Positions 1 through 64,000 of a stretch of 64,000 bases of DNA are shown one piece after another. Both the position numbers and the translations under genes were made by a program. Origin of the DNA: Chitinophagales bacterium (GTDB lineage: Bacteria > Bacteroidota > Bacteroidia > Chitinophagales > CAIODY01); NCBI GenBank assembly GCA_947452995.1, contig CANGEV010000004.1, positions 1-64,000 on the forward strand, in the 5' to 3' direction. Under the pieces are notes generated by a model. That model was not told the DNA's origin and searched no databases. It saw only the letters and a list, made by a program, of their open reading frames with translations. Position 1 is the stretch's first letter. Every line of letters begins with the position of its first letter.

Positions 1-872
1 CATATCAACTGACCCTGCAAATCATACCATTCGATTGGTAACCCCTGAGCACTGCGACCAACCAGTACACTATCCCCCTTATAAATTAAGGTATCTTCCG
101 TAAGCTGCAAATGGGTATTACTTTCAATTAAACTAATATCATCGAAGCTATAGAAACTAGCATCTTCAGAAGGCCAATAAGTCTTCCCCCATCCTACATT
201 GTTAAGGGTATCTAACACATTCAATGGGGAAAATTCGCCTATATGTAAAAACCGCTCTCCCCCTAAGGCTGAATAAGTTAACTGACATTTAACCCAATTA
301 TTTGAATCAATAAAATGCAATTGATTAGATGTAAAATGCAATTGCACAGGTTTTAAAACAACATAAGTTCCTGGAGAACAATTAATAGTATCTGTTGAAA
401 AGTAAGCATCAATATTATTCAGAGCGCAAGTACTCAAAGGAACTAGGGACAAATAAAAAGTTAAACAGTAGTTGTGGAATCTTATAAGCGAATCACTTAG
501 TTTTGCATACATTGAGCCATAAACATCTCCATTCCACGTGTCGTGATAGTATAAATAAACATTTAAATATGTTTGACCAGTACGAGGAATCTTACAATAA
601 TGAAATACTTTAGAACAAGGAACAACATGTCGTTTATCTTTATACGAATGCTTAATACTCATTAGTTCACTCATACCATAAGTACAAGGTAATCCATTCC
701 AACCGCATGATTTAGTTGGACCAACATCAGATGATAAAATGCTATCACTTAAAATCTCGAAACTCCCATTAGGTATAAAATTAACCTGCGCAATCGACGG
801 TACAGAGCCAACTAAAAAAACAAACAATACCTTACTACTCCACCACAACAAACGGTTTTGTAACTGTTTCAT
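1..872 (-). CDS. Secreted protein, 3'-partial at the window edge; N-terminal signal peptide followed by an 'xPNGSFE' domain typical of Bacteroidota surface proteins
   Basis: Manual translation from the ATG at 872: MKQLQNRLLWWSSKVLFVFLVGSVPSIAQVNFIPNGSFEILSDS...; open without a stop to position 1. Absent from the ORF track because no stop lies in the window. Confidence 0.8.
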   Translation of the reverse strand, partial: MKQLQNRLLWWSSKVLFVFLVGSVPSIAQVNFIPNGSFEILSDSILSSDVGPTKSCGWNGLPCTYGMSELMSIKHSYKDKRHVVPCSKVFHYCKIPRTGQTYLNVYLYYHDTWNGDVYGSMYAKLSDSLIRFHNYCLTFYLSLVPLSTCALNNIDAYFSTDTINCSPGTYVVLKPVQLHFTSNQLHFIDSNNWVKCQLTYSALGGERFLHIGEFSPLNVLDTLNNVGWGKTYWPSEDASFYSFDDISLIESNTHLQLTEDTLIYKGDSVLVGRSAQGLPIEWYDLQGQLI

Positions 873-1127
873 TATTAGAAAGATTTGTTCTTGCAAGTTA
901 ATCTTAATAATTCATATTACAATAATTATTACACATCCAATTGGCGTTTAGCAACTTGTTTTCAACTTACAATCGCAATAATATACTTTCTTTTGCTCAT
1001 ATCATTTAGCATTACTTTTATTTTAATACCCACGAAAGATTTTAAACACAAAAAATACCCCCATGAAGTGTCTAACTTATTGGGGGTAATCTATTGAACG
1101 GAGGCTTTTTACTATTCAAAAATAATA

Positions 1128-2261
1128 TTATAAATTACCGCGATTTTCTTGCTCGCGCTCAATCGCTTCAAACAAAGCTTTGAAATTACCTTTTCCAAAC
1201 GATTTAGCGCCTTTACGTTGGATGATTTCATAGAACATAGTCGGACGGTCTTCTACTGGCTTTGTGAACAATTGCAACAAATAACCTTCATCATCACGAT
1301 CAACCAAAATTCCCAATTCACGTAACGGAGCGAGATCTTCTTCGATAGGCCCTACGCGATCCAATAGATCATCATAGTAAGAACTTGGTACTTGCAAAAA
1401 TTCAACCCCGCGTGCCATCATAGCTTTAACGGTGGTGATGATATCCTTAGTAGCAACGGCGATATGTTGAACACCTTCACCTTCATAGAAGTCAAGATAC
1501 TCTTCAACTTGCGACTTCTTCTTACCTTCTGCAGGCTCGTTAATAGGGAATTTCACATAACCATTTCCGCTACTCATCACCTTCGACATCAACGCAGAAT
1601 ATTCCGTAGAAATGTCTTTATCGTCGAAGCTTAATATATTACGGAAGCCCATCACATTTTCATAGAAACTAACCCAAGGATTCATTTGATCCCAACCTAC
1701 GTTTCCTACGCAATGATCCACATATTCCAATCCAACAGGCGTTGGATTATAGTCCGACTTCCATTCGCGATAGCCAGGCATGAATACTCCCTGATAATTT
1801 TTACGTTCTACAAATACATGCGCAACTTCACCATAGGTACAAATCCCACTCAAACGCACTTCACCAGATTCATCTTTTAAGGTTGTTGGCTCAAGATATG
1901 ATTTAGCACCACGTTGCATAGTTTGTGCATAAGCATCATAAGCATCTTCTACCATTAAGGCCAACACTTTAACGCCATCGCCATGTTTTTTATGATGTTC
2001 GGCGATAGGATGATTACTTCTTAAAGGCGTTGTAAGCACCAAACGCATTTTGTTTTGAACAAGTACATAACTCACACGATCCTTCATGCCCGTTTCAGGT
2101 CCGGCATAGGCCAAAGATTGAAACCCAAAGGCTGTTTTGTAGAAGTGTGCAGCCTGCTTGGCATTGCCTACATACAATTCAATATAATCAGTTCCATGAA
2201 GTGGCAAAAAATCGCTCTTCATCATATCCATTTCAGTTGGAATCGCGTTTGTTGATGACAT
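1128..2261 (-). CDS. hpd: 4-hydroxyphenylpyruvate dioxygenase
   Basis: 377 aa, HPPD/VOC family sequence (DYIELYVGNAKQAAHFYKTAFGF..., VDHCVGNV..., GVQHIAVATKDI..., GYLLQLFTKP). Confidence 0.95.
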   Translation of the reverse strand: MSSTNAIPTEMDMMKSDFLPLHGTDYIELYVGNAKQAAHFYKTAFGFQSLAYAGPETGMKDRVSYVLVQNKMRLVLTTPLRSNHPIAEHHKKHGDGVKVLALMVEDAYDAYAQTMQRGAKSYLEPTTLKDESGEVRLSGICTYGEVAHVFVERKNYQGVFMPGYREWKSDYNPTPVGLEYVDHCVGNVGWDQMNPWVSFYENVMGFRNILSFDDKDISTEYSALMSKVMSSGNGYVKFPINEPAEGKKKSQVEEYLDFYEGEGVQHIAVATKDIITTVKAMMARGVEFLQVPSSYYDDLLDRVGPIEEDLAPLRELGILVDRDDEGYLLQLFTKPVEDRPTMFYEIIQRKGAKSFGKGNFKALFEAIEREQENRGNL

Positions 2262-2318
2262 AATTTATTCGTTTTGGTAACGCGAAAATGCGTGTTTTTT
2301 ACGAGAAAACAAAAGGCA

Positions 2319-5300
2319 TTAACGAAGCAAGGTCAAATGACCGCGATCGGATTTATTCCAAGCACTTTCGACAAAGTCGATTTCATAGACAAAAATATAT
2401 TCAGAAATTTCCTGCGGAAGCCCTTTATAGGTGCCGTCCCAACGTTTTGAATAAGAATCAGAGCTAAAAACACATTCCCCCCAACGGTTATAAATTTTTA
2501 AATCATAACGTGTAATTAGGTACGGAACAGACACTAAAACACCCCAAGTATCATTCTTGCCATCCGCGTTTGGTGAAAACGCGCTTGAATGGTCGATAGT
2601 AGGCGCAAATATAATCTCCTTACACACTTTGGCTCGACAAGCATATTCGTTCTCCGCAGTCAAACATACGTCCACTTTATAATTAGGCGAAACATTCAAC
2701 GACCAATTTAAGACATTAGCGAGATTAACCCCATTCGAAATTTCCCACCAATAATTGCTTGCGTTACTCACCAAACCAGCTACCGAAACCAAATTTTCGC
2801 CTGGCGACATCGACTTTATATAGTCGAAGCTCACTTGTGGAATTTCACGCACGTGCACTGTAAAAATAAAGGTATCCAATAAGGGACACCCATTGAGATA
2901 ATCAACAATTCCAATAAAATTAAAATCGCCGCCAATTGTAGAACGCCAACAATTTTTTGACACTTCCGTAAATCCTGCAGGCACAATTAAATTCAATACT
3001 CCACTGCTGCCATATTTAATGGAGTCAAGACAAAACGATTCTCCGACACATAATGTCGTATCTGAAGGATAAATTGCAATAGGAGGATTGGCAATAAACT
3101 GAATATTTTTTGAGAACGTATCAGCCCCTCCGCAAAGCGTGTTGGTAACGATGAGCGTTATCGTATAATTTCCATAGGAAGCATATTGATGAACAGGATT
3201 AATTAAGCTAGAAGTTGTATTATCTCCAAAATTCCAAACGTAGATGTTTGCGCCTATCGAAGTATTGTTAAACTGTGCAATCAAACTATTGCAATCCGTT
3301 AGGGTATTAAAAGCTGCAGTAGGCTTTGAAGAACTTAATGCAACCACATTCAACTTAAAGGTATCTGTAAAATTACAAGTTGTAGGATTGCTGGCAATTA
3401 ATGCAATCTGATAGTTGCCTGCCTGGGTAAAAGTATGTGTCGGAGTACGATTCGTATCAAGCGGGCTACCATCGCCGAAGTCCCAACTATAATTCGTAGC
3501 ATTAAAAGATGTATTCGTAAAGCTTATCAATTGAGGAACGCAAAAGGTATCCACAGAGCTGGCACCTCCTTGTGCTAACACCACATTATTCTGAAAATCG
3601 AACTTAAATCCATAGCCTTGAAACCCTGTGGAGTTGGTAGAACCATTTGTGGAAGGCATATTCGTAGAGCCTGAACAAACCGCTTCATATACGACACCGC
3701 GTTTATCAAAACGACTGGTACCTCCATCCACGTGATCAAATCCACTCCCACCGAAATAAGTACAATACGTTAGCATCTGCGCATTCGGCGACAATTGCAT
3801 TAATACGAAATCAAAACTGCCTGGTGGCGAGGCCATATAAGCATTCCCTGTCGTGACAAAAGCAGGGCCACCATTGGTATGTCCGCATAAATAGATATAA
3901 CCACAATTATCAACTAAAAATGCAGTAGGCAACAATGAAAATCCACCAGAAGTTGCCGAAGGCCCAAATACAGAAACCCATGTCATGGTTAATGAACTTG
4001 CATTCCATTTCTGTATATACATTGTTCCATTTGCCGTATAATAATGCCCAGGCGTCGATGCAAATGAAAGGCTACTAAGTCCCATAATATAGAGATCCCC
4101 AAAGCGATCAATCTGAATAAAATATCCTTGATCGGCACCAGTTAGAGCATTGTTAAATGTACCCTTCTGCAAAATTCCATTCGAAGTGAATTTCAAAATA
4201 TATCCACCAGCCGCACCCGAATTCGTAGAAATCGTTGCTCCTGCAGGCATATAAAAATTAATACTCTCCGTTCCTCCTGTCACCCAAACATCATTATTCA
4301 AATCAGTTGCGATACTCATTACATTGTCATCCTGCGTACCTCCGACATACGTCGACCAAATTATTTGACTAAGTGATTTGTTCATTTTAAACAACACCCC
4401 ATCACTCAAGCCACCTAATACTGTTTGAAAAGCAACTGCAGTAACCGGGAAATCAGTTGACGTACTCGAACTAGCCACGAGCACCTCTTCATTTCGATCC
4501 AAATTTATTTCACCTCGATTAAAATCATCACCAACAAAACCAATAGCATTAGTTCCTTCACTAGCGCTTCCTCCTACAAAGGTGGATGCAATTAATTGTG
4601 TACCGCCCACATTAAAACAAGAAACAGCTAAATCGCCAGTACCTTTTAATGCGTTTTGAAAACAGCCTGCTGTAATTGGGAAATTAGCAGAGCTTGTGAC
4701 ACTTAAAACATACAACTGATTCAACGAATTCACAATCATACTACGTGGATTTTCACTAGAAGACCCTCCAATATAAGTACTATACATTAACACCGAGCCT
4801 GTTGCATTGAACTTGTCAATTGCATCATCGATTGACCCTGCATAGTTTGTTTGAAAAGCGCCATTCGTACAGGCCCAACCCAAATTAAAACATTCAGTGC
4901 CTAGATATAAATTGGCGTTTTGATCGTAAGTAGCTGTGAAGCCATAACTCGTTGCCGTACTCCAAGCATAACTACCAATCACCAAGACAGGATCAATAAT
5001 CAATCGTTGTCCCTTAGTCAATTTCGCTGTTGTTTCGAAGCCAATAGATGTATCCGAATGAAGCACATAATGACAATCAACCTGTGTACGATTACCCTTT
5101 AAATCCTCCAAATAAGCCGCCGGAATATACTCTTCATTTTCACAAAGACTAGTCCCTATTTGCAATCGTCCATCTTTTAAGGAAAGCGAATGTGCCCCTT
5201 TAATTTTATAGCGCAATTTTGTTAAATCAAAACCAGCATCTACCACAAAGCTATACTTCAAATTGCCTGACTCACGTTCCATGTTCATATCCACGCCATC

Positions 5301-5744
5301 ATATAGTTGCTTATAAGCTAAATTACCATACAAGGGAACTTTACTTCTCCACTTACGTTTATCACTTCCAATAAAATAGTTGTTATAGGTAGATTGCTTG
5401 TCGGCTGGAAGAATGCGTACTTTATCATTTGCACCTTCAAATGACCACTCTAAGCCATAGGCGTGTAACAAATAAGCATCTGCTATTTTTACTGAATCCT
5501 TATGTTTACGCATTTCATGCACTCGATGCAAATCGGCTTGAGAAGCAGATAAAACACGCCATCCTGTTTTAGTCAAAAAAACACGCCCACCATTTGCATC
5601 ATAACAATAGCTAATAGTATCATTCCATTGCCCTTCATTTTTGACGAATGAATTTGCAGGCCGAGTAGCAGAAGTAACTCTTTGAGAGAAGGCAGTAATA
5701 GGAAGACCAATTTCAAAAAGAATAAACCAAATAAGTTGCTTCAC
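2319..5744 (-). CDS. SBBP-type beta-propeller protein with PKD domains and gliding-motility/CHU_C-type C-terminal domain (T9SS type B cargo)
   Basis: N-term FVKNEGQWNDTISYCYDANGGRVFLTKTGW...; repeated 'YSTYIGGSSSENP', 'STFVGGSASEG', 'STYVGGTQDDN', 'CTYFGGSGFDHVDG' blades; PKD motif YSWDFGDGSP; C-term FSPNADGKNDTWGV...YNRWGECVFSS...WDGTYKG. Start appears to be GTG. Confidence 0.9.
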   Translation of the reverse strand: MKQLIWFILFEIGLPITAFSQRVTSATRPANSFVKNEGQWNDTISYCYDANGGRVFLTKTGWRVLSASQADLHRVHEMRKHKDSVKIADAYLLHAYGLEWSFEGANDKVRILPADKQSTYNNYFIGSDKRKWRSKVPLYGNLAYKQLYDGVDMNMERESGNLKYSFVVDAGFDLTKLRYKIKGAHSLSLKDGRLQIGTSLCENEEYIPAAYLEDLKGNRTQVDCHYVLHSDTSIGFETTAKLTKGQRLIIDPVLVIGSYAWSTATSYGFTATYDQNANLYLGTECFNLGWACTNGAFQTNYAGSIDDAIDKFNATGSVLMYSTYIGGSSSENPRSMIVNSLNQLYVLSVTSSANFPITAGCFQNALKGTGDLAVSCFNVGGTQLIASTFVGGSASEGTNAIGFVGDDFNRGEINLDRNEEVLVASSSTSTDFPVTAVAFQTVLGGLSDGVLFKMNKSLSQIIWSTYVGGTQDDNVMSIATDLNNDVWVTGGTESINFYMPAGATISTNSGAAGGYILKFTSNGILQKGTFNNALTGADQGYFIQIDRFGDLYIMGLSSLSFASTPGHYYTANGTMYIQKWNASSLTMTWVSVFGPSATSGGFSLLPTAFLVDNCGYIYLCGHTNGGPAFVTTGNAYMASPPGSFDFVLMQLSPNAQMLTYCTYFGGSGFDHVDGGTSRFDKRGVVYEAVCSGSTNMPSTNGSTNSTGFQGYGFKFDFQNNVVLAQGGASSVDTFCVPQLISFTNTSFNATNYSWDFGDGSPLDTNRTPTHTFTQAGNYQIALIASNPTTCNFTDTFKLNVVALSSSKPTAAFNTLTDCNSLIAQFNNTSIGANIYVWNFGDNTTSSLINPVHQYASYGNYTITLIVTNTLCGGADTFSKNIQFIANPPIAIYPSDTTLCVGESFCLDSIKYGSSGVLNLIVPAGFTEVSKNCWRSTIGGDFNFIGIVDYLNGCPLLDTFIFTVHVREIPQVSFDYIKSMSPGENLVSVAGLVSNASNYWWEISNGVNLANVLNWSLNVSPNYKVDVCLTAENEYACRAKVCKEIIFAPTIDHSSAFSPNADGKNDTWGVLVSVPYLITRYDLKIYNRWGECVFSSDSYSKRWDGTYKGLPQEISEYIFVYEIDFVESAWNKSDRGHLTLLR

Positions 5745-5806
5745 ACGATTATTATTTAGTCTACCTTTTTAACGCAATCAAATATATCAAATTTTTGTCA
5801 CAATAA

Positions 5807-5849
5807 AAAAGGCAATATCACTTCTTTATTAGAAGTAACATTACCTTTT
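5807..5849 (-). terminator. Imperfect hairpin downstream of the gene ending at 5855
   Basis: aaaaggcaatatcacttct-ttatt-agaagtaacattacctttt, interrupted inverted repeat just after the stop codon. Confidence 0.55.
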
Positions 5850-5854
5850 GAAAA

Positions 5855-8800
5855 TTACTTTTTCGCTACAATCAATTTTGTAGTATAATGATGTGTTGCA
5901 CTTGTTAGGAAAACTGTGTAAATACCTGCAGCCCAATTCAGCCCGTCCAATTTGATCATATTGCCTTGGAGGGTTGAATTGGCATAAACAACCTGACCAA
6001 TCTCACTTATCACTTTCAAATCATACATTTCATTTGCGCCATTTGAAAAATAAATGACTGTACTATTTGATAACGGATTTGGCTGCACTTTTATTTCAGA
6101 TAATTGTGAACGGCTTGAATGACTATTTTTTGTGTTAGACGAAATATTTTGTGCAGTACGATATGATTGAGGTGACCATGCATTTTCTTCACATGGATTC
6201 AAGTGATAAAGTTGATTAGCCAACATTGCGGCCATTGCCTGGGTAACTGAAAATTTAGCATCTGGAGTTACCTCAGGTGAGGCTTCTGACAAGTGCTCCG
6301 CAAGTAATTGAGTGGTTCCTTCAATTTGATCTTGCAACATTCGGCGATATACTGTCAAATATACTTGGGCAGCAGGCTCTAGAGATGCTAAATCTCCTAC
6401 TTGCAGATCCACAGGAACATTAATTGTCGTATTACTCAAACGTGCAGATGCTTGTGCAGGATCATATCCTGTTGGATCATCCGGTGAAGGTTGAAACGTA
6501 CAATTCGCAGCTGGTGTTAAATAGAAATTAGCGTCATTAGGAGAAACTCCAATAACTGCACAACAATTACTAGGAGCAAGCATAAAGTTTGCATTAGATG
6601 GACCACCACCCCAATAATTATTTTTAATAGTTGTTGCCAAAATTTGATTATAATTTGCCTGAACACCATTAACTGGACTTGTATAATTCCAAAACGGATA
6701 AGTGTAATGGATATAAACACTTCCTGCGATATTGTTATAAATGGCATTTGGATTTATTACAGAAGGTGAATACAATAAAGAAAACTCGTAGGCATCCATA
6801 TACAAAAAGAAATCTTCACCTGTAACGCCATAACCTGAATTGTTATAGATTTGGGCACATCCAAAATCGCCTAATATTAGTGAAGATGGAAAAGTTTGCG
6901 TGCCACTATTTAAAACTTCAATCCCATTTCCTGTATTGTTATGAATGGATGCACCATAACGAACATAAACATTGCTGTTTATTGCCCAAACACCATCACC
7001 GGTATTTTGATAAATATTACCATCGTTTAAAAGTAATTGATTTACACCATTTTATTCAATTCCATTTGTGAGTTTATTAAATACGGTAACGTTATTGAGA
7101 ACAATCCAATTACAATTGGTGAATACCATACCTCGATTTGAAATATTAGTTGAATTACCACAGGTAGAATTTTCAATTGTAACCTTGCAATTTGACATGT
7201 CACTTACTATAATATCATCAATGTTTTTATCAAAAATTGTTGACTTAATTTCAACAGTTGGTTGAAATGCACAATTCAAAATATTGTCATGCAAATAAAT
7301 TGCTGAAGTGAAATTATCGAATGAACTATTACTTATTTTACCTGTCATTATATCCACAGCCTCAATGGCTGAAAAGCCTCTTAACCCTGAATTGTTAATT
7401 GATTTAATTTGATCAATATCAAATGTATTATTGGTGAGGTAAATACGACTGCCTGGATTATATTGAATCTGACCATGCTTTAAATTAACTGTATGATTAT
7501 TGACATGTAACGTAGTGCCAGGATCAAGAACAAGAAATGTATGCGTTGGACTATTTCCATGCATATTAACTTTACTACCATTTCCTAAAATTAATTGATG
7601 AGTTGAAGCAAACTTATAATATCCTGTTCCATTAATTGTCAAGTCAACGCCTGAAGGTATTTCTAATGTCCCCTTGATGTAAATGCTGGCGTTTGTTCCA
7701 TTTAAATATACTTGACCATCGCCGAGGATGAGCTTGCTACCAGGCTCGATGATGATTGAGGCATTGTTATCAATGGATATATTTGACCCCGGCTCAAATT
7801 CGACTGTTGAATTTCCTGTAATTATAAGATGACTATTGTTTTGCAAATTAAATGTGCCTCCATTATCGACTTTAAAATAAGTACGATTAATAAAATCATT
7901 ATCTATACCCCCTGTTCTTCTATCTGGTGTTCCACTTTTATCAACAGTAACTATATGATTTGCTCCTATATTTATTATTTGCCCGTTCGGAATTTCAATA
8001 TTGCCACACCAGCGCCGGTTTTTTGTGACTGTATTATCGTTAAAATCTATTTGTATAATATATTCATCTGAACTATCTGCCAATATATTTTTTCCAATAA
8101 TTTTTACCGACAACCCATTTAAAAGTAATGGATCATATTTTTCAGCATTGTAATCCCACATTGGCCTGTTAACAGCAGCACAGGAGCCATTTAATCCAAC
8201 ACCTTCTGCATCTGAAGAGTTATACAAATAAGCATCACCATGTATATAACCTAAAGAATTAATATTTTGGCCACCAAACGCCCTAAACGTATTATTAAAT
8301 ATTCCATTAATATTTTCTCTATTTACTTTAAAATTTTCTTCATTAGGCAACTTTTTATGCCCATAACTATCAAGTTCATAGTAATTCATAAGAATGTTAC
8401 CTGAAGAATTAATATCGTCTTTTATCGCAGTTTTACAAGTAACGCCTGCAAAAATATTTTCATTTATTGTGTTTAATTCAAAATCTGAATTTACAAATGT
8501 AATATTAGGAACTAAAGCTCCTCTTTGATAATCAAATCTACCAGATGCGATAAGAGGATAAAGACCATTAGCCGCCTTTGGATTACTCAAATACGGAGGA
8601 TTGTTTCTATCACATCCAGTTGATTCTAAAAACATATATACGCCCTTATCCATTTCACCCAATGGGGTTACACCATCTGGTTTTATTATTAGGTTGACAT
8701 TATTCAGGGCATGCCATCCTGTTCCAATTATTGCATTATCAAAAACACTTAACCCCTGATGATTTTCAATCCACAAATAATTGTCAGAAGTATGAGGTAT

Positions 8801-10015
8801 TTTAATTCGAATATTATCACCATATTTAGGATTATCACGAAGCAAATAAATACCCCCATTGACTAAATAGGAAGAAGTTTGAATATCAGCAGCTATATTA
8901 GTTGGTCCTGTTTGAATATCACTCCAACCCAAAATATATCGTTCCCATGCATTAGCACATCCATTAATTCCATACATTTTCATCATTCCCCAACCGGAAC
9001 TTAATGCATTATAATAATGTGATGAAATTTGATTTGCACTCATATAATGTGGGCAACCATATAAGTTATGCGCAATTTCATGTAGAAAAGTATTAATTAA
9101 ATCACGGCCAAATGCTGCCTCCCCGTAAAAAATACTAAATCCATTTCCAGCTGAATAAGTACCAGTACTCGCGCCTATTGTAGTACTACCAATTGCTGCC
9201 ATTGCTCCCCCAGTTTCCCCACTATAAAGGGAGCCATAATAAGCCGAATTATAGCCTATGAGTTGACTAGTAACATTATCTTGCACCTGTGTTCCTTTAT
9301 AAGAAGAGCTATAGGATGGCATAAAAACGATAAAATCAATTATATTGTCAGGCGGTGAAACTGAATTATCAATATTGTAAGAACCGTCATTATTGGTTCT
9401 TAAATCGAATCGTGACCAATCGAAATTAGGAAACTGAGCATTAAAATTTTGAAGCGCTTTATTTTCAAAGTCAAAAAAATCATACGATCCCGCAAAAGAG
9501 GCAGGATCAACCTCTATTGACATCGGTAAGCCTGTGCGAGGGTCGGTTAAACATTCGCCAATTATCTTCAATTGCCCTTGAGAGGCTTCGTAATAAAACT
9601 TACTTAAATTGATGATATTATTGTTAGTGTTATTAGCCGTATTGAAATCAGTAAAATCTTTGTAAAATAATTCTGGTATAGCACCATCAGTTGGACTGAC
9701 AATGTCGGGGATTAGTGAAGCATTACTACCGTTATTATGCCAATTCTTTGTAATTATATTCGTATTAGTTTTGGCATTAGTTGAAGTAATCGGTACAAAT
9801 AAAATACGTATATTACCTTTAGGGGTAAATGCAGTTCCTCCATTGGGTGTACTTTTTGTCATACTAGCCCCTCCAGATGTACTGGGATTTGTTGTAGGCC
9901 AGCAAACAGAATTAAAATCTGTTTGAGCATACCCTTTATTGAATGAACATAAAATAATTGAGTAAGATACTACGATCCTAATCATTTTAATGGCAGTAAT
10001 GAACCTTTTCATCAT
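5855..10015 (-). pseudogene. Zinc-metalloprotease-like / parallel beta-helix / T9SS type A sorting-domain protein interrupted by one in-frame TAA (7052-7054)
   Basis: ORFs 7052..10015 and 5855..6805 are in the same frame (both stops at coordinate mod 3 = 2). Manual translation of 6806-7051 in that frame is open (NGVNQLLLNDGNIYQNTGDGVWAINSNVYVRYGASIHNNTGNGIEVLNSGTQTFPSSLILGDFGCAQIYNNSGYGVTGEDFF-LYMDAYEF). N-part has HEIAHNLYGCPH; C-part ends VQPNPLSNSTVIYF...LIVAKK. Confidence 0.8.
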
Positions 10016-10019
10016 AAAA

Positions 10020-11534
10020 TTAAAGTTTTATGATTTTAAATATTTGAATTATGTTGCTTCTAGTATCCTGCACCTGCACCATATACTGCCCTGCAGGGTA
10101 ATGGGGAAGAAAAAGATTATAATAACTACAGTTTTCATATGTTTCATTTAGAAGCTGCCTACCATATATATCGAACATAAGTACATGGCCACTAAAATTT
10201 TGTTTAAAGATTAATGTTACAAAATCGTCTACAGGATTAGGATAATAGCGATCAACTATTTCACCATTAATCTGCTTTGTGGAATCTATCCAATCGAGCA
10301 ATTGTCCATAGGGATTATACTTCACAAGGTAATTTTTACTCTCACCTTTTGCAATAAATACTATACCTCCATCTGAATCAATTTCAACATTAGTTGTAAG
10401 TGTTACATCGGCACCTGTCAATATATCAAACCATTGCTTATTACCATTTATATCATATTTTGCTATAAAAGGTACAGTTGACATAAAATCATAACACCTC
10501 CCCGATAAAATAATACTTCCGTCCTCCAAAATCTTCATATTATAGTTATCCTGATAGGAACATCCTGCATTACGTCGATAATTTTTTAAGCCAAATTTCC
10601 TGAATACCCTGTACGTATTCATTTCCACCATTGTAATACTATCCTCGTCCCCATAGCGCCATAAACCATCCCCTTTACCTGAGTAGATATACAATACATC
10701 TTTATAATACTCGCTACCCACTCCAAATTTCTCATTGTATGAAACCATATAGCCATTCTCGAAAAATTTATCATAATAATCAGTAAGTCGTAAACTTGTT
10801 TTGTATTCTACTGCTTTAGTTTTTTTATTCAACACAAACACCCGAGTAGAGTTATGCTGCCATTGCTGAAAAATAGAAATCTCCCCCCTACTATTCTGAT
10901 AATAGAACCTAATATTGGGCAAAGTTGAGTCAATGGGTTTAAGAATGGGAGAGCTAACTCTAAAACTGTCAATCAGATTTCCGTTAATATTGTTAAATCG
11001 CATATAAATAGCCTCTTGATTTGAAGGCACATAATGCCAAAGCAATTCGGTGTATTTATCTGTAACAAATGAATGAAATAACCAAATATCACCATAGGTA
11101 ATATTAAATTGATTAATTGTGTCTTTGGAGCCAAGCCGTTTTTCCCAAATCATGTTTCCTTTAAAATCAACTTTGGTAATTCTAAATTCAAACTTTCGTT
11201 TTTGACCGTTTGCATATTTCAATAAAAATTTCCCTGCAAAAATAAATCCATCGGCGATACGCATTGGAACTCCACCATACTCAACAGTCGTATCATAGTA
11301 ATAATTTATATTATAAAGTAACGAGGTATCAAAGTGGCCATAGGCTGCTATATTTGATTTTGCTGCTTTGGAAGTATTTGAGCTATAAAAGGTGATATAT
11401 TTGTCATTATCCACCAACATAGGATTTATAAAAAAAACGGAATCTGGAAGGCGTTTTACAAAATATTTAATAGGCTCTTGCGCAAAACACTGCATTAAAA
11501 ATGAAAAACATATGCAAAAAGAAAAAAATTTCAT
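10020..11534 (-). CDS. Secreted protein with T9SS type A C-terminal sorting domain
   Basis: MKFFSFCICFSFLMQCFAQEP signal peptide (ATG at 11534 preferred over the ORF-track start at 11576); C-term YPNPVDDFVTLIF...YPAGQYMVQVQDTRSNIIQIFKIIKL. Confidence 0.8.
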   Translation of the reverse strand: MKFFSFCICFSFLMQCFAQEPIKYFVKRLPDSVFFINPMLVDNDKYITFYSSNTSKAAKSNIAAYGHFDTSLLYNINYYYDTTVEYGGVPMRIADGFIFAGKFLLKYANGQKRKFEFRITKVDFKGNMIWEKRLGSKDTINQFNITYGDIWLFHSFVTDKYTELLWHYVPSNQEAIYMRFNNINGNLIDSFRVSSPILKPIDSTLPNIRFYYQNSRGEISIFQQWQHNSTRVFVLNKKTKAVEYKTSLRLTDYYDKFFENGYMVSYNEKFGVGSEYYKDVLYIYSGKGDGLWRYGDEDSITMVEMNTYRVFRKFGLKNYRRNAGCSYQDNYNMKILEDGSIILSGRCYDFMSTVPFIAKYDINGNKQWFDILTGADVTLTTNVEIDSDGGIVFIAKGESKNYLVKYNPYGQLLDWIDSTKQINGEIVDRYYPNPVDDFVTLIFKQNFSGHVLMFDIYGRQLLNETYENCSYYNLFLPHYPAGQYMVQVQDTRSNIIQIFKIIKL

Positions 11535-11730
11535 AACAATTAAATCAACTATTAAAATAAAACCACAAATCAACAAAATAAATTTATACTAATATTAAGT
11601 AAGACTATTTCTTTGTTTGTAAATGTGTGCAATTGATCGGCATAGGCAACTTTTTAACTAGCAAACTGTACGAAACAATTACTAAATCGATTTTCGGATT
11701 AGTAAAGCCCTTTAACTCACTTATATATTG

Positions 11731-12030
11731 CTAATAATACGCAGCTTTTTTCATCTTCCGATTGTTAATTACTCCGAACGAGTATTTAACATCCAAAAAA
11801 TCAAATGCAAAAGCACCATTAGCATTCGCTTGTTTAACAGCTTCTACCTTCTGACCAACAATCCAACCGCTAAAATCCATGGCAACCAACAATGCCTTCG
11901 CATACGGAACAGGCTTACCTGTTCTTGAATCTGTAATTCGACCATTTGTTATGGTATGATGCTTATCCTTTTTGCATGCCCATATGCAACACAAAAAAAA
12001 TACCGCGCCTAAAATAGTTAGATGTTTCAT
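11731..12030 (-). CDS. Small lipoprotein with carboxypeptidase-regulatory-like fold start; possibly truncated by an in-frame TAG
   Basis: MKHLTILGAVFFLCCIWACKKDK lipobox-like N-term; GRITDSRTGKPVPYAKALLVA. Same frame stays open for 41 codons after the TAG at 11731-11733. Confidence 0.6.
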   Translation of the reverse strand: MKHLTILGAVFFLCCIWACKKDKHHTITNGRITDSRTGKPVPYAKALLVAMDFSGWIVGQKVEAVKQANANGAFAFDFLDVKYSFGVINNRKMKKAAYY

Positions 12031-12168
12031 ATCACATATTTTTTTCACGCTTTAAAACAAAGGAGAAAAAGTGATGGGCTTATGCATATTTTAAAATATT
12101 TAAAAATATTTTTTCATTTACTATAAATAATCGAATAAATAATTATATTAATAAAACACTTAGTGTTT

Positions 12169-14496
12169 TTAAAAATCAAAAGTCGCCTGAATCGTGTAGT
12201 TACGTGGCGGCATAGCAAAAGCTGGTCGCTCGGTATAAACCACATTCAATAAATTCTTCGCAACAAAACCTAAACGAATATGACTATTCAACTGATAGAA
12301 GAAACGTGCATCCCATAAATACGTCCCGTCCAGATGCGCTTGTCTAAACTTCGCAACCCCCACAGGAAACAAATCTGTATTCTCAAAAATCGCGTCGATA
12401 TTGATCGTCCGACTCATATAACGAAAGCCGCTACCTAATGTGAATTTTTTCCAACTGGCCTCCACATCAATCTTTGCCGTATGACGCGAACGATATTTTA
12501 GAAAATTAGTGGTCGTATCAGAATACGTCACCTTACGCGCATCATCCCATTTCAATTCTAATGGTTGTAAATACGTATAGCCCGCCATCACATTAAAATT
12601 CACTTTACCAATCTCTCCCTGCCCTACCAAGGTTGCCTCAGCACCATTGATTCGTGCTTGCGTTACATTAATCATCTTAAATCCTAAGTAATAAATAAAA
12701 CTATCTATCGGCGTCAACTCAGGGTGACGTGGATCATAGCCAGGATAGTACATATTAAACTGAAACTCATCCATATTATTATAAGTAGAGCTAAATGCTG
12801 CCACATCTAAAAAGCCTTGCCATTTCTGTATTTTCACCCCTTGCTTAATGCCTATTTCATAGCTTGTTCCGCTCTCCGCCTTTAAATTCGGATTAGGTAA
12901 TACATTCACACCGCCCACACGTGTGCGCACAAATTTTTCTCCAATACTAGGGAAACGATAGCCCATGCCCCACGAACCGCGCAAATAAGTAGCTTTAGCC
13001 AACTGATAATTGAAACCTGTGCGATAGACGGGTTTCGAAGTAGCGGTCGTTAAATCGATTCTAAACCATTCATTCCGCACCCCTGCCGACAACCATAATT
13101 TACCGATCTTCTGCTCGGCTTGCGCATAAATCGCCATATTATTTCCATCATGCTGCCCAAATAAATCAGCTTTCACTTTACTATAGGTATGCACTGCTCC
13201 ACCCGTCACATTCAGCCCAAAAGGGAAGCGTTTCTGTACTTGTTGTTCTGTATAATACAAATCGGCAGTACTCGATTGATTCGATGAATTGACATTATTA
13301 GAACGAAAAAAACGTGTACGCAAATTAATACTCAAACCATGTTCATCTGTCCACGTTAAATAAGGATCTACATTTAATCTTCTGGTACCACCATAACTAA
13401 CAGTCGTCGTGGCAGGATCAATACCACCATACGGAATATACATACCCGCGCTATCATTCATCCAATAAAAGAACGTAGCGCCTTTCGAAATTTGATTATT
13501 CATATTCAACCCAATGGTCATCCCCTTCACTTGTTGCACATGATAACGCAGATTGGCGTTGATACGTGCACGCGTATTGAAATCGCCTAATAAATAACTA
13601 CGGTTCCAATCTGTATATCCGGCGCCGCCAATAATCCAGTCGAGGTTTCCTTTCTTTTCAGAATGAAAGAAATTTATACCCGTGAACACCGGCGCTGTCT
13701 CACCCCACCATTGTGCTGCAGGAATCGGCGCATCCCCGTCCCAACCACTATAATAACTGATATGTGTCTTCGGCTTCGACTTCGCATAGGCAGTTCTAAA
13801 ATGTATAACCCCGTTCATCGCAGAAGAACCATACAAAGACGACGCAGCTCCTTTTAATACTTCCACTTGCTCGCAGTTTTCTATAGGCAAGAAATCCCAC
13901 TTCACATCCCCTGCATCGGCAGTAATTAAAGGCATATCGTCTATCATTACTAACACCCGACTTCCCGCTCCGTAACTCCATCCTCCTCCACCACGAATAT
14001 TCGCCTGCCCATCGATAATATCAACACCAGGGACCTTATTTAAAGCCTCATCTAATGCCGTAAAATTATTCTTCTCAATAAAACTTGGTTTTACCACTTC
14101 CATAGACACCGTCTCCTCTGCTACGTTCTTTGCAAACTTAGATCCACTCACGACTATCGTATTCAAGCCTTTGGTCTCTTTCTCTAATAAGATCGGACTA
14201 ACTCTTTGCACTATATTAGAAACAGGCATGCTGAATTGTTGCATTTTATAACCCAATGCACTCACCTTAATTTGCAAGGTGCTTGCATTTCCATTCTGCT
14301 TATAGTTTTCATCTACATGACCGTTATAGTCGGAATAAGCTATTGCCTTACCATCCACACTGATTAAGGCATTTACAACGCCTTCCTTGCTTATGGAATC
14401 CAAGACTTGAAATTGAATTTGAATGGTGTTTTGTTGGGCAAAAACTTGCTTGCCAAAAATAATTAATATAAAAACAGAGAGTAACTTTTTATACAT
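12169..14496 (-). CDS. TonB-dependent receptor with N-terminal carboxypeptidase-regulatory-like domain
   Basis: Plug domain (NFTALDEALNKVPGVDIIDGQANIRGGGGWSYGAGSRVLVMIDDMPL, VLKGAASSLYGSSAMNGVI), beta-barrel, C-terminal aromatic residue (IQATFDF). Confidence 0.93.
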   Translation of the reverse strand: MYKKLLSVFILIIFGKQVFAQQNTIQIQFQVLDSISKEGVVNALISVDGKAIAYSDYNGHVDENYKQNGNASTLQIKVSALGYKMQQFSMPVSNIVQRVSPILLEKETKGLNTIVVSGSKFAKNVAEETVSMEVVKPSFIEKNNFTALDEALNKVPGVDIIDGQANIRGGGGWSYGAGSRVLVMIDDMPLITADAGDVKWDFLPIENCEQVEVLKGAASSLYGSSAMNGVIHFRTAYAKSKPKTHISYYSGWDGDAPIPAAQWWGETAPVFTGINFFHSEKKGNLDWIIGGAGYTDWNRSYLLGDFNTRARINANLRYHVQQVKGMTIGLNMNNQISKGATFFYWMNDSAGMYIPYGGIDPATTTVSYGGTRRLNVDPYLTWTDEHGLSINLRTRFFRSNNVNSSNQSSTADLYYTEQQVQKRFPFGLNVTGGAVHTYSKVKADLFGQHDGNNMAIYAQAEQKIGKLWLSAGVRNEWFRIDLTTATSKPVYRTGFNYQLAKATYLRGSWGMGYRFPSIGEKFVRTRVGGVNVLPNPNLKAESGTSYEIGIKQGVKIQKWQGFLDVAAFSSTYNNMDEFQFNMYYPGYDPRHPELTPIDSFIYYLGFKMINVTQARINGAEATLVGQGEIGKVNFNVMAGYTYLQPLELKWDDARKVTYSDTTTNFLKYRSRHTAKIDVEASWKKFTLGSGFRYMSRTINIDAIFENTDLFPVGVAKFRQAHLDGTYLWDARFFYQLNSHIRLGFVAKNLLNVVYTERPAFAMPPRNYTIQATFDF

Positions 14497-14541
14497 AGTA
14501 GTGGTTTTCAAAGACAATATAAACAAATTAATTAAAATAAA

Positions 14542-14572
14542 AAAGGGCTGTATCGACGAGATACAGCCCTTT
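14542..14572 (-). terminator. Rho-independent terminator (metK side)
   Basis: Perfect 13-bp inverted repeat aaagggctgtatc-gacga-gatacagcccttt, with a T-rich run on the minus strand. Confidence 0.8.
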
Positions 14573-14589
14573 ACACGATTCTAAAAGAA

Positions 14590-15825
14590 TTATTTCAAAC
14601 CGAAAGCTTTCTTCACTTTAGCCACATAATCTAATTTCTCCCAAGTGAAAGTCTCGTAGGTTTTACCATTGATAGTTTTCTTACCAGGCGTTCTTCCCAT
14701 ATGACCATAAGCTGCTGTTTCGCTATAGATAGGCGTTTTCAATTTCAAACGATCGATGATAGCAGCTGGACGCATATCGAAAATATCTGCTATTTTCTTA
14801 GCCATTTCTCCGTCAGTCATTTTTACTTTCGAAGTTCCATAAGTATTCACATATAAACCTACTGGCTTTGCAACACCGATAGCATAAGCAACTTGCACCA
14901 ATACTTCGTCACACAATCCTGCAGCAACCATGTTCTTCGCGATATGACGCGTAGCATAAGCTGCTGAACGATCTACTTTAGAAGGATCTTTACCAGAGAA
15001 AGCTCCACCACCGTGTGCACCTTTACCGCCATACGTATCAACGATAATCTTACGACCAGTCAAACCTGTATCGCCGTGCGGTCCGCCAATAACGAACTTT
15101 CCTGTTGGGTTGATATGGTAAACAACTTTGTTGTCGAATAATACTTGTATTTTCTTAGGCAATTTCTTCATGATACGAGGAATCAAAAGCTTGATCATAT
15201 CCTCCTTGATTTTCTTCAACATCACATCTTCTTTCGCGAAGTCGTCGTGTTGTGTTGAAATTACAATCGTATCGATACGAATAGGACGATTATTATCATC
15301 GTATTCAATAGTAACTTGTGATTTAGCATCCGGACGAAGATATTTCATGATTTTACCTTCTTTACGGATAGCCGCTAATTCTTCTAATAACAAATGTGAC
15401 AATGCTAGTGGCAATGGCATAAACGTATCAGTATCCTTACAAGCATAACCGAACATCATACCCTGGTCGCCCGCACCTTGTTCTTTGTGTAAGCCTTTTC
15501 CTTCATCAACACCTTGCGCGATATCTGGCGATTGTTGGTGAATAGCCACCAAAATACCACAGCTATCTGCTTCGAACATATAGTCAGCTTTCGTATAACC
15601 AATATTTTTAATGGTATTACGAATTACCGCTTGGTAATCAATATTAGCTTTTGTTGTAATCTCACCGGCAACAACCACCTGACCAGTGGTAACCAATGTT
15701 TCACATGCTACACGACTTTTAGCATCTTGCGCCAACATGGCGTCAATCACAGCATCGGAAATCTGATCGGCTACTTTATCTGGGTGACCTTCAGAAACTG
15801 ACTCAGAAGTAAATAAATAAGACAT
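14590..15825 (-). CDS. metK: S-adenosylmethionine synthetase
   Basis: [57 protein letters not shown]. Confidence 0.97.
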
Positions 15826-15879
15826 ATTAATGGTTTTATTGGGTACAAATGTAGAAAAACTGAAGCAAATTCTAAATTA

Positions 15880-17469
15880 TTATTGAAGATGTTTCAAAGC
15901 AGCTTTAATAGCCGTATCGTCACTTTCGTAAATATAGTAGAAAGCGTCTCCGCCCCATACTTGTCGAGCGATATATGCCTTCAATTCACGAGAGATAAAA
16001 TCTCGAGTTGACGCACTTATTACACCGACATATTTGGTCGATTTCATGGAAGAATTAATCAATCCATTTAAAATCTTAGCATCCTTATCAAAATTCTTAT
16101 CAAATGCATCCACTGTTCCAAATGCCGCTACACTAGCCTTATTATGCGCAACATATTCGTACGCATATTGCTGAAGCGCTCCTCCGTTAAGCAAAGATCT
16201 AACAATAGGATCGCCGCCAAGCGTGGTATCTAATGGAACGAAAATATCAGGGCGAACGCCACCACCAGCATACACTGGACGATGTTTAACCATGGTAAAG
16301 TACTTCATCGTATCTGCATTCTTTATTGAATCTACATTCGTCAATTCGCCGTGTTTATAGCGATTATAGACATCCAAGTCGTAGTCGGCCTCCCCTAACT
16401 GATACTTTTTCTGAATGCATCTTCCACTCGGCGTATAATAACGTGCGACTGTTAAACGCAATGCAGAACCATCATTCAACTGATATTGTTCTTGCACAAG
16501 ACCTTTACCAAATGTACGACGTCCAATAATAGTCGCGCGATCCCAATCTTGTAAAGCTCCCGATACAATTTCACTTGCGCTAGCTGAACCCTCATCTACC
16601 AAAACAACAATCTGCCCTTTTTCGAACATCCCTTCCACATGCGATTTATAGTCCTGACGAGTACGGTTACGTCCTACTGTATACACTAGGGTTCTATCGC
16701 CTTCCACTAACTCATCTAAAATTTTTGTCGCTGCTTCAAGATACCCTCCACCATTGCCGCGCAAGTCGATAACCAATTTCTTCATGGACCCTTTATTCAA
16801 AAGACTATCCAAACGTTGCATAAACTCGATATACGTATTCTCTGCAAAACGATTTACCTTAATATAGCCGACTTCTTTATTCAACATAAAAGCCGCATCA
16901 ATACTATAAAGTGGAATCTGACCACGTGTAATGGTAAAATAAGTAAGCTTTTTAGCACTTCCACGAATGATCCCAACCTTCACTTTACTACCGCCTTTCC
17001 CACGTAATTTTTTAACGACATTCTCATTGGTGATTTTAATGCCCGCAACTAATGTGTCATTGATTGTAACAATCCGATCTCCGGATAAAATACCCACTTG
17101 CTGAGAAGGACCTCCTGAAATAACATTAACGACCATAATAGTATCCTTTACAATAAAGAACTCCACGCCTATTCCTTCAAAATTGCCTTCCAACTGTTCG
17201 TTTACCCCTTTCAATTCTTCTGCTGAGATATAGGAGCTATGCGGATCCAACTGCTTAAGCAATTCAACATAGGATTGCTCCTTAATCTTGTTCATATCTA
17301 AGGTATCGACGTAATTACTCGAAATATAATTTAATAACTCATCGAATTTAGATTGTCCTCCACCGAATTTACTTCCGCTATTCGCACCCAATCGCATTCC
17401 TATAAAAACCCCAAGTATCACTGAGATAGCAATAATTGTAGGGAGCCAAAATTTGTTTTGTTCTTTCAT
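15880..17469 (-). CDS. S41 family C-terminal processing peptidase (CtpA-like)
   Basis: PDZ-like segment, VDEGSASASEIVSGALQDWDRATIIGRRTFGKGLVQ catalytic Ser/Lys motif. ATG at 17469 (MKEQNKFW) preferred. Confidence 0.93.
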   Translation of the reverse strand: MKEQNKFWLPTIIAISVILGVFIGMRLGANSGSKFGGGQSKFDELLNYISSNYVDTLDMNKIKEQSYVELLKQLDPHSSYISAEELKGVNEQLEGNFEGIGVEFFIVKDTIMVVNVISGGPSQQVGILSGDRIVTINDTLVAGIKITNENVVKKLRGKGGSKVKVGIIRGSAKKLTYFTITRGQIPLYSIDAAFMLNKEVGYIKVNRFAENTYIEFMQRLDSLLNKGSMKKLVIDLRGNGGGYLEAATKILDELVEGDRTLVYTVGRNRTRQDYKSHVEGMFEKGQIVVLVDEGSASASEIVSGALQDWDRATIIGRRTFGKGLVQEQYQLNDGSALRLTVARYYTPSGRCIQKKYQLGEADYDLDVYNRYKHGELTNVDSIKNADTMKYFTMVKHRPVYAGGGVRPDIFVPLDTTLGGDPIVRSLLNGGALQQYAYEYVAHNKASVAAFGTVDAFDKNFDKDAKILNGLINSSMKSTKYVGVISASTRDFISRELKAYIARQVWGGDAFYYIYESDDTAIKAALKHLQ

Positions 17470-17534
17470 GTTGAAAATTAGAAGGGCAAATATAGTTAGC
17501 AATTACACATCCCGTGCCTTTTATGAAATAAAAA

Positions 17535-17556
17535 ACCCCGTAATTTCTTACGGGGT
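17535..17556 (-). terminator. Rho-independent terminator
   Basis: accccgtaa-tttc-ttacggggt hairpin, with a minus-strand T run (plus-strand A run), after the stop of the 17577..21314 gene. Confidence 0.75.
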
Positions 17557-17576
17557 CCTTAATTAATGTCAGAAAA

Positions 17577-20500
17577 TTACTTTTCAATTACAACTTGTCC
17601 ATTACCTTTTAACAGCCCATTTTCGATGATACGATAGACATACGTACCAGCACTCAAATCACCCAATAGCACTTGAACTTTATTGCTTACTAAATCTTGT
17701 TGCAAGACAACTTGTCCCATAAGATTTAATAATTGGAACTTCGCAATAGATGATTGCTCACGTTGAACGGTAAGCACCCCATTACTTTCGACTGGTGAAG
17801 GATAAACGCGAACATCATTCGAATTAACTGTCTCCACACCTGTAGCAAAATCATTATCCAGAACAGTCACCTGCATCGTTGTTTGCGAACCAAGGATTGC
17901 ATTTTGAGCAGAATTTAAAGTGATTGTAAACACTTCTGGCGTTTCAAAGAGATTATCATCTACTATGTTAATTTGAATATTGTTCACTGTATTAAATGCA
18001 GGGATAATCAGCGGACTTGCAGTAATCACCACATAATCAGAACCCGCCAAACATGTACCTGCAGTCACAGTAAATGAAACAGAAACAGGGGATGCAGTAG
18101 GGTTGCTTACGTAAACAGGGGCATTCAATACCAAGGTCTGACCCTCTTTAACGGTATTCGCAGTACTAGCAAATTGGGCAACCGCTTGTAAACCACCATT
18201 ATCATTATCTGTGATTGTACCTGTAAAAGTGCTTGCAGCACCAATCGTCGCGCTCACAGCATTACTTAATACAATGGTGAAATTCTCCGTTCCTTCAACA
18301 ATGGCATCGTCGAAGATACTGAAGGTTACATTTTGTGGCGTAGTACTATTAGGAAGGAAAATAATTGTTTGTGAAACAGTCCCGGTAACATCAGAACCGA
18401 TAGTAGCAGTTCCACTAGTTAATGTTGCTGTTACACTCACAGTCGTCGCACTAGAATTTTGTATCATCACCGGTACAGTAACTGTTCCTGCGCTTTCAAT
18501 ATAAGTATTAGAGGTTGTGCCAAAATAAACTGTTGGTGCTAGGACATCATTATCAATAATAGAGACAGCATCCGTTTGAAAACTTCCCATTGTTGCTCCT
18601 ACTGGATTTACTAGAACAAACACAATACTTTCTGTTGACTCAACCAAAGCATCGTCAACAATGCTAACAGTTATGTATTTCACAGTATCACCCGGATAAA
18701 AAGTAACAGTTCCTAACGGAGCTGAAATTGAATAATCAGACATCATGGTAGCAGTTCCTGCAAGCGTATATGAAACAGTTACCGTATCACAGTGTACATT
18801 ACTTAAGAATACAGGAACTTGCAACATTCCACCAGCCTCTCCAATTGTTTGTGTCGGATTACTGCTAAATGAAACACTAGGCGTAGGATCATTTTGTACG
18901 ATGTCAATATAATAGATAGAATCCTGTCCAATCAACACATTCACTGGATTTGACATTGTAAGAACAATGCTTTCTAAAAACTCAGGTACACAGTCATCTA
19001 ATAATGAGAACTGAACATACTGCGTATCATTGGCAGAAGCAAACGTTAAGGTTTGAGGATTGGTCATGATAAAATCAGCTCCGTTAGTGGCTGTCGTATT
19101 CATCATATCCAGATTCACAGTAACAGTCATAGGAAATACTGGAGTTGACCCAGAAGCAATCACTGGTATAGTAAGTGCAGCATTCATTTCTGCATACATC
19201 ACATAAGTAGGTTGCTCAAAATTTACAGAAACAGTTGGTCCCACGTAAACATCATCATCCAAGATATCTACTTGAGTGTTTGTCAGCGATGAATTAATTT
19301 GAGTATAAGGCCCTGCAGCATATAACATCAATGCAAATGATTCTGTCCCTTCAAAAATCAAATCTTGAATAATCGGAATGGTTACAAATAGCTGCGTATC
19401 GGTTGCTCCGAAATTTAAAATCGCCCCAGGGAAGGTATAATCTAACCCCAAAGTGGTACTAATATCCATTGACATCACACTAACCGTACCTCCTAAACCA
19501 TAATCGTTGGTAAAATTAACAGGTATTTGGATGGCTCCACCACCTTCTGCAATGCTCCAATTAGCCGTATTGAATGAAAAGCTAGGAACTGGATTCATAT
19601 CATTAACGGTAATGTTTGTACTCGTAGTACTTAAACCAGCTACAGCTTGACAATTAGCCCAAGTTGCATCCAGCGTAAATGTCTGCGGGATTCCGCTCAT
19701 ATTTAATGTGCTATTGCTATAAATATCAAGTGTAATACTTGTCGAAGTTTGCCCAGGAGGAATAACAACAACGATAGAATTAGTGCCATTTGTATATCCA
19801 TTAAAATCCCATGTTAAACTACCCGGCTGGTAATTAGAAGCCGGAGTAACATTAACAGTAACATACATGGTATCGCAATGTGCCGCACTTAAATTAAGCG
19901 GAATAATTTGTCCTAATTGCCCTTCATTGTAGGTATATGTTGATGCACCAAAACTTACACTTGGTGGTGCGTCATTTGGTAAAATGTCTAAACTATAAAT
20001 AGAATCAATGCCAATGATCACACCTGGACTTGGGTTAGAAACTAAAAGTTGAATACTCTCTAGCAATTCACATACACACTCATCATAGATATCTAAACTA
20101 ACATATTGGGTATCCTGAGCATTCAAGAAAGTTAATGTAGTATTGGTGAAGCTATAATCAATACCTGCTGTTGCAGTGGTATTGGTGGCTATTAAACTAA
20201 CATCAGCCGTATAAGGACCCGCTGCACTTGCATTCAATACAACAGGTATCTGCAAAGTGATCGCTTGTTCCAAAATACTATTATTAACTGGCGCTAAAAA
20301 CTGAATTGAATTACTTGGTACTACATCATTATCTAAGATATCTATTCGCATGGTATCCTGTGCGACAGCGAGGATTTGGGCATTTTGAGGATTCGTTAAC
20401 TCAACATAAAGATCTTCTGTAGGCTCAATAATTAAATCATCAATAATCTGCAAAGTATCCGGATCGATCAAACCATTCCAATATGGCGGAATCACCACTG

Positions 20501-21314
20501 TTTGCGTCACAAAATTATAATCTGCGCCACTTGTTGCAGATCCACTTCCAACTTGTAATACAACATCTACTTTAGTTGTATCACTATTGGCAAAAATCAC
20601 ATGCATTGGAATATTCACTGTACCGCTGTTTTCATTAAAAACGGCATAAGTAGAATCAAAAAAGACAGTTGGTGGTATTGGGGTGCCGCAAGGAAATGCA
20701 ACGTGACTTCCTAACATAGTGAAGGTATTCATCGGATAAGCAGTCCACTCATACATTCCTTTCAACATCCAATTCTTTTCTCCATTATAGATATTTGGAT
20801 TACGAACTAAAGTTCTATTGACTGAAAAATTATTGGTGAGAGGTGTATTGATCTGCCAAGAAGAGCCTGGATTCGAACACATTTCTCCAAAAATATCGAG
20901 CGTATCCCCGTTAATGGTATTCAACAAATAAAGCGCATCATTGCCATTAAAATTCAAGCTTGCCCATGTTGTATCACGCACTGCAACAATGGCAGGGTCA
21001 ACACCTGATGCACCGCCATTATTAATAACATAGACATCTCCAGGACTTAAATTTACAGGAGGCAATAAAAAAGTAGATCCTCCTGCACAGTTGCCATTAC
21101 TAATTATACCAACCAAATATCCTGCTAAGTTGATCGGTGCAGGACTAGGATTATAAATTTCAATAACCTTACTTCCTCCATAACCAACTCCTGGCTCTAC
21201 ATATTCACTAAAGAATAAGTCCGTACAAGGCAAGCCGTATGTAGATTGTGCTCTTGCCTTTATTAGGAAAGTACTTAAAATTAGAAAAACGACAATAGTA
21301 GCTATTTTCTTCAT
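17577..21314 (-). CDS. Lamin-tail-domain plus multi Calx-beta repeat protein, T9SS type A sorting domain
   Basis: N-term LFFSEYVEPGVGYGGSKVIEIYNPSPAPINLAGYLVG; about eight repeats with xxSFxxxxxxxxEGxG...EGTExFxxxLxNP...ITDND; C-term VRVYPSPVESNGVLTVQ...GQVVIEK. Confidence 0.92.
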   Translation of the reverse strand: MKKIATIVVFLILSTFLIKARAQSTYGLPCTDLFFSEYVEPGVGYGGSKVIEIYNPSPAPINLAGYLVGIISNGNCAGGSTFLLPPVNLSPGDVYVINNGGASGVDPAIVAVRDTTWASLNFNGNDALYLLNTINGDTLDIFGEMCSNPGSSWQINTPLTNNFSVNRTLVRNPNIYNGEKNWMLKGMYEWTAYPMNTFTMLGSHVAFPCGTPIPPTVFFDSTYAVFNENSGTVNIPMHVIFANSDTTKVDVVLQVGSGSATSGADYNFVTQTVVIPPYWNGLIDPDTLQIIDDLIIEPTEDLYVELTNPQNAQILAVAQDTMRIDILDNDVVPSNSIQFLAPVNNSILEQAITLQIPVVLNASAAGPYTADVSLIATNTTATAGIDYSFTNTTLTFLNAQDTQYVSLDIYDECVCELLESIQLLVSNPSPGVIIGIDSIYSLDILPNDAPPSVSFGASTYTYNEGQLGQIIPLNLSAAHCDTMYVTVNVTPASNYQPGSLTWDFNGYTNGTNSIVVVIPPGQTSTSITLDIYSNSTLNMSGIPQTFTLDATWANCQAVAGLSTTSTNITVNDMNPVPSFSFNTANWSIAEGGGAIQIPVNFTNDYGLGGTVSVMSMDISTTLGLDYTFPGAILNFGATDTQLFVTIPIIQDLIFEGTESFALMLYAAGPYTQINSSLTNTQVDILDDDVYVGPTVSVNFEQPTYVMYAEMNAALTIPVIASGSTPVFPMTVTVNLDMMNTTATNGADFIMTNPQTLTFASANDTQYVQFSLLDDCVPEFLESIVLTMSNPVNVLIGQDSIYYIDIVQNDPTPSVSFSSNPTQTIGEAGGMLQVPVFLSNVHCDTVTVSYTLAGTATMMSDYSISAPLGTVTFYPGDTVKYITVSIVDDALVESTESIVFVLVNPVGATMGSFQTDAVSIIDNDVLAPTVYFGTTSNTYIESAGTVTVPVMIQNSSATTVSVTATLTSGTATIGSDVTGTVSQTIIFLPNSTTPQNVTFSIFDDAIVEGTENFTIVLSNAVSATIGAASTFTGTITDNDNGGLQAVAQFASTANTVKEGQTLVLNAPVYVSNPTASPVSVSFTVTAGTCLAGSDYVVITASPLIIPAFNTVNNIQINIVDDNLFETPEVFTITLNSAQNAILGSQTTMQVTVLDNDFATGVETVNSNDVRVYPSPVESNGVLTVQREQSSIAKFQLLNLMGQVVLQQDLVSNKVQVLLGDLSAGTYVYRIIENGLLKGNGQVVIEK

Positions 21315-21374
21315 TGCATTAAATTATGTCTTAAAAATATAAAAAAATACCCGCTTTCAGATGATTTAACCAAT

Positions 21375-21406
21375 AAAAAAAGCCCCGCTAATAGCGAGGC
21401 TTTTTT
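21375..21406 (-). terminator. Rho-independent terminator
   Basis: aaaaaagccccgct-aat-agcgaggctttttt, 14-bp arms with one mismatch. Confidence 0.75.
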
Positions 21407-21415
21407 GACTTAGGA

Positions 21416-24400
21416 TTAACGAACCAATGTAACGTCGCCCTTTAGATAAATTAACTTACCGCCACCGCATTCCGCAATGACATTATACATATAAGTGCCT
21501 AATTCTTGATCTACGCCGCGGAACTTACCATCCCATCCTTTACTGTTCTTATCGTTAGTAGCGAACATTAATTGCCCCCAACGATTATAAACTTCCAAGC
21601 GCACCAAACGATAGAAATCATCTGGATTTAAAACATGGAAGGTTTTATCAGCTTCTACATCAGAATTTGGAGCGAATGCATTAGGAATACGTAAGGCATC
21701 GCACATACGTATTGTCACATGCATCGTATCTTTATCCATACATCCGAAAGATGCATTGTAATAGGTCAACACATAATCTTGATCAACAGACGGAGTTGTA
21801 TTAGGATCCATCAATGTTGGATTATCCAATGTAGCGGCAGGCGACCATAAGTACGCATTACCACCGATACTACCACTTCCATCAAGGTGAGCTGCATTAC
21901 CTATGAAGATCGTTTGATCCGCACCGGCATCTGCAATTGGAAGCGCATGTCCTGTAATATGATGCGAAGTACTATCGGTACAACCATTTGCATCTGTTAC
22001 GAACACAAACACATCAGCTCCACCCGTAACGAAAATAGAATCATTTATCGAACCCGTACTCCACAAGTAACTAACGTAGTTTGGTGTTACTGCTAAACCT
22101 ACTGTTTGATCCAAGCACAAATCATTTGGTCCTACAATAACCGGATCTGGCAATGGATTAACATCTACATTTTGTGTAACAGGCAAACTACTACATCCGT
22201 CTTGCGTTACCACAAGCGTTGTTGGATAATGAGCCTGAGTAGATGTATTATTTACATAACGAACATTGTGCGGACCTGCTGTCGTTGCCTTATTTGGATT
22301 ACCATTATTAAAACTCCAATTATAAGTCACCTGACCACTGCTACTAGGATTTGTTGTTCCTGTATAGCTAAAGTTTACTACCTGTCCTGAACAGATTGGG
22401 TTTGGCGTGTAGCTAAACGTTGCTGTTGGAATAGGATATACCGTTATCAATACAGAATCTGTATTAGAAGTACATCCGTTTTCAGTAATTGTCAAGTACG
22501 CAACCTCTGTCTTAATGCCAGATGTTGTCATATAAGTCACACTATGTGGCCCTTTCGTGTTAGCACTTAACGGGCTACCGTTAGGGAACGCAAATCCAAA
22601 AGTACAAGCAGCCGCATTTTGATAAGAACTACCTGCACTTGTAATTGTAACAGGCACACCAGCACATGTCAAAGCAGGATTAGAACTAATCTTTGCTACT
22701 GGATAAGGATGAATTGTAACATTCACAGAAGCACTATCATAACAACCATCTTGATCTACCAATAAGGTAACTTTTTTAACCAATGAAATCTTTGAAGGAA
22801 CAGTATTCCAAGTTACATCATACGAAGGCGTATTACTAACCATGTTTGCAATCCCACCGTTCCAACCCCAAGTGAATACAGGAATTGTTGGTGTAGGGTT
22901 TGGCGCAACACCCGTATTAATTGTCCCATTGAACGTCACCGTTAAAGGTGAGCCAGTACATACTGCATTCGGTGTTGTACTCATGCTTGCAACCGGATTC
23001 GGATAAATCACAACTGAGTCCATCGTAACAACCGAAGGACATAAGAATGTAGGGCCAACACTCGTTTGTAATTTAATTACATATTTACCAGGTGTGTTCA
23101 TGACTAAACTTAAATTCTTAGTCGTACCTACCACGTTATTATTTTTATCCATCCACTTATATTTCAAACCAGGATAAGCTGCAGAAGTCCCTGTATATGT
23201 CAGTTTCAAGCTATCACCTACGCAATGAGGGCTATTTCTAGCGAAATTACTCGTCAAGGTAGGAATAACAACTACACTTGCAGAATCAGGGAAAGAAGTA
23301 CATCCAAAATCATTTACTACTAAAGTAGGTGTAAATACGCCTCCTGAATTCCAGAACACTTGGTATGGGCCTTGCCCCGTACCACTTAATACTTGTCCAC
23401 CATCCCAATTCCAATTATACGTACCCGCTGCAGTCGCTGTACCCGTATAGGTAACCGTACTTGGGCTTCCCTGACAAACAGGTGAAGTCATAATGAAAGA
23501 TGCCGTTGGTGTAAGATTTTGCAAAATCGTAATTGTATCAGTAGCAGCACAACCTGTTCCACTTTGTGTAGCGGTCACTATAACTGAATCCGGACCAAAA
23601 ACCGTAACACTTGGAGAAGAACAGTTACTACAACCGGAAAGAGCACCACCATTTATAGTAGACCATGTCCAACCTGTTGTAGGGATATTATTTCCTGTTG
23701 CCCATAATGGAACTACGGATCCAGGGCACACACTTGTATCTTGTCGAATTTGTAAATTAATTGTACCAATTACATGAACCACAACGGTATCAAATAATGG
23801 GCAATAGGATCCCATTAATTGACAAACATAGGTCGTAGTGGTTGCAGGATTTACATTGATTGTTGCATTGGTGTTGTTTGGAATAACACTCGCTGGAATT
23901 GAACTCCAGAAGAAATTATAATTCCCAACATTAATTTGGATAGGGCATCCTGTAAAACGTGCATTTGGCAACAAATTACTTGTACCAAATGTATTTGGCG
24001 TAGCTGCATTTTGCGTACAACCCGCAATACCTGCAATATTACCTGCCCAAACTACGCAGTTACCGGCTTGCGCTGTCTTTGCAACTACATCACTCGCAGA
24101 TGAAATCGCAGAACCAAAACATATTTCAACTAACAAATCACTACTACCATCCCAATCATAGGCATTTGCGAAGGCAAAAGTGTTCCAACCAGCAGTCGTA
24201 TTATAATTTACAGGTCCATACACTGTTGACATACCGCCAATAAAATTACTTGGCATCACCAAATTCTTATTGATGCAACTTACTTTAATCGTCATATTAT
24301 AATGTGGCAAATAACTATTCTTGGTAGTTATATTAAATGCCATAGACGAAATTTTATACGGTGTTCCAGCTGCGATACCGAAAGCCGCTTGTAAACTAGC

Positions 24401-27400
24401 AGCCGTGTAACGCATCAACGTACGACCATTTGAATAATTCGCATTAAACGGTGTAATCGTTGTTGTCACGTTATTACCTGTACCATTTGTAACTGTTGTT
24501 GGAGCAGAAGCGCAATTATTCATTGTACTTAATCCACAAGGAACCGCATTCACAGGTACAGGACCTGTTGCGGTAGCTGTTAAGCTAACCCCTTGGTTAT
24601 TTCCACAGAACGTAGTATCAGCACCAGCAGAAATAGTATTCTTCTGCATTTGATATACAGTAAATGATTTAATTGTCTGACATCCACCATCATCACCTGT
24701 TAAGGTATATGTTGTTGTTACAGTAGGAGTCACAAAAATTGAATCATTATGAGAAATAAAGCCCGGAGGATTAGAGGTCCAAGTCCAAGTTGTAGTTGGT
24801 GTTGCTTTTCCACTACAACCTTTAATGAATACATCAGGACGTTCTGTTATGGTTCCTGGCAAGAAGCCATTACCCGTTTGACCATAGTTAGGATCACAAC
24901 CATTATAGCTATCTGAGTAAGCATAAGCACACAAGTTAGCTGTTGCAGGTAATCCGGCTGCTGTCGATAAAGTTGCATTGGCAGTTTTATCTACACGATC
25001 ATCAGATGTCCAACAACTACTTCCTGCATCATAACAAGTTTGAACCAAAAGGTTAGAAACTCCATCCCAAGCGTATGGCGTTTGAAGCACAAAACTATTC
25101 ATACCTGCAGAAGTATTGTATGCAGTGGTCGTATAAACTTGCGTCAAAGGTGTAGTCAAATCCAAGGCAACTGCGCCCGTATAAATATCAGTATAAGGAA
25201 CACATGCCATTGAAATGGTAAAGCCTGCAAATTGACCATTTGCAGAGCAGGCAGGCACTGTACTTGCCTTATTAACAACGTTCCACGCTACTTCCGAAAT
25301 TGGTCCACCTTGGAAGCCTAATGCCTGCAATTCAGATGCTAAAATCAACATCTGGCACTTAGACTCAGTGTAGAATCCACGGAATGGCGTTGGCAAATTA
25401 GCCGTTGTACCACTCGCATTACCTGTTGCATAAACAGAGCCTCCTGCACATGATATAGGAGACGGCCCACACACTGATGGTGAAGTCATAATAGAAATGG
25501 TATCAATCACTAGATTACCGAAAGCATCTCGCAAACAAATGGTATCATTACCCATAACAAAGGCCGTAGGATATTGTCCCTTCACCAAAATAGGAATGTC
25601 GACATTCGACCAACAAGTGGTATCTCCCGGAGGCGGGATTGCGGTAAATCGAACATTGTGCGGTCCATTGCAATTGTATTTCAACTTAATAGGTCCAGGA
25701 CCAACCAAGTTACCACTCATCAAGGTATAACAAGAATCAAGCGTATAGAAATAATTGAAATTTGGCTTAACAGTACCGGTATAATTTATAATAATAGAAT
25801 CCGTTGGTCCGCACACAGTATCTTGTGATACAAACATTGGTAACGGAGGCATTGGCTGATTAATGTGAATGGTCTTATAAACAGTATCGGAAACACAACT
25901 AATGTTGGACTGTACTATCAATTGAATGGTATAAGTACCCATTTGATAGTAAATGTGTTGAGGATTTTGTGTTGTAGAATCAATGTTAGGGTTATTTGGC
26001 GTTGCGTTTGGATCTCCAAAATGCCATTCCCAATGATTGATGAAGGTCCCTGCTGTAAGTGAATACGACGAATCAATAAATTGAACAATCGAACCCGCAC
26101 AATAATTAGACGGATAGAAGAAGTTGGCTACAGGTTTAGGTTGAGCAGTCAACAATGTATAGATGGTATCCGGACAACCGAAACCAGGATAAGGGAATAC
26201 GGCCAATGCATAAGTAGTTGGCTGTGTTGGTGCAGGATTCAATGTTAAGTTAACATTGGTACCAAGTATTGTTGTACACGTTGCATCATACCAAACATAA
26301 CTTTGATAACCTGGAGGTCCATTCAAACCTGCAGTAGAAGAGCCAGGACAATAGCCTTGCACAATTGCGGAAATAGAACAACCTACTCCAACGTCAATAT
26401 AACCATACCCCCAGTGTCCACTGAAAGAACAGTCAAATGTTGTAAATTCAAGTGCAACAGTACGTCCACTTAAACCATTCAAACCAATATTTTGCTGTGA
26501 CCACGACTTATAATGTACAGTAGGGTCTATGGTTGAGGTGCCCCATCCAGGCATGCTGGAACTCGCAGTATAAGCAAAGGTTGCACATGCAATGGAGCTA
26601 CCAGGACCTAACAAACTATCATAAATTTTCACAGTCATCCCTGGTTGATCTGTTGCACCATGACTAGCATCTTGCAAAACAGCAGCCCAGTTATAAACTA
26701 TGTTATAGTTATTATTTCCTGGAGGTATACGTAAATAATAAATTACGCGATCCGCTTGAGCCCCCGTATTATCATCCCCTACACGACAAGAAAAATTCCC
26801 GCCACCAAATACTGTAGGGCAAACAACAGGGAAAAGACCGTATCTATCAAGGTTCACCGGTGATGAAGCAGGTGATGCCATTGTTGCATTTGGAAAACCT
26901 GTTGGGGTAATTTCAAAACGAGTACCAGTACCAGCTACAGAAGGAACAACGGCAGCTCCACCAAATGTCGGTGCTGTACCTGGATAAGTTCCTGTATAGC
27001 ATTTCCAATTCGTAAAATTACCATATTCCCAGTCCATATTTTTAGGACAACAAACTTCAGGAACTATTTTTATGCAATAAGTAGGACTTGCACATCCAGA
27101 AGGTGCCGTTTGATAGACACAATACATACCTGCATCATTTGGTCCTATTCCATTTACTGTGTCTGCATTTTGAGTACTATTAACACCATTAGTGGTATTT
27201 GCAGTCCAATGCACTGTATAGCCCGCAGTTGGTGTGGCCGAAAAAATAAAATCACTACTATAACAAGGCTTTAAGGTATCATTTATCACACCATTTAAAA
27301 TCATATGCGGAACGCCCCCGACCATAGTTACAGGCAAGCCGTTAAATGTAATAACGGTAGGATAAGCAGCAGGACCAGCTCCAACCGTGATTATCATCAA

Positions 27401-27742
27401 TGCTGTATCACACATCACAGGTACTCCATTATCACATACCTTATAGGCTAATGTGTCAATACCACAAAACCCATTGTTAGGAGTATACGTGATTGTACCA
27501 TTATTAATGTTTACTGCAGTCACTAATCCATGCTTAGGTGAAATAATTATCACCGTATTCAAGGTAAGTGTTTGACCAGCATCAGGGTCAATGTCGTTCA
27601 GGACAACATTGGTAGTTACACCTGTATTGGCAGCCGTTGTCGCTAAATCATTGGCTGCTACCGGTGGATTGTTCGCATAAGCACTTTGCAATGCAAAAAA
27701 TGACATTGCAACGAAAATGGCTATTTTAAATATGCTTTTCAT
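21416..27742 (-). CDS. Giant PKD/Ig-repeat surface protein with gliding-motility/CHU_C-type C-terminal domain (T9SS type B cargo)
   Basis: 2108 aa; signal peptide; cadherin-like N-term NPPVAANDLATTAANTGVTTNVVLNDIDPD; multiple PKD modules; C-term APNSDVEADKTFHV...YNRWGQLMFATND...WDGKFRGVDQELGTYMY. Confidence 0.93.
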   Translation of the reverse strand: MKSIFKIAIFVAMSFFALQSAYANNPPVAANDLATTAANTGVTTNVVLNDIDPDAGQTLTLNTVIIISPKHGLVTAVNINNGTITYTPNNGFCGIDTLAYKVCDNGVPVMCDTALMIITVGAGPAAYPTVITFNGLPVTMVGGVPHMILNGVINDTLKPCYSSDFIFSATPTAGYTVHWTANTTNGVNSTQNADTVNGIGPNDAGMYCVYQTAPSGCASPTYCIKIVPEVCCPKNMDWEYGNFTNWKCYTGTYPGTAPTFGGAAVVPSVAGTGTRFEITPTGFPNATMASPASSPVNLDRYGLFPVVCPTVFGGGNFSCRVGDDNTGAQADRVIYYLRIPPGNNNYNIVYNWAAVLQDASHGATDQPGMTVKIYDSLLGPGSSIACATFAYTASSSMPGWGTSTIDPTVHYKSWSQQNIGLNGLSGRTVALEFTTFDCSFSGHWGYGYIDVGVGCSISAIVQGYCPGSSTAGLNGPPGYQSYVWYDATCTTILGTNVNLTLNPAPTQPTTYALAVFPYPGFGCPDTIYTLLTAQPKPVANFFYPSNYCAGSIVQFIDSSYSLTAGTFINHWEWHFGDPNATPNNPNIDSTTQNPQHIYYQMGTYTIQLIVQSNISCVSDTVYKTIHINQPMPPLPMFVSQDTVCGPTDSIIINYTGTVKPNFNYFYTLDSCYTLMSGNLVGPGPIKLKYNCNGPHNVRFTAIPPPGDTTCWSNVDIPILVKGQYPTAFVMGNDTICLRDAFGNLVIDTISIMTSPSVCGPSPISCAGGSVYATGNASGTTANLPTPFRGFYTESKCQMLILASELQALGFQGGPISEVAWNVVNKASTVPACSANGQFAGFTISMACVPYTDIYTGAVALDLTTPLTQVYTTTAYNTSAGMNSFVLQTPYAWDGVSNLLVQTCYDAGSSCWTSDDRVDKTANATLSTAAGLPATANLCAYAYSDSYNGCDPNYGQTGNGFLPGTITERPDVFIKGCSGKATPTTTWTWTSNPPGFISHNDSIFVTPTVTTTYTLTGDDGGCQTIKSFTVYQMQKNTISAGADTTFCGNNQGVSLTATATGPVPVNAVPCGLSTMNNCASAPTTVTNGTGNNVTTTITPFNANYSNGRTLMRYTAASLQAAFGIAAGTPYKISSMAFNITTKNSYLPHYNMTIKVSCINKNLVMPSNFIGGMSTVYGPVNYNTTAGWNTFAFANAYDWDGSSDLLVEICFGSAISSASDVVAKTAQAGNCVVWAGNIAGIAGCTQNAATPNTFGTSNLLPNARFTGCPIQINVGNYNFFWSSIPASVIPNNTNATINVNPATTTTYVCQLMGSYCPLFDTVVVHVIGTINLQIRQDTSVCPGSVVPLWATGNNIPTTGWTWSTINGGALSGCSNCSSPSVTVFGPDSVIVTATQSGTGCAATDTITILQNLTPTASFIMTSPVCQGSPSTVTYTGTATAAGTYNWNWDGGQVLSGTGQGPYQVFWNSGGVFTPTLVVNDFGCTSFPDSASVVVIPTLTSNFARNSPHCVGDSLKLTYTGTSAAYPGLKYKWMDKNNNVVGTTKNLSLVMNTPGKYVIKLQTSVGPTFLCPSVVTMDSVVIYPNPVASMSTTPNAVCTGSPLTVTFNGTINTGVAPNPTPTIPVFTWGWNGGIANMVSNTPSYDVTWNTVPSKISLVKKVTLLVDQDGCYDSASVNVTIHPYPVAKISSNPALTCAGVPVTITSAGSSYQNAAACTFGFAFPNGSPLSANTKGPHSVTYMTTSGIKTEVAYLTITENGCTSNTDSVLITVYPIPTATFSYTPNPICSGQVVNFSYTGTTNPSSSGQVTYNWSFNNGNPNKATTAGPHNVRYVNNTSTQAHYPTTLVVTQDGCSSLPVTQNVDVNPLPDPVIVGPNDLCLDQTVGLAVTPNYVSYLWSTGSINDSIFVTGGADVFVFVTDANGCTDSTSHHITGHALPIADAGADQTIFIGNAAHLDGSGSIGGNAYLWSPAATLDNPTLMDPNTTPSVDQDYVLTYYNASFGCMDKDTMHVTIRMCDALRIPNAFAPNSDVEADKTFHVLNPDDFYRLVRLEVYNRWGQLMFATNDKNSKGWDGKFRGVDQELGTYMYNVIAECGGGKLIYLKGDVTLVR

Positions 27743-27768
27743 ATGTATTTATTTCACGGATCTTTTAA

Positions 27769-30700
27769 TTAACGTAGTAAGGTTACATGACCTTCTTTTC
27801 TCACTATTTGACCACCTTCACATTCTGCTTCTAGGTAGAATGTGTAAGTGCCTACTTCTTGGTCTATACCATTAAACTTACCATCCCATCCAGCATCCAT
27901 TCTGTTCTTGCTAGAGTACACTTTTTGCCCCCAACGGTTGAATACTTCGAAACGCTTAAGATCTACTAATTGTGACCCGTTTGCAATGAAGAATCGTTCG
28001 TTTTTACCATCTCCATTTGGAGAGAAGGCTGTTGGAATAAACACATTAGAACAATGGGTAACTATTACTAGCATCGTATCATAACCAATACAACCGTTTT
28101 GGTCGGTTGCCTCAATAATATAGAATGTAGATACTGCTGGAGTTGCTTGTGTGTTTAAAATTACAGGATTTGAAACTGTTGCAGCAGGACTCCATTGGTA
28201 TAAATAATTAGGGGTAACTAATCCACCTATATTTGCTGTATTTCCTAGAACAATCATTGTATCAGGACCTGCATCAGGTACAGGTGGTACTAATACTGTA
28301 ACAATTGCAGTTCCAACACCTGTACAGCCATTCGCCAAGGTTCCTACAACAGAATAAGAGGTTGTAGTTGGTGGCCAAACTTTAATTGCTGGCAAATTAG
28401 AATTGATGCCATTTAACCAATTGTAACTATCAGCACCACTCACCCATAGGTAAGCAGGACGACCCGGGCAAATACTTGTATCACTATGAACAATCACAGT
28501 TGGGACAGGTAAAATAGTAATTGGACTTGTAACAGGAGTAGAAACACAACCATTTTGAGAAACGGTTAGTGTAACATTGTAGGTACCAGGATTATTCCAA
28601 ATTACACCGATCGGACCAGCACCAGAACCGTATACCTGGCTTGTCATACTACTGAATGTCCATGCGTAATTTGCACCAGGAACAACACCACCACCAATGT
28701 GAACGAAACGTGCTGTATCAAATGCACATGTAGGAGAAGTTACTGTGAAGTTCGCTGTTGGGATTGGAACAACTTGTAATGTTTGTGTATTTGTACTGGA
28801 GGTACATCCATTCTCTGTAACACTTAATGAAACTGTTGCATTGAAAATAGAATTAGAATTATTAATCCATGTAGCACCATGAGGTCCGATACCTGATAAT
28901 TGAACAGGATTCACATTACCTGTGGTATTCCAAACAAAACCTGCTGTATTCGTTGCATTACCTGTATAAGTGATTGCAACTTGATTGCCAGAGCAAACAC
29001 TTGCAGGTAAACTAAAGTTATTAGTTGGTGTCAGGGTTACATTAACAGGAACGATAGTAGGTGTCGATGTGCAACCATTAGAAGTAACTGTTAAACTTAC
29101 ATTTTTAATACCAGCGGTAGACCAGTTGACAGTATATGGTCCAGCACCTGGGCCGCCAGACGGAACACCACCATCCCAAGCCCAAATATAACTAGCACCA
29201 GCACCCATATTACCTGTATAAGTAATAGGGGTAGCTTGGCCTGTACAAGATTTTATTGGAGCTACGAACGTTGAAGTTGGTGTCAAATTAACTACTAATG
29301 GAACAGTGGTCGTACTTGTACAATTAGCATTTGTAACTGTTAAGGTTAAATTCTTTGTTCCTGCGCTATTCCAAAGTGCTTGATAAGGGCCAGCTCCACT
29401 TCCTGAAGCAACAACAGCGCCTTGTAAATTCCAATTATAATTATACGAGGCATTTGCGGTGCCTGTATATGATACGATTGCATTTGAACCAGTACATACC
29501 GGATTCGGAATTACAGTAAACCCAGACGTTGGTGTTTGATCAACGATGACAGGAATTGTAATTGAATCTAAACAGCCAGCTGCGTTTACAAGGAGTTTAA
29601 CATTCTTCGTACCTGCTGTTGCCCAAGTTATAGTATAAGGTCCAAAACCAGAACCGCTCACAACAGTTCCTCCATTCCAATTCCAAGTTGCCGTACTACC
29701 CGCAGGATTAACACCAGTAAATGTTACAGTAGCATTAGCACCAGAACAAACAGGATTTGGATTGACTGTAAAGTTCGCAGTAGGTACTGGTTTAACGGTA
29801 ATTGTCACATTACTTGTCACAGAACATCCTGAATATCCTGTTGCTGTAACATGATAAGTCGTAGTAACCGAAGGTGATACCGTAGGATTCATTTGTAAAG
29901 ACGTAAATCCAGCAGGTGTTGAGGTCCAGTTATAGTTGAAAGGACCAGTTCCTGTTACAGTTGGATTCAAAGTATACACAGATCCTTTACAAATCGATGC
30001 ATTTAAACCAGCATTAATTGAAGTTGTATTGTCAATATAAATAGCTTTTGTAGTAGTGGTTTGACATCCGTTACCATCATCCACTGTTACTGTATAAGTT
30101 GTATTTGTAGTAGGGCTTGCGACAGGATTATTAACAGTCGCTGAAGATAAGGTAGCGGTAGGCGTCCAAACATACGATGCGGTATTCAAATTTGAATTAC
30201 AAGTTATAAGTGTTATGGAAGGTCGATTGAATGAAGTACTAAAAATAGTACCTGTTGTTAAGTTACAACCAACACTACCCACCCCACTCTGCAGGGCATA
30301 AACGCACGAATTAAATGCAGTTGCTGTTTGAGCAACCAAATCATCCATATTCGCAGATGAGTTATCAAAACAGAATTCAAATACTAGGTTGCTTACACCA
30401 TCCCAATTATATGGAGTTTGGTACATAAAGGTATTAGTACCATTAACAGTATTATAAATTGCAGTAGAATATACCAAACTCAATCCGCCAATGAAAGAGG
30501 CAGAAGTGTATTGTGAAGTAGAAGCACAGCCCATTGAAATCTTCAAATTTCTAAAAGGATTCGTACTTCCTTTACTTGTAACATTAAAGCTAATACCAGA
30601 AATCTGACCAGCACTAAAACCTGCATTTACTAATTCAGATGCACGAACAATCATTTGCATTCGACCATCTGAATAGGATTGAGCAAACGGACCAGGATAG

Positions 30701-32403
30701 GTGGAAATATTCAATCCGCCTGTTCCTATAATGTTATTGTTTGAAATACCGTTACATGCAATATTTGTTGCCCCACACGTAGTAGGTATTACAGAAACAG
30801 AAAGTTGGCTATTAGCATTCGGGCAAATTGTGTCGTCAGAGGCCACAATATGTGCATCTGGTGCAACGCCAACTATATTCACTATTACACTATCTGTGAA
30901 TCTACATCCCATTACAGGATTTGTAATTGTGTAGTAGTAGGTGGTTGTTGCAGTTGGAGTTACTATAGCAAATTGCTGGGTAGTATCAACAATTCCATTG
31001 TTTGGCCAATTTAAACCATTATTGGTTGTCCATGCAATTGAATAGTTAGGATTTGGTGGCGAAAGTGGATTTAACGTCGTAGTTGTATTTAAGCAAATAT
31101 TTTGATCAACACCGGCATTTGGATAAACGGGGGGTTGTGCCACATTTAAGATGGTGAATAAGGCTGTATCGGAAACGCAGGATATACTTGATGTTACTAT
31201 TAACTGCACTTGGAAAAAACCTGTATCAGAGAAGATGTGAATAGGATTCTGTTGAGTGCTATAATTGTTCGCACCAGTGTTTGGATCGCCAAAATCCCAA
31301 TGCCAAGAATTGATATAGGCAAATGGGAAGTTTGTGTAAGATGAATCAGTGAATTGAACAGGACTGTTCGCACATATTTGCTGATTGGTCGTAAAGTAAG
31401 CAGTTGGTAATGGAGCAACCTTTAGCGTATCAATCAAAGTATCATTACAAGATGTACCCCCTGGAGGTGTTACGACGCAAGCGTATGGAGTATTTGAGGC
31501 AGGAGCAGTAATAACAACAGAATCAAAATTACCGATATTTGTCCAACCTGGTAATTGATACCATGAATAGTTGGAGAAGCCTGGAGGGCCATACAAGGTA
31601 GCAGAGCTTTGTCCTGGGCAATACCCTGTACTGATACGGAAAGGATTACATCCACCAGGAATATCAACATATGAATACCCAAAGTGACCGCCAAAAGAAC
31701 AGTCCCCTGTAGCGAATTCCAAAATAACCAGGTGTGTATTAAGTGCAGCTAAATTTACAGATACAGGAATCCAGTTGGAACAGAAAACCTGGCTATTTGA
31801 TGGCGAAACAAACCAGAAAGGAGGCATGTTCGTGCTGCTCGTAGGCGAAGGAATATTATAAGAAGGACAAGGTACTACAACCGGTGTTGTATAAGGTGCG
31901 GTAATCGGACCTGCATCGTAAACTGTAAACACAACTCGTGGTTGATCTGTTGCTGCGTGACCACCGGAGTTTAATACGGCAGCGTAACGATAGATTAACG
32001 TAGAGTTATTCGAATTAACAGGAAATTGAATACGCACTTTTTCCGATTCTGAACCAGTATTGGGGTTTCCTAATTTTAAGGAATGCAAATTCACAATGGG
32101 AGGTTGCACTGGACAAACACACGAAAATCCACAAAGTGCATCATTTCCCCATGTGGCGTCCGTTACTTCAATCCGTCCTGGTATTTGAAAATTAACTCCC
32201 TGAAATGAACATGCGTTAATCGGGCAACATCCTAAGCCTGTACAACCGTTATTAATAAACGATTGCCATTGTGTCATGTCGCCTAATTCAAACCCAATAT
32301 TTGGCGGACACCCTTGGGAAAAGGCTTTTGGAGCTTCTAATAACAAGAGCAACAACAACAATTTGTAGCTCAATTTTAAAATATTTTTCATTTGCAAGTT
32401 CAT
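27769..32403 (-). CDS. Large PKD/Ig-repeat surface protein with CHU_C-type C-terminal domain; paralogue of its neighbours
   Basis: 1544 aa; N-term GCPPNIGFELGDMTQWQSF; about six ~80-aa PKD-like repeats; C-term FSPNGDGKNERFFI...FNRWGQKVYSSKN...WDGKFNGIDQEVGTYTF. Confidence 0.93.
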   Translation of the reverse strand: MNLQMKNILKLSYKLLLLLLLLEAPKAFSQGCPPNIGFELGDMTQWQSFINNGCTGLGCCPINACSFQGVNFQIPGRIEVTDATWGNDALCGFSCVCPVQPPIVNLHSLKLGNPNTGSESEKVRIQFPVNSNNSTLIYRYAAVLNSGGHAATDQPRVVFTVYDAGPITAPYTTPVVVPCPSYNIPSPTSSTNMPPFWFVSPSNSQVFCSNWIPVSVNLAALNTHLVILEFATGDCSFGGHFGYSYVDIPGGCNPFRISTGYCPGQSSATLYGPPGFSNYSWYQLPGWTNIGNFDSVVITAPASNTPYACVVTPPGGTSCNDTLIDTLKVAPLPTAYFTTNQQICANSPVQFTDSSYTNFPFAYINSWHWDFGDPNTGANNYSTQQNPIHIFSDTGFFQVQLIVTSSISCVSDTALFTILNVAQPPVYPNAGVDQNICLNTTTTLNPLSPPNPNYSIAWTTNNGLNWPNNGIVDTTQQFAIVTPTATTTYYYTITNPVMGCRFTDSVIVNIVGVAPDAHIVASDDTICPNANSQLSVSVIPTTCGATNIACNGISNNNIIGTGGLNISTYPGPFAQSYSDGRMQMIVRASELVNAGFSAGQISGISFNVTSKGSTNPFRNLKISMGCASTSQYTSASFIGGLSLVYSTAIYNTVNGTNTFMYQTPYNWDGVSNLVFEFCFDNSSANMDDLVAQTATAFNSCVYALQSGVGSVGCNLTTGTIFSTSFNRPSITLITCNSNLNTASYVWTPTATLSSATVNNPVASPTTNTTYTVTVDDGNGCQTTTTKAIYIDNTTSINAGLNASICKGSVYTLNPTVTGTGPFNYNWTSTPAGFTSLQMNPTVSPSVTTTYHVTATGYSGCSVTSNVTITVKPVPTANFTVNPNPVCSGANATVTFTGVNPAGSTATWNWNGGTVVSGSGFGPYTITWATAGTKNVKLLVNAAGCLDSITIPVIVDQTPTSGFTVIPNPVCTGSNAIVSYTGTANASYNYNWNLQGAVVASGSGAGPYQALWNSAGTKNLTLTVTNANCTSTTTVPLVVNLTPTSTFVAPIKSCTGQATPITYTGNMGAGASYIWAWDGGVPSGGPGAGPYTVNWSTAGIKNVSLTVTSNGCTSTPTIVPVNVTLTPTNNFSLPASVCSGNQVAITYTGNATNTAGFVWNTTGNVNPVQLSGIGPHGATWINNSNSIFNATVSLSVTENGCTSSTNTQTLQVVPIPTANFTVTSPTCAFDTARFVHIGGGVVPGANYAWTFSSMTSQVYGSGAGPIGVIWNNPGTYNVTLTVSQNGCVSTPVTSPITILPVPTVIVHSDTSICPGRPAYLWVSGADSYNWLNGINSNLPAIKVWPPTTTSYSVVGTLANGCTGVGTAIVTVLVPPVPDAGPDTMIVLGNTANIGGLVTPNYLYQWSPAATVSNPVILNTQATPAVSTFYIIEATDQNGCIGYDTMLVIVTHCSNVFIPTAFSPNGDGKNERFFIANGSQLVDLKRFEVFNRWGQKVYSSKNRMDAGWDGKFNGIDQEVGTYTFYLEAECEGGQIVRKEGHVTLLR

Positions 32404-32452
32404 AATTTAGGGTTGTTTTCAGTTTTCAACTTTAAGGTCAGTCCTCAATTGA

Positions 32453-32833
32453 CTAACGCTTATAATTTACTAGAACCCAGTTGTTATCAGACATTACTTT
32501 TTCCAATTCAGGACTTGTTAATAAATCTACGGTGTCGTCGAAGACCAACACTACACGACGTGAGTTAGGAACCTCGGTAGCAAGCGGCATCATAGATTGA
32601 AAACCTTTTACCTTTTGAAAATATTCAAAAACCTTAGCCATGTTGATCATATCTGAAGATGACAATGTTTCTAACACCACAATTCTGCGATGCGCTACAG
32701 GATTGTATGATTGATCGATTACTTGAACCGCAATACGTTTACTGGTAGTTGTTGCTGTTTTTTGTGTTGTTTGTGCCATGCTCAAATCTGCAAGACCTAA
32801 CAAAACCATAACGGAGAAAAGGATACGTTTCAT
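32453..32833 (-). CDS. Small secreted protein of unknown function between two giant adhesin-like genes
   Basis: 126 aa, signal peptide MKRILFSVMVLLGLADLSMAQ; no family recognised. Confidence 0.75.
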   Translation of the reverse strand: MKRILFSVMVLLGLADLSMAQTTQKTATTTSKRIAVQVIDQSYNPVAHRRIVVLETLSSSDMINMAKVFEYFQKVKGFQSMMPLATEVPNSRRVVLVFDDTVDLLTSPELEKVMSDNNWVLVNYKR

Positions 32834-32858
32834 ATTTGTGAGTTTGAATTTTTAATTT

Positions 32859-35417
32859 TTATTTTATCAATGTAACATTACCTGTTTTAGTTTTTACTTG
32901 CCCTCCTTTATCTACCACCTGCGCTTTAAAAACATACACTCCTAAATCTTGCAGTTGGCCTTTAAAAGTACCATCCCACCCTTTCGCATGAATATCTGTG
33001 GTAGAATAAACTAATTCGCCCCAACGATTGTATACCTCGAAGTAATCTAAGGATACAAAGTTGCGATTCAACAAGAAGAAATAATCATTTTTACCATCCC
33101 CATTCGGCGAGAACGCACTTGGAATAATTAATTCAGGACATTCTATTGGACTCACAAAAACGGAATCCTTTGCACGACAACCTATTGTATTCGCTGTATT
33201 GACGTAAACCATTACCGGTTGATTAACAGCCACAACCGCTGTCGAGCAAGTTATACACGATGCTAGAGAACCTGCAGTAGGATCCATTGCCCACCAGAAT
33301 TGCTTAATATCTGCAGACAAAGAATTGAACGCTATAATTTCTGCTTGGTTCATACAAGGTTTAATTGTGTCAGGCAAATCTAATGAATATGGCTCCCCTA
33401 TTCTTACTACAATATTTTTAGTTAATACGCACCCACCGTAGGTAATTCCGGTAACAGTATAGGTGGTTGTTTGCATGGCGAAGCAAGTAACTTGTGGTCC
33501 CGTAGAGGAGCTCAAATCATTTGAAGGGTTCCAACTAAAACTAAATCCACCACTTGGCGCAGGTCCATCCATAGAGGCCATTAAGTTACAGCTCGATCCT
33601 TTACACATTACGGTATCAAGACTTGCAAACATATGATTGCGGTCATCGACATTAACCAGGAAAGTCTGTGAGGAAGAGCATCCGTTGTCATTTATTGTTA
33701 GACTATACGGCGTAGTTACAAGCGGATTAACAGTAGGATTTGAAACGGAAGTGGAACTAATATGTGTATTAGGCGTCCAGGTATACGTTGCGGAAGCAGG
33801 GATTGGATCCAAGCCTAAATTGGTAATACTCAGAAAATCATTTTCTCCGACACAAACGGTATCATCCCCATTTATTTGAAAGTTCGGACGCACCCCTAAA
33901 ACGGTTACTTTTACGGAGTCAGTTAAATTACATCCTGAAGGATCTGTAAGAATTAAATGATAAACAGTGGTAACTGTAGGTGATGCTTTTGGATTAGAGA
34001 TAGAATCATTACTTAACCCTGTCGAAGGTACCCAATGATATTGATAGGGTCCGAAAGCTGCATTGGCCGTTGCTTGCAATTGTGTGCTGTCGTATTTACA
34101 GATACTCACATTAGGGCCTGCATTCAAATTGATTGGAGGAGGAGGAATGATCGTTATTGAAAGACTCGTTGTATCAGATACGCATGAGATGTCAGATTCT
34201 ACAATTAGCGACACTGTATATGTGCCAGGATTATAGAAAACGTGTGTCGGATTTTGCGCAGTAGCTGTGTTGTTACCTCCGGAAGCGGGGTCACCAAAAT
34301 CCCAATGCCATTGTACAATGATCGACCCAGCGATATGAGTTTGACTGGAATCGAAGAAGTTGATTAATCCACCTGCACAAGCTGTAGTTTGGAAATTAAA
34401 TAATGCAGTTGGGCGGGGTTGAACATGAATAGTGTCGTATAATGTATCTGCGCAGGCGTTCAAACCAGGCGGAATTACCACCAAGGAATAAATCACGTTA
34501 GAGTCAGGTGACATCACCAATAATGAATCTGCAGAACCGCTAGCAATAAATGGCGATCCAGTACCTGCAGTATCCCAGATGTAAGTGTTAAAGCCAGGAG
34601 GGCCAAAAAGCGTAGCTGCCGTTGATCCAGGGCAATAGCCTGTTACAACAGAGAATGCGCCGCAATTTAAATCTACATAAGCATACCCAAAATGACCGCC
34701 TAAAGTACAGTCGGCGGTTATAAATTCAATGGTAACCAAATGCCCATTTAAAGCACCTAAATTAACTGAAACAGGAATCCAGCGCGAACAATAAACAGGG
34801 TTAATGGATTGATTCGTTATAGATGCAAACCAACCTGGAGGCAGACTCGAAGACGAAGACGGCGTTTGGAATAAAATGGAAGGGCATTGAACTTTTACTG
34901 CCGCTGCATAGGGTGCGTTTACAGGGCCATTATCCCATACATTGAATTCAAGAAAAGGCTGATCTAAGGTCGTGTGATTAGGATTTTCCATTACAGCTGC
35001 ATAACGATAAATCAAAGATGCATTACTTCCATTAACAGGAAATGTTGTTCGCATCATTTCAGCTTCAGAGCCAAAATTATCATTCCCTAAACGGACAGAT
35101 TTTGTACCATAACCAATATAAGGGCATGCGACAGGCAATAAGCTATACGGATCTTGGGTTCCGTTGAAAGGAACCATGTAGGTTAAGCCTGTACCATTGG
35201 GAGTGATTGTGTGTCGACCAGCAACTTGACCCGGAGTCGTTATTGTTGGTGTACCTGTAAGATTTGATCCTGTAAAGCATTGCCAACTATTTGTATTTCC
35301 TAGCTCAAAACCAATATTAGGCAAACACTGGGCATAAACATCCTCCTGAATTATAAGGCAAAAAAGCCCTATAATAAGCAGTTTGACGCTTAATAGATGA
35401 AGGAGTTTTTGTATCAT
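32859..35417 (-). CDS. PKD-containing surface protein with CHU_C-type C-terminal domain; shortest of three tandem paralogues
   Basis: 852 aa; N-term CLPNIGFELGNTNSWQCFTGSN; PKD HWDFGDPASGG; C-term FSPNGDGKNDYFFL...YNRWGELVYSTTD...WDGTFKG. Confidence 0.93.
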   Translation of the reverse strand: MIQKLLHLLSVKLLIIGLFCLIIQEDVYAQCLPNIGFELGNTNSWQCFTGSNLTGTPTITTPGQVAGRHTITPNGTGLTYMVPFNGTQDPYSLLPVACPYIGYGTKSVRLGNDNFGSEAEMMRTTFPVNGSNASLIYRYAAVMENPNHTTLDQPFLEFNVWDNGPVNAPYAAAVKVQCPSILFQTPSSSSSLPPGWFASITNQSINPVYCSRWIPVSVNLGALNGHLVTIEFITADCTLGGHFGYAYVDLNCGAFSVVTGYCPGSTAATLFGPPGFNTYIWDTAGTGSPFIASGSADSLLVMSPDSNVIYSLVVIPPGLNACADTLYDTIHVQPRPTALFNFQTTACAGGLINFFDSSQTHIAGSIIVQWHWDFGDPASGGNNTATAQNPTHVFYNPGTYTVSLIVESDISCVSDTTSLSITIIPPPPINLNAGPNVSICKYDSTQLQATANAAFGPYQYHWVPSTGLSNDSISNPKASPTVTTVYHLILTDPSGCNLTDSVKVTVLGVRPNFQINGDDTVCVGENDFLSITNLGLDPIPASATYTWTPNTHISSTSVSNPTVNPLVTTPYSLTINDNGCSSSQTFLVNVDDRNHMFASLDTVMCKGSSCNLMASMDGPAPSGGFSFSWNPSNDLSSSTGPQVTCFAMQTTTYTVTGITYGGCVLTKNIVVRIGEPYSLDLPDTIKPCMNQAEIIAFNSLSADIKQFWWAMDPTAGSLASCITCSTAVVAVNQPVMVYVNTANTIGCRAKDSVFVSPIECPELIIPSAFSPNGDGKNDYFFLLNRNFVSLDYFEVYNRWGELVYSTTDIHAKGWDGTFKGQLQDLGVYVFKAQVVDKGGQVKTKTGNVTLIK

Positions 35418-35546
35418 TCTATACAGTTTTCAGTTTTAAATAAAAACACACTCGCGTTAAGGGGCGCAAGTATAGTTTTCCTTCGCAATATAGCGAAAAC
35501 TCTACATAAAAACAAGAAATCAATTAAAAAGAAGAACTGCTAAAAT

Positions 35547-36521
35547 TCAATCTAATTTTTGCAAGTTCATACAAGCAAAATGTCCTTTAGGACAGGAATT
35601 GAAGCCAATCTTACTACAAGGTCGGCAAGACAAGCCTAATACTTCGTGATTAAGCGAATATGCTGCATTTAAATCCGGATAAAATGGAGACATCCCAAAG
35701 CCTGGAAGTGTATTACCCCAAAAGACTTCTAAATCTTTATTATATGCTGCTGCAATGTGCATCATACCCGTATCATTGGTATAAACCCTAGTGGCTAATT
35801 TTAATAATTCAGCAGATTGATTTATAGTCAATGTTCCCGACCAATTTATAATTTTTTCAGGGAACGCAAGGGATAACATATCCCCCATATGCTTATCTTC
35901 CTTACCTCCAATAACATGAATTGGTCCATCTAAATTAATTGCCAATTCTTTCCATTTTTCAATTGGTAGTCGTTTAGTAGCAAACTGTCCTCCTATCGCA
36001 AAAACAACAAACGGCTTCTTAGAATATTCGGGCAAAAAGACGTTCTGTAACCAGTTTTGAGCCTTAGAATCGGTAAAATAATCAAGGCCTAATCCATCAT
36101 AGGTAATGTCCAATTCCTGACAGGCTTGTAAATATCTATTTACAATATGAGGCACTTGCATTTTCTTTTTCCAGTTCACCATTCTCCACTTATCCCAATT
36201 CATTTTTCGAACGGACGAGGACTTCACAGCAAGTACTAATTTTATAAAATTACTTCTAAGGTTATTGTGAAGATCAACGACAAAATCATATTTCTCCTTG
36301 CGCAAGGTATTGGCAAGTTTAAGCAGCCCATTTTCTAAGGGTATAATTCTATCGATGTATGGATTATTTTCAAGAACTGTACTTAGCTTTTGTTTTACAA
36401 CTAAATGTAGTTGAGCGTTGGGATACCTACTCTTTAAACAGCGATAAACAGGACTTGTTAGCACAAGATCACCAATCGAGCTAAAGCGAATAATCAGTAT
36501 TTTTTTTGGAGAAGCGTCCAT
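35547..36521 (-). CDS. Glycosyltransferase family 9 (heptosyltransferase-like)
   Basis: KKILIIRFSSIGDLVLTSPVYRCLKSRYPNAQLHLVVKQK; VYTNDTGMMHIAAA motif. ATG at 36521. Confidence 0.9.
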   Translation of the reverse strand: MDASPKKILIIRFSSIGDLVLTSPVYRCLKSRYPNAQLHLVVKQKLSTVLENNPYIDRIIPLENGLLKLANTLRKEKYDFVVDLHNNLRSNFIKLVLAVKSSSVRKMNWDKWRMVNWKKKMQVPHIVNRYLQACQELDITYDGLGLDYFTDSKAQNWLQNVFLPEYSKKPFVVFAIGGQFATKRLPIEKWKELAINLDGPIHVIGGKEDKHMGDMLSLAFPEKIINWSGTLTINQSAELLKLATRVYTNDTGMMHIAAAYNKDLEVFWGNTLPGFGMSPFYPDLNAAYSLNHEVLGLSCRPCSKIGFNSCPKGHFACMNLQKLD

Positions 36522-36532
36522 AAACAAAAAAA

Positions 36533-36560
36533 GAAAAGCCGACCTAATGATCGGCTTTTC
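36533..36560 (-). terminator. Terminator hairpin
   Basis: gaaaagccga-cctaatga-tcggcttttc, perfect 10-bp arms. Confidence 0.7.
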
Positions 36561-36576
36561 ATGAAAGGATTAACTT

Positions 36577-37401
36577 TTATTTCTTCTGTATAATTTCATT
36601 CGCAGTTTTAGGCTTTTGCTCTACTTTAGTAGGAACTGTACCAATTTGCCCATTCGCTGAATTACTATTATTCGTTGTAGTGCTTGCTGATTTTGTAGTT
36701 GGCTGACTATGTTGCGGAGTGCTAGGTAAAGCTTTTTTAGCACTGCGCGTTGCGCCGGTTTGTCGACCATCGGCATATCCTGAAGCAGGTACTATATAAT
36801 CTTTGCTACCATCAAGTTCAGATGCCTTTTTATAATGGCGCTCATATTCGCTATTAGACCCATTATAATCGTCTACATAGTATGCGTCATTATATCCTTC
36901 GGCACGACGGATAATTGCACGTTCTTCTTGGTCGTTAACACCATCATAAATGGAGGCGGAGCGACGACGTGTATTTGAATTAGTGGTTGATGCGCTTGCA
37001 TTGGAAGCAGTATTAGTTTTATTTTTTACTGCAGGGGCAGGAGCATTCTTGGCAGGTGTTGCGGGTTTTGGTTCAGCCTTAGCAACGCCTTTTTCAGCTT
37101 TTGCAGGTGCCGGAGCAGAGGTTGTTTGTGAAGGTTTTACGGCTTCCTCACCTGTCTTCGTTTCAGCAGATGTAAGCGCATCTGTACCTGAATCAGAGCT
37201 AGGTGTTGTTGAAGAATCCGACAATAATTCAGCGTCAGTATATTCTGAAGAGGCTCCATCCTCAGCGAATTCGCCTTCACCAACACTGGTTGAATCAGCA
37301 ACAACTTCTTCTTGCTTGCCAAATTTCTTCTTAATGAATTTACAGCTCACTCCAGAGGCAGCGATACTTGCAAGTAAAAGAAGGGAAATTATTTTTTTCA
37401 T
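36577..37401 (-). CDS. Low-complexity (A/S/T/P/K-rich) lipoprotein-like protein
   Basis: MKKIISLLLLASIAASGVSCKF lipobox-like signal; Ala/Pro/Lys and Ser/Thr-rich linker; ATG at 37401. Confidence 0.75.
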   Translation of the reverse strand: MKKIISLLLLASIAASGVSCKFIKKKFGKQEEVVADSTSVGEGEFAEDGASSEYTDAELLSDSSTTPSSDSGTDALTSAETKTGEEAVKPSQTTSAPAPAKAEKGVAKAEPKPATPAKNAPAPAVKNKTNTASNASASTTNSNTRRRSASIYDGVNDQEERAIIRRAEGYNDAYYVDDYNGSNSEYERHYKKASELDGSKDYIVPASGYADGRQTGATRSAKKALPSTPQHSQPTTKSASTTTNNSNSANGQIGTVPTKVEQKPKTANEIIQKK

Positions 37402-37442
37402 ATGACAGAAAGGGTTAATCAAATTTAGTATTAATCTTGAAT

Positions 37443-38450
37443 CTAGAACTTAGGACAGAACATCTTTTTTCCACGGCTATATACCGTTGGTTTAGATTTA
37501 GGACATTTAATAACATATTGCAAGGTCAATTCAGGACCGCCTTTATAGTTAGAAATAACATGTAAAGGAGATACATTCACATCATACGACAAGCCAACTG
37601 CAAGATTAAAAATATCATAACGGAAGTAGAAATTAAGTGCGTCAGCACCTGGGCGAGTAAAACGCATTCCTGTACCGAAATATACAGCAGTTTCATAAGA
37701 CAAATTATCGTCAATAAGTACCTTTCCAAGTGCAGAAACATTTAACTCACGCGCTCCTTTCTGAGTACTATACTGTAGCATAGGAATTACCGTGAACATA
37801 TCTGCAAATTGAATAAAGGCTGTGCCATGGTATTGAAAACGTGTTCCTAACAAATCATTATAATGCGCAAATGATTGATTTGGGCGTGTAAGATGCGTAA
37901 GGCTAAATCCAGTCTGATACGACAACCAATTATACGGTTGATGATAAAACAGGACCCCTGTACCAAAATCCGTGAAGCTCACATTATTCGTCAAGGTTAC
38001 TACTTCGAATGGATTTTCTAATTTAAGATTAGAAAGATTTAATTTTCTCTGCCAGGATCCGAATTGTAATCCGGCAGCAATAGTCATTGGATGCTTCTTG
38101 TCTAAAATATGGCAGTAGCCCATGCTAAATCCGAAAGCACTTGTTCCAAATTGTGCATCCCCACCAATATCATTAAAGAAGTTAACTCCAAGCCCAACGA
38201 AATTACCTTTCAATTGACCTTGCAAAATTTTAGCATCCATTGCTCCCGACATCGTGTTAAAGCCATTGCTTCCCATAATGGAGGACCATTGATTTCTATA
38301 GCCTGCATTTATGCGCATACAACCATTGAACTGCCCTACCAAGGCAGGATTCAACGTTTGAGGCGACATATAATATTGTGTAAAATGAAAATCCTGGGCT
38401 GTTGCATTCAGTCCAATCATCCAACAAAGAATTACTATAATTTTTTTCAT
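37443..38450 (-). CDS. PorP/SprF family type IX secretion system membrane protein
   Basis: QDFHFTQYYMSPQTLNPALVGQFNGCMRINAGYRNQWSSI; FYFRYDIFNLAVGLSYDVNVSPL, characteristic of the family. Confidence 0.93.
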   Translation of the reverse strand: MKKIIVILCWMIGLNATAQDFHFTQYYMSPQTLNPALVGQFNGCMRINAGYRNQWSSIMGSNGFNTMSGAMDAKILQGQLKGNFVGLGVNFFNDIGGDAQFGTSAFGFSMGYCHILDKKHPMTIAAGLQFGSWQRKLNLSNLKLENPFEVVTLTNNVSFTDFGTGVLFYHQPYNWLSYQTGFSLTHLTRPNQSFAHYNDLLGTRFQYHGTAFIQFADMFTVIPMLQYSTQKGARELNVSALGKVLIDDNLSYETAVYFGTGMRFTRPGADALNFYFRYDIFNLAVGLSYDVNVSPLHVISNYKGGPELTLQYVIKCPKSKPTVYSRGKKMFCPKF

Positions 38451-38463
38451 CGTTACCTTTTAT

Positions 38464-41400
38464 TTATCGAATTAAGGTTAGATTACCATTAAGCACCTTA
38501 TATTCTCCATCACCTAAATCCTGATAGTTGATTATATAAAGATAAACTCCGGAATTTTGTTCTTTTCCTCTATGATAACCATCCCAACCTTGCGTATAGT
38601 CTTCTGTATGAAACACTTCTTCCCCCCAACGGTTGAAGATGCGCATACTGAATTGATTGATTGGTTGATTAGCGGTGATGCGAAACACGTCGTTCAAGCC
38701 ATTTCCATCCGGTGTAAACCCGTTAGGGACGGTGATTACAGCATTTTGGTAAATCATAGTGATATAAACTGTATCAGGCCCAGGGCAATTACTTTCATCC
38801 TTCACAGTATAATAGATATTATTCAAAGCGCTTGAAATAACAATATTACCGGTATCTTGATTAAGGGCAACATTCGGCATCCAAGTAATCGTTCCAGTAC
38901 CTATCGCCTTCAAGGTAATATCACTACCTGCAACTAAGGTGCTATTAGGAGTAAGAATTCGCGGAGCAGGTTTTACGATGATGTTTTTTGTCATTGTATT
39001 ACTCTTTCCATACTTATTAGAATCTACTAATGTGATTGTAAATGTTCCTGGATAACTATAACAAATATGTGTAGGATTTATCTGTGTGGAGAATAAGGTA
39101 TCAGAACCGGTGAATGTCCATAAGCTAGTAAAAGGGGCTTCTGTACTGATATTCGTAATATCGATACATGTTTCGGCACAGGTGCTTGCAGGCATATAGA
39201 AATCGGCCGTTGGTGGAAGGCATGAAAGTACCGTGATATATTTGGTCATGCTATGCGAACCATATGCATTTTGAACGGTAAGCTTGATACTATACGTACC
39301 TGGAGTCCCATATTGTACGGTCGGGCTAGCCAGATTTGAAGTTCCAGGACTTGCTCCTGAAAGAGCCCAGTTATAAACTAATGGTCCGTGTAAACTAGAA
39401 TCTGTCAGAACTATTGGATTATTCATACAAACCGTATCTGCAGGCATTCCAAAATTTGCAACAGGTAATGAACAGTCTGTAATGGTAATTTGATTTGTTA
39501 CTGGGGCACTTGCTCCGCATACATTCCAAGCGATTAATTGAAGGGTGTAGGTACCAGCGTTTGTATATATATGTGTAGGTGTTTGCAAAGTACTAGTGTC
39601 TGTTCCTGAACCAGCCTGCCCGAATGTCCATTGCCAGGCGTTTGGCGAACCGGTTGAATTATCAAATAGGGTCAGTGGCGTATTATTGCAATATGGAGGA
39701 TTAAGACTAAACTGCGCGGTAGGAATTGTTTTTACAGTAATTGTTTTTGTTGCGATGTTAGAGCCACAAAGATTACTCACAATTAATTGTACGATTTGAT
39801 TTCCTGGCGTATTGAATTGTATCGCCCCTGGATTTTGTGTTGTTGAAGTCGATGGAGTTGCATTCGCAAAAGACCAAGCCCAAGCTGTCGGTGTATTTGA
39901 ACTACCATCCGTAATATTTAAGGTATTGCCTGCGCAAACACTCGTTGCACTAGCATTAATAGCTGCTAATGGAGCTCCCGGCATGATTACTAAGGTCTTG
40001 GTATATGCTCCGCTATTTCCTAGTGAATTACCTGCAACCAGTGAAATTGTAACCGTTGCAGCTGTAGTTAATGAAGAATTGAAGGTTATAATACCTGGAT
40101 TTTGCAAATTCGAACTTGGAATTGAAACTGTTATTCCTCCAGTATTAGTGCTATTGAAATTCCAACTCCACGTGGTTGGACCATTGATACTTAAATCAGT
40201 TACGGTAATGGTGGAACCAGAACAAATGGTATCGTTTGGACTGAGGCTAAAGGAAGCAACTGGTGTAAGACAGAATTGCGTGGTCACGTTTACCGGCGCA
40301 GAAGGAGCACTTGTGCAGCCTCCTATAGTATTAGTAACAGAATAATTGCCTGTTTGCGGTGCGTTTACACTGGCGAGGACAGGGTTTTGTTGATTGGATG
40401 TATAGGAATTAGGACCTGTCCAAGACCAATTACCAGACGGCGATCCGTTAGGGTTGGCTGTCAGATTACAAGATTGACCTGTACATACAGGGGCGTTACT
40501 AGAAGCAGTTGGTGTTAAAGGTATTGGGTTGACATCAATCAAAATACAACTAGAAGCACTATTACAACCAACAGTTTGGTATTGATAAACACAATATCTA
40601 CCCGAATCGGCTTGTGTTACAGCAGCCGCAGCAATAGAGATTGAATTTCCGGTTCCGATTAACCCGCTTGGACCATTCCAAACAAGTGTCATACCGGCTA
40701 AACCAGTAGCGCTGATATTGATACCTGTTCCTAGGCACACAGGATTGATAGCTGCTGTTACTCCACTTGGCGCCGCAGGTGATGTCCCTACTTGAACGAA
40801 TACCCAAGCTGTGTCACATAAAGTCGGAGAACCATTATCACAAATTTGATATTGGAATGAATCTTGTCCACAATAGTTGGCTGTAGAAGTATACGTCAAA
40901 CCACCATTAGAACCTATACCAGTTATCGTACCATGTGTAGGCTGTGTAACGATTGTAGCATTTAAGGAAATTATATCTGACAGATCTGGATCATAGTCAT
41001 TCACCATCACATTGGTTGAAGAAGCTACGCCAGAACCTGCTACCATGTTATCATTTACGGCAACAGGCTGATTATTAAGAACTGAATAAAAAAGGTTTAT
41101 GGAATCTACCGCAAAAGAAGGATCTGTACCAATAGCGTCATTATCGTTATCCCATAAAAAGCCAATTCGAAAGTTAGTTAAGTTATTATAAAGGGCTGGT
41201 AAAGCTAAGGAGTAACGAGTCCATTGTCCTTGCGGAGCGCAGGCAAGTGGTGTTTTTGCCAATGTTACGCTATTCCATGAAGTTCCATCAAATAATTGCA
41301 GCGTGGCATTATCATCTGTTCCTTCACCATTTAGAATATAGTTGAATGACAATACGATGCTTGATTTACCTGCACAATTGATTATCGGCGATTGTGCACG

Positions 41401-41766
41401 ATCGTGTGTTTCAGAGAAGGAGGATGCAAGATAGGTTGCACCGTTGTCGCCAACTGTTGTAGATGCCACGTGTAATGAGGGATCTCCTGCGCCACTACTA
41501 CACGAAGTACCACAAATACCGGTGGAATGACCTTCCTCTTGACAACTCACATACCACGTATTTGGCAAGGCCCCATTGTTTGAGTTAAGGTTGGCTGCTA
41601 CACTCCATGTACCATTAACGGTTACGAAGTTATTGGCCAGGGTCCCAGTAACAGGCGTTGCAGGCGGGTTGCTATTAAACAATTCAGTCCAGAACACAGT
41701 TTGGCTAAAGCCGAATTGTATGGAAAAGATAGTTAGACAAAAGACAAGAAACGATTTCCGAAGCAT
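38464..41766 (-). CDS. PKD/Ig-repeat surface protein with CHU_C-type C-terminal domain
   Basis: 1100 aa; MAM/cadherin-like N-terminal half (QPVAVNDNMVAGSGVASSTNVMVNDYDPD); PKD modules; C-term FTPDGNGLNDVFRI...FNRWGEEVFHTEDYTQGWDGYHRG. Confidence 0.92.
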   Translation of the reverse strand: MLRKSFLVFCLTIFSIQFGFSQTVFWTELFNSNPPATPVTGTLANNFVTVNGTWSVAANLNSNNGALPNTWYVSCQEEGHSTGICGTSCSSGAGDPSLHVASTTVGDNGATYLASSFSETHDRAQSPIINCAGKSSIVLSFNYILNGEGTDDNATLQLFDGTSWNSVTLAKTPLACAPQGQWTRYSLALPALYNNLTNFRIGFLWDNDNDAIGTDPSFAVDSINLFYSVLNNQPVAVNDNMVAGSGVASSTNVMVNDYDPDLSDIISLNATIVTQPTHGTITGIGSNGGLTYTSTANYCGQDSFQYQICDNGSPTLCDTAWVFVQVGTSPAAPSGVTAAINPVCLGTGINISATGLAGMTLVWNGPSGLIGTGNSISIAAAAVTQADSGRYCVYQYQTVGCNSASSCILIDVNPIPLTPTASSNAPVCTGQSCNLTANPNGSPSGNWSWTGPNSYTSNQQNPVLASVNAPQTGNYSVTNTIGGCTSAPSAPVNVTTQFCLTPVASFSLSPNDTICSGSTITVTDLSINGPTTWSWNFNSTNTGGITVSIPSSNLQNPGIITFNSSLTTAATVTISLVAGNSLGNSGAYTKTLVIMPGAPLAAINASATSVCAGNTLNITDGSSNTPTAWAWSFANATPSTSTTQNPGAIQFNTPGNQIVQLIVSNLCGSNIATKTITVKTIPTAQFSLNPPYCNNTPLTLFDNSTGSPNAWQWTFGQAGSGTDTSTLQTPTHIYTNAGTYTLQLIAWNVCGASAPVTNQITITDCSLPVANFGMPADTVCMNNPIVLTDSSLHGPLVYNWALSGASPGTSNLASPTVQYGTPGTYSIKLTVQNAYGSHSMTKYITVLSCLPPTADFYMPASTCAETCIDITNISTEAPFTSLWTFTGSDTLFSTQINPTHICYSYPGTFTITLVDSNKYGKSNTMTKNIIVKPAPRILTPNSTLVAGSDITLKAIGTGTITWMPNVALNQDTGNIVISSALNNIYYTVKDESNCPGPDTVYITMIYQNAVITVPNGFTPDGNGLNDVFRITANQPINQFSMRIFNRWGEEVFHTEDYTQGWDGYHRGKEQNSGVYLYIINYQDLGDGEYKVLNGNLTLIR

Positions 41767-41902
41767 TGCTTTTTGGTTGATTCGTTTTAAAATTAAGGAT
41801 TGCCCTAAAAATACAATATAATCGCCTTATCTCCAACCAAATCTTGATAAATAAGATGTGCGCAAAAATCTTAAATTTGGGTTTGTATCGAAAAGTAAAA
41901 AT

Positions 41903-43162
41903 ATGAGCTCCATTTTAATTAAGAATATCAAACAACTGGTAGGAATAGCTACTGAAAGTGAGTTAAAGCAGGCATTTTACGGAGCAAGAATTAGCAAGGT
42001 AGAATGCATCGAAAACGCTTACTTATGGATGGAGAATGGTAAGATTATTTCATTTGGTGAAATGAAAGATTCCATAGAAGCCTCTTTAGGCATAAAAGAC
42101 ACCACTTTAATTTTGGATGCTACTGGTAGAGTGGTTTTACCAGGATATGTAGACAGTCATACCCACTTAGTTTTTGCGGCCACGCGTGAAAAGGAATTTT
42201 GCGATCGCATACATGGTTTGAGTTATGAGGAAATTGCAGCACGAGGAGGGGGAATACTGAATTCTGCAAAAAAAATGGCGAATGCGACAGAAGAGGAATT
42301 AATAGAATCAGCCTGGATAAGATTACAAACTGTCATCAAGCAAGGCACAACTGCTATTGAAATTAAAAGCGGCTATGGCCTAGATGTAGAGAATGAACTT
42401 AAAATGTTGCGTGTGATACGCCGTTTAAAGGAAATCAGTCCTATTACAATCAAGAGCACATTACTTGCAGGACATGCTTATCCTTTGGCTTTCCGTGATA
42501 ATCACGAAGGTTTTTTAAGACTTATTGAAGAGGAATTGCTTCCTAAGGTTGCTGCTGAGGGATTGGCAGAATACATTGATGTATTCTGCGAAAAGGGATT
42601 TTTTAGTGTGGAAGAAACTGCGCGTATTATGGATGCAGGGGCGAAATACGGACTGAAGTCGAAAATACATGCGAATCAATTATATCATAGTGGTGGGGTA
42701 GAAATTGGTGTACAGAAAGGAGCAATTAGTGTAGATCATTGCGAATGTGTCGGAGATAATGAAATTGCTGCTTTGACGGGATCTTCTACCCTTCCAACTT
42801 TATTGCCTGGGGCAGCTTTTTTCTTAGGCATTTCTTATCAACCTGGCAGAAAAATGATTGATGCGGGCCTACCGATTGTATTGGCGAGTGATTATAATCC
42901 TGGTTCTTGCCCAAGTGGCAACATGAACTTTGTGATGAGTTTGGCTTGTACGCAAATGAAATTAACGCCAGCAGAAGCTTTAAATGGAGCAACCATCAAT
43001 GGCGCGCATGCTTTAGAGCTTGGACATAAGATGGGAGTCATTTGCGAAGGCTATTCTGCAAATGTATTAATAACAGAACCAATGGAAGATTACAATGTAA
43101 TCTCCTACTCATTTGGCACGAACCGAATTGAGAAAGTAATTGTAAACGGGAAATTACTTTAA
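41903..43162 (+). CDS. hutI: Imidazolonepropionase
   Basis: GYVDSHTHLVFAATREKEFCDRIHGLSYEEIAARGGGIL; DHCECVGDNEI; ASDYNPGSCPSGNMNFVMSLACTQMKLTPAEAL. ATG at 41903 preferred over the upstream GTG. Confidence 0.96.
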   Translation: MSSILIKNIKQLVGIATESELKQAFYGARISKVECIENAYLWMENGKIISFGEMKDSIEASLGIKDTTLILDATGRVVLPGYVDSHTHLVFAATREKEFCDRIHGLSYEEIAARGGGILNSAKKMANATEEELIESAWIRLQTVIKQGTTAIEIKSGYGLDVENELKMLRVIRRLKEISPITIKSTLLAGHAYPLAFRDNHEGFLRLIEEELLPKVAAEGLAEYIDVFCEKGFFSVEETARIMDAGAKYGLKSKIHANQLYHSGGVEIGVQKGAISVDHCECVGDNEIAALTGSSTLPTLLPGAAFFLGISYQPGRKMIDAGLPIVLASDYNPGSCPSGNMNFVMSLACTQMKLTPAEALNGATINGAHALELGHKMGVICEGYSANVLITEPMEDYNVISYSFGTNRIEKVIVNGKLL

Positions 43163-45105
43163 GCTTCGGGAGTTTCTAACGGGGTTTCAGAAGCGGCTTC
43201 AGCACTAGTAGTGTCTAGGGTTTCTTCGCTATGTTTTGCTTCTACTTTAGGAGCACCTGCGTTAGACTGAGGCTTATCTAGATTCTTGTTTTTTACTTCG
43301 TTCAAAGATTTCTCCATATCCTTCATACGTTCGTTACGCGCTGCAATTTGCTCTTCGGTATTTTTTATTTTATCAAGGATTGTTTGACGGAAATCCTTGG
43401 TCGCAGCATTGTCACGTACGGTACTCAACCAACCTTGCAGTTGTTTTAAGTATATAACAGCATCTTGATTTTCTTGCTTCATTTTACGTATCGTAGACGT
43501 CATTTTTCCTGAACGCAACAACATTCTATTCTCCCACTGCTTCTGCTTTTCTTCGCGCTCTTTACGTTTTTGGGTAAAATATACATCTGCACGAGTGTTC
43601 AACTCTTTAAATGCGTTATCCATCGACTTCCATAATTCACGACGATGTTTGTGCATCAATTGTAAATCTTTGAATTGATTTTGAAGATCGATTAATTTTT
43701 GACGTGCTTCTTTGAAATTTTCAGAGGTTTTTGATTCTTCAATGGCAGCATCTAATAAAGGTTTGAAGCCCGCATATTGTTCTTCACTAATTTTCAGCTC
43801 CCCTGCTTGAGCCTCTTCCATTTTTTTATTTAGCTCTTTGAAGGCCTTGTCGATAAGGTTCCAGAGCTCTTGACGATGCGAAGGCATAAGCTTCACATCA
43901 TTCAATTCCTTTTGCATTGCTTTCAACTGCTCACGAGTAGCCTTAAGATCAGTTGAGTTATTAACGAAGCGTTCTACTTCTTCAACTTTCAATGCTAGTT
44001 GATCTTTATTAGAATTACTTTCTTGTTCAAATTGAAAACGTAGTTCTTCATAACGACGAGAGATTAGTTCAAAATATTCATTGAATAACTCATGAATGGT
44101 TTTGCGTTGTTCACGGGAAAGAACAGTTTCCCAAGAAGCAGTCTGAATCTTTTTCAATTCTTCGCGACTTGCTTGTACATCGAGAGATTGGGCGATAGCT
44201 TCCTTTTGGGCTAATACTTGTTGTTGTACTTGCTCAAAATTTGCATTCGTTATCTTTTCGTATTCTTCTTGTGCTTGTTCACGACGTTTGTCCATTTCCT
44301 CATAACAAGCATGAACAATATCATAGAGTTCTTGGCGTGTTTCGCGAGCGAGGGTTTTCTCTTGCAGATCGTTTTGAATGGCACGCAGCGTATCTCTCCA
44401 TTCTTTGAAGATAGTAGCTGTTTTTAAACCTTCTTGTACTGCAATTAAACGAGGTTTTAATTCTTCATAATTAGCTTTGCAGGCTTCTTCATGCGCCAGC
44501 TTTTGGGAAGCCTGACGTTTATCCAGAATTTGATAACATTCATTAAGTTTATCGAAAAGTTCAGATTTTCTTGGCGCTTCAATTAAAGCATTTTTAAGGC
44601 TTTCGCTTAAAGACTGAATGCGTTGAAATACTGGTTTAGCTTCGGAAGCGGTTGTTACTAAGTCGCCTAAGTTCTTCAATTCTTCCGCGTAGTAATCGAA
44701 TGTAAATTGAGTATGCGGTAAAACAGCAACGAATTCAATATGACCAAAAGGCGGTATGCGACGAATTTTGGTATCATTATCAATGCGTGTGTCTAATTCA
44801 AATGCTTGATAATTCAATTTACCTCTTTTCTTCAAAGCAGTTTTAACAGCTTCTCCGAGGCTGCCTGCTATTTTTTCTTGTACCCATTCAATAGCAAATT
44901 TATCTACCGTAACAGGAATAGTTGGTTTTACAATTTCAGCGAAAGTGATGTATTGCCCTTCCTTTAAGGAAATGGCAAACGTTGCGGCACCCGCTTTGTT
45001 TTCGACCGCCCCAATAATTTTAGGCGTTGAAGCTGCATAATGGCTCAACAATAAGCGACTCAGGTTGTCTCTTTGCTCACGCGACAATTCAGTAATCATA
45101 ATCAA
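43159..45105 (-). CDS. Coiled-coil protein with about five ~70-75-aa tandem repeats (DUF349-like pattern)
   Basis: Repeated unit such as 'ATREQLKAMQKELNDVKLMPSHRQELWNLIDKAFKELN' / 'EARQKLIDLQNQFKDLQLMHKHRRELWKSMDNAFKELN' / 'EWRDTLRAIQNDLQEKTLARETRQELYDIVHACYEEMD'. Confidence 0.75.
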   Translation of the reverse strand: MIMITELSREQRDNLSRLLLSHYAASTPKIIGAVENKAGAATFAISLKEGQYITFAEIVKPTIPVTVDKFAIEWVQEKIAGSLGEAVKTALKKRGKLNYQAFELDTRIDNDTKIRRIPPFGHIEFVAVLPHTQFTFDYYAEELKNLGDLVTTASEAKPVFQRIQSLSESLKNALIEAPRKSELFDKLNECYQILDKRQASQKLAHEEACKANYEELKPRLIAVQEGLKTATIFKEWRDTLRAIQNDLQEKTLARETRQELYDIVHACYEEMDKRREQAQEEYEKITNANFEQVQQQVLAQKEAIAQSLDVQASREELKKIQTASWETVLSREQRKTIHELFNEYFELISRRYEELRFQFEQESNSNKDQLALKVEEVERFVNNSTDLKATREQLKAMQKELNDVKLMPSHRQELWNLIDKAFKELNKKMEEAQAGELKISEEQYAGFKPLLDAAIEESKTSENFKEARQKLIDLQNQFKDLQLMHKHRRELWKSMDNAFKELNTRADVYFTQKRKEREEKQKQWENRMLLRSGKMTSTIRKMKQENQDAVIYLKQLQGWLSTVRDNAATKDFRQTILDKIKNTEEQIAARNERMKDMEKSLNEVKNKNLDKPQSNAGAPKVEAKHSEETLDTTSAEAASETPLETPEA

Positions 45106-45209
45106 GTAATTTCAACTAAAATGAAGGGCAAATTTACGTTATTATCGGTGTGAAACAAGTGAAATCAGGGTTAATAAGATGAAAATGCTTACTTTTGTAA
45201 AACCAAATT

Positions 45210-46157
45210 ATGAAACCTGTAAAAATCATAGAAATTAAATCAGAGCTAGGTGCTGGAACTCGCGGGGCAAGTTTGGGTGTTGATGCCATTAAAATAGCTG
45301 CTTTAGATTTCAGAAGTGATTACTTCAAACGTTATAACACAATTGAAGTAAAGAATGAAAACGCCTTACTATTTGAAGCGCAAGGAAGTCCTTTTGCTAA
45401 ACGTATCAAAGGGGTTTATCAAATTTTTGATCGTTTGAGTACGACTGTAGCAGAGACGATGAAGAATGATGAATTTCCGATTGTTTTGGCGGGTGATCAT
45501 TCCACCGCCGCAGCAACTATTTCAGGAATAAAAATTGCAAATCCGAAGGCGAGATTAGGTGTTATTTGGATTGATGCGCACGCTGATTTGCATTCACCAT
45601 ATACGACTCCATCTGGCAACATACATGGAATGCCAGTAGCAATTTGTTTAGGTGAGGACAATCTCGACAAGCAACTTAACAAATTAGATAAAGAGACCAC
45701 AGAATATTGGGAGAAGTTGAAGAATATCGGGGGGATAAGTCCTAAAATTTTAGCTCGCGATATTGTATATGTATGTTTACGTGATTACGAAAAGCAAGAG
45801 GAGCACATAATTAAGAAAAACAAGATTAAGGTTGTCCCGACAGCAGAAGTTAGAAGGATGGGAACGGAGAGAGTTGGACGTGATATTTTAATTTATTTAG
45901 ATCATTGCGATATCATTTATATTACGTTTGATGTCGACAGTATGGACTCTTCCATCAGTAAAGGAACAGGCACACCTGTACCGGGCGGTATTAATGAACG
46001 TGAGGCTGGAGATTTAATTATTCGCTTATTACAAAGTGAAAAAATTTGCTGTTTTGAAATGACAGAAGTGAATCCAACATTAGATAAAGAAAATTTGATG
46101 GCGGAGAATGCGTTTGAAATTTTACAAAAGGCGACCAACGAAATATTGGCCGAGTAA
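45210..46157 (+). CDS. Arginase/agmatinase/formimidoylglutamase (ureohydrolase) family protein
   Basis: Metal motifs AGDHST, DAHADLHSPYTTPSGNIHGMP, TFDVDSMDSSISKGTGTPVPGG. Confidence 0.9.
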   Translation: MKPVKIIEIKSELGAGTRGASLGVDAIKIAALDFRSDYFKRYNTIEVKNENALLFEAQGSPFAKRIKGVYQIFDRLSTTVAETMKNDEFPIVLAGDHSTAAATISGIKIANPKARLGVIWIDAHADLHSPYTTPSGNIHGMPVAICLGEDNLDKQLNKLDKETTEYWEKLKNIGGISPKILARDIVYVCLRDYEKQEEHIIKKNKIKVVPTAEVRRMGTERVGRDILIYLDHCDIIYITFDVDSMDSSISKGTGTPVPGGINEREAGDLIIRLLQSEKICCFEMTEVNPTLDKENLMAENAFEILQKATNEILAE

Positions 46158-46188
46158 ATAATAAAACAGTTATTCGCTCTCCAAGAAA

Positions 46189-47625
46189 TCAATTAATTTT
46201 TGGATTGAAAGAGCGCTTCACAGCCTTTATTTTGCCATTTGGCCCTTGCGGAATTGATTCAACTAATTGGATATTGATTTTAACTGTAGCACCAAGGCGT
46301 TCCTGTAAATTTGCCTTTAGTTCGTAGCCAATATGATCTTGATAATTAATATCAGGAACGATTTTTACATCAATAGTTTCCAGGTCTGTTTGTTCAATAG
46401 CAGATTGAATGATTCCCTGCAAACCCTTATAGGCAGGGTCTAGTCGGCCCACCCATCCTTTTTCTGTAGTAAATAAAATATCATCTTCACGGCCTAAAAT
46501 TTCTAGAACGTAGGGCATTTTACAACCACAAGCGCAGTTGGAATCAGAGAAGGCGCCTTCATCAAATTTAACCCAATCACCTGTTTGGTATCTTATGAGC
46601 GGAAACATCCATTGTCGGAAAGAAGTGACTACCAGTTCTGCAATACCTGTACCATTACTAATAAAATTACCATCTTTAAAAAACTCAAAAATTGCGGAGT
46701 CGATATTCATGTGCAATTTTCCGAAAGGACATTCAGTGATGAATGGTCCACCTTCGGAGGACGAATATTGATTGTACACTTTACAGTTGAAAGCTTTTTC
46801 AATTTCCGTTCGTTGATAATCGTAGAGTGTTTCAGCAGTAGTAGCGATAGCAGTTGGGGTAAATAATAATTCGATATTATGCCGATTGATATAGTTTGCA
46901 AGAATATAAATAGCCGAGGGGTATGCATCGATTAATACGGGTTGAAATTGATTTAATTTTTGGACATACGCCCTCATATTAGTCTCTGTAAGATGATAAG
47001 CGGACATAAAGAGTTGCTGATGCAATGGATTATAAACCCAAAAAGGAGCACTTCTTGTATTTGGATGAACGATTATTTTACCTGAAATCCTAACTGAATT
47101 AAATTTATCGGGAAGACCGCAATTATCGTGAAATCTGCGCCATAATGCAAAACCAATTTGAAAGGATTCATCATCATAAGGAATAGAACTTGGCGTACCA
47201 GAAGTACCGCTTGTATGATTCAAATAAACCATTTTGCGCATATTATTCCAGACATCTTGTCCAGCATTTCGCAAAGCGGTTTTATTGGTAGGAGGAAAAT
47301 TTTGAAGAACTGAAAATGCTAGATAATTATTCTTTTTAATTGAGCTAATAATATCATAACTTAAATGAGGCTTCAGACTATTTCTATAAAACAAGGTGCA
47401 ATAATATGCCTCAGAAAAGAGTTTAGTTAACTGTCGGCTCCTATAATTGTCTAGTTCAGAGGTATTAAGTTTCCAATTTCGTCGGTATTTTTCTAAGTAG
47501 ATATGATAATATTTGCCGTAGCGGATTTTTTCCTGCTTCAGCATTAAAACATAGGTGATTAAAGATTTAACGACATAAGGAAGTCTATAATAAATAGCAC
47601 TAAGAATCTTTTTCAGCTTACTCAT
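46189..47625 (-). CDS. PaaK/CapK-like adenylate-forming ligase (phenylacetate-CoA ligase family)
   Basis: YLNHTSGTSGTPSSIPYD (P-loop-like AMP-binding), YNQYSSSEGGPFITEC, RYQTGDWVKF, GREDDILFT. Confidence 0.87.
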   Translation of the reverse strand: MSKLKKILSAIYYRLPYVVKSLITYVLMLKQEKIRYGKYYHIYLEKYRRNWKLNTSELDNYRSRQLTKLFSEAYYCTLFYRNSLKPHLSYDIISSIKKNNYLAFSVLQNFPPTNKTALRNAGQDVWNNMRKMVYLNHTSGTSGTPSSIPYDDESFQIGFALWRRFHDNCGLPDKFNSVRISGKIIVHPNTRSAPFWVYNPLHQQLFMSAYHLTETNMRAYVQKLNQFQPVLIDAYPSAIYILANYINRHNIELLFTPTAIATTAETLYDYQRTEIEKAFNCKVYNQYSSSEGGPFITECPFGKLHMNIDSAIFEFFKDGNFISNGTGIAELVVTSFRQWMFPLIRYQTGDWVKFDEGAFSDSNCACGCKMPYVLEILGREDDILFTTEKGWVGRLDPAYKGLQGIIQSAIEQTDLETIDVKIVPDINYQDHIGYELKANLQERLGATVKINIQLVESIPQGPNGKIKAVKRSFNPKIN

Positions 47626-48886
47626 TAGGAAGCATATTTAATTTCTCAGAGTTTTTAAACTCTAAAATCAATTTGTAAACGATAGAAATAATTGCAAAGG
47701 TGATCCAGAATTCTCTTTTACGCAGATGATAGGTATATCCCCAACTAATCAACCATCCGATCACAAAAGGTCGTAATTCCATTAAAAAAGCAAACCATGG
47801 ATGCATTGCACTGGTATCCTGCAGGAAAATTGATTTTGAAAACAACATTCGCAACATATAAAACATTAATAACAAGTATGGAATAATCCCAAGCAAACCA
47901 GTTTCACCAATAATTTTCAAATAAGTTGAATGCACTTCATGTCGTTCGTAGCGCCCCATAAACCCACCAATACCAGAACCGGTAATTGGGTTGTCATTGA
48001 ATGCTGTTAGTGCACTCTCAAAATTTCGATTAATGAACGCGGTGCCATTAACTTTTGAACGGGAATCCGAAATTTCCATTGGCTCAAGAATTCGGGTGCG
48101 TACTTTGGCAAAAATCCGTTTATTTATTTGAGGGGCAATCGTAGGTAATTCATTGAAAAGCCAAACGAGTCCTGCCAATAATAGCAATACGGTGATAAAG
48201 GAACTTAAACGCCGCTTCATAATAAGATACAACAAAACGCCCACACTTGCTCCGATATAGGCAGCGACTTTACCTGTAAGAACAAAAAATAAAAAACCTA
48301 CCATTAAAGATAATCGCAATAATATTTTATTGCGAGGACTCAATCTATCTTTAAGTTTGGTTCTAGAAAATGCATACATAACAAACAGGGTGATTTGCAT
48401 AAATGCCCCAGCTTGACCTGCGTTTCTGAATCCACTCAAAGCCTCTCCATCGGCGCGCGCATTAAAAATCCTCGGCAAACCAAATGAAGTGAAATACGAA
48501 TCATAAATACCAATAAAGGACGCAATTAAATTAACCCATGCCAATGCGACGAATAAGCTGATACTATTATTTTCAGTTGTATAAACAGAAAAGATACATT
48601 GACTGACAGCTATTAAAAACAAAAGAATAAGTACTTCATTAAAGGAACTTAAAGGAAAAACAGACCCTGTAATTCCAATAAAAAAGCCAAGAACGAGTAA
48701 CCAAGCCATTTGGAATGGAATGGATGTTTTAAATTTGAATTGATTTAAAACAAACAAGATAAGCGCAGCTAAGCCAAAAAAATCTGCGAAAACAAAACGA
48801 CTTAATACACTACCCTCGGGGAACAACGGTCGTGTTATAAACGAACTAATTATATAGCAAAGGATCAAGAACTTAATTAATCGCAT
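47618..48886 (-). CDS. O-antigen ligase/polymerase (Wzy-like) membrane protein
   Basis: Multiple TM segments; GSGIGGFMGRYERHEVHSTYLKIIGETGLLGIIPYLLL motif typical of O-antigen ligase family. Confidence 0.87.
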   Translation of the reverse strand: MRLIKFLILCYIISSFITRPLFPEGSVLSRFVFADFFGLAALILFVLNQFKFKTSIPFQMAWLLVLGFFIGITGSVFPLSSFNEVLILLFLIAVSQCIFSVYTTENNSISLFVALAWVNLIASFIGIYDSYFTSFGLPRIFNARADGEALSGFRNAGQAGAFMQITLFVMYAFSRTKLKDRLSPRNKILLRLSLMVGFLFFVLTGKVAAYIGASVGVLLYLIMKRRLSSFITVLLLLAGLVWLFNELPTIAPQINKRIFAKVRTRILEPMEISDSRSKVNGTAFINRNFESALTAFNDNPITGSGIGGFMGRYERHEVHSTYLKIIGETGLLGIIPYLLLMFYMLRMLFSKSIFLQDTSAMHPWFAFLMELRPFVIGWLISWGYTYHLRKREFWITFAIISIVYKLILEFKNSEKLNMLPNE

Positions 48887-50145
48887 AGTAAATTCATTAA
48901 GTTAGCTAATTCTTTCGTTTGCTCTTTACGGTCGAATTTATTGAGTAGGTTTGAATCAGGAGCTTGCCTATTCAATGATTTCAATTTCACGAACCAATCA
49001 ATAATAGTTTTCGTGTTTTCAGTAGAATCACTTACGCTGTATTTGCAGTTAGCATATAAATCAGAATTGGAGAGTAATTCTAATACTTCAGCTTGTGCAG
49101 GTGTTAATGATAAAATTGGAAGGCCTGTTACCAAATATTCGAACACTTTGATTGGAACGGCGAATTGATCTTGGTCTGAATTTCCGAGTAACAACAAACA
49201 AGCGTCAACCTTATTATAATATTTCTCTACCTCCTCTTGTGAAAGTACTCCTAATAGTTTTACTTTACCTGTAGCAATATATGGTTCAAAACGAAGTAAT
49301 TCAAGGGGTGTTAAATTAGATGCGATATGAAATTCATAATCTGGTATTTTCTTTAGTTGATGTAATTCTTCAAATAAATTAAGTATTCTAAAAATGTCAC
49401 GAGGATGCGAACTATTCAAGTAAAGCGAACCCGCATAAAACAATTTTAATGGTTGTGATTCTGAATATGATTTAGTCAGATTTACTGAAGCATTATAATT
49501 TTGCAAATCAATTCCATTATAAATTATGGAGGCCTTAGGTTTAATAAATGGATAACGCTTAACATACGCATTTAGCATGCCTTTGGAAATAAATACAATT
49601 GCGCTAGCTTTTTTCATTGCAAAAAACTCCAACAAAAAATCGAGCCATCTAAACAGAAAAAAACGTTTAAATAGTCCTTTCGTAAAATAAAAGTCGCGAA
49701 AGTCTATAACCATTTTTTTTCTAAAAAAAACGCTCAACAAAAGAGCAAGTAAGACATTAACAAAACTTGGGGCTGTCGCGAAAATGAAATCAATATCCTT
49801 TTTAGTGCGCAAAAATTGAAAAGCTTTTTTAAATGCTCTAGGCGCCCAAACAATGCCTCTATCTGGAAATAATAGATGACGTAGTATTGAAGTTACAATA
49901 CCTGGCTTAACTACATCTTTTGATGTACGTTGACTTTTATTAACCGAAGGAGGTGAATCAATAAAACAAATTGCAGAATCATTCAAACTACTTCCATAAC
50001 CTAAGGAGGAAATTTGATTTGGGGATGTTAAAACAAAAGGTTGAATTTTAAATTCCGGCAAGTATTTCACAAAATAAAAAGCCCGCTTAGCTGCCGGAGA
50101 ATTTGCAGGAGGAAACGAATAACTAATAACAAGTACCTTTTTCAT
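48877..50145 (-). CDS. Glycosyltransferase family 4
   Basis: KKVLVISYSFPPANSPAAKRAFYFVKYLPEFKIQPFVLT...; C-terminal nucleotide-sugar binding part VPIKVFEYLVTGLPILSLTP. Confidence 0.85.
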   Translation of the reverse strand: MKKVLVISYSFPPANSPAAKRAFYFVKYLPEFKIQPFVLTSPNQISSLGYGSSLNDSAICFIDSPPSVNKSQRTSKDVVKPGIVTSILRHLLFPDRGIVWAPRAFKKAFQFLRTKKDIDFIFATAPSFVNVLLALLLSVFFRKKMVIDFRDFYFTKGLFKRFFLFRWLDFLLEFFAMKKASAIVFISKGMLNAYVKRYPFIKPKASIIYNGIDLQNYNASVNLTKSYSESQPLKLFYAGSLYLNSSHPRDIFRILNLFEELHQLKKIPDYEFHIASNLTPLELLRFEPYIATGKVKLLGVLSQEEVEKYYNKVDACLLLLGNSDQDQFAVPIKVFEYLVTGLPILSLTPAQAEVLELLSNSDLYANCKYSVSDSTENTKTIIDWFVKLKSLNRQAPDSNLLNKFDRKEQTKELANLMNLLCD

Positions 50146-50744
50146 TACTTATTGTTTCTATCGCTTATACAAATGGCTGGATTACCAGCGTAAATTGAAT
50201 TGGGCTTTAAAGTACCTTTGCAAACGCTGTTTGCCGAAACAATAGTTCCTGCACCTATTTGTGTTCCTGGCAATACGATTACACCAGTTCCCAACCAAAC
50301 ATAATCTTCGATAATAATTGGTTTCGGGACATCCATTTTATGTAATCGATCTTCGGGTGAACGCATTGAAATGGAATGACCGTTATTATCAAAAATTTGA
50401 CAATTGGCAGCTATAAGACAGCCCTTTCCTATTTTAATAGAATCTTTAGCATGTAACAAAGTACCATGAATTCTAGAATGGTCGCCTATTTCTATATGAG
50501 CATGGTTTGTATCCAATAAAAATTTTACTGGGCGAAACATATTTAGATGATAAAAAGTATTGGTAGAATTAATTTGAACAGAATTACCCAAATGTAATTT
50601 TGCACCCTTGCGTATATGAAAAACCGGAACGCCCTTAAATTTAATATTTTTACCCCAGGGACCATAAAAGAAACGAACGCCTAAAAGCGCGCAGTACCCT
50701 TTTATATAATCAAAGGCCAATAGTAAATAGTGAAGTGGTATCAT
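50145..50744 (-). CDS. Acyltransferase with left-handed beta-helix (hexapeptide) repeats
   Basis: HIEIGDHSRIHGTLLHAKDSIKIGKGCLIAANCQIFDNNGHSI...PIIIEDYVWLGTGVIVLPGTQIGAGTIVSANSVCKG. Confidence 0.92.
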   Translation of the reverse strand: MIPLHYLLLAFDYIKGYCALLGVRFFYGPWGKNIKFKGVPVFHIRKGAKLHLGNSVQINSTNTFYHLNMFRPVKFLLDTNHAHIEIGDHSRIHGTLLHAKDSIKIGKGCLIAANCQIFDNNGHSISMRSPEDRLHKMDVPKPIIIEDYVWLGTGVIVLPGTQIGAGTIVSANSVCKGTLKPNSIYAGNPAICISDRNNK

Positions 50745-50845
50745 AACTTGATTAACAAAATTACAATTCAGTAAAATAGTAATTTAGGAATAGCATTGAT
50801 GATAATACTGCTACAACAAATCCTTAACACAGCCTTAATATTAAT

Positions 50846-50873
50846 AAAAAAGGGAGCATGCGCTCCCTTTTTT
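50846..50873 (-). terminator. Rho-independent terminator
   Basis: aaaaaagggagc-atgc-gctccctttttt, perfect 12-bp arms. Confidence 0.85.
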
Positions 50874-50899
50874 ATTAGACCTAAAATATACACTAATTA

Positions 50900-53656
50900 T
50901 TATTTCACGAAAGTAGTGTTAGCCAATACTTGACGATTAGCAGTCATTACTTGAACATGATAGATACCGCTAGCTAAGTTTTCAGCTTGCAAAGCGATAT
51001 TCTGAATAGTTCCACTTGTTAATTCGATGTTCATTGTATTAACAACTTGACCTAAAGCATTCATAACTACCAATGTAGCATTACCACTTACTGTTGAAGA
51101 AATTTGCACATTAGCAACTTCAGCAACTGGATTAGGAGCAACGATCATTTCGAATGTATTGAAATCATCAGAAGAAACTAATTCGTAAGCACGAGCAGAA
51201 GCAGAATACTTTAAGTAGAAATTAGTTGGCAAAGAAGATTTACAAGTACCAACAGCTGTACAAGAAATTTTAACAGTTGACAAAGAAACAGAAGTACCGA
51301 AGTTACCACCAGTTGTCAAAGTGATAGAATCACCTGTTGTAGCACTAGTAATGATAGCAGGTCCTGAAACAACTGACCAGTTATAGCTAATACCAGCTTG
51401 CAATGTTTTTACTTTGAAAACTAAGTTAGCATTCGCATTAGCCAAAGCAGAACCAACAACGATTGGTTTTGTAGGAGCAGCAGTTACTTTTAATACACGA
51501 GCAGCTGCAGCTTTAGAGCAATTGTTATTAGTAATAACAGATACCAAACCTAAAGTATAAGAAGGGTCGAAAGAAATGTATGCAGTGTCATTACCTTGAC
51601 CACTTACCAATGTAGCACCTACTGGCATAGTCCAAGTGTAGTTAGTTGCGTAAAGCGCAGGAGCTGCAACATACATTATTGGCGTATTAGAACAAACATC
51701 ATACGTTTGACCGAAAATCTTAGTAGGCAACTTAGTTAAGTTTATAGCTATTGAAGCTGACTTCTTAACTAAACTTACACAATAGTTAGAATTAGCTACA
51801 GCGTTAATAGTAGATTTGATATAAGTTGAATCAAATTTAACTGTTAATTGACGAGAACCGTTACCAGAGATAATAGTAACACCCTTAGGAACTGACCAAG
51901 CATAGTTTGTTACTGCGTTTGCAGCTTTACCAGTAGTGTCTATAGTGTAAACAGCATAAGATGGATTGTTATTATAATATTTAATATAAGGACAAGCATC
52001 AATTGGACCTGTAACAGAAAGTGGAGCAGTAGGAACCGCATCAACAGTTATTGTGATTGCAGTACGAGGACTTTCTGCAGAAGTTGCAGGATTATATTGA
52101 GAAACATATAACGTTTTAGTACCTACAACAGAAGAATATAATGTTGGTTGATTTGTTTTGTAAACACCACCAGTAGCAACGGTATACCAACGTAAAGTGT
52201 ATCCAGCAGCTGGAGTAACTTGCAATGGAGTAACAACAGTACCTTTACAGAAATGGACGTTTGTAGAAACGATAGAAGGAGCGTTTGTATTGATCAACAA
52301 TCCAGAGAAAGTTGTATCAGTGAAAGAAGCACCTGTTTCAGCAGCACCACCAGTAGCAGGACGGAAATCAGGAGCAGTCCATGAGTAAGGAGTTGTTAAA
52401 ATGCCACTTGACAAAGAGATTGAGTCATTGTTGCTGTTCGCAAACCAACCCCAAATATTCCAAACTGAATTCTTTTCACAAACAATTGACTTAGTACCTG
52501 CAACGATATTGTTTTTAAATTTCAACCCAATTTTGTTGTCAGCGTAGTTAGATGAAGCCAAAGCTTGACACAATGAACCATCAATCATAACACCATTCAC
52601 GTAATCCATGAAAATAGAGTTAACAATTTTTAAAGCAGAATTACGACGGATACGAGCACCACGCTTGTAACCAGAAGCAATTGTAGCTAATTTATTACCA
52701 CGTAATGGTCCTACCATAGTCATGTTGGTGAAAATAGCAGAAGTTTGTGGAGTAGCGGTTGTACCTGAAGGATCATTATCTGATTCAAAACCTTCGGAAG
52801 TAGATACTGAAGGGTTATCAGCAATTTGTGGATCACGTACACCTAAACCGAATTGAACTGTACCACTGAAACCGTTATCAGTATCAAAATCATCATCCAA
52901 TCCGCGGTAAGCGATTAAATATTTACAGTTTACATTTCCACCAAACCATTCGTAAGAATCGTCATTAGAGAAAGAAACTTGGATGTGGTTGATAGTAGTT
53001 CCACGACCAACAGCACCCATTGTCAAACCGTTGATTTCTTTATTAGGCTGATAAACATAACCTGGATATTCGATACGAACGTATGTCATAACACCTGAGT
53101 TATCATTATCATTCGGAGAAACACCTCCACCATAAGCAGTTAAAGCTGAAGGAGCTAATCCTTCTACATAAGCTTCACCACCAGGGTTGTTATTAGATGC
53201 TTTTCCAAGTAGAATAATTCCACCCCAATCTCCGATGTTACGAGATCCTGCAGCTTGGTTTGAAGTGAATACAATTGGTTGAGAAGCTGTACCAGCAGCG
53301 TTAATTTTAGCACCACGCGTAATGAATAAACCAGCACCAGTTGCTGCTTTATCACCCATGATAACAGTACCAGGTTGGATAGTTAACGTAGCGTTGTTAG
53401 TCACGTAAATTTGACCTGACAACAAATAAATGTTTCCACTAGTCCAAGTGGTGTTAGAAGTGATGTTGTTAGTTACAACAACATTTGGTGATCCATAATT
53501 AGTGTTTTGAGGATCAAAATTTGTCCAACCATCTGTCCAAGCAGTAGCAGGAGCTGGTTCAAAGGCACCGCGATAGGTTGTAGGCACAATGGTTTGTTGT
53601 GCTAAAACAGCCTGAGCGAAAAGAGCCAAAACGAGCGTGTTAAGGAGTTTTTTCAT
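50900..53656 (-). CDS. Beta-helix-type secreted protein with T9SS type A sorting domain
   Basis: MKKLLNTLVLALFAQAVLAQ signal; LTIQPGTVIMGDKAATGAGLFITRGAKINAAGTASQPIVFTSNQAAGSRNIGDWGGIILLGKA; C-term PNPVAEVANVQISS...LASGIYHVQVMTANRQVLANTTFVK. Confidence 0.9.
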   Translation of the reverse strand: MKKLLNTLVLALFAQAVLAQQTIVPTTYRGAFEPAPATAWTDGWTNFDPQNTNYGSPNVVVTNNITSNTTWTSGNIYLLSGQIYVTNNATLTIQPGTVIMGDKAATGAGLFITRGAKINAAGTASQPIVFTSNQAAGSRNIGDWGGIILLGKASNNNPGGEAYVEGLAPSALTAYGGGVSPNDNDNSGVMTYVRIEYPGYVYQPNKEINGLTMGAVGRGTTINHIQVSFSNDDSYEWFGGNVNCKYLIAYRGLDDDFDTDNGFSGTVQFGLGVRDPQIADNPSVSTSEGFESDNDPSGTTATPQTSAIFTNMTMVGPLRGNKLATIASGYKRGARIRRNSALKIVNSIFMDYVNGVMIDGSLCQALASSNYADNKIGLKFKNNIVAGTKSIVCEKNSVWNIWGWFANSNNDSISLSSGILTTPYSWTAPDFRPATGGAAETGASFTDTTFSGLLINTNAPSIVSTNVHFCKGTVVTPLQVTPAAGYTLRWYTVATGGVYKTNQPTLYSSVVGTKTLYVSQYNPATSAESPRTAITITVDAVPTAPLSVTGPIDACPYIKYYNNNPSYAVYTIDTTGKAANAVTNYAWSVPKGVTIISGNGSRQLTVKFDSTYIKSTINAVANSNYCVSLVKKSASIAINLTKLPTKIFGQTYDVCSNTPIMYVAAPALYATNYTWTMPVGATLVSGQGNDTAYISFDPSYTLGLVSVITNNNCSKAAAARVLKVTAAPTKPIVVGSALANANANLVFKVKTLQAGISYNWSVVSGPAIITSATTGDSITLTTGGNFGTSVSLSTVKISCTAVGTCKSSLPTNFYLKYSASARAYELVSSDDFNTFEMIVAPNPVAEVANVQISSTVSGNATLVVMNALGQVVNTMNIELTSGTIQNIALQAENLASGIYHVQVMTANRQVLANTTFVK

Positions 53657-53674
53657 TTTGTTTGGTTTAGTTTT

Positions 53675-53723
53675 TATTTGATGCAAAGAAAGCGGTCGTA
53701 TTTATCCTTTTACTTAAGCCAAT
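53675..53723 (-). promoter_or_regulatory. Conserved upstream element, copy A: ATTGG-N11-GGATA-N9-GCTTTYTTTGCATCAAATA
   Basis: Same motif with identical spacing upstream of the TonB receptor at 56776-56824; read directly from sequence. Confidence 0.6.
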
Positions 53724-53766
53724 TTGAATAAAGGATTAACAAATGCAGTTAAGTGTTAAGATTAAA

Positions 53767-56700
53767 TTAAAACTTGTAAGATGCGGCGAGAGAAAATACT
53801 CGACCAAAATTAGTTTGCCAGATTACATTGTCATATTCAGCATTGTAACCATTCTTATTTTGTGCATCGCCCAAAATAATCTTGTTAGCTATACCTTCAA
53901 TACCATCTATTTTAATAGAATTGCCTGCCGCGTTAAAATCATTTTGATAAAAGATTTGATCTTGCGCAAATAGATTTTGGATATTAAATTTAACCTCTAA
54001 AGCGCCTTTGTAAAAGGTTTTAGCTAATTGTAGATCAAAGAAGGTTCTTGATTTTTCCCAGATATCTGGCTCATTCACATTACCTACCACAAATACACGG
54101 TTACCTACACGATTTAAACTTAAGGTCGCTGTAAAATCTGTAATTGGGTCCATATACATTGCACCAGCATTCAATACATAAGGTGATTGACCTTGTAGTG
54201 GACGAGATACGCCACCGGCACCAACAAGTCCAGATAAATCAACTTGCGAACGAATAATCGCTAAGTTCGAAAAGATTGTTAGATGCTCTGCCCATGAAGT
54301 AAAATGAGGAACAGAATCGCGTTTACTTAGGCTACTTAAAAGGAAACGTGCTTCCAATTCCAAGCCATAATTATTTGCATTCGACAAGTTTCTGTACGTT
54401 ATTTCTCTATCCGTATAGGCTAAAGAAACTTGCTCAATTGGATTTGTAAAGGATTTATAAAACGCAGAAACAGAAAGAATTTGTCCTTTGCCCGGATATG
54501 CTTCATAACGCAAGTCGTAGTTTTTTATTACCGCACGTTTCAAGGTATCCAAACCAGATACAACGTACTGCGTTGCAAAATCATAAAACGCAAAAGGTGC
54601 TAACTCACGATATTCAGGTCGATTCAATGTTTTTGAGTAGGCAAAGCGAAGATTTTGTTTCTTATTAATAGAGATAACACCATTTAAAGAAGGCAATAAA
54701 TCACCTATCGTGGTATCGATATGTATATCTTGATCCTTGTTGATGCTTTGGCGCGCATCCAGCTTTTGATTAAACGATTCATAACGAGCCCCCCAGATTA
54801 ATCTAAACCAATCATACTTCGTATCAAATTGAAGAAATGCTGTATTTAATTCTGAGCTTGCAGTATAAGTGTCTGATGGACGTGTTCCGTCAATAATTTT
54901 AAACCCTGCAGTGGTAGGCGATAATTGCCCCATATTTTGGTAAGTAAAAATATTTTCTTCCCCTAAATACAATAATGAATCAACAAACTGAAGCTTGCTA
55001 CCAGGAGACCCATATTTAGAATAGCCTAATCGTCTAGCTTCGAATTGTCTTTGACGTACCTGATTTGAAAATCCTAATTTAGACTCCAAGCTGAACTTGT
55101 TTTTACTAATAGCCTTACTCAAAACAATTTTTCCAAAACGAATATTTTCATGATTACGATACCAAAACATACCACCTGAATAATCTGAGCCAACATTTGC
55201 AAAAGACATATTCGCCTGATAAGTAGTATCTAAAACATTGGGGTTAGCGGGGTCAATTATATATTTATTACGTGAATAAACTGTTCTTCTTTCATTAGGA
55301 ATATTACGTAAAACATCACTGAAAGAAGCTACCCAATTGATTTTCAGTTTTATTGGTACAATAAAATGATCGCCATTTAATTGTGAAGAAACAACACGAT
55401 TACTGGTAAAAATGCGTCCTGTAGAACGTATTAAAATAGGGTTTACGTCTGCAGGCTGAGTTGCTCCATCGCGTTGAATTACACGATTATCCGAATTAAT
55501 ACTCGCCATATTCTTCCAAGAAATAAAGTTGTATTTATCCAATTTAATCGAGCCGTTTACTAATAAACCTGCTAATACCTGTGTGGAATAATTCTTGTCT
55601 AAATAATCATAATCCATCTGTACAGGTGTTGTATCACCAACTACATTAGAATTGCCACTATATCCTCTACGAATCGTTGTGTTATAGTTTTGTGAAGAGT
55701 TATAGGAAGCAGAAACAATTACGCCTGCTGCTTTTTTAGCAATTTTAAAATTTCTACCAACGGCATATTGAAAGTTTACATTTGGTTTAAACTGAGTATT
55801 AAAGGTATTCCAATCAACCTGAAAATGCTTTGCATAATAGGCTTGAACGCGATCACTTGTTGGAAAATTGGCCACAGAAGGTAAAACTTTAGGAACAGCT
55901 CTGCTGCCATCATCAATTCCGAGCCAATCAAGCCTTCCGCCTAAATACGTTTGTTGATTTTTAAATGTGGTAATTGTATTATAGCCTAAAGAAAAGTTGC
56001 AAGACATAAAATTGTTTTCAGGAATATCCTTGGTGTTAACAACGATTACGCCCCCAGCAAATTCACCAGGCAATTCGGGTGTAGCTGTTTTATAAATCAC
56101 GAGATTATCCAACATATTAGAAGGAAAGATATCGAATGCAAACGCCTTTCTATCAGGCTCTGAGCTTGGCAATGGTGCTCCGTTAATATACGCAGTGTTA
56201 TAACGATCATTCAAACCACGAACAACAGCAAATTTATTATCTTGAATACTAACACCACTTATACGTTTCAAAACATCACTAGTACTTTTATCGGGCGTAC
56301 GTTTGATATTTTCTGCAGACAAACCATCCGCTACCGAAGCACTATTCTTCTGCAAAACGCGCAATGCATTTACTGATTCTTTATTAATCTTAGTAATGAT
56401 ATTTACTGTTCCCAATGTCTTTTGAGCGGTACTCATTGAAACGGTAATTACTGTCGCTTCATTAGCCTTAACCTCCACACCAGAAAGTACTTTAGTGTTA
56501 TAAGAAAGCATTTTACATTCAATCGTATAAACACCTGCTTTAACACCAGTTAATTCAAAATCTCCATTCCAATCAGACACCGTTCCATCATTAGTACCTT
56601 GAAATACAATCACAGCATTCATTAATGGTTGACCATTTTTCTCGTCAATAATTTTACCTGTAATTTTACCACTACCAGTAGCCGATGAAGTTGAAGGTAT

Positions 56701-56769
56701 AGTTTGAGAGAAAACCTGTCCTTTTAATAGAAAAGACAGCACTAAAAGGAGAGTAATAAGCTTCTGCAT
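53767..56769 (-). CDS. TonB-dependent receptor (outer membrane) with carboxypeptidase-regulatory-like N-term
   Basis: GKITGKIIDEKNGQPLMNAVIVFQGTNDGTVSDWNGDFELTGV; plug SGVSIQDNKFAVVRGLNDRYNTAYINGAPLPSSEPDRKAFAFDIFPSNMLDNLVIYKTATPELPGEFAGGVI; C-term VFSLAASYKF. Confidence 0.94.
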   Translation of the reverse strand: MQKLITLLLVLSFLLKGQVFSQTIPSTSSATGSGKITGKIIDEKNGQPLMNAVIVFQGTNDGTVSDWNGDFELTGVKAGVYTIECKMLSYNTKVLSGVEVKANEATVITVSMSTAQKTLGTVNIITKINKESVNALRVLQKNSASVADGLSAENIKRTPDKSTSDVLKRISGVSIQDNKFAVVRGLNDRYNTAYINGAPLPSSEPDRKAFAFDIFPSNMLDNLVIYKTATPELPGEFAGGVIVVNTKDIPENNFMSCNFSLGYNTITTFKNQQTYLGGRLDWLGIDDGSRAVPKVLPSVANFPTSDRVQAYYAKHFQVDWNTFNTQFKPNVNFQYAVGRNFKIAKKAAGVIVSASYNSSQNYNTTIRRGYSGNSNVVGDTTPVQMDYDYLDKNYSTQVLAGLLVNGSIKLDKYNFISWKNMASINSDNRVIQRDGATQPADVNPILIRSTGRIFTSNRVVSSQLNGDHFIVPIKLKINWVASFSDVLRNIPNERRTVYSRNKYIIDPANPNVLDTTYQANMSFANVGSDYSGGMFWYRNHENIRFGKIVLSKAISKNKFSLESKLGFSNQVRQRQFEARRLGYSKYGSPGSKLQFVDSLLYLGEENIFTYQNMGQLSPTTAGFKIIDGTRPSDTYTASSELNTAFLQFDTKYDWFRLIWGARYESFNQKLDARQSINKDQDIHIDTTIGDLLPSLNGVISINKKQNLRFAYSKTLNRPEYRELAPFAFYDFATQYVVSGLDTLKRAVIKNYDLRYEAYPGKGQILSVSAFYKSFTNPIEQVSLAYTDREITYRNLSNANNYGLELEARFLLSSLSKRDSVPHFTSWAEHLTIFSNLAIIRSQVDLSGLVGAGGVSRPLQGQSPYVLNAGAMYMDPITDFTATLSLNRVGNRVFVVGNVNEPDIWEKSRTFFDLQLAKTFYKGALEVKFNIQNLFAQDQIFYQNDFNAAGNSIKIDGIEGIANKIILGDAQNKNGYNAEYDNVIWQTNFGRVFSLAASYKF

Positions 56770-56775
56770 AAAGGA

Positions 56776-56824
56776 TATTTGATGCAAAAAAAGCATTTTG
56801 TGCTATCCTTATTTTTACTCCAAT
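56776..56824 (-). promoter_or_regulatory. Conserved upstream element, copy B: ATTGG-N11-GGATA-N9-GCTTTYTTTGCATCAAATA
   Basis: Matches copy A in all fixed blocks and both spacers (11 and 9 nt). Confidence 0.6.
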
Positions 56825-56902
56825 GTTAACTTAATATTTAATGGGCGAACAAAATTTCAACGCCGAAACGTTTAATTAACATTAAAATCATTTTAAGCTG
56901 CA

Positions 56903-57649
56903 TTAAAACAAAGCCAATTGATTGTCAGGAAGAATATCATCCTCATTTTGACCAATCTGCAATAACTTTTTCGTAGAAAGACGCTCCACATATTGATTTA
57001 ATTCGTCTTGCGACCAAGGATTATTGCCATTCAACAGCCATATATCTTGCCATTCCTTAGACAGAAACAAAGGCATTCGAGGTTCGGCTAAAGTAGGGTT
57101 ATTATGAATTTCAGCCATCTTCCCGATTCCTTTAATCGTAACGATACTAGTGGTTTGCAAAAATTCACCTGTGCGCTGATCTGTCCATTCCGAATAAAGG
57201 CCAGCGAAGATCAAAGGCTCATCACTAGCAGGCGCAGAAATGATATGCGGGGCTTTTTTACGGCCATTATGTTGAAATTCATAAAATGCATCCACATAAA
57301 TTAAACAACGCTTACGCGCCAAAGAGTCCTTAAATGAAGGCTTTTCAGCTGCCGTCTCTAAGCGAGCATTAAACGTTTTCGTGCTGATAGATTTTGCCTC
57401 TTCAGCATCTCGCGCCCAAGATGGTATTAAACCCCAACGAAACAGTTGTGGGTTAAACGGATTCTCGTTTGTAAAAACTAGCAAAGAAGGATGTTCAAAC
57501 GCCTTAACGTGCGCCAAAGGTTTCCATGCAGCCTCCTTACTTACCTTATTCAATTGGGCTTCTAACTCCGCAATTATTGAAGGGTCTTCTGATCTATGCT
57601 TGGCATATTTCAGCAGCTGTAAGGTTCCACTTTTAACATCGTAACACAT
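56903..57649 (-). CDS. SOS response-associated peptidase (SRAP/HMCES/YedK family)
   Basis: MCYDVKSG (catalytic Cys2 after the start Met at 57649), FNARLETAAEKPSFKDSLARKRCLIYVDAFYEFQ, TTSIVTIKGIGKMAEIHNNPTLAEPRMPLFL. Confidence 0.94.
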   Translation of the reverse strand: MCYDVKSGTLQLLKYAKHRSEDPSIIAELEAQLNKVSKEAAWKPLAHVKAFEHPSLLVFTNENPFNPQLFRWGLIPSWARDAEEAKSISTKTFNARLETAAEKPSFKDSLARKRCLIYVDAFYEFQHNGRKKAPHIISAPASDEPLIFAGLYSEWTDQRTGEFLQTTSIVTIKGIGKMAEIHNNPTLAEPRMPLFLSKEWQDIWLLNGNNPWSQDELNQYVERLSTKKLLQIGQNEDDILPDNQLALF

Positions 57650-57658
57650 AAAAAAAGA

Positions 57659-57675
57659 GGCCGAATTAATCGGCC
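57659..57675 (-). terminator. Short GC hairpin between the SRAP gene and the PpiC-type isomerase gene
   Basis: ggccga-attaa-tcggcc followed on the minus strand by a T-rich run. Confidence 0.5.
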
Positions 57676-57683
57676 CCACAAAT

Positions 57684-59684
57684 TTACTTTTTCAAAAGTG
57701 CTTCTACAACACTTTTATTTTCTACAACAGGATACTTATCTCTCAAGGCTGACATCCAAGATTTCTCCAGGTTTGACATATAATCTGCAATTACATAACC
57801 CTTAGCTTCTTCAAAAGTTTTTGGTGTAGATGCAATCACCTTTTTAACGTCGATTATATGATAAGCCCCATCAGATCCATAAACTTTATAAATACCTACT
57901 TTAGCTTTTGCAGAGTCAACATACGCATTATTACCCCGCTCATATTTACCTGCGTCCATACTGAAATCAATCGGATGATCTTTGGTATTAAATTTCACTT
58001 TCATTTGCTCTACACTCAAAATACTCTTTTTGCTGAAAATCTTCTTGAAGAAAGACGGGTGAACGTTTGCAATCACCTCATCTGCCATTGCAGCCGTTGC
58101 ACAACGATAGGTACTAGCTTCTAAACGCTCGCCCCATACATATTCAGAAGCATGCGCTTGAAAATACGATTTCAAACCAGTAGTATCAGTTGTAGAACGC
58201 GACCATACATTCTTTTCTTTCAAATCAAACAGAATCATACCATCTGTATAATCCTTCATCAAATCTTTAAAATCAGCGTACTTCGATTCTAAATTATTCT
58301 CCGCATACTCTAAAATACATTTGTCAACATATTGACCATAAAGACGTAATGCAATATCCTGAGAATTGGTATAAGAACGACGGCTTGGACCGCGTTGCGA
58401 TAGTTCAACATAAGTTGCAAAATCATTTGTAGAATATGTTTTATCACCTAGCTTAAACAATGACTTATTCATAGAAGACATAGAAGCCTTATAAGAGGCT
58501 TTAAGAATAGTAGAATCTAAGGCAGATACCCAAGCGTTCAAGTTTTCAGTATACTCCATAAATGAAGCATCTTGTTTCGCTTGTCGTAAATATGCCTTCT
58601 TTGCTTCTTCAAAACGTGCATCCTTATCAATTAATTTTTTAATCTGATCATGCGACTTCGCGAAGTCAGTTTCAGCACCTTTATGATCTATACGTTTTAT
58701 AATATGAAATCCATAATCAGTCTTTACAGGCGCAGAAATATCTTCATTATTTTTCAAATTGAAAGCAGCAGTTTCAAATTCTGACACCATCTCATTTACC
58801 TTGAACCAACGAAGACGTCCGCCATTTTGTGCTGCCTGACGATCATCACTAGAATCACGTGCATAAACCTCAAACATAGCAGGGTTCTTAGTTACAGCTG
58901 CATAAATACGATTTGCTTTTTGTCGTGCCGCTTCTACAGCAGCAGGACTAGCATTCTTCGCACTAGCAACTAAAATATGTGTTACAAGCATTTGTCCTTG
59001 CGAAGGACGTTTGTTCGTCACTTTGATAAAATGATAACCTAAACTTGTGCGAAAAATCCCAGATACAGAACCAACTGCTGTATTATATATTTGATTCTCG
59101 AAAGCATAAGGAGTTTGCATCGCAGTAAAATAACCAAGATTGCCATGATTTACCTTTACAGAAGGATCCTCTGAACTTTCTGTAGCAACCTTTGCAAAGT
59201 CTTCCTTGTTCTTCATTACACGATCATACATGTTTTTAATCTTCGTGTACGCAGCTAATGTATCTTTCGGAGATGCATCAATTGCACAACGCGCTACGCA
59301 ATGCGAAACTTCCACTTCGTATTGATTACGATTAAAGACCTCTTTGTAAATACTTTCCAACATCCCTTTATCCACCAAATAGTTTTTAGCCAATTGCTTG
59401 CGATAAGTCCCTAGTTCTGCTTTAATAGAAGGCAAAGTATCCAAATGCTGTGCATGCGCTTCTGCAACTACAATTTTGTAGTTTTCGTACATCATCAAAT
59501 TATCACGCATCTCAGCTTCTGTCTGACCTGCATTCTTATTCAAATTATACTTTTGATACGCCTTTGTAAATTCCTTTACAGTAACAGGAGTACCTTTGTA
59601 GGTAAACACAACATCATTCTCGTTTTGAGCAAGGCTTACAAGCGCGATACACAAACTAGAAAAAAGTAAGAAAATCTTTTTCAT
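57684..59684 (-). CDS. Peptidylprolyl isomerase with two PpiC-type (SurA-like) rotamase domains
   Basis: VSHCVARCA...ATESSEDPSVKVNHGNLGYFTAMQTPYAFENQIYNTAVGSVSGIFRTSLGYHFIKVTNKRPSQGQMLVTHILVA...NGGRLRWFKVNEMVSEFETAAFNLKNNEDISAPVKTDYGFHIIK. Confidence 0.92.
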   Translation of the reverse strand: MKKIFLLFSSLCIALVSLAQNENDVVFTYKGTPVTVKEFTKAYQKYNLNKNAGQTEAEMRDNLMMYENYKIVVAEAHAQHLDTLPSIKAELGTYRKQLAKNYLVDKGMLESIYKEVFNRNQYEVEVSHCVARCAIDASPKDTLAAYTKIKNMYDRVMKNKEDFAKVATESSEDPSVKVNHGNLGYFTAMQTPYAFENQIYNTAVGSVSGIFRTSLGYHFIKVTNKRPSQGQMLVTHILVASAKNASPAAVEAARQKANRIYAAVTKNPAMFEVYARDSSDDRQAAQNGGRLRWFKVNEMVSEFETAAFNLKNNEDISAPVKTDYGFHIIKRIDHKGAETDFAKSHDQIKKLIDKDARFEEAKKAYLRQAKQDASFMEYTENLNAWVSALDSTILKASYKASMSSMNKSLFKLGDKTYSTNDFATYVELSQRGPSRRSYTNSQDIALRLYGQYVDKCILEYAENNLESKYADFKDLMKDYTDGMILFDLKEKNVWSRSTTDTTGLKSYFQAHASEYVWGERLEASTYRCATAAMADEVIANVHPSFFKKIFSKKSILSVEQMKVKFNTKDHPIDFSMDAGKYERGNNAYVDSAKAKVGIYKVYGSDGAYHIIDVKKVIASTPKTFEEAKGYVIADYMSNLEKSWMSALRDKYPVVENKSVVEALLKK

Positions 59685-59795
59685 AAGGTCATTTTAGCTT
59701 TATCTGCGAAAATAAACAAATTCCGATTCTTTGCATATTAAAATCGATGAACGATTTTAGTTCTTTGTTAAAAAATAATAAAGCATTTTTGCAGT

Positions 59796-61193
59796 ATGAA
59801 AAAGCCATTTGTCATTGAACGTCTTACGGTAGAAAAAGTATCCCCTGAAGAAAAATCACTTGCTCGTCATGAGGGGAAAGTAATTTTTATAGACAATGCC
59901 GTTCCCGGAGACGTGGTGGACGTTCGCGTATTCAAAAGCAAAAAAAGCTTTGGCATGGGTACAGCTATACATTTTCACAGCTACTCCCCTATCCGACAAA
60001 CACCTCCATGCGAACACTTTACACTTTGCGGCGGCTGTCAATGGCAAGACATTCAATATACTCACCAGTTAGAATTCAAAGGTAATATTGTGAAAGAAGC
60101 CTTTGAACACGTGGGCAAAGTGCAAGACCTTCCTGCAATTCTACCTACTGTTGGCGCTAAAGAAACCCTTTATTATCGAAATAAGCTTAACTACGGCTTT
60201 TCTGACAAGTCGATAGTGTATGACGACAACTTCAATAACAAAATGCGCTACGTTACCGAAACGGGGGCTGGCTTCCACGTTGCAAAGGATTTTGAACGTA
60301 TTCTTGATATCAAAACTTGTCATCTTCAGGCCGAACCTTCGAATGCTATTCGAAATTTCATAAAGGCATTTCTAATTGAAAACAAAATCACCGTTCACAA
60401 TGTGCGCCGTCATGAAGGTTGGTTCAGAGATATGGTCGTGAGAATGACTAGCAAAGGTCATTTGATGGTGATTATCGCTTATTATTTCGAAGATGAAAAC
60501 GGCCCGAAACTTATGGACGCTTTATTAAAAGCGTTCCCACAAATTGATAGCTTATATTATGTAGTTAATCATAAAATGAACGACTTTACCGGTGATCTAG
60601 ATTTCCATCTGTATCACGGCATGCCACAAATACAAGAAGACTTAGGCCATTTGACTTTTAATATAAGCCCGAAATCATTCTTCCAAACAAATTCCAAGCA
60701 AGCTAAAACGCTCTATGATATTACCAAAGAATACGCTGGCCTGACAGGTGATGAGCGTGTATATGATTTGTATACAGGCACTGGTAGTATTGCATTGTAT
60801 GTAGCCGACCAAGCGAAGGAGGTATTTGGTATTGAGTATGTAGAAGCTGCCATTGAAGATGCGAAAGAGAATGCGAAACTGAATGGAATAAACAATTGTC
60901 ATTTCTTTGCAGGCGATATGGCCAAAGAATTGAATGATAGCTTTATTGTGAAGCACGGCCCACCGGACGTTATCATTGCTGATCCTCCGAGAGCTGGCAT
61001 GCATGGAGATGTAATTGAAATGCTTCTTAAGATTAAAGCTCCTCGTCTTGTGTACGTTAGTTGTAATCCCGTAACGCAAGCGCGCGATTTACAATTATTA
61101 GATGCAGCCTATCGCGTATTAAAAATCCAACCAGTAGACATGTTCCCACATACCAAACACGTAGAAAATATCGCCTTATTAGAATTGAAATAA
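59796..61193 (+). CDS. rlmD: 23S rRNA (uracil-C5)-methyltransferase, RlmD/RumA-like
   Basis: TRAM-like N-term; CEHFTLCGGCQWQDIQYTHQLEFKGNIV Fe-S motif; YDLYTGTGSIALYVA; ADPPRAGMHGDVIE; VYVSCNPVTQARDL. Confidence 0.92.
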   Translation: MKKPFVIERLTVEKVSPEEKSLARHEGKVIFIDNAVPGDVVDVRVFKSKKSFGMGTAIHFHSYSPIRQTPPCEHFTLCGGCQWQDIQYTHQLEFKGNIVKEAFEHVGKVQDLPAILPTVGAKETLYYRNKLNYGFSDKSIVYDDNFNNKMRYVTETGAGFHVAKDFERILDIKTCHLQAEPSNAIRNFIKAFLIENKITVHNVRRHEGWFRDMVVRMTSKGHLMVIIAYYFEDENGPKLMDALLKAFPQIDSLYYVVNHKMNDFTGDLDFHLYHGMPQIQEDLGHLTFNISPKSFFQTNSKQAKTLYDITKEYAGLTGDERVYDLYTGTGSIALYVADQAKEVFGIEYVEAAIEDAKENAKLNGINNCHFFAGDMAKELNDSFIVKHGPPDVIIADPPRAGMHGDVIEMLLKIKAPRLVYVSCNPVTQARDLQLLDAAYRVLKIQPVDMFPHTKHVENIALLELK

Positions 61194-61205
61194 GCAGTAG
61201 TACAA

Positions 61206-64000
61206 TTAATGTTGCACTACTACCCTTTCTTGCCAAACACCTTCTGCAGCGTTTATCTGTAAGAGATACATTCCATTTTTCAATTCTTTAGTAGGAATAC
61301 TTATTCCTTGAGCTAACAAATTTAATGGCGCATTCATTTGTGCTCCCTTCATATCCAAGAGCTGAATCATAGCGTTGTGTAACGGAAACAGACTACGAAC
61401 GTAAATATATTCCGAAGCGGGATTAGGCGAAATATTGAAAACTTGATTTACATTCAAATTACTCATTCCTGTGGTATAACTAATGTCTACAGTGTCGGCG
61501 CCCAACGTATACGTTTTTTCAATCCCTTGCAGATCTACAATACGCACATGTTTAGGATAGGCAATAAAATTATAATGTTTTAATTGATTTCCTTTGCCGG
61601 CGATATTTCCTGTTTGAATATCCATATCTGCACGCGCAATCGGGCCATTACCTGATTTAATAGTATGATCTGTACGCACTAAGGCATAATGTAATTCTCC
61701 ATTCGCACTGTATTGATTGAAGGCCATATCAAGTCCATTTACACCTGGGCTTGCAAGCCAGTTGGCGTTCATCCGATGTATATAAGCCGAATTAGGTACC
61801 ACCACATTGGTATCGAAGGCGAATGTAAAGGCTACGCCATAAATACTATCGGCAGGAATGGTCGAAGATCCTAGATGAATATTCGCATAAATATGATCTC
61901 CATTGGCAGCCGTTGAAGTGGAGAATTCAACATAGAGCGGAATACCACTAGTAGAAGACTGCTTCGGATGGGTAAGCCCATAATTAAATGAAATAGCCAT
62001 TGTATCATTTCCATCAATGATCGCATCGCCGTCAGCATCTGCATGCTTGGCATCTACTGACGGAGCCGTGAATAGATTCCAATTATTCGATGGCATACCT
62101 TGAAAGTTACCAAAACCCACATTGCGAGTCGTCCCTGTCCATCCATATCCTAGTCCAATATTCAAAACATCGAAATTGTCTACAATTCCATCATGATTAC
62201 AATCTCCTGGCCATACACAATCCGAAGAACAGGCTTCAATTTTTATAGAATCATTCAAGGTACATCCATTCGCATCAAGCACCTGAAAATGCAATGCTGT
62301 TGTCGAAAGCGGTGTCAAGAATCCTGAAGAACAAGCTCCGCAATTTAAGTTAGGTGTCCAATTAACACTAACGATGGAAGAAGCAGCATTAAAATCAGTA
62401 AGTCCTAAGCTTAATGAATCTCCGTAACTTAAAGTTACGTCAACCAAAGAAGTGACAATTGAATCATATTGCAAATAATAGAATACTTGCAAATTCTGAC
62501 TATCTAATAAATTATCAGAAACAGTCAAAAGAACCGTAGCATTTGCATTTAATTGCACAAACGGACTTGTGCATTGTACACAAGAAAGACTTGCACCGCC
62601 GCTCTGCCAACTATAGCTATAGTTTCCGCTACCACCCGTAATTAATGGTGGATTCAGTTGAATTGAGCTTCCTGCGCAAACGGTAGCGTTGATAGAGGAT
62701 GCATTGGATTGTAATGCTGGAACAATGTTCAGAATAACCGTTGCGGTATCACTTAGATTCGGCGACCCATTATCTGTTAAGACATAGGTAAAAGAATCTA
62801 CTCCAATAAAAGCGGCATTCGGCAAATAATAGAAACGACGATCCCATACACTATATGCAACTGAGCCGTGCAAAGGATTTTGCAAAGTCATCAGCGTTGC
62901 CATGGATAAATTTCCTTGTGGAGACACCGGACCATCAAGATCTACATCATTTTTAAGAACATCCAAATTTTGAGCAATCGTTCTGTTTGCCTCGACATAT
63001 ATTAAATCGGTATTTGCAATCGGAGCATGGTTAATACAAACAGTTTGTAAGGTTGCAAAAACAGTATCAAAGAAATTACATTGATGGAAGGTATCGATAA
63101 CTGTCAAGACAAATATCTCGTTTGCTGTTATCGCAATTGCTGGATTCAGGCTAGTAACCGCACTAATTTGGGTAGTCGTGTTTTGGTATTGCCAATGAGA
63201 TAACATCGTGGAGCTCGCATTGGTAAGGCTTCCATTTAAGTTAATCGTTTGCAATGGACAAACACTAAAGTCGACTCCGGCATTCACTGTTGGTGAAACA
63301 CCGATATTAACTGATTTAGTAATACTATCTACGCAGCCTGTTGTACTCAACAAAACTAACTTAATAGCATAAGTTCCTGAGGTAATATAGTTGTGAATCG
63401 GACTCGCGTTAGTGGCGTAGTTCTGGGCACCGGCCCCCAAATCTCCAAATGACCAAGCATAGGTGCTCATATGAATAGACGTGTCGCCTAAGCATTTAAA
63501 CTGCGTTTGATTATTCACACAATTTTCCAAACTTATAAAGTCGGCGAACTTAAAAATGGTTGGAGCCATTTTCAAGGTATGCCAATACGTGAAAGCGACA
63601 CCTTGTCCTGCCGTTGGGTAAAGTAACATTTCGACAGAATCGCCAATATTGGCAGCACTTAGGTTGCTTAATAAAAAAGTATTTCCTGCGCCAAGACGAA
63701 GGCCTGTATTACTTTTCCAAATTATAGAATCATATGCACCTTGCGGAGCAACTAATTCTAAGTTGGCGCCTCCACAGTAATTTTCTTTCGGAGCGAGGGT
63801 TCCTACCGAACGTAAATCGAAATAGGCCAATGATGCGGCACCAAACGTATTCGTTAAAGGAGTATTACTAAGTTCATAGGTAACAATCACCTTTTGACCA
63901 GCATAGTTCAGTAAGTTAACGTATTGATCCGACCATGGTAGATATTGAATAGTGGTATCGAAGTTTGCTTTCTGCCATTTGTATAGATTCAGACCATTAT
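61206..64000 (-). CDS. Large secreted protein (5'-partial, runs off right edge): MAM-like/PKD/cadherin-like domains, dockerin-like and cohesin-like segments, T9SS type A sorting domain
   Basis: ORF-track start at 63890 is internal; the frame is open to 64000 (NGLNLYKWQKANFDTTIQYLPWSDQYVNLLNYAGQKVIVTYEL). PKD YAWSFGDLG; dockerin-like GDCNHDGIVDNFDVLNIGLGYG; C-term ISPNPASEYIYVRS...GVWQERVVVQH. Confidence 0.9.
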   Translation of the reverse strand, partial: NGLNLYKWQKANFDTTIQYLPWSDQYVNLLNYAGQKVIVTYELSNTPLTNTFGAASLAYFDLRSVGTLAPKENYCGGANLELVAPQGAYDSIIWKSNTGLRLGAGNTFLLSNLSAANIGDSVEMLLYPTAGQGVAFTYWHTLKMAPTIFKFADFISLENCVNNQTQFKCLGDTSIHMSTYAWSFGDLGAGAQNYATNASPIHNYITSGTYAIKLVLLSTTGCVDSITKSVNIGVSPTVNAGVDFSVCPLQTINLNGSLTNASSTMLSHWQYQNTTTQISAVTSLNPAIAITANEIFVLTVIDTFHQCNFFDTVFATLQTVCINHAPIANTDLIYVEANRTIAQNLDVLKNDVDLDGPVSPQGNLSMATLMTLQNPLHGSVAYSVWDRRFYYLPNAAFIGVDSFTYVLTDNGSPNLSDTATVILNIVPALQSNASSINATVCAGSSIQLNPPLITGGSGNYSYSWQSGGASLSCVQCTSPFVQLNANATVLLTVSDNLLDSQNLQVFYYLQYDSIVTSLVDVTLSYGDSLSLGLTDFNAASSIVSVNWTPNLNCGACSSGFLTPLSTTALHFQVLDANGCTLNDSIKIEACSSDCVWPGDCNHDGIVDNFDVLNIGLGYGWTGTTRNVGFGNFQGMPSNNWNLFTAPSVDAKHADADGDAIIDGNDTMAISFNYGLTHPKQSSTSGIPLYVEFSTSTAANGDHIYANIHLGSSTIPADSIYGVAFTFAFDTNVVVPNSAYIHRMNANWLASPGVNGLDMAFNQYSANGELHYALVRTDHTIKSGNGPIARADMDIQTGNIAGKGNQLKHYNFIAYPKHVRIVDLQGIEKTYTLGADTVDISYTTGMSNLNVNQVFNISPNPASEYIYVRSLFPLHNAMIQLLDMKGAQMNAPLNLLAQGISIPTKELKNGMYLLQINAAEGVWQERVVVQH

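Follow-up and report, generated by a model that had tools for sequence, protein, structure and literature searches.

What is the segment that repeatedly interrupts the immunoglobulin (Ig)-like stalk of two neighboring surface proteins in this Chitinophagales genome, and what might it do there? The window analyzed here is a 64,000-nt stretch of DNA, within which no RNA genes were found. Its minus strand encodes P1 (2108 aa, 21416-27742), P2 (1544 aa, 27769-32403) and, adjoining P2, the 852-aa paralogue P4 (32859-35417). The P1 and P2 stalks are composed of Ig_7 (PF19081) and PKD_4 (PF18911)-type domains. Both proteins carry a CHU_C, type B sorting domain of the type IX secretion system (T9SS) on the same strand, at 21425-21691 in P1 (PF13585 E = 3.9e-10, 40.2 bits; TIGR04131 E = 3.7e-10, 39.8 bits) and at 27772-28038 in P2 (PF13585 E = 4.8e-16, 59.1 bits; TIGR04131 E = 1.2e-11, 44.6 bits). 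All four scores exceed the respective cut-offs of 27 and 35 bits and mark P1 and P2 as predicted T9SS type B cargo. Such cargo is reported to be kept on the cell surface by PorP-like partners, as SprB is by SprF (PMC9143113). A PorP/SprF-family outer-membrane protein encoded at 37443-38450 (minus strand; PF11751 E = 1.1e-27) is a candidate anchor.

Three copies of a module of ~200 residues, with a cysteine at both ends, are encoded on the minus strand within P1 and P2. Module A extends from Cys758 to Cys976 of P1 (24815-25471), module B from Cys1069 to Cys1266 of P1 (23945-24538), in the next Ig-like domain after the host of A, and module C from Cys543 to Cys735 of P2 (30199-30777). The first-pass annotation had described A as a nested module at an insertion site shared with the P2 copy, and alignment, structure prediction and the relatives of the module all agree with this. 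Its limits correspond exactly to residues 758-976, with the ‘PSVCG’ and ‘FIKGC’ cysteines as first and last residues, and its layout matches that of C, with the flanks alignable between P1 232-1074 and P2 32-836. The insert had been written as starting at ‘GFYTE’, but it begins ~35 residues earlier (CGPSPISCAGG...).

The copies had been linked by short motifs. Pairwise alignment, a check set beforehand, reveals similarity far beyond these. With E-values computed for an assumed database of 1e8 letters, BLASTP matches A to C at E = 4e-26 over 207 aa, B to C at 3e-26 to 1e-25, and A to B at 4e-11 over 170 aa (3e-12 over 277 aa). Shuffling gives z-scores of 38 (A-C), 32 (B-C) and 18 (A-B), and about 48 columns, including the end cysteines of the insert, are invariant among the three. 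A profile search of the source genome, in which A itself contributed to the query profile, recovers A at E = 1.1e-89. In a tree of 109 copies, A, B and C each have closer neighbors in other proteins or genomes than among themselves, and because they are placed in separate branches, with moderate support, they are apparently not recent duplicates. Module C shares 86% amino-acid identity with its nearest relative; the low dN (0.10) relative to a saturated dS shows purifying selection, and thus that the module is maintained.

In all three cases, the module is inserted after strand B and before strand C of an Ig-like host domain. The beginning of this domain (‘..DDTICPN..L..’) precedes each module, and its remainder (‘Y.WTP....TTTYT.T.DD..GC’) follows. 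For A, the N-terminal half of the host (strands A-B, with Cys736) is encoded at 25472-25579 and the C-terminal half (strands C to G, with Cys1021) at 24644-24814. The corresponding halves are at 24539-24640 and 23762-23944 for B, and at 30778-30870 (with Cys527) and 30025-30198 (with Cys780) for C, all on the minus strand. A natural empty site for A and C occurs in P4, which aligns to P2 15-537 (42% identity) and P2 741-870 (34%, E = 8e-11) with just 9 P4 residues between the two stretches, and without the module. P4 therefore has the same Ig-like domain free of an insert (33642-33896, minus strand), and its cysteine pair is at residues 522 and 580, versus 527 and 780 in P2, where the pair spans the module. 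The empty site for B, recognized by alignment, is the uninterrupted Ig-like domain of P2 that follows module C (29794-30024, minus strand). As in split-Ig architectures, the stalk domain is discontinuous and completed on both sides of the insert, and an uninterrupted paralogous domain provides the control. The nested architecture is well supported.

AlphaFold2 models of A and C, each with its host, have pLDDT values of 85 and 88 and pTM values of 0.77 and 0.76, respectively. In both, Ig strands are followed by a many-stranded, β-rich insert with one short helix close to its start, and then by the remaining Ig strands. In the C model, we assign the predicted strands E19-23 and E34-40 to Ig strands A and B, and E245-249, E270-277 and E283-292 to C, F and G. 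The fold and strand order of the module are predictions, and the confidence values of the models suggest that the insert forms one compact domain. Foldseek searches of the PDB returned no confident neighbor for model A (best E = 0.023) or for model C, for which the best match is a cyanophage capsid protein (9jwb_Z, E = 8e-4, TM-score 0.46). The other matches are to weakly similar jelly-roll and carbohydrate-binding folds. In these PDB searches no link to a known lectin fold was found, as CBM32, CBM51 and a chitosan-binding module matched at E ~ 0.09 or worse with low TM-scores. Fold matches in BFVD, for which the query was the whole Ig-plus-module model, have TM-scores below 0.5. A profile search of the PDB gave a match to a Cry-toxin C-terminal domain (E = 0.018), a weak hint of a β-sandwich.

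Sequence libraries do not name the module. Neither Pfam nor NCBIfam gave a relevant match, or a match to any named CBM or lectin family profile, for the three copies searched to E = 10 or for 42 members searched to 0.1. The module likewise has no match among PHROG profiles and no relevant one among PDB sequences, and our literature search found no paper describing it in its nested form. Three possible relationships were considered and rejected. The motif ‘GW.tftfstPf’ prompted comparison with DUF4082 (PF13313), for which hhalign, using only four DUF4082 sequences, reported a probability of 0.4% over 15 columns. A PDB match to IcmE/DotG (E = 2e-8) is due to repeated short ‘ASELkaAG’ segments that are each insignificant alone. 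A phage origin was set aside given no relative on any viral contig and no PHROG match; phage matches to P2 fall outside the module. One of the phage records, the 642-kb uncultured LR756502.1, encodes at 518431-519387 a region resembling the P2 Ig stalk and CHU_C C-terminus (32% identity, E = 2e-11), and host-type T9SS cargo would be odd in such a record.

The module is a Bacteroidota-wide domain family that is not peculiar to the P1/P2 locus and also occurs un-nested. The source genome has eight copies. Copies were found in 130 of 199 genomes of the order (up to 13 per genome), in 173 of 295 genomes of the class (about 60%) and in 12 of 101 genomes of one more distant family, and profile matches at E < 1e-40 occur in dozens of genomes. 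Across the phylum, the first and weak three-sequence profile detected it in at least 30 of 297 genomes, a lower bound.

In many distant genomes, the module immediately follows a signal peptide or is flanked by other domains. Its partners in Pfam searches include fn3 and Calx-beta and, for un-nested copies, an M12B-type metallopeptidase, an M28 peptidase and N-glycanase/LamG proteins. Nesting in the B-C loop of an Ig-like domain characterizes about 71 of the 109 copies examined, a sample that favors the best-scoring copies; 57 of these were called automatically on both halves of the host, 9 on the second half only, and the rest by eye. A second loop is also used. In L014, and apparently in L012, another copy of the module breaks Ig_7 near its last strand, with the Pfam match reaching no further than profile position 67 of 84; the closing Ig_7 strand of L014 comes after the module. 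The tree of 109 copies requires ~ 10 changes between the nested and un-nested states. Because well-supported branches force at least two of these, nesting was gained or lost more than once; the tree gives no direction.

Two further arrangements were noted among relatives. The proteins L026, L031-L036, L038 and L039 mostly combine a ‘CGEWDY’ motif, the module and a LamG domain, and in L033 there is also a match to the C-terminal part of PNGase-F. Two halves of an N-glycanase-like protein may flank the module and LamG. In L008, encoded on contig C2 of the source genome, a segment unlike the module (‘GGTMFNLGLANYVVNSTNSGF...’) breaks up an Ig_7 domain close to the final strand, at about frame residue 210, which suggests that other domain types use the same Ig slot.

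Cysteines distinguish nested from other copies. Column 68 is Cys in 92% of nested copies versus 3% of the others, and the C-terminal Cys is present in 65% versus 3% when scored by column, or in 61 of 71 versus 11 of 38 when scored by neighborhood. A Cys within 30 residues upstream of the module occurs in 70 of 71 nested copies and 9 of 38 others, while both groups frequently have a core pair at columns 121 and 157. Two linker cysteines, the column 68 Cys and the end Cys occur together in 60 of 70 nested copies, and three of the 70 lack the linker, column 68 and end cysteines altogether. Losses tend to be paired. In L005, L051, L068 and L069, the second linker Cys has disappeared along with the end Cys while column 68 remains, and on the tree these four cases map to three or more separate places. 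In L082, the first linker Cys is gone together with column 68, and the end Cys remains. The co-occurrence is significant in a Fisher test that ignores relatedness (p = 1.5e-10). This joint presence and absence points to two disulfides in nested copies, one between the first linker Cys and column 68 and another, between the second linker Cys and the end Cys, that would staple entry to exit. In module C, the predicted pairs are 543-626 and 550-735. The scheme leaves unexplained two sister copies (L049 and L060) that have a single linker Cys.

The arrangement recalls RTX adhesins, in which ligand-binding domains are recognized by their budding from split Ig-like domains that hold both ends of the insert on one side and turn the binding face outward (PMC12077191, PMC10865825). 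Here too, the stalk of a giant, repetitive surface protein has an Ig-like domain split by a folded insert, which may project sideways from the stalk. Secretion differs: no RTX family match was found in P1 or P2 in Pfam and NCBIfam searches, and the CHU_C signal indicates T9SS rather than type I export with RTX repeats. The split also follows two strands, at the B-C loop, instead of the single strand that precedes the insert in FrhA, and the extra predicted disulfides and a module lacking sequence matches to solved structures are further differences. The names Ig_7 (‘Ig-like domain CHU_C associated’) and PKD_4 denote the host, which the insert interrupts, and not the insert itself. In kind, this is a variant of known split-Ig presentation, with another secretion system and an unnamed module. 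New here are how widespread the unnamed domain is, the natural control without an insert in the adjacent gene, the recurrence of nesting in two different loops, and a cysteine staple whose members covary.

We consider it probable that the module is the ligand-binding part of a surface adhesin exported by T9SS and that a split Ig domain holds it out to the side of the stalk. What the sequences themselves show is homology of the copies, nesting, the empty site, the T9SS signal, wide distribution and the co-occurrence of cysteines; binding, projection and the connectivity of the disulfides are what we infer from them. In the proposed arrangement, the Ig domain would serve as a split holder that contributes two strands ahead of the module and the others behind it, its own conserved Cys pair spanning the insert. 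As the ends of the module would leave the stalk side by side, its body would project sideways. One predicted disulfide would join the entry and exit segments and the other would tie the entry linker to a module strand, and these two extra disulfides would hold the module rigidly against pulling force. Ligand binding appears to be its most likely job because of the split-Ig geometry and because un-nested relatives are attached to secreted enzymes, the usual place for binding modules; the target may be a glycan or other surface polymer. With two copies in P1 and one in its neighbor P2, the adhesin could be multivalent. CBM32, CBM51 and other jelly-roll β-sandwiches are comparable in their attachment to secreted enzymes and adhesins and in the β-sandwich-like fold that is predicted for the module, although the module has no significant sequence or fold match to CBM32 or CBM51.

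An unlikely but serious alternative is that the module is structural, either a lateral spacer or stiffener or an oligomerization patch that packs stalks as in cell-surface filaments. The grappling-hook protein GhpA of Aureispira (PDB 9flp and others) is, like P2, a large Bacteroidota surface protein, and it forms a large assembled hook. The Ig/PKD stalk of P2 resembles GhpA (phmmer E = 1.2e-19), with the best stretch outside the module. A structural role would also fit the capsid protein among the weak Foldseek matches and the conservation of no catalytic or obvious ligand residues beyond structural-looking WDG and SN turns. However, GhpA itself lacks the module (no profile match at E ≤ 10), and copies on unrelated secreted peptidases, on N-glycanase-like proteins or alone after a signal peptide are a poor fit to a role in stalk packing only. 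That the module is a surface-displayed enzyme, for example a hydrolase or esterase, seems very improbable. Weak Foldseek similarity to a polyvinyl-alcohol esterase and a carbohydrate esterase entry (9kr1, 7toj) hints at this, but at E-values of 0.009-0.04, and columns conserved at > 60% include no Ser/His/Asp set or paired acids. Moreover, a CBM domain from such an esterase, deposited as an entry of its own (7tok), also matched, which points to binding domains rather than catalysis. Chance similarity between low-complexity segments of Ser/Thr/Asn-rich repeat proteins, with no real domain, has some appeal given the abundance of T, S, N and G in host and module and spurious profile matches such as that to IcmE/DotG, but it is refuted by the shuffle z-scores of 18-38, the E < 1e-40 matches in dozens of genomes, the confident folds and the clean empty site.

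Returning to the ligand-binding reading, a broader proposal would be that members of an unnamed, Bacteroidota-wide adhesive family have repeatedly become nested in split Ig domains of T9SS surface proteins, in at least two loops, and gained a disulfide staple on nesting, making this a type IX counterpart of calcium-dependent RTX split-domain presentation; we regard this as about as likely as not. If true, another secretion system and another phylum would follow the ‘split domain’ rule of RTX adhesins, by which the ligand-binding part is recognized as whatever is inserted into an Ig domain of the stalk. For most Bacteroidota surface adhesins the binding parts are unknown, and the module is a concrete candidate with exact boundaries.

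Other genes of the window also encode surface proteins. Another PKD/CHU_C protein is encoded at 38464-41766 (minus strand), and the PorP/SprF gene directly follows it, so the two are likely a cargo-anchor pair. Beside the adhesin genes, 17577-21314 (minus strand) encodes a protein of 1245 aa that combines a lamin-tail domain with seven Calx-beta stretches and a T9SS signal of type A. Finally, P1, P2 and P4 have in common an N-terminal domain of ~220 aa (‘CxPNIGFELG....W...’; 26363-27049, 31624-32310 and 34662-35327, minus strand) with ~33-42% identity over the aligned stretches. It has no Pfam match in the three paralogues and may be another unnamed surface domain.
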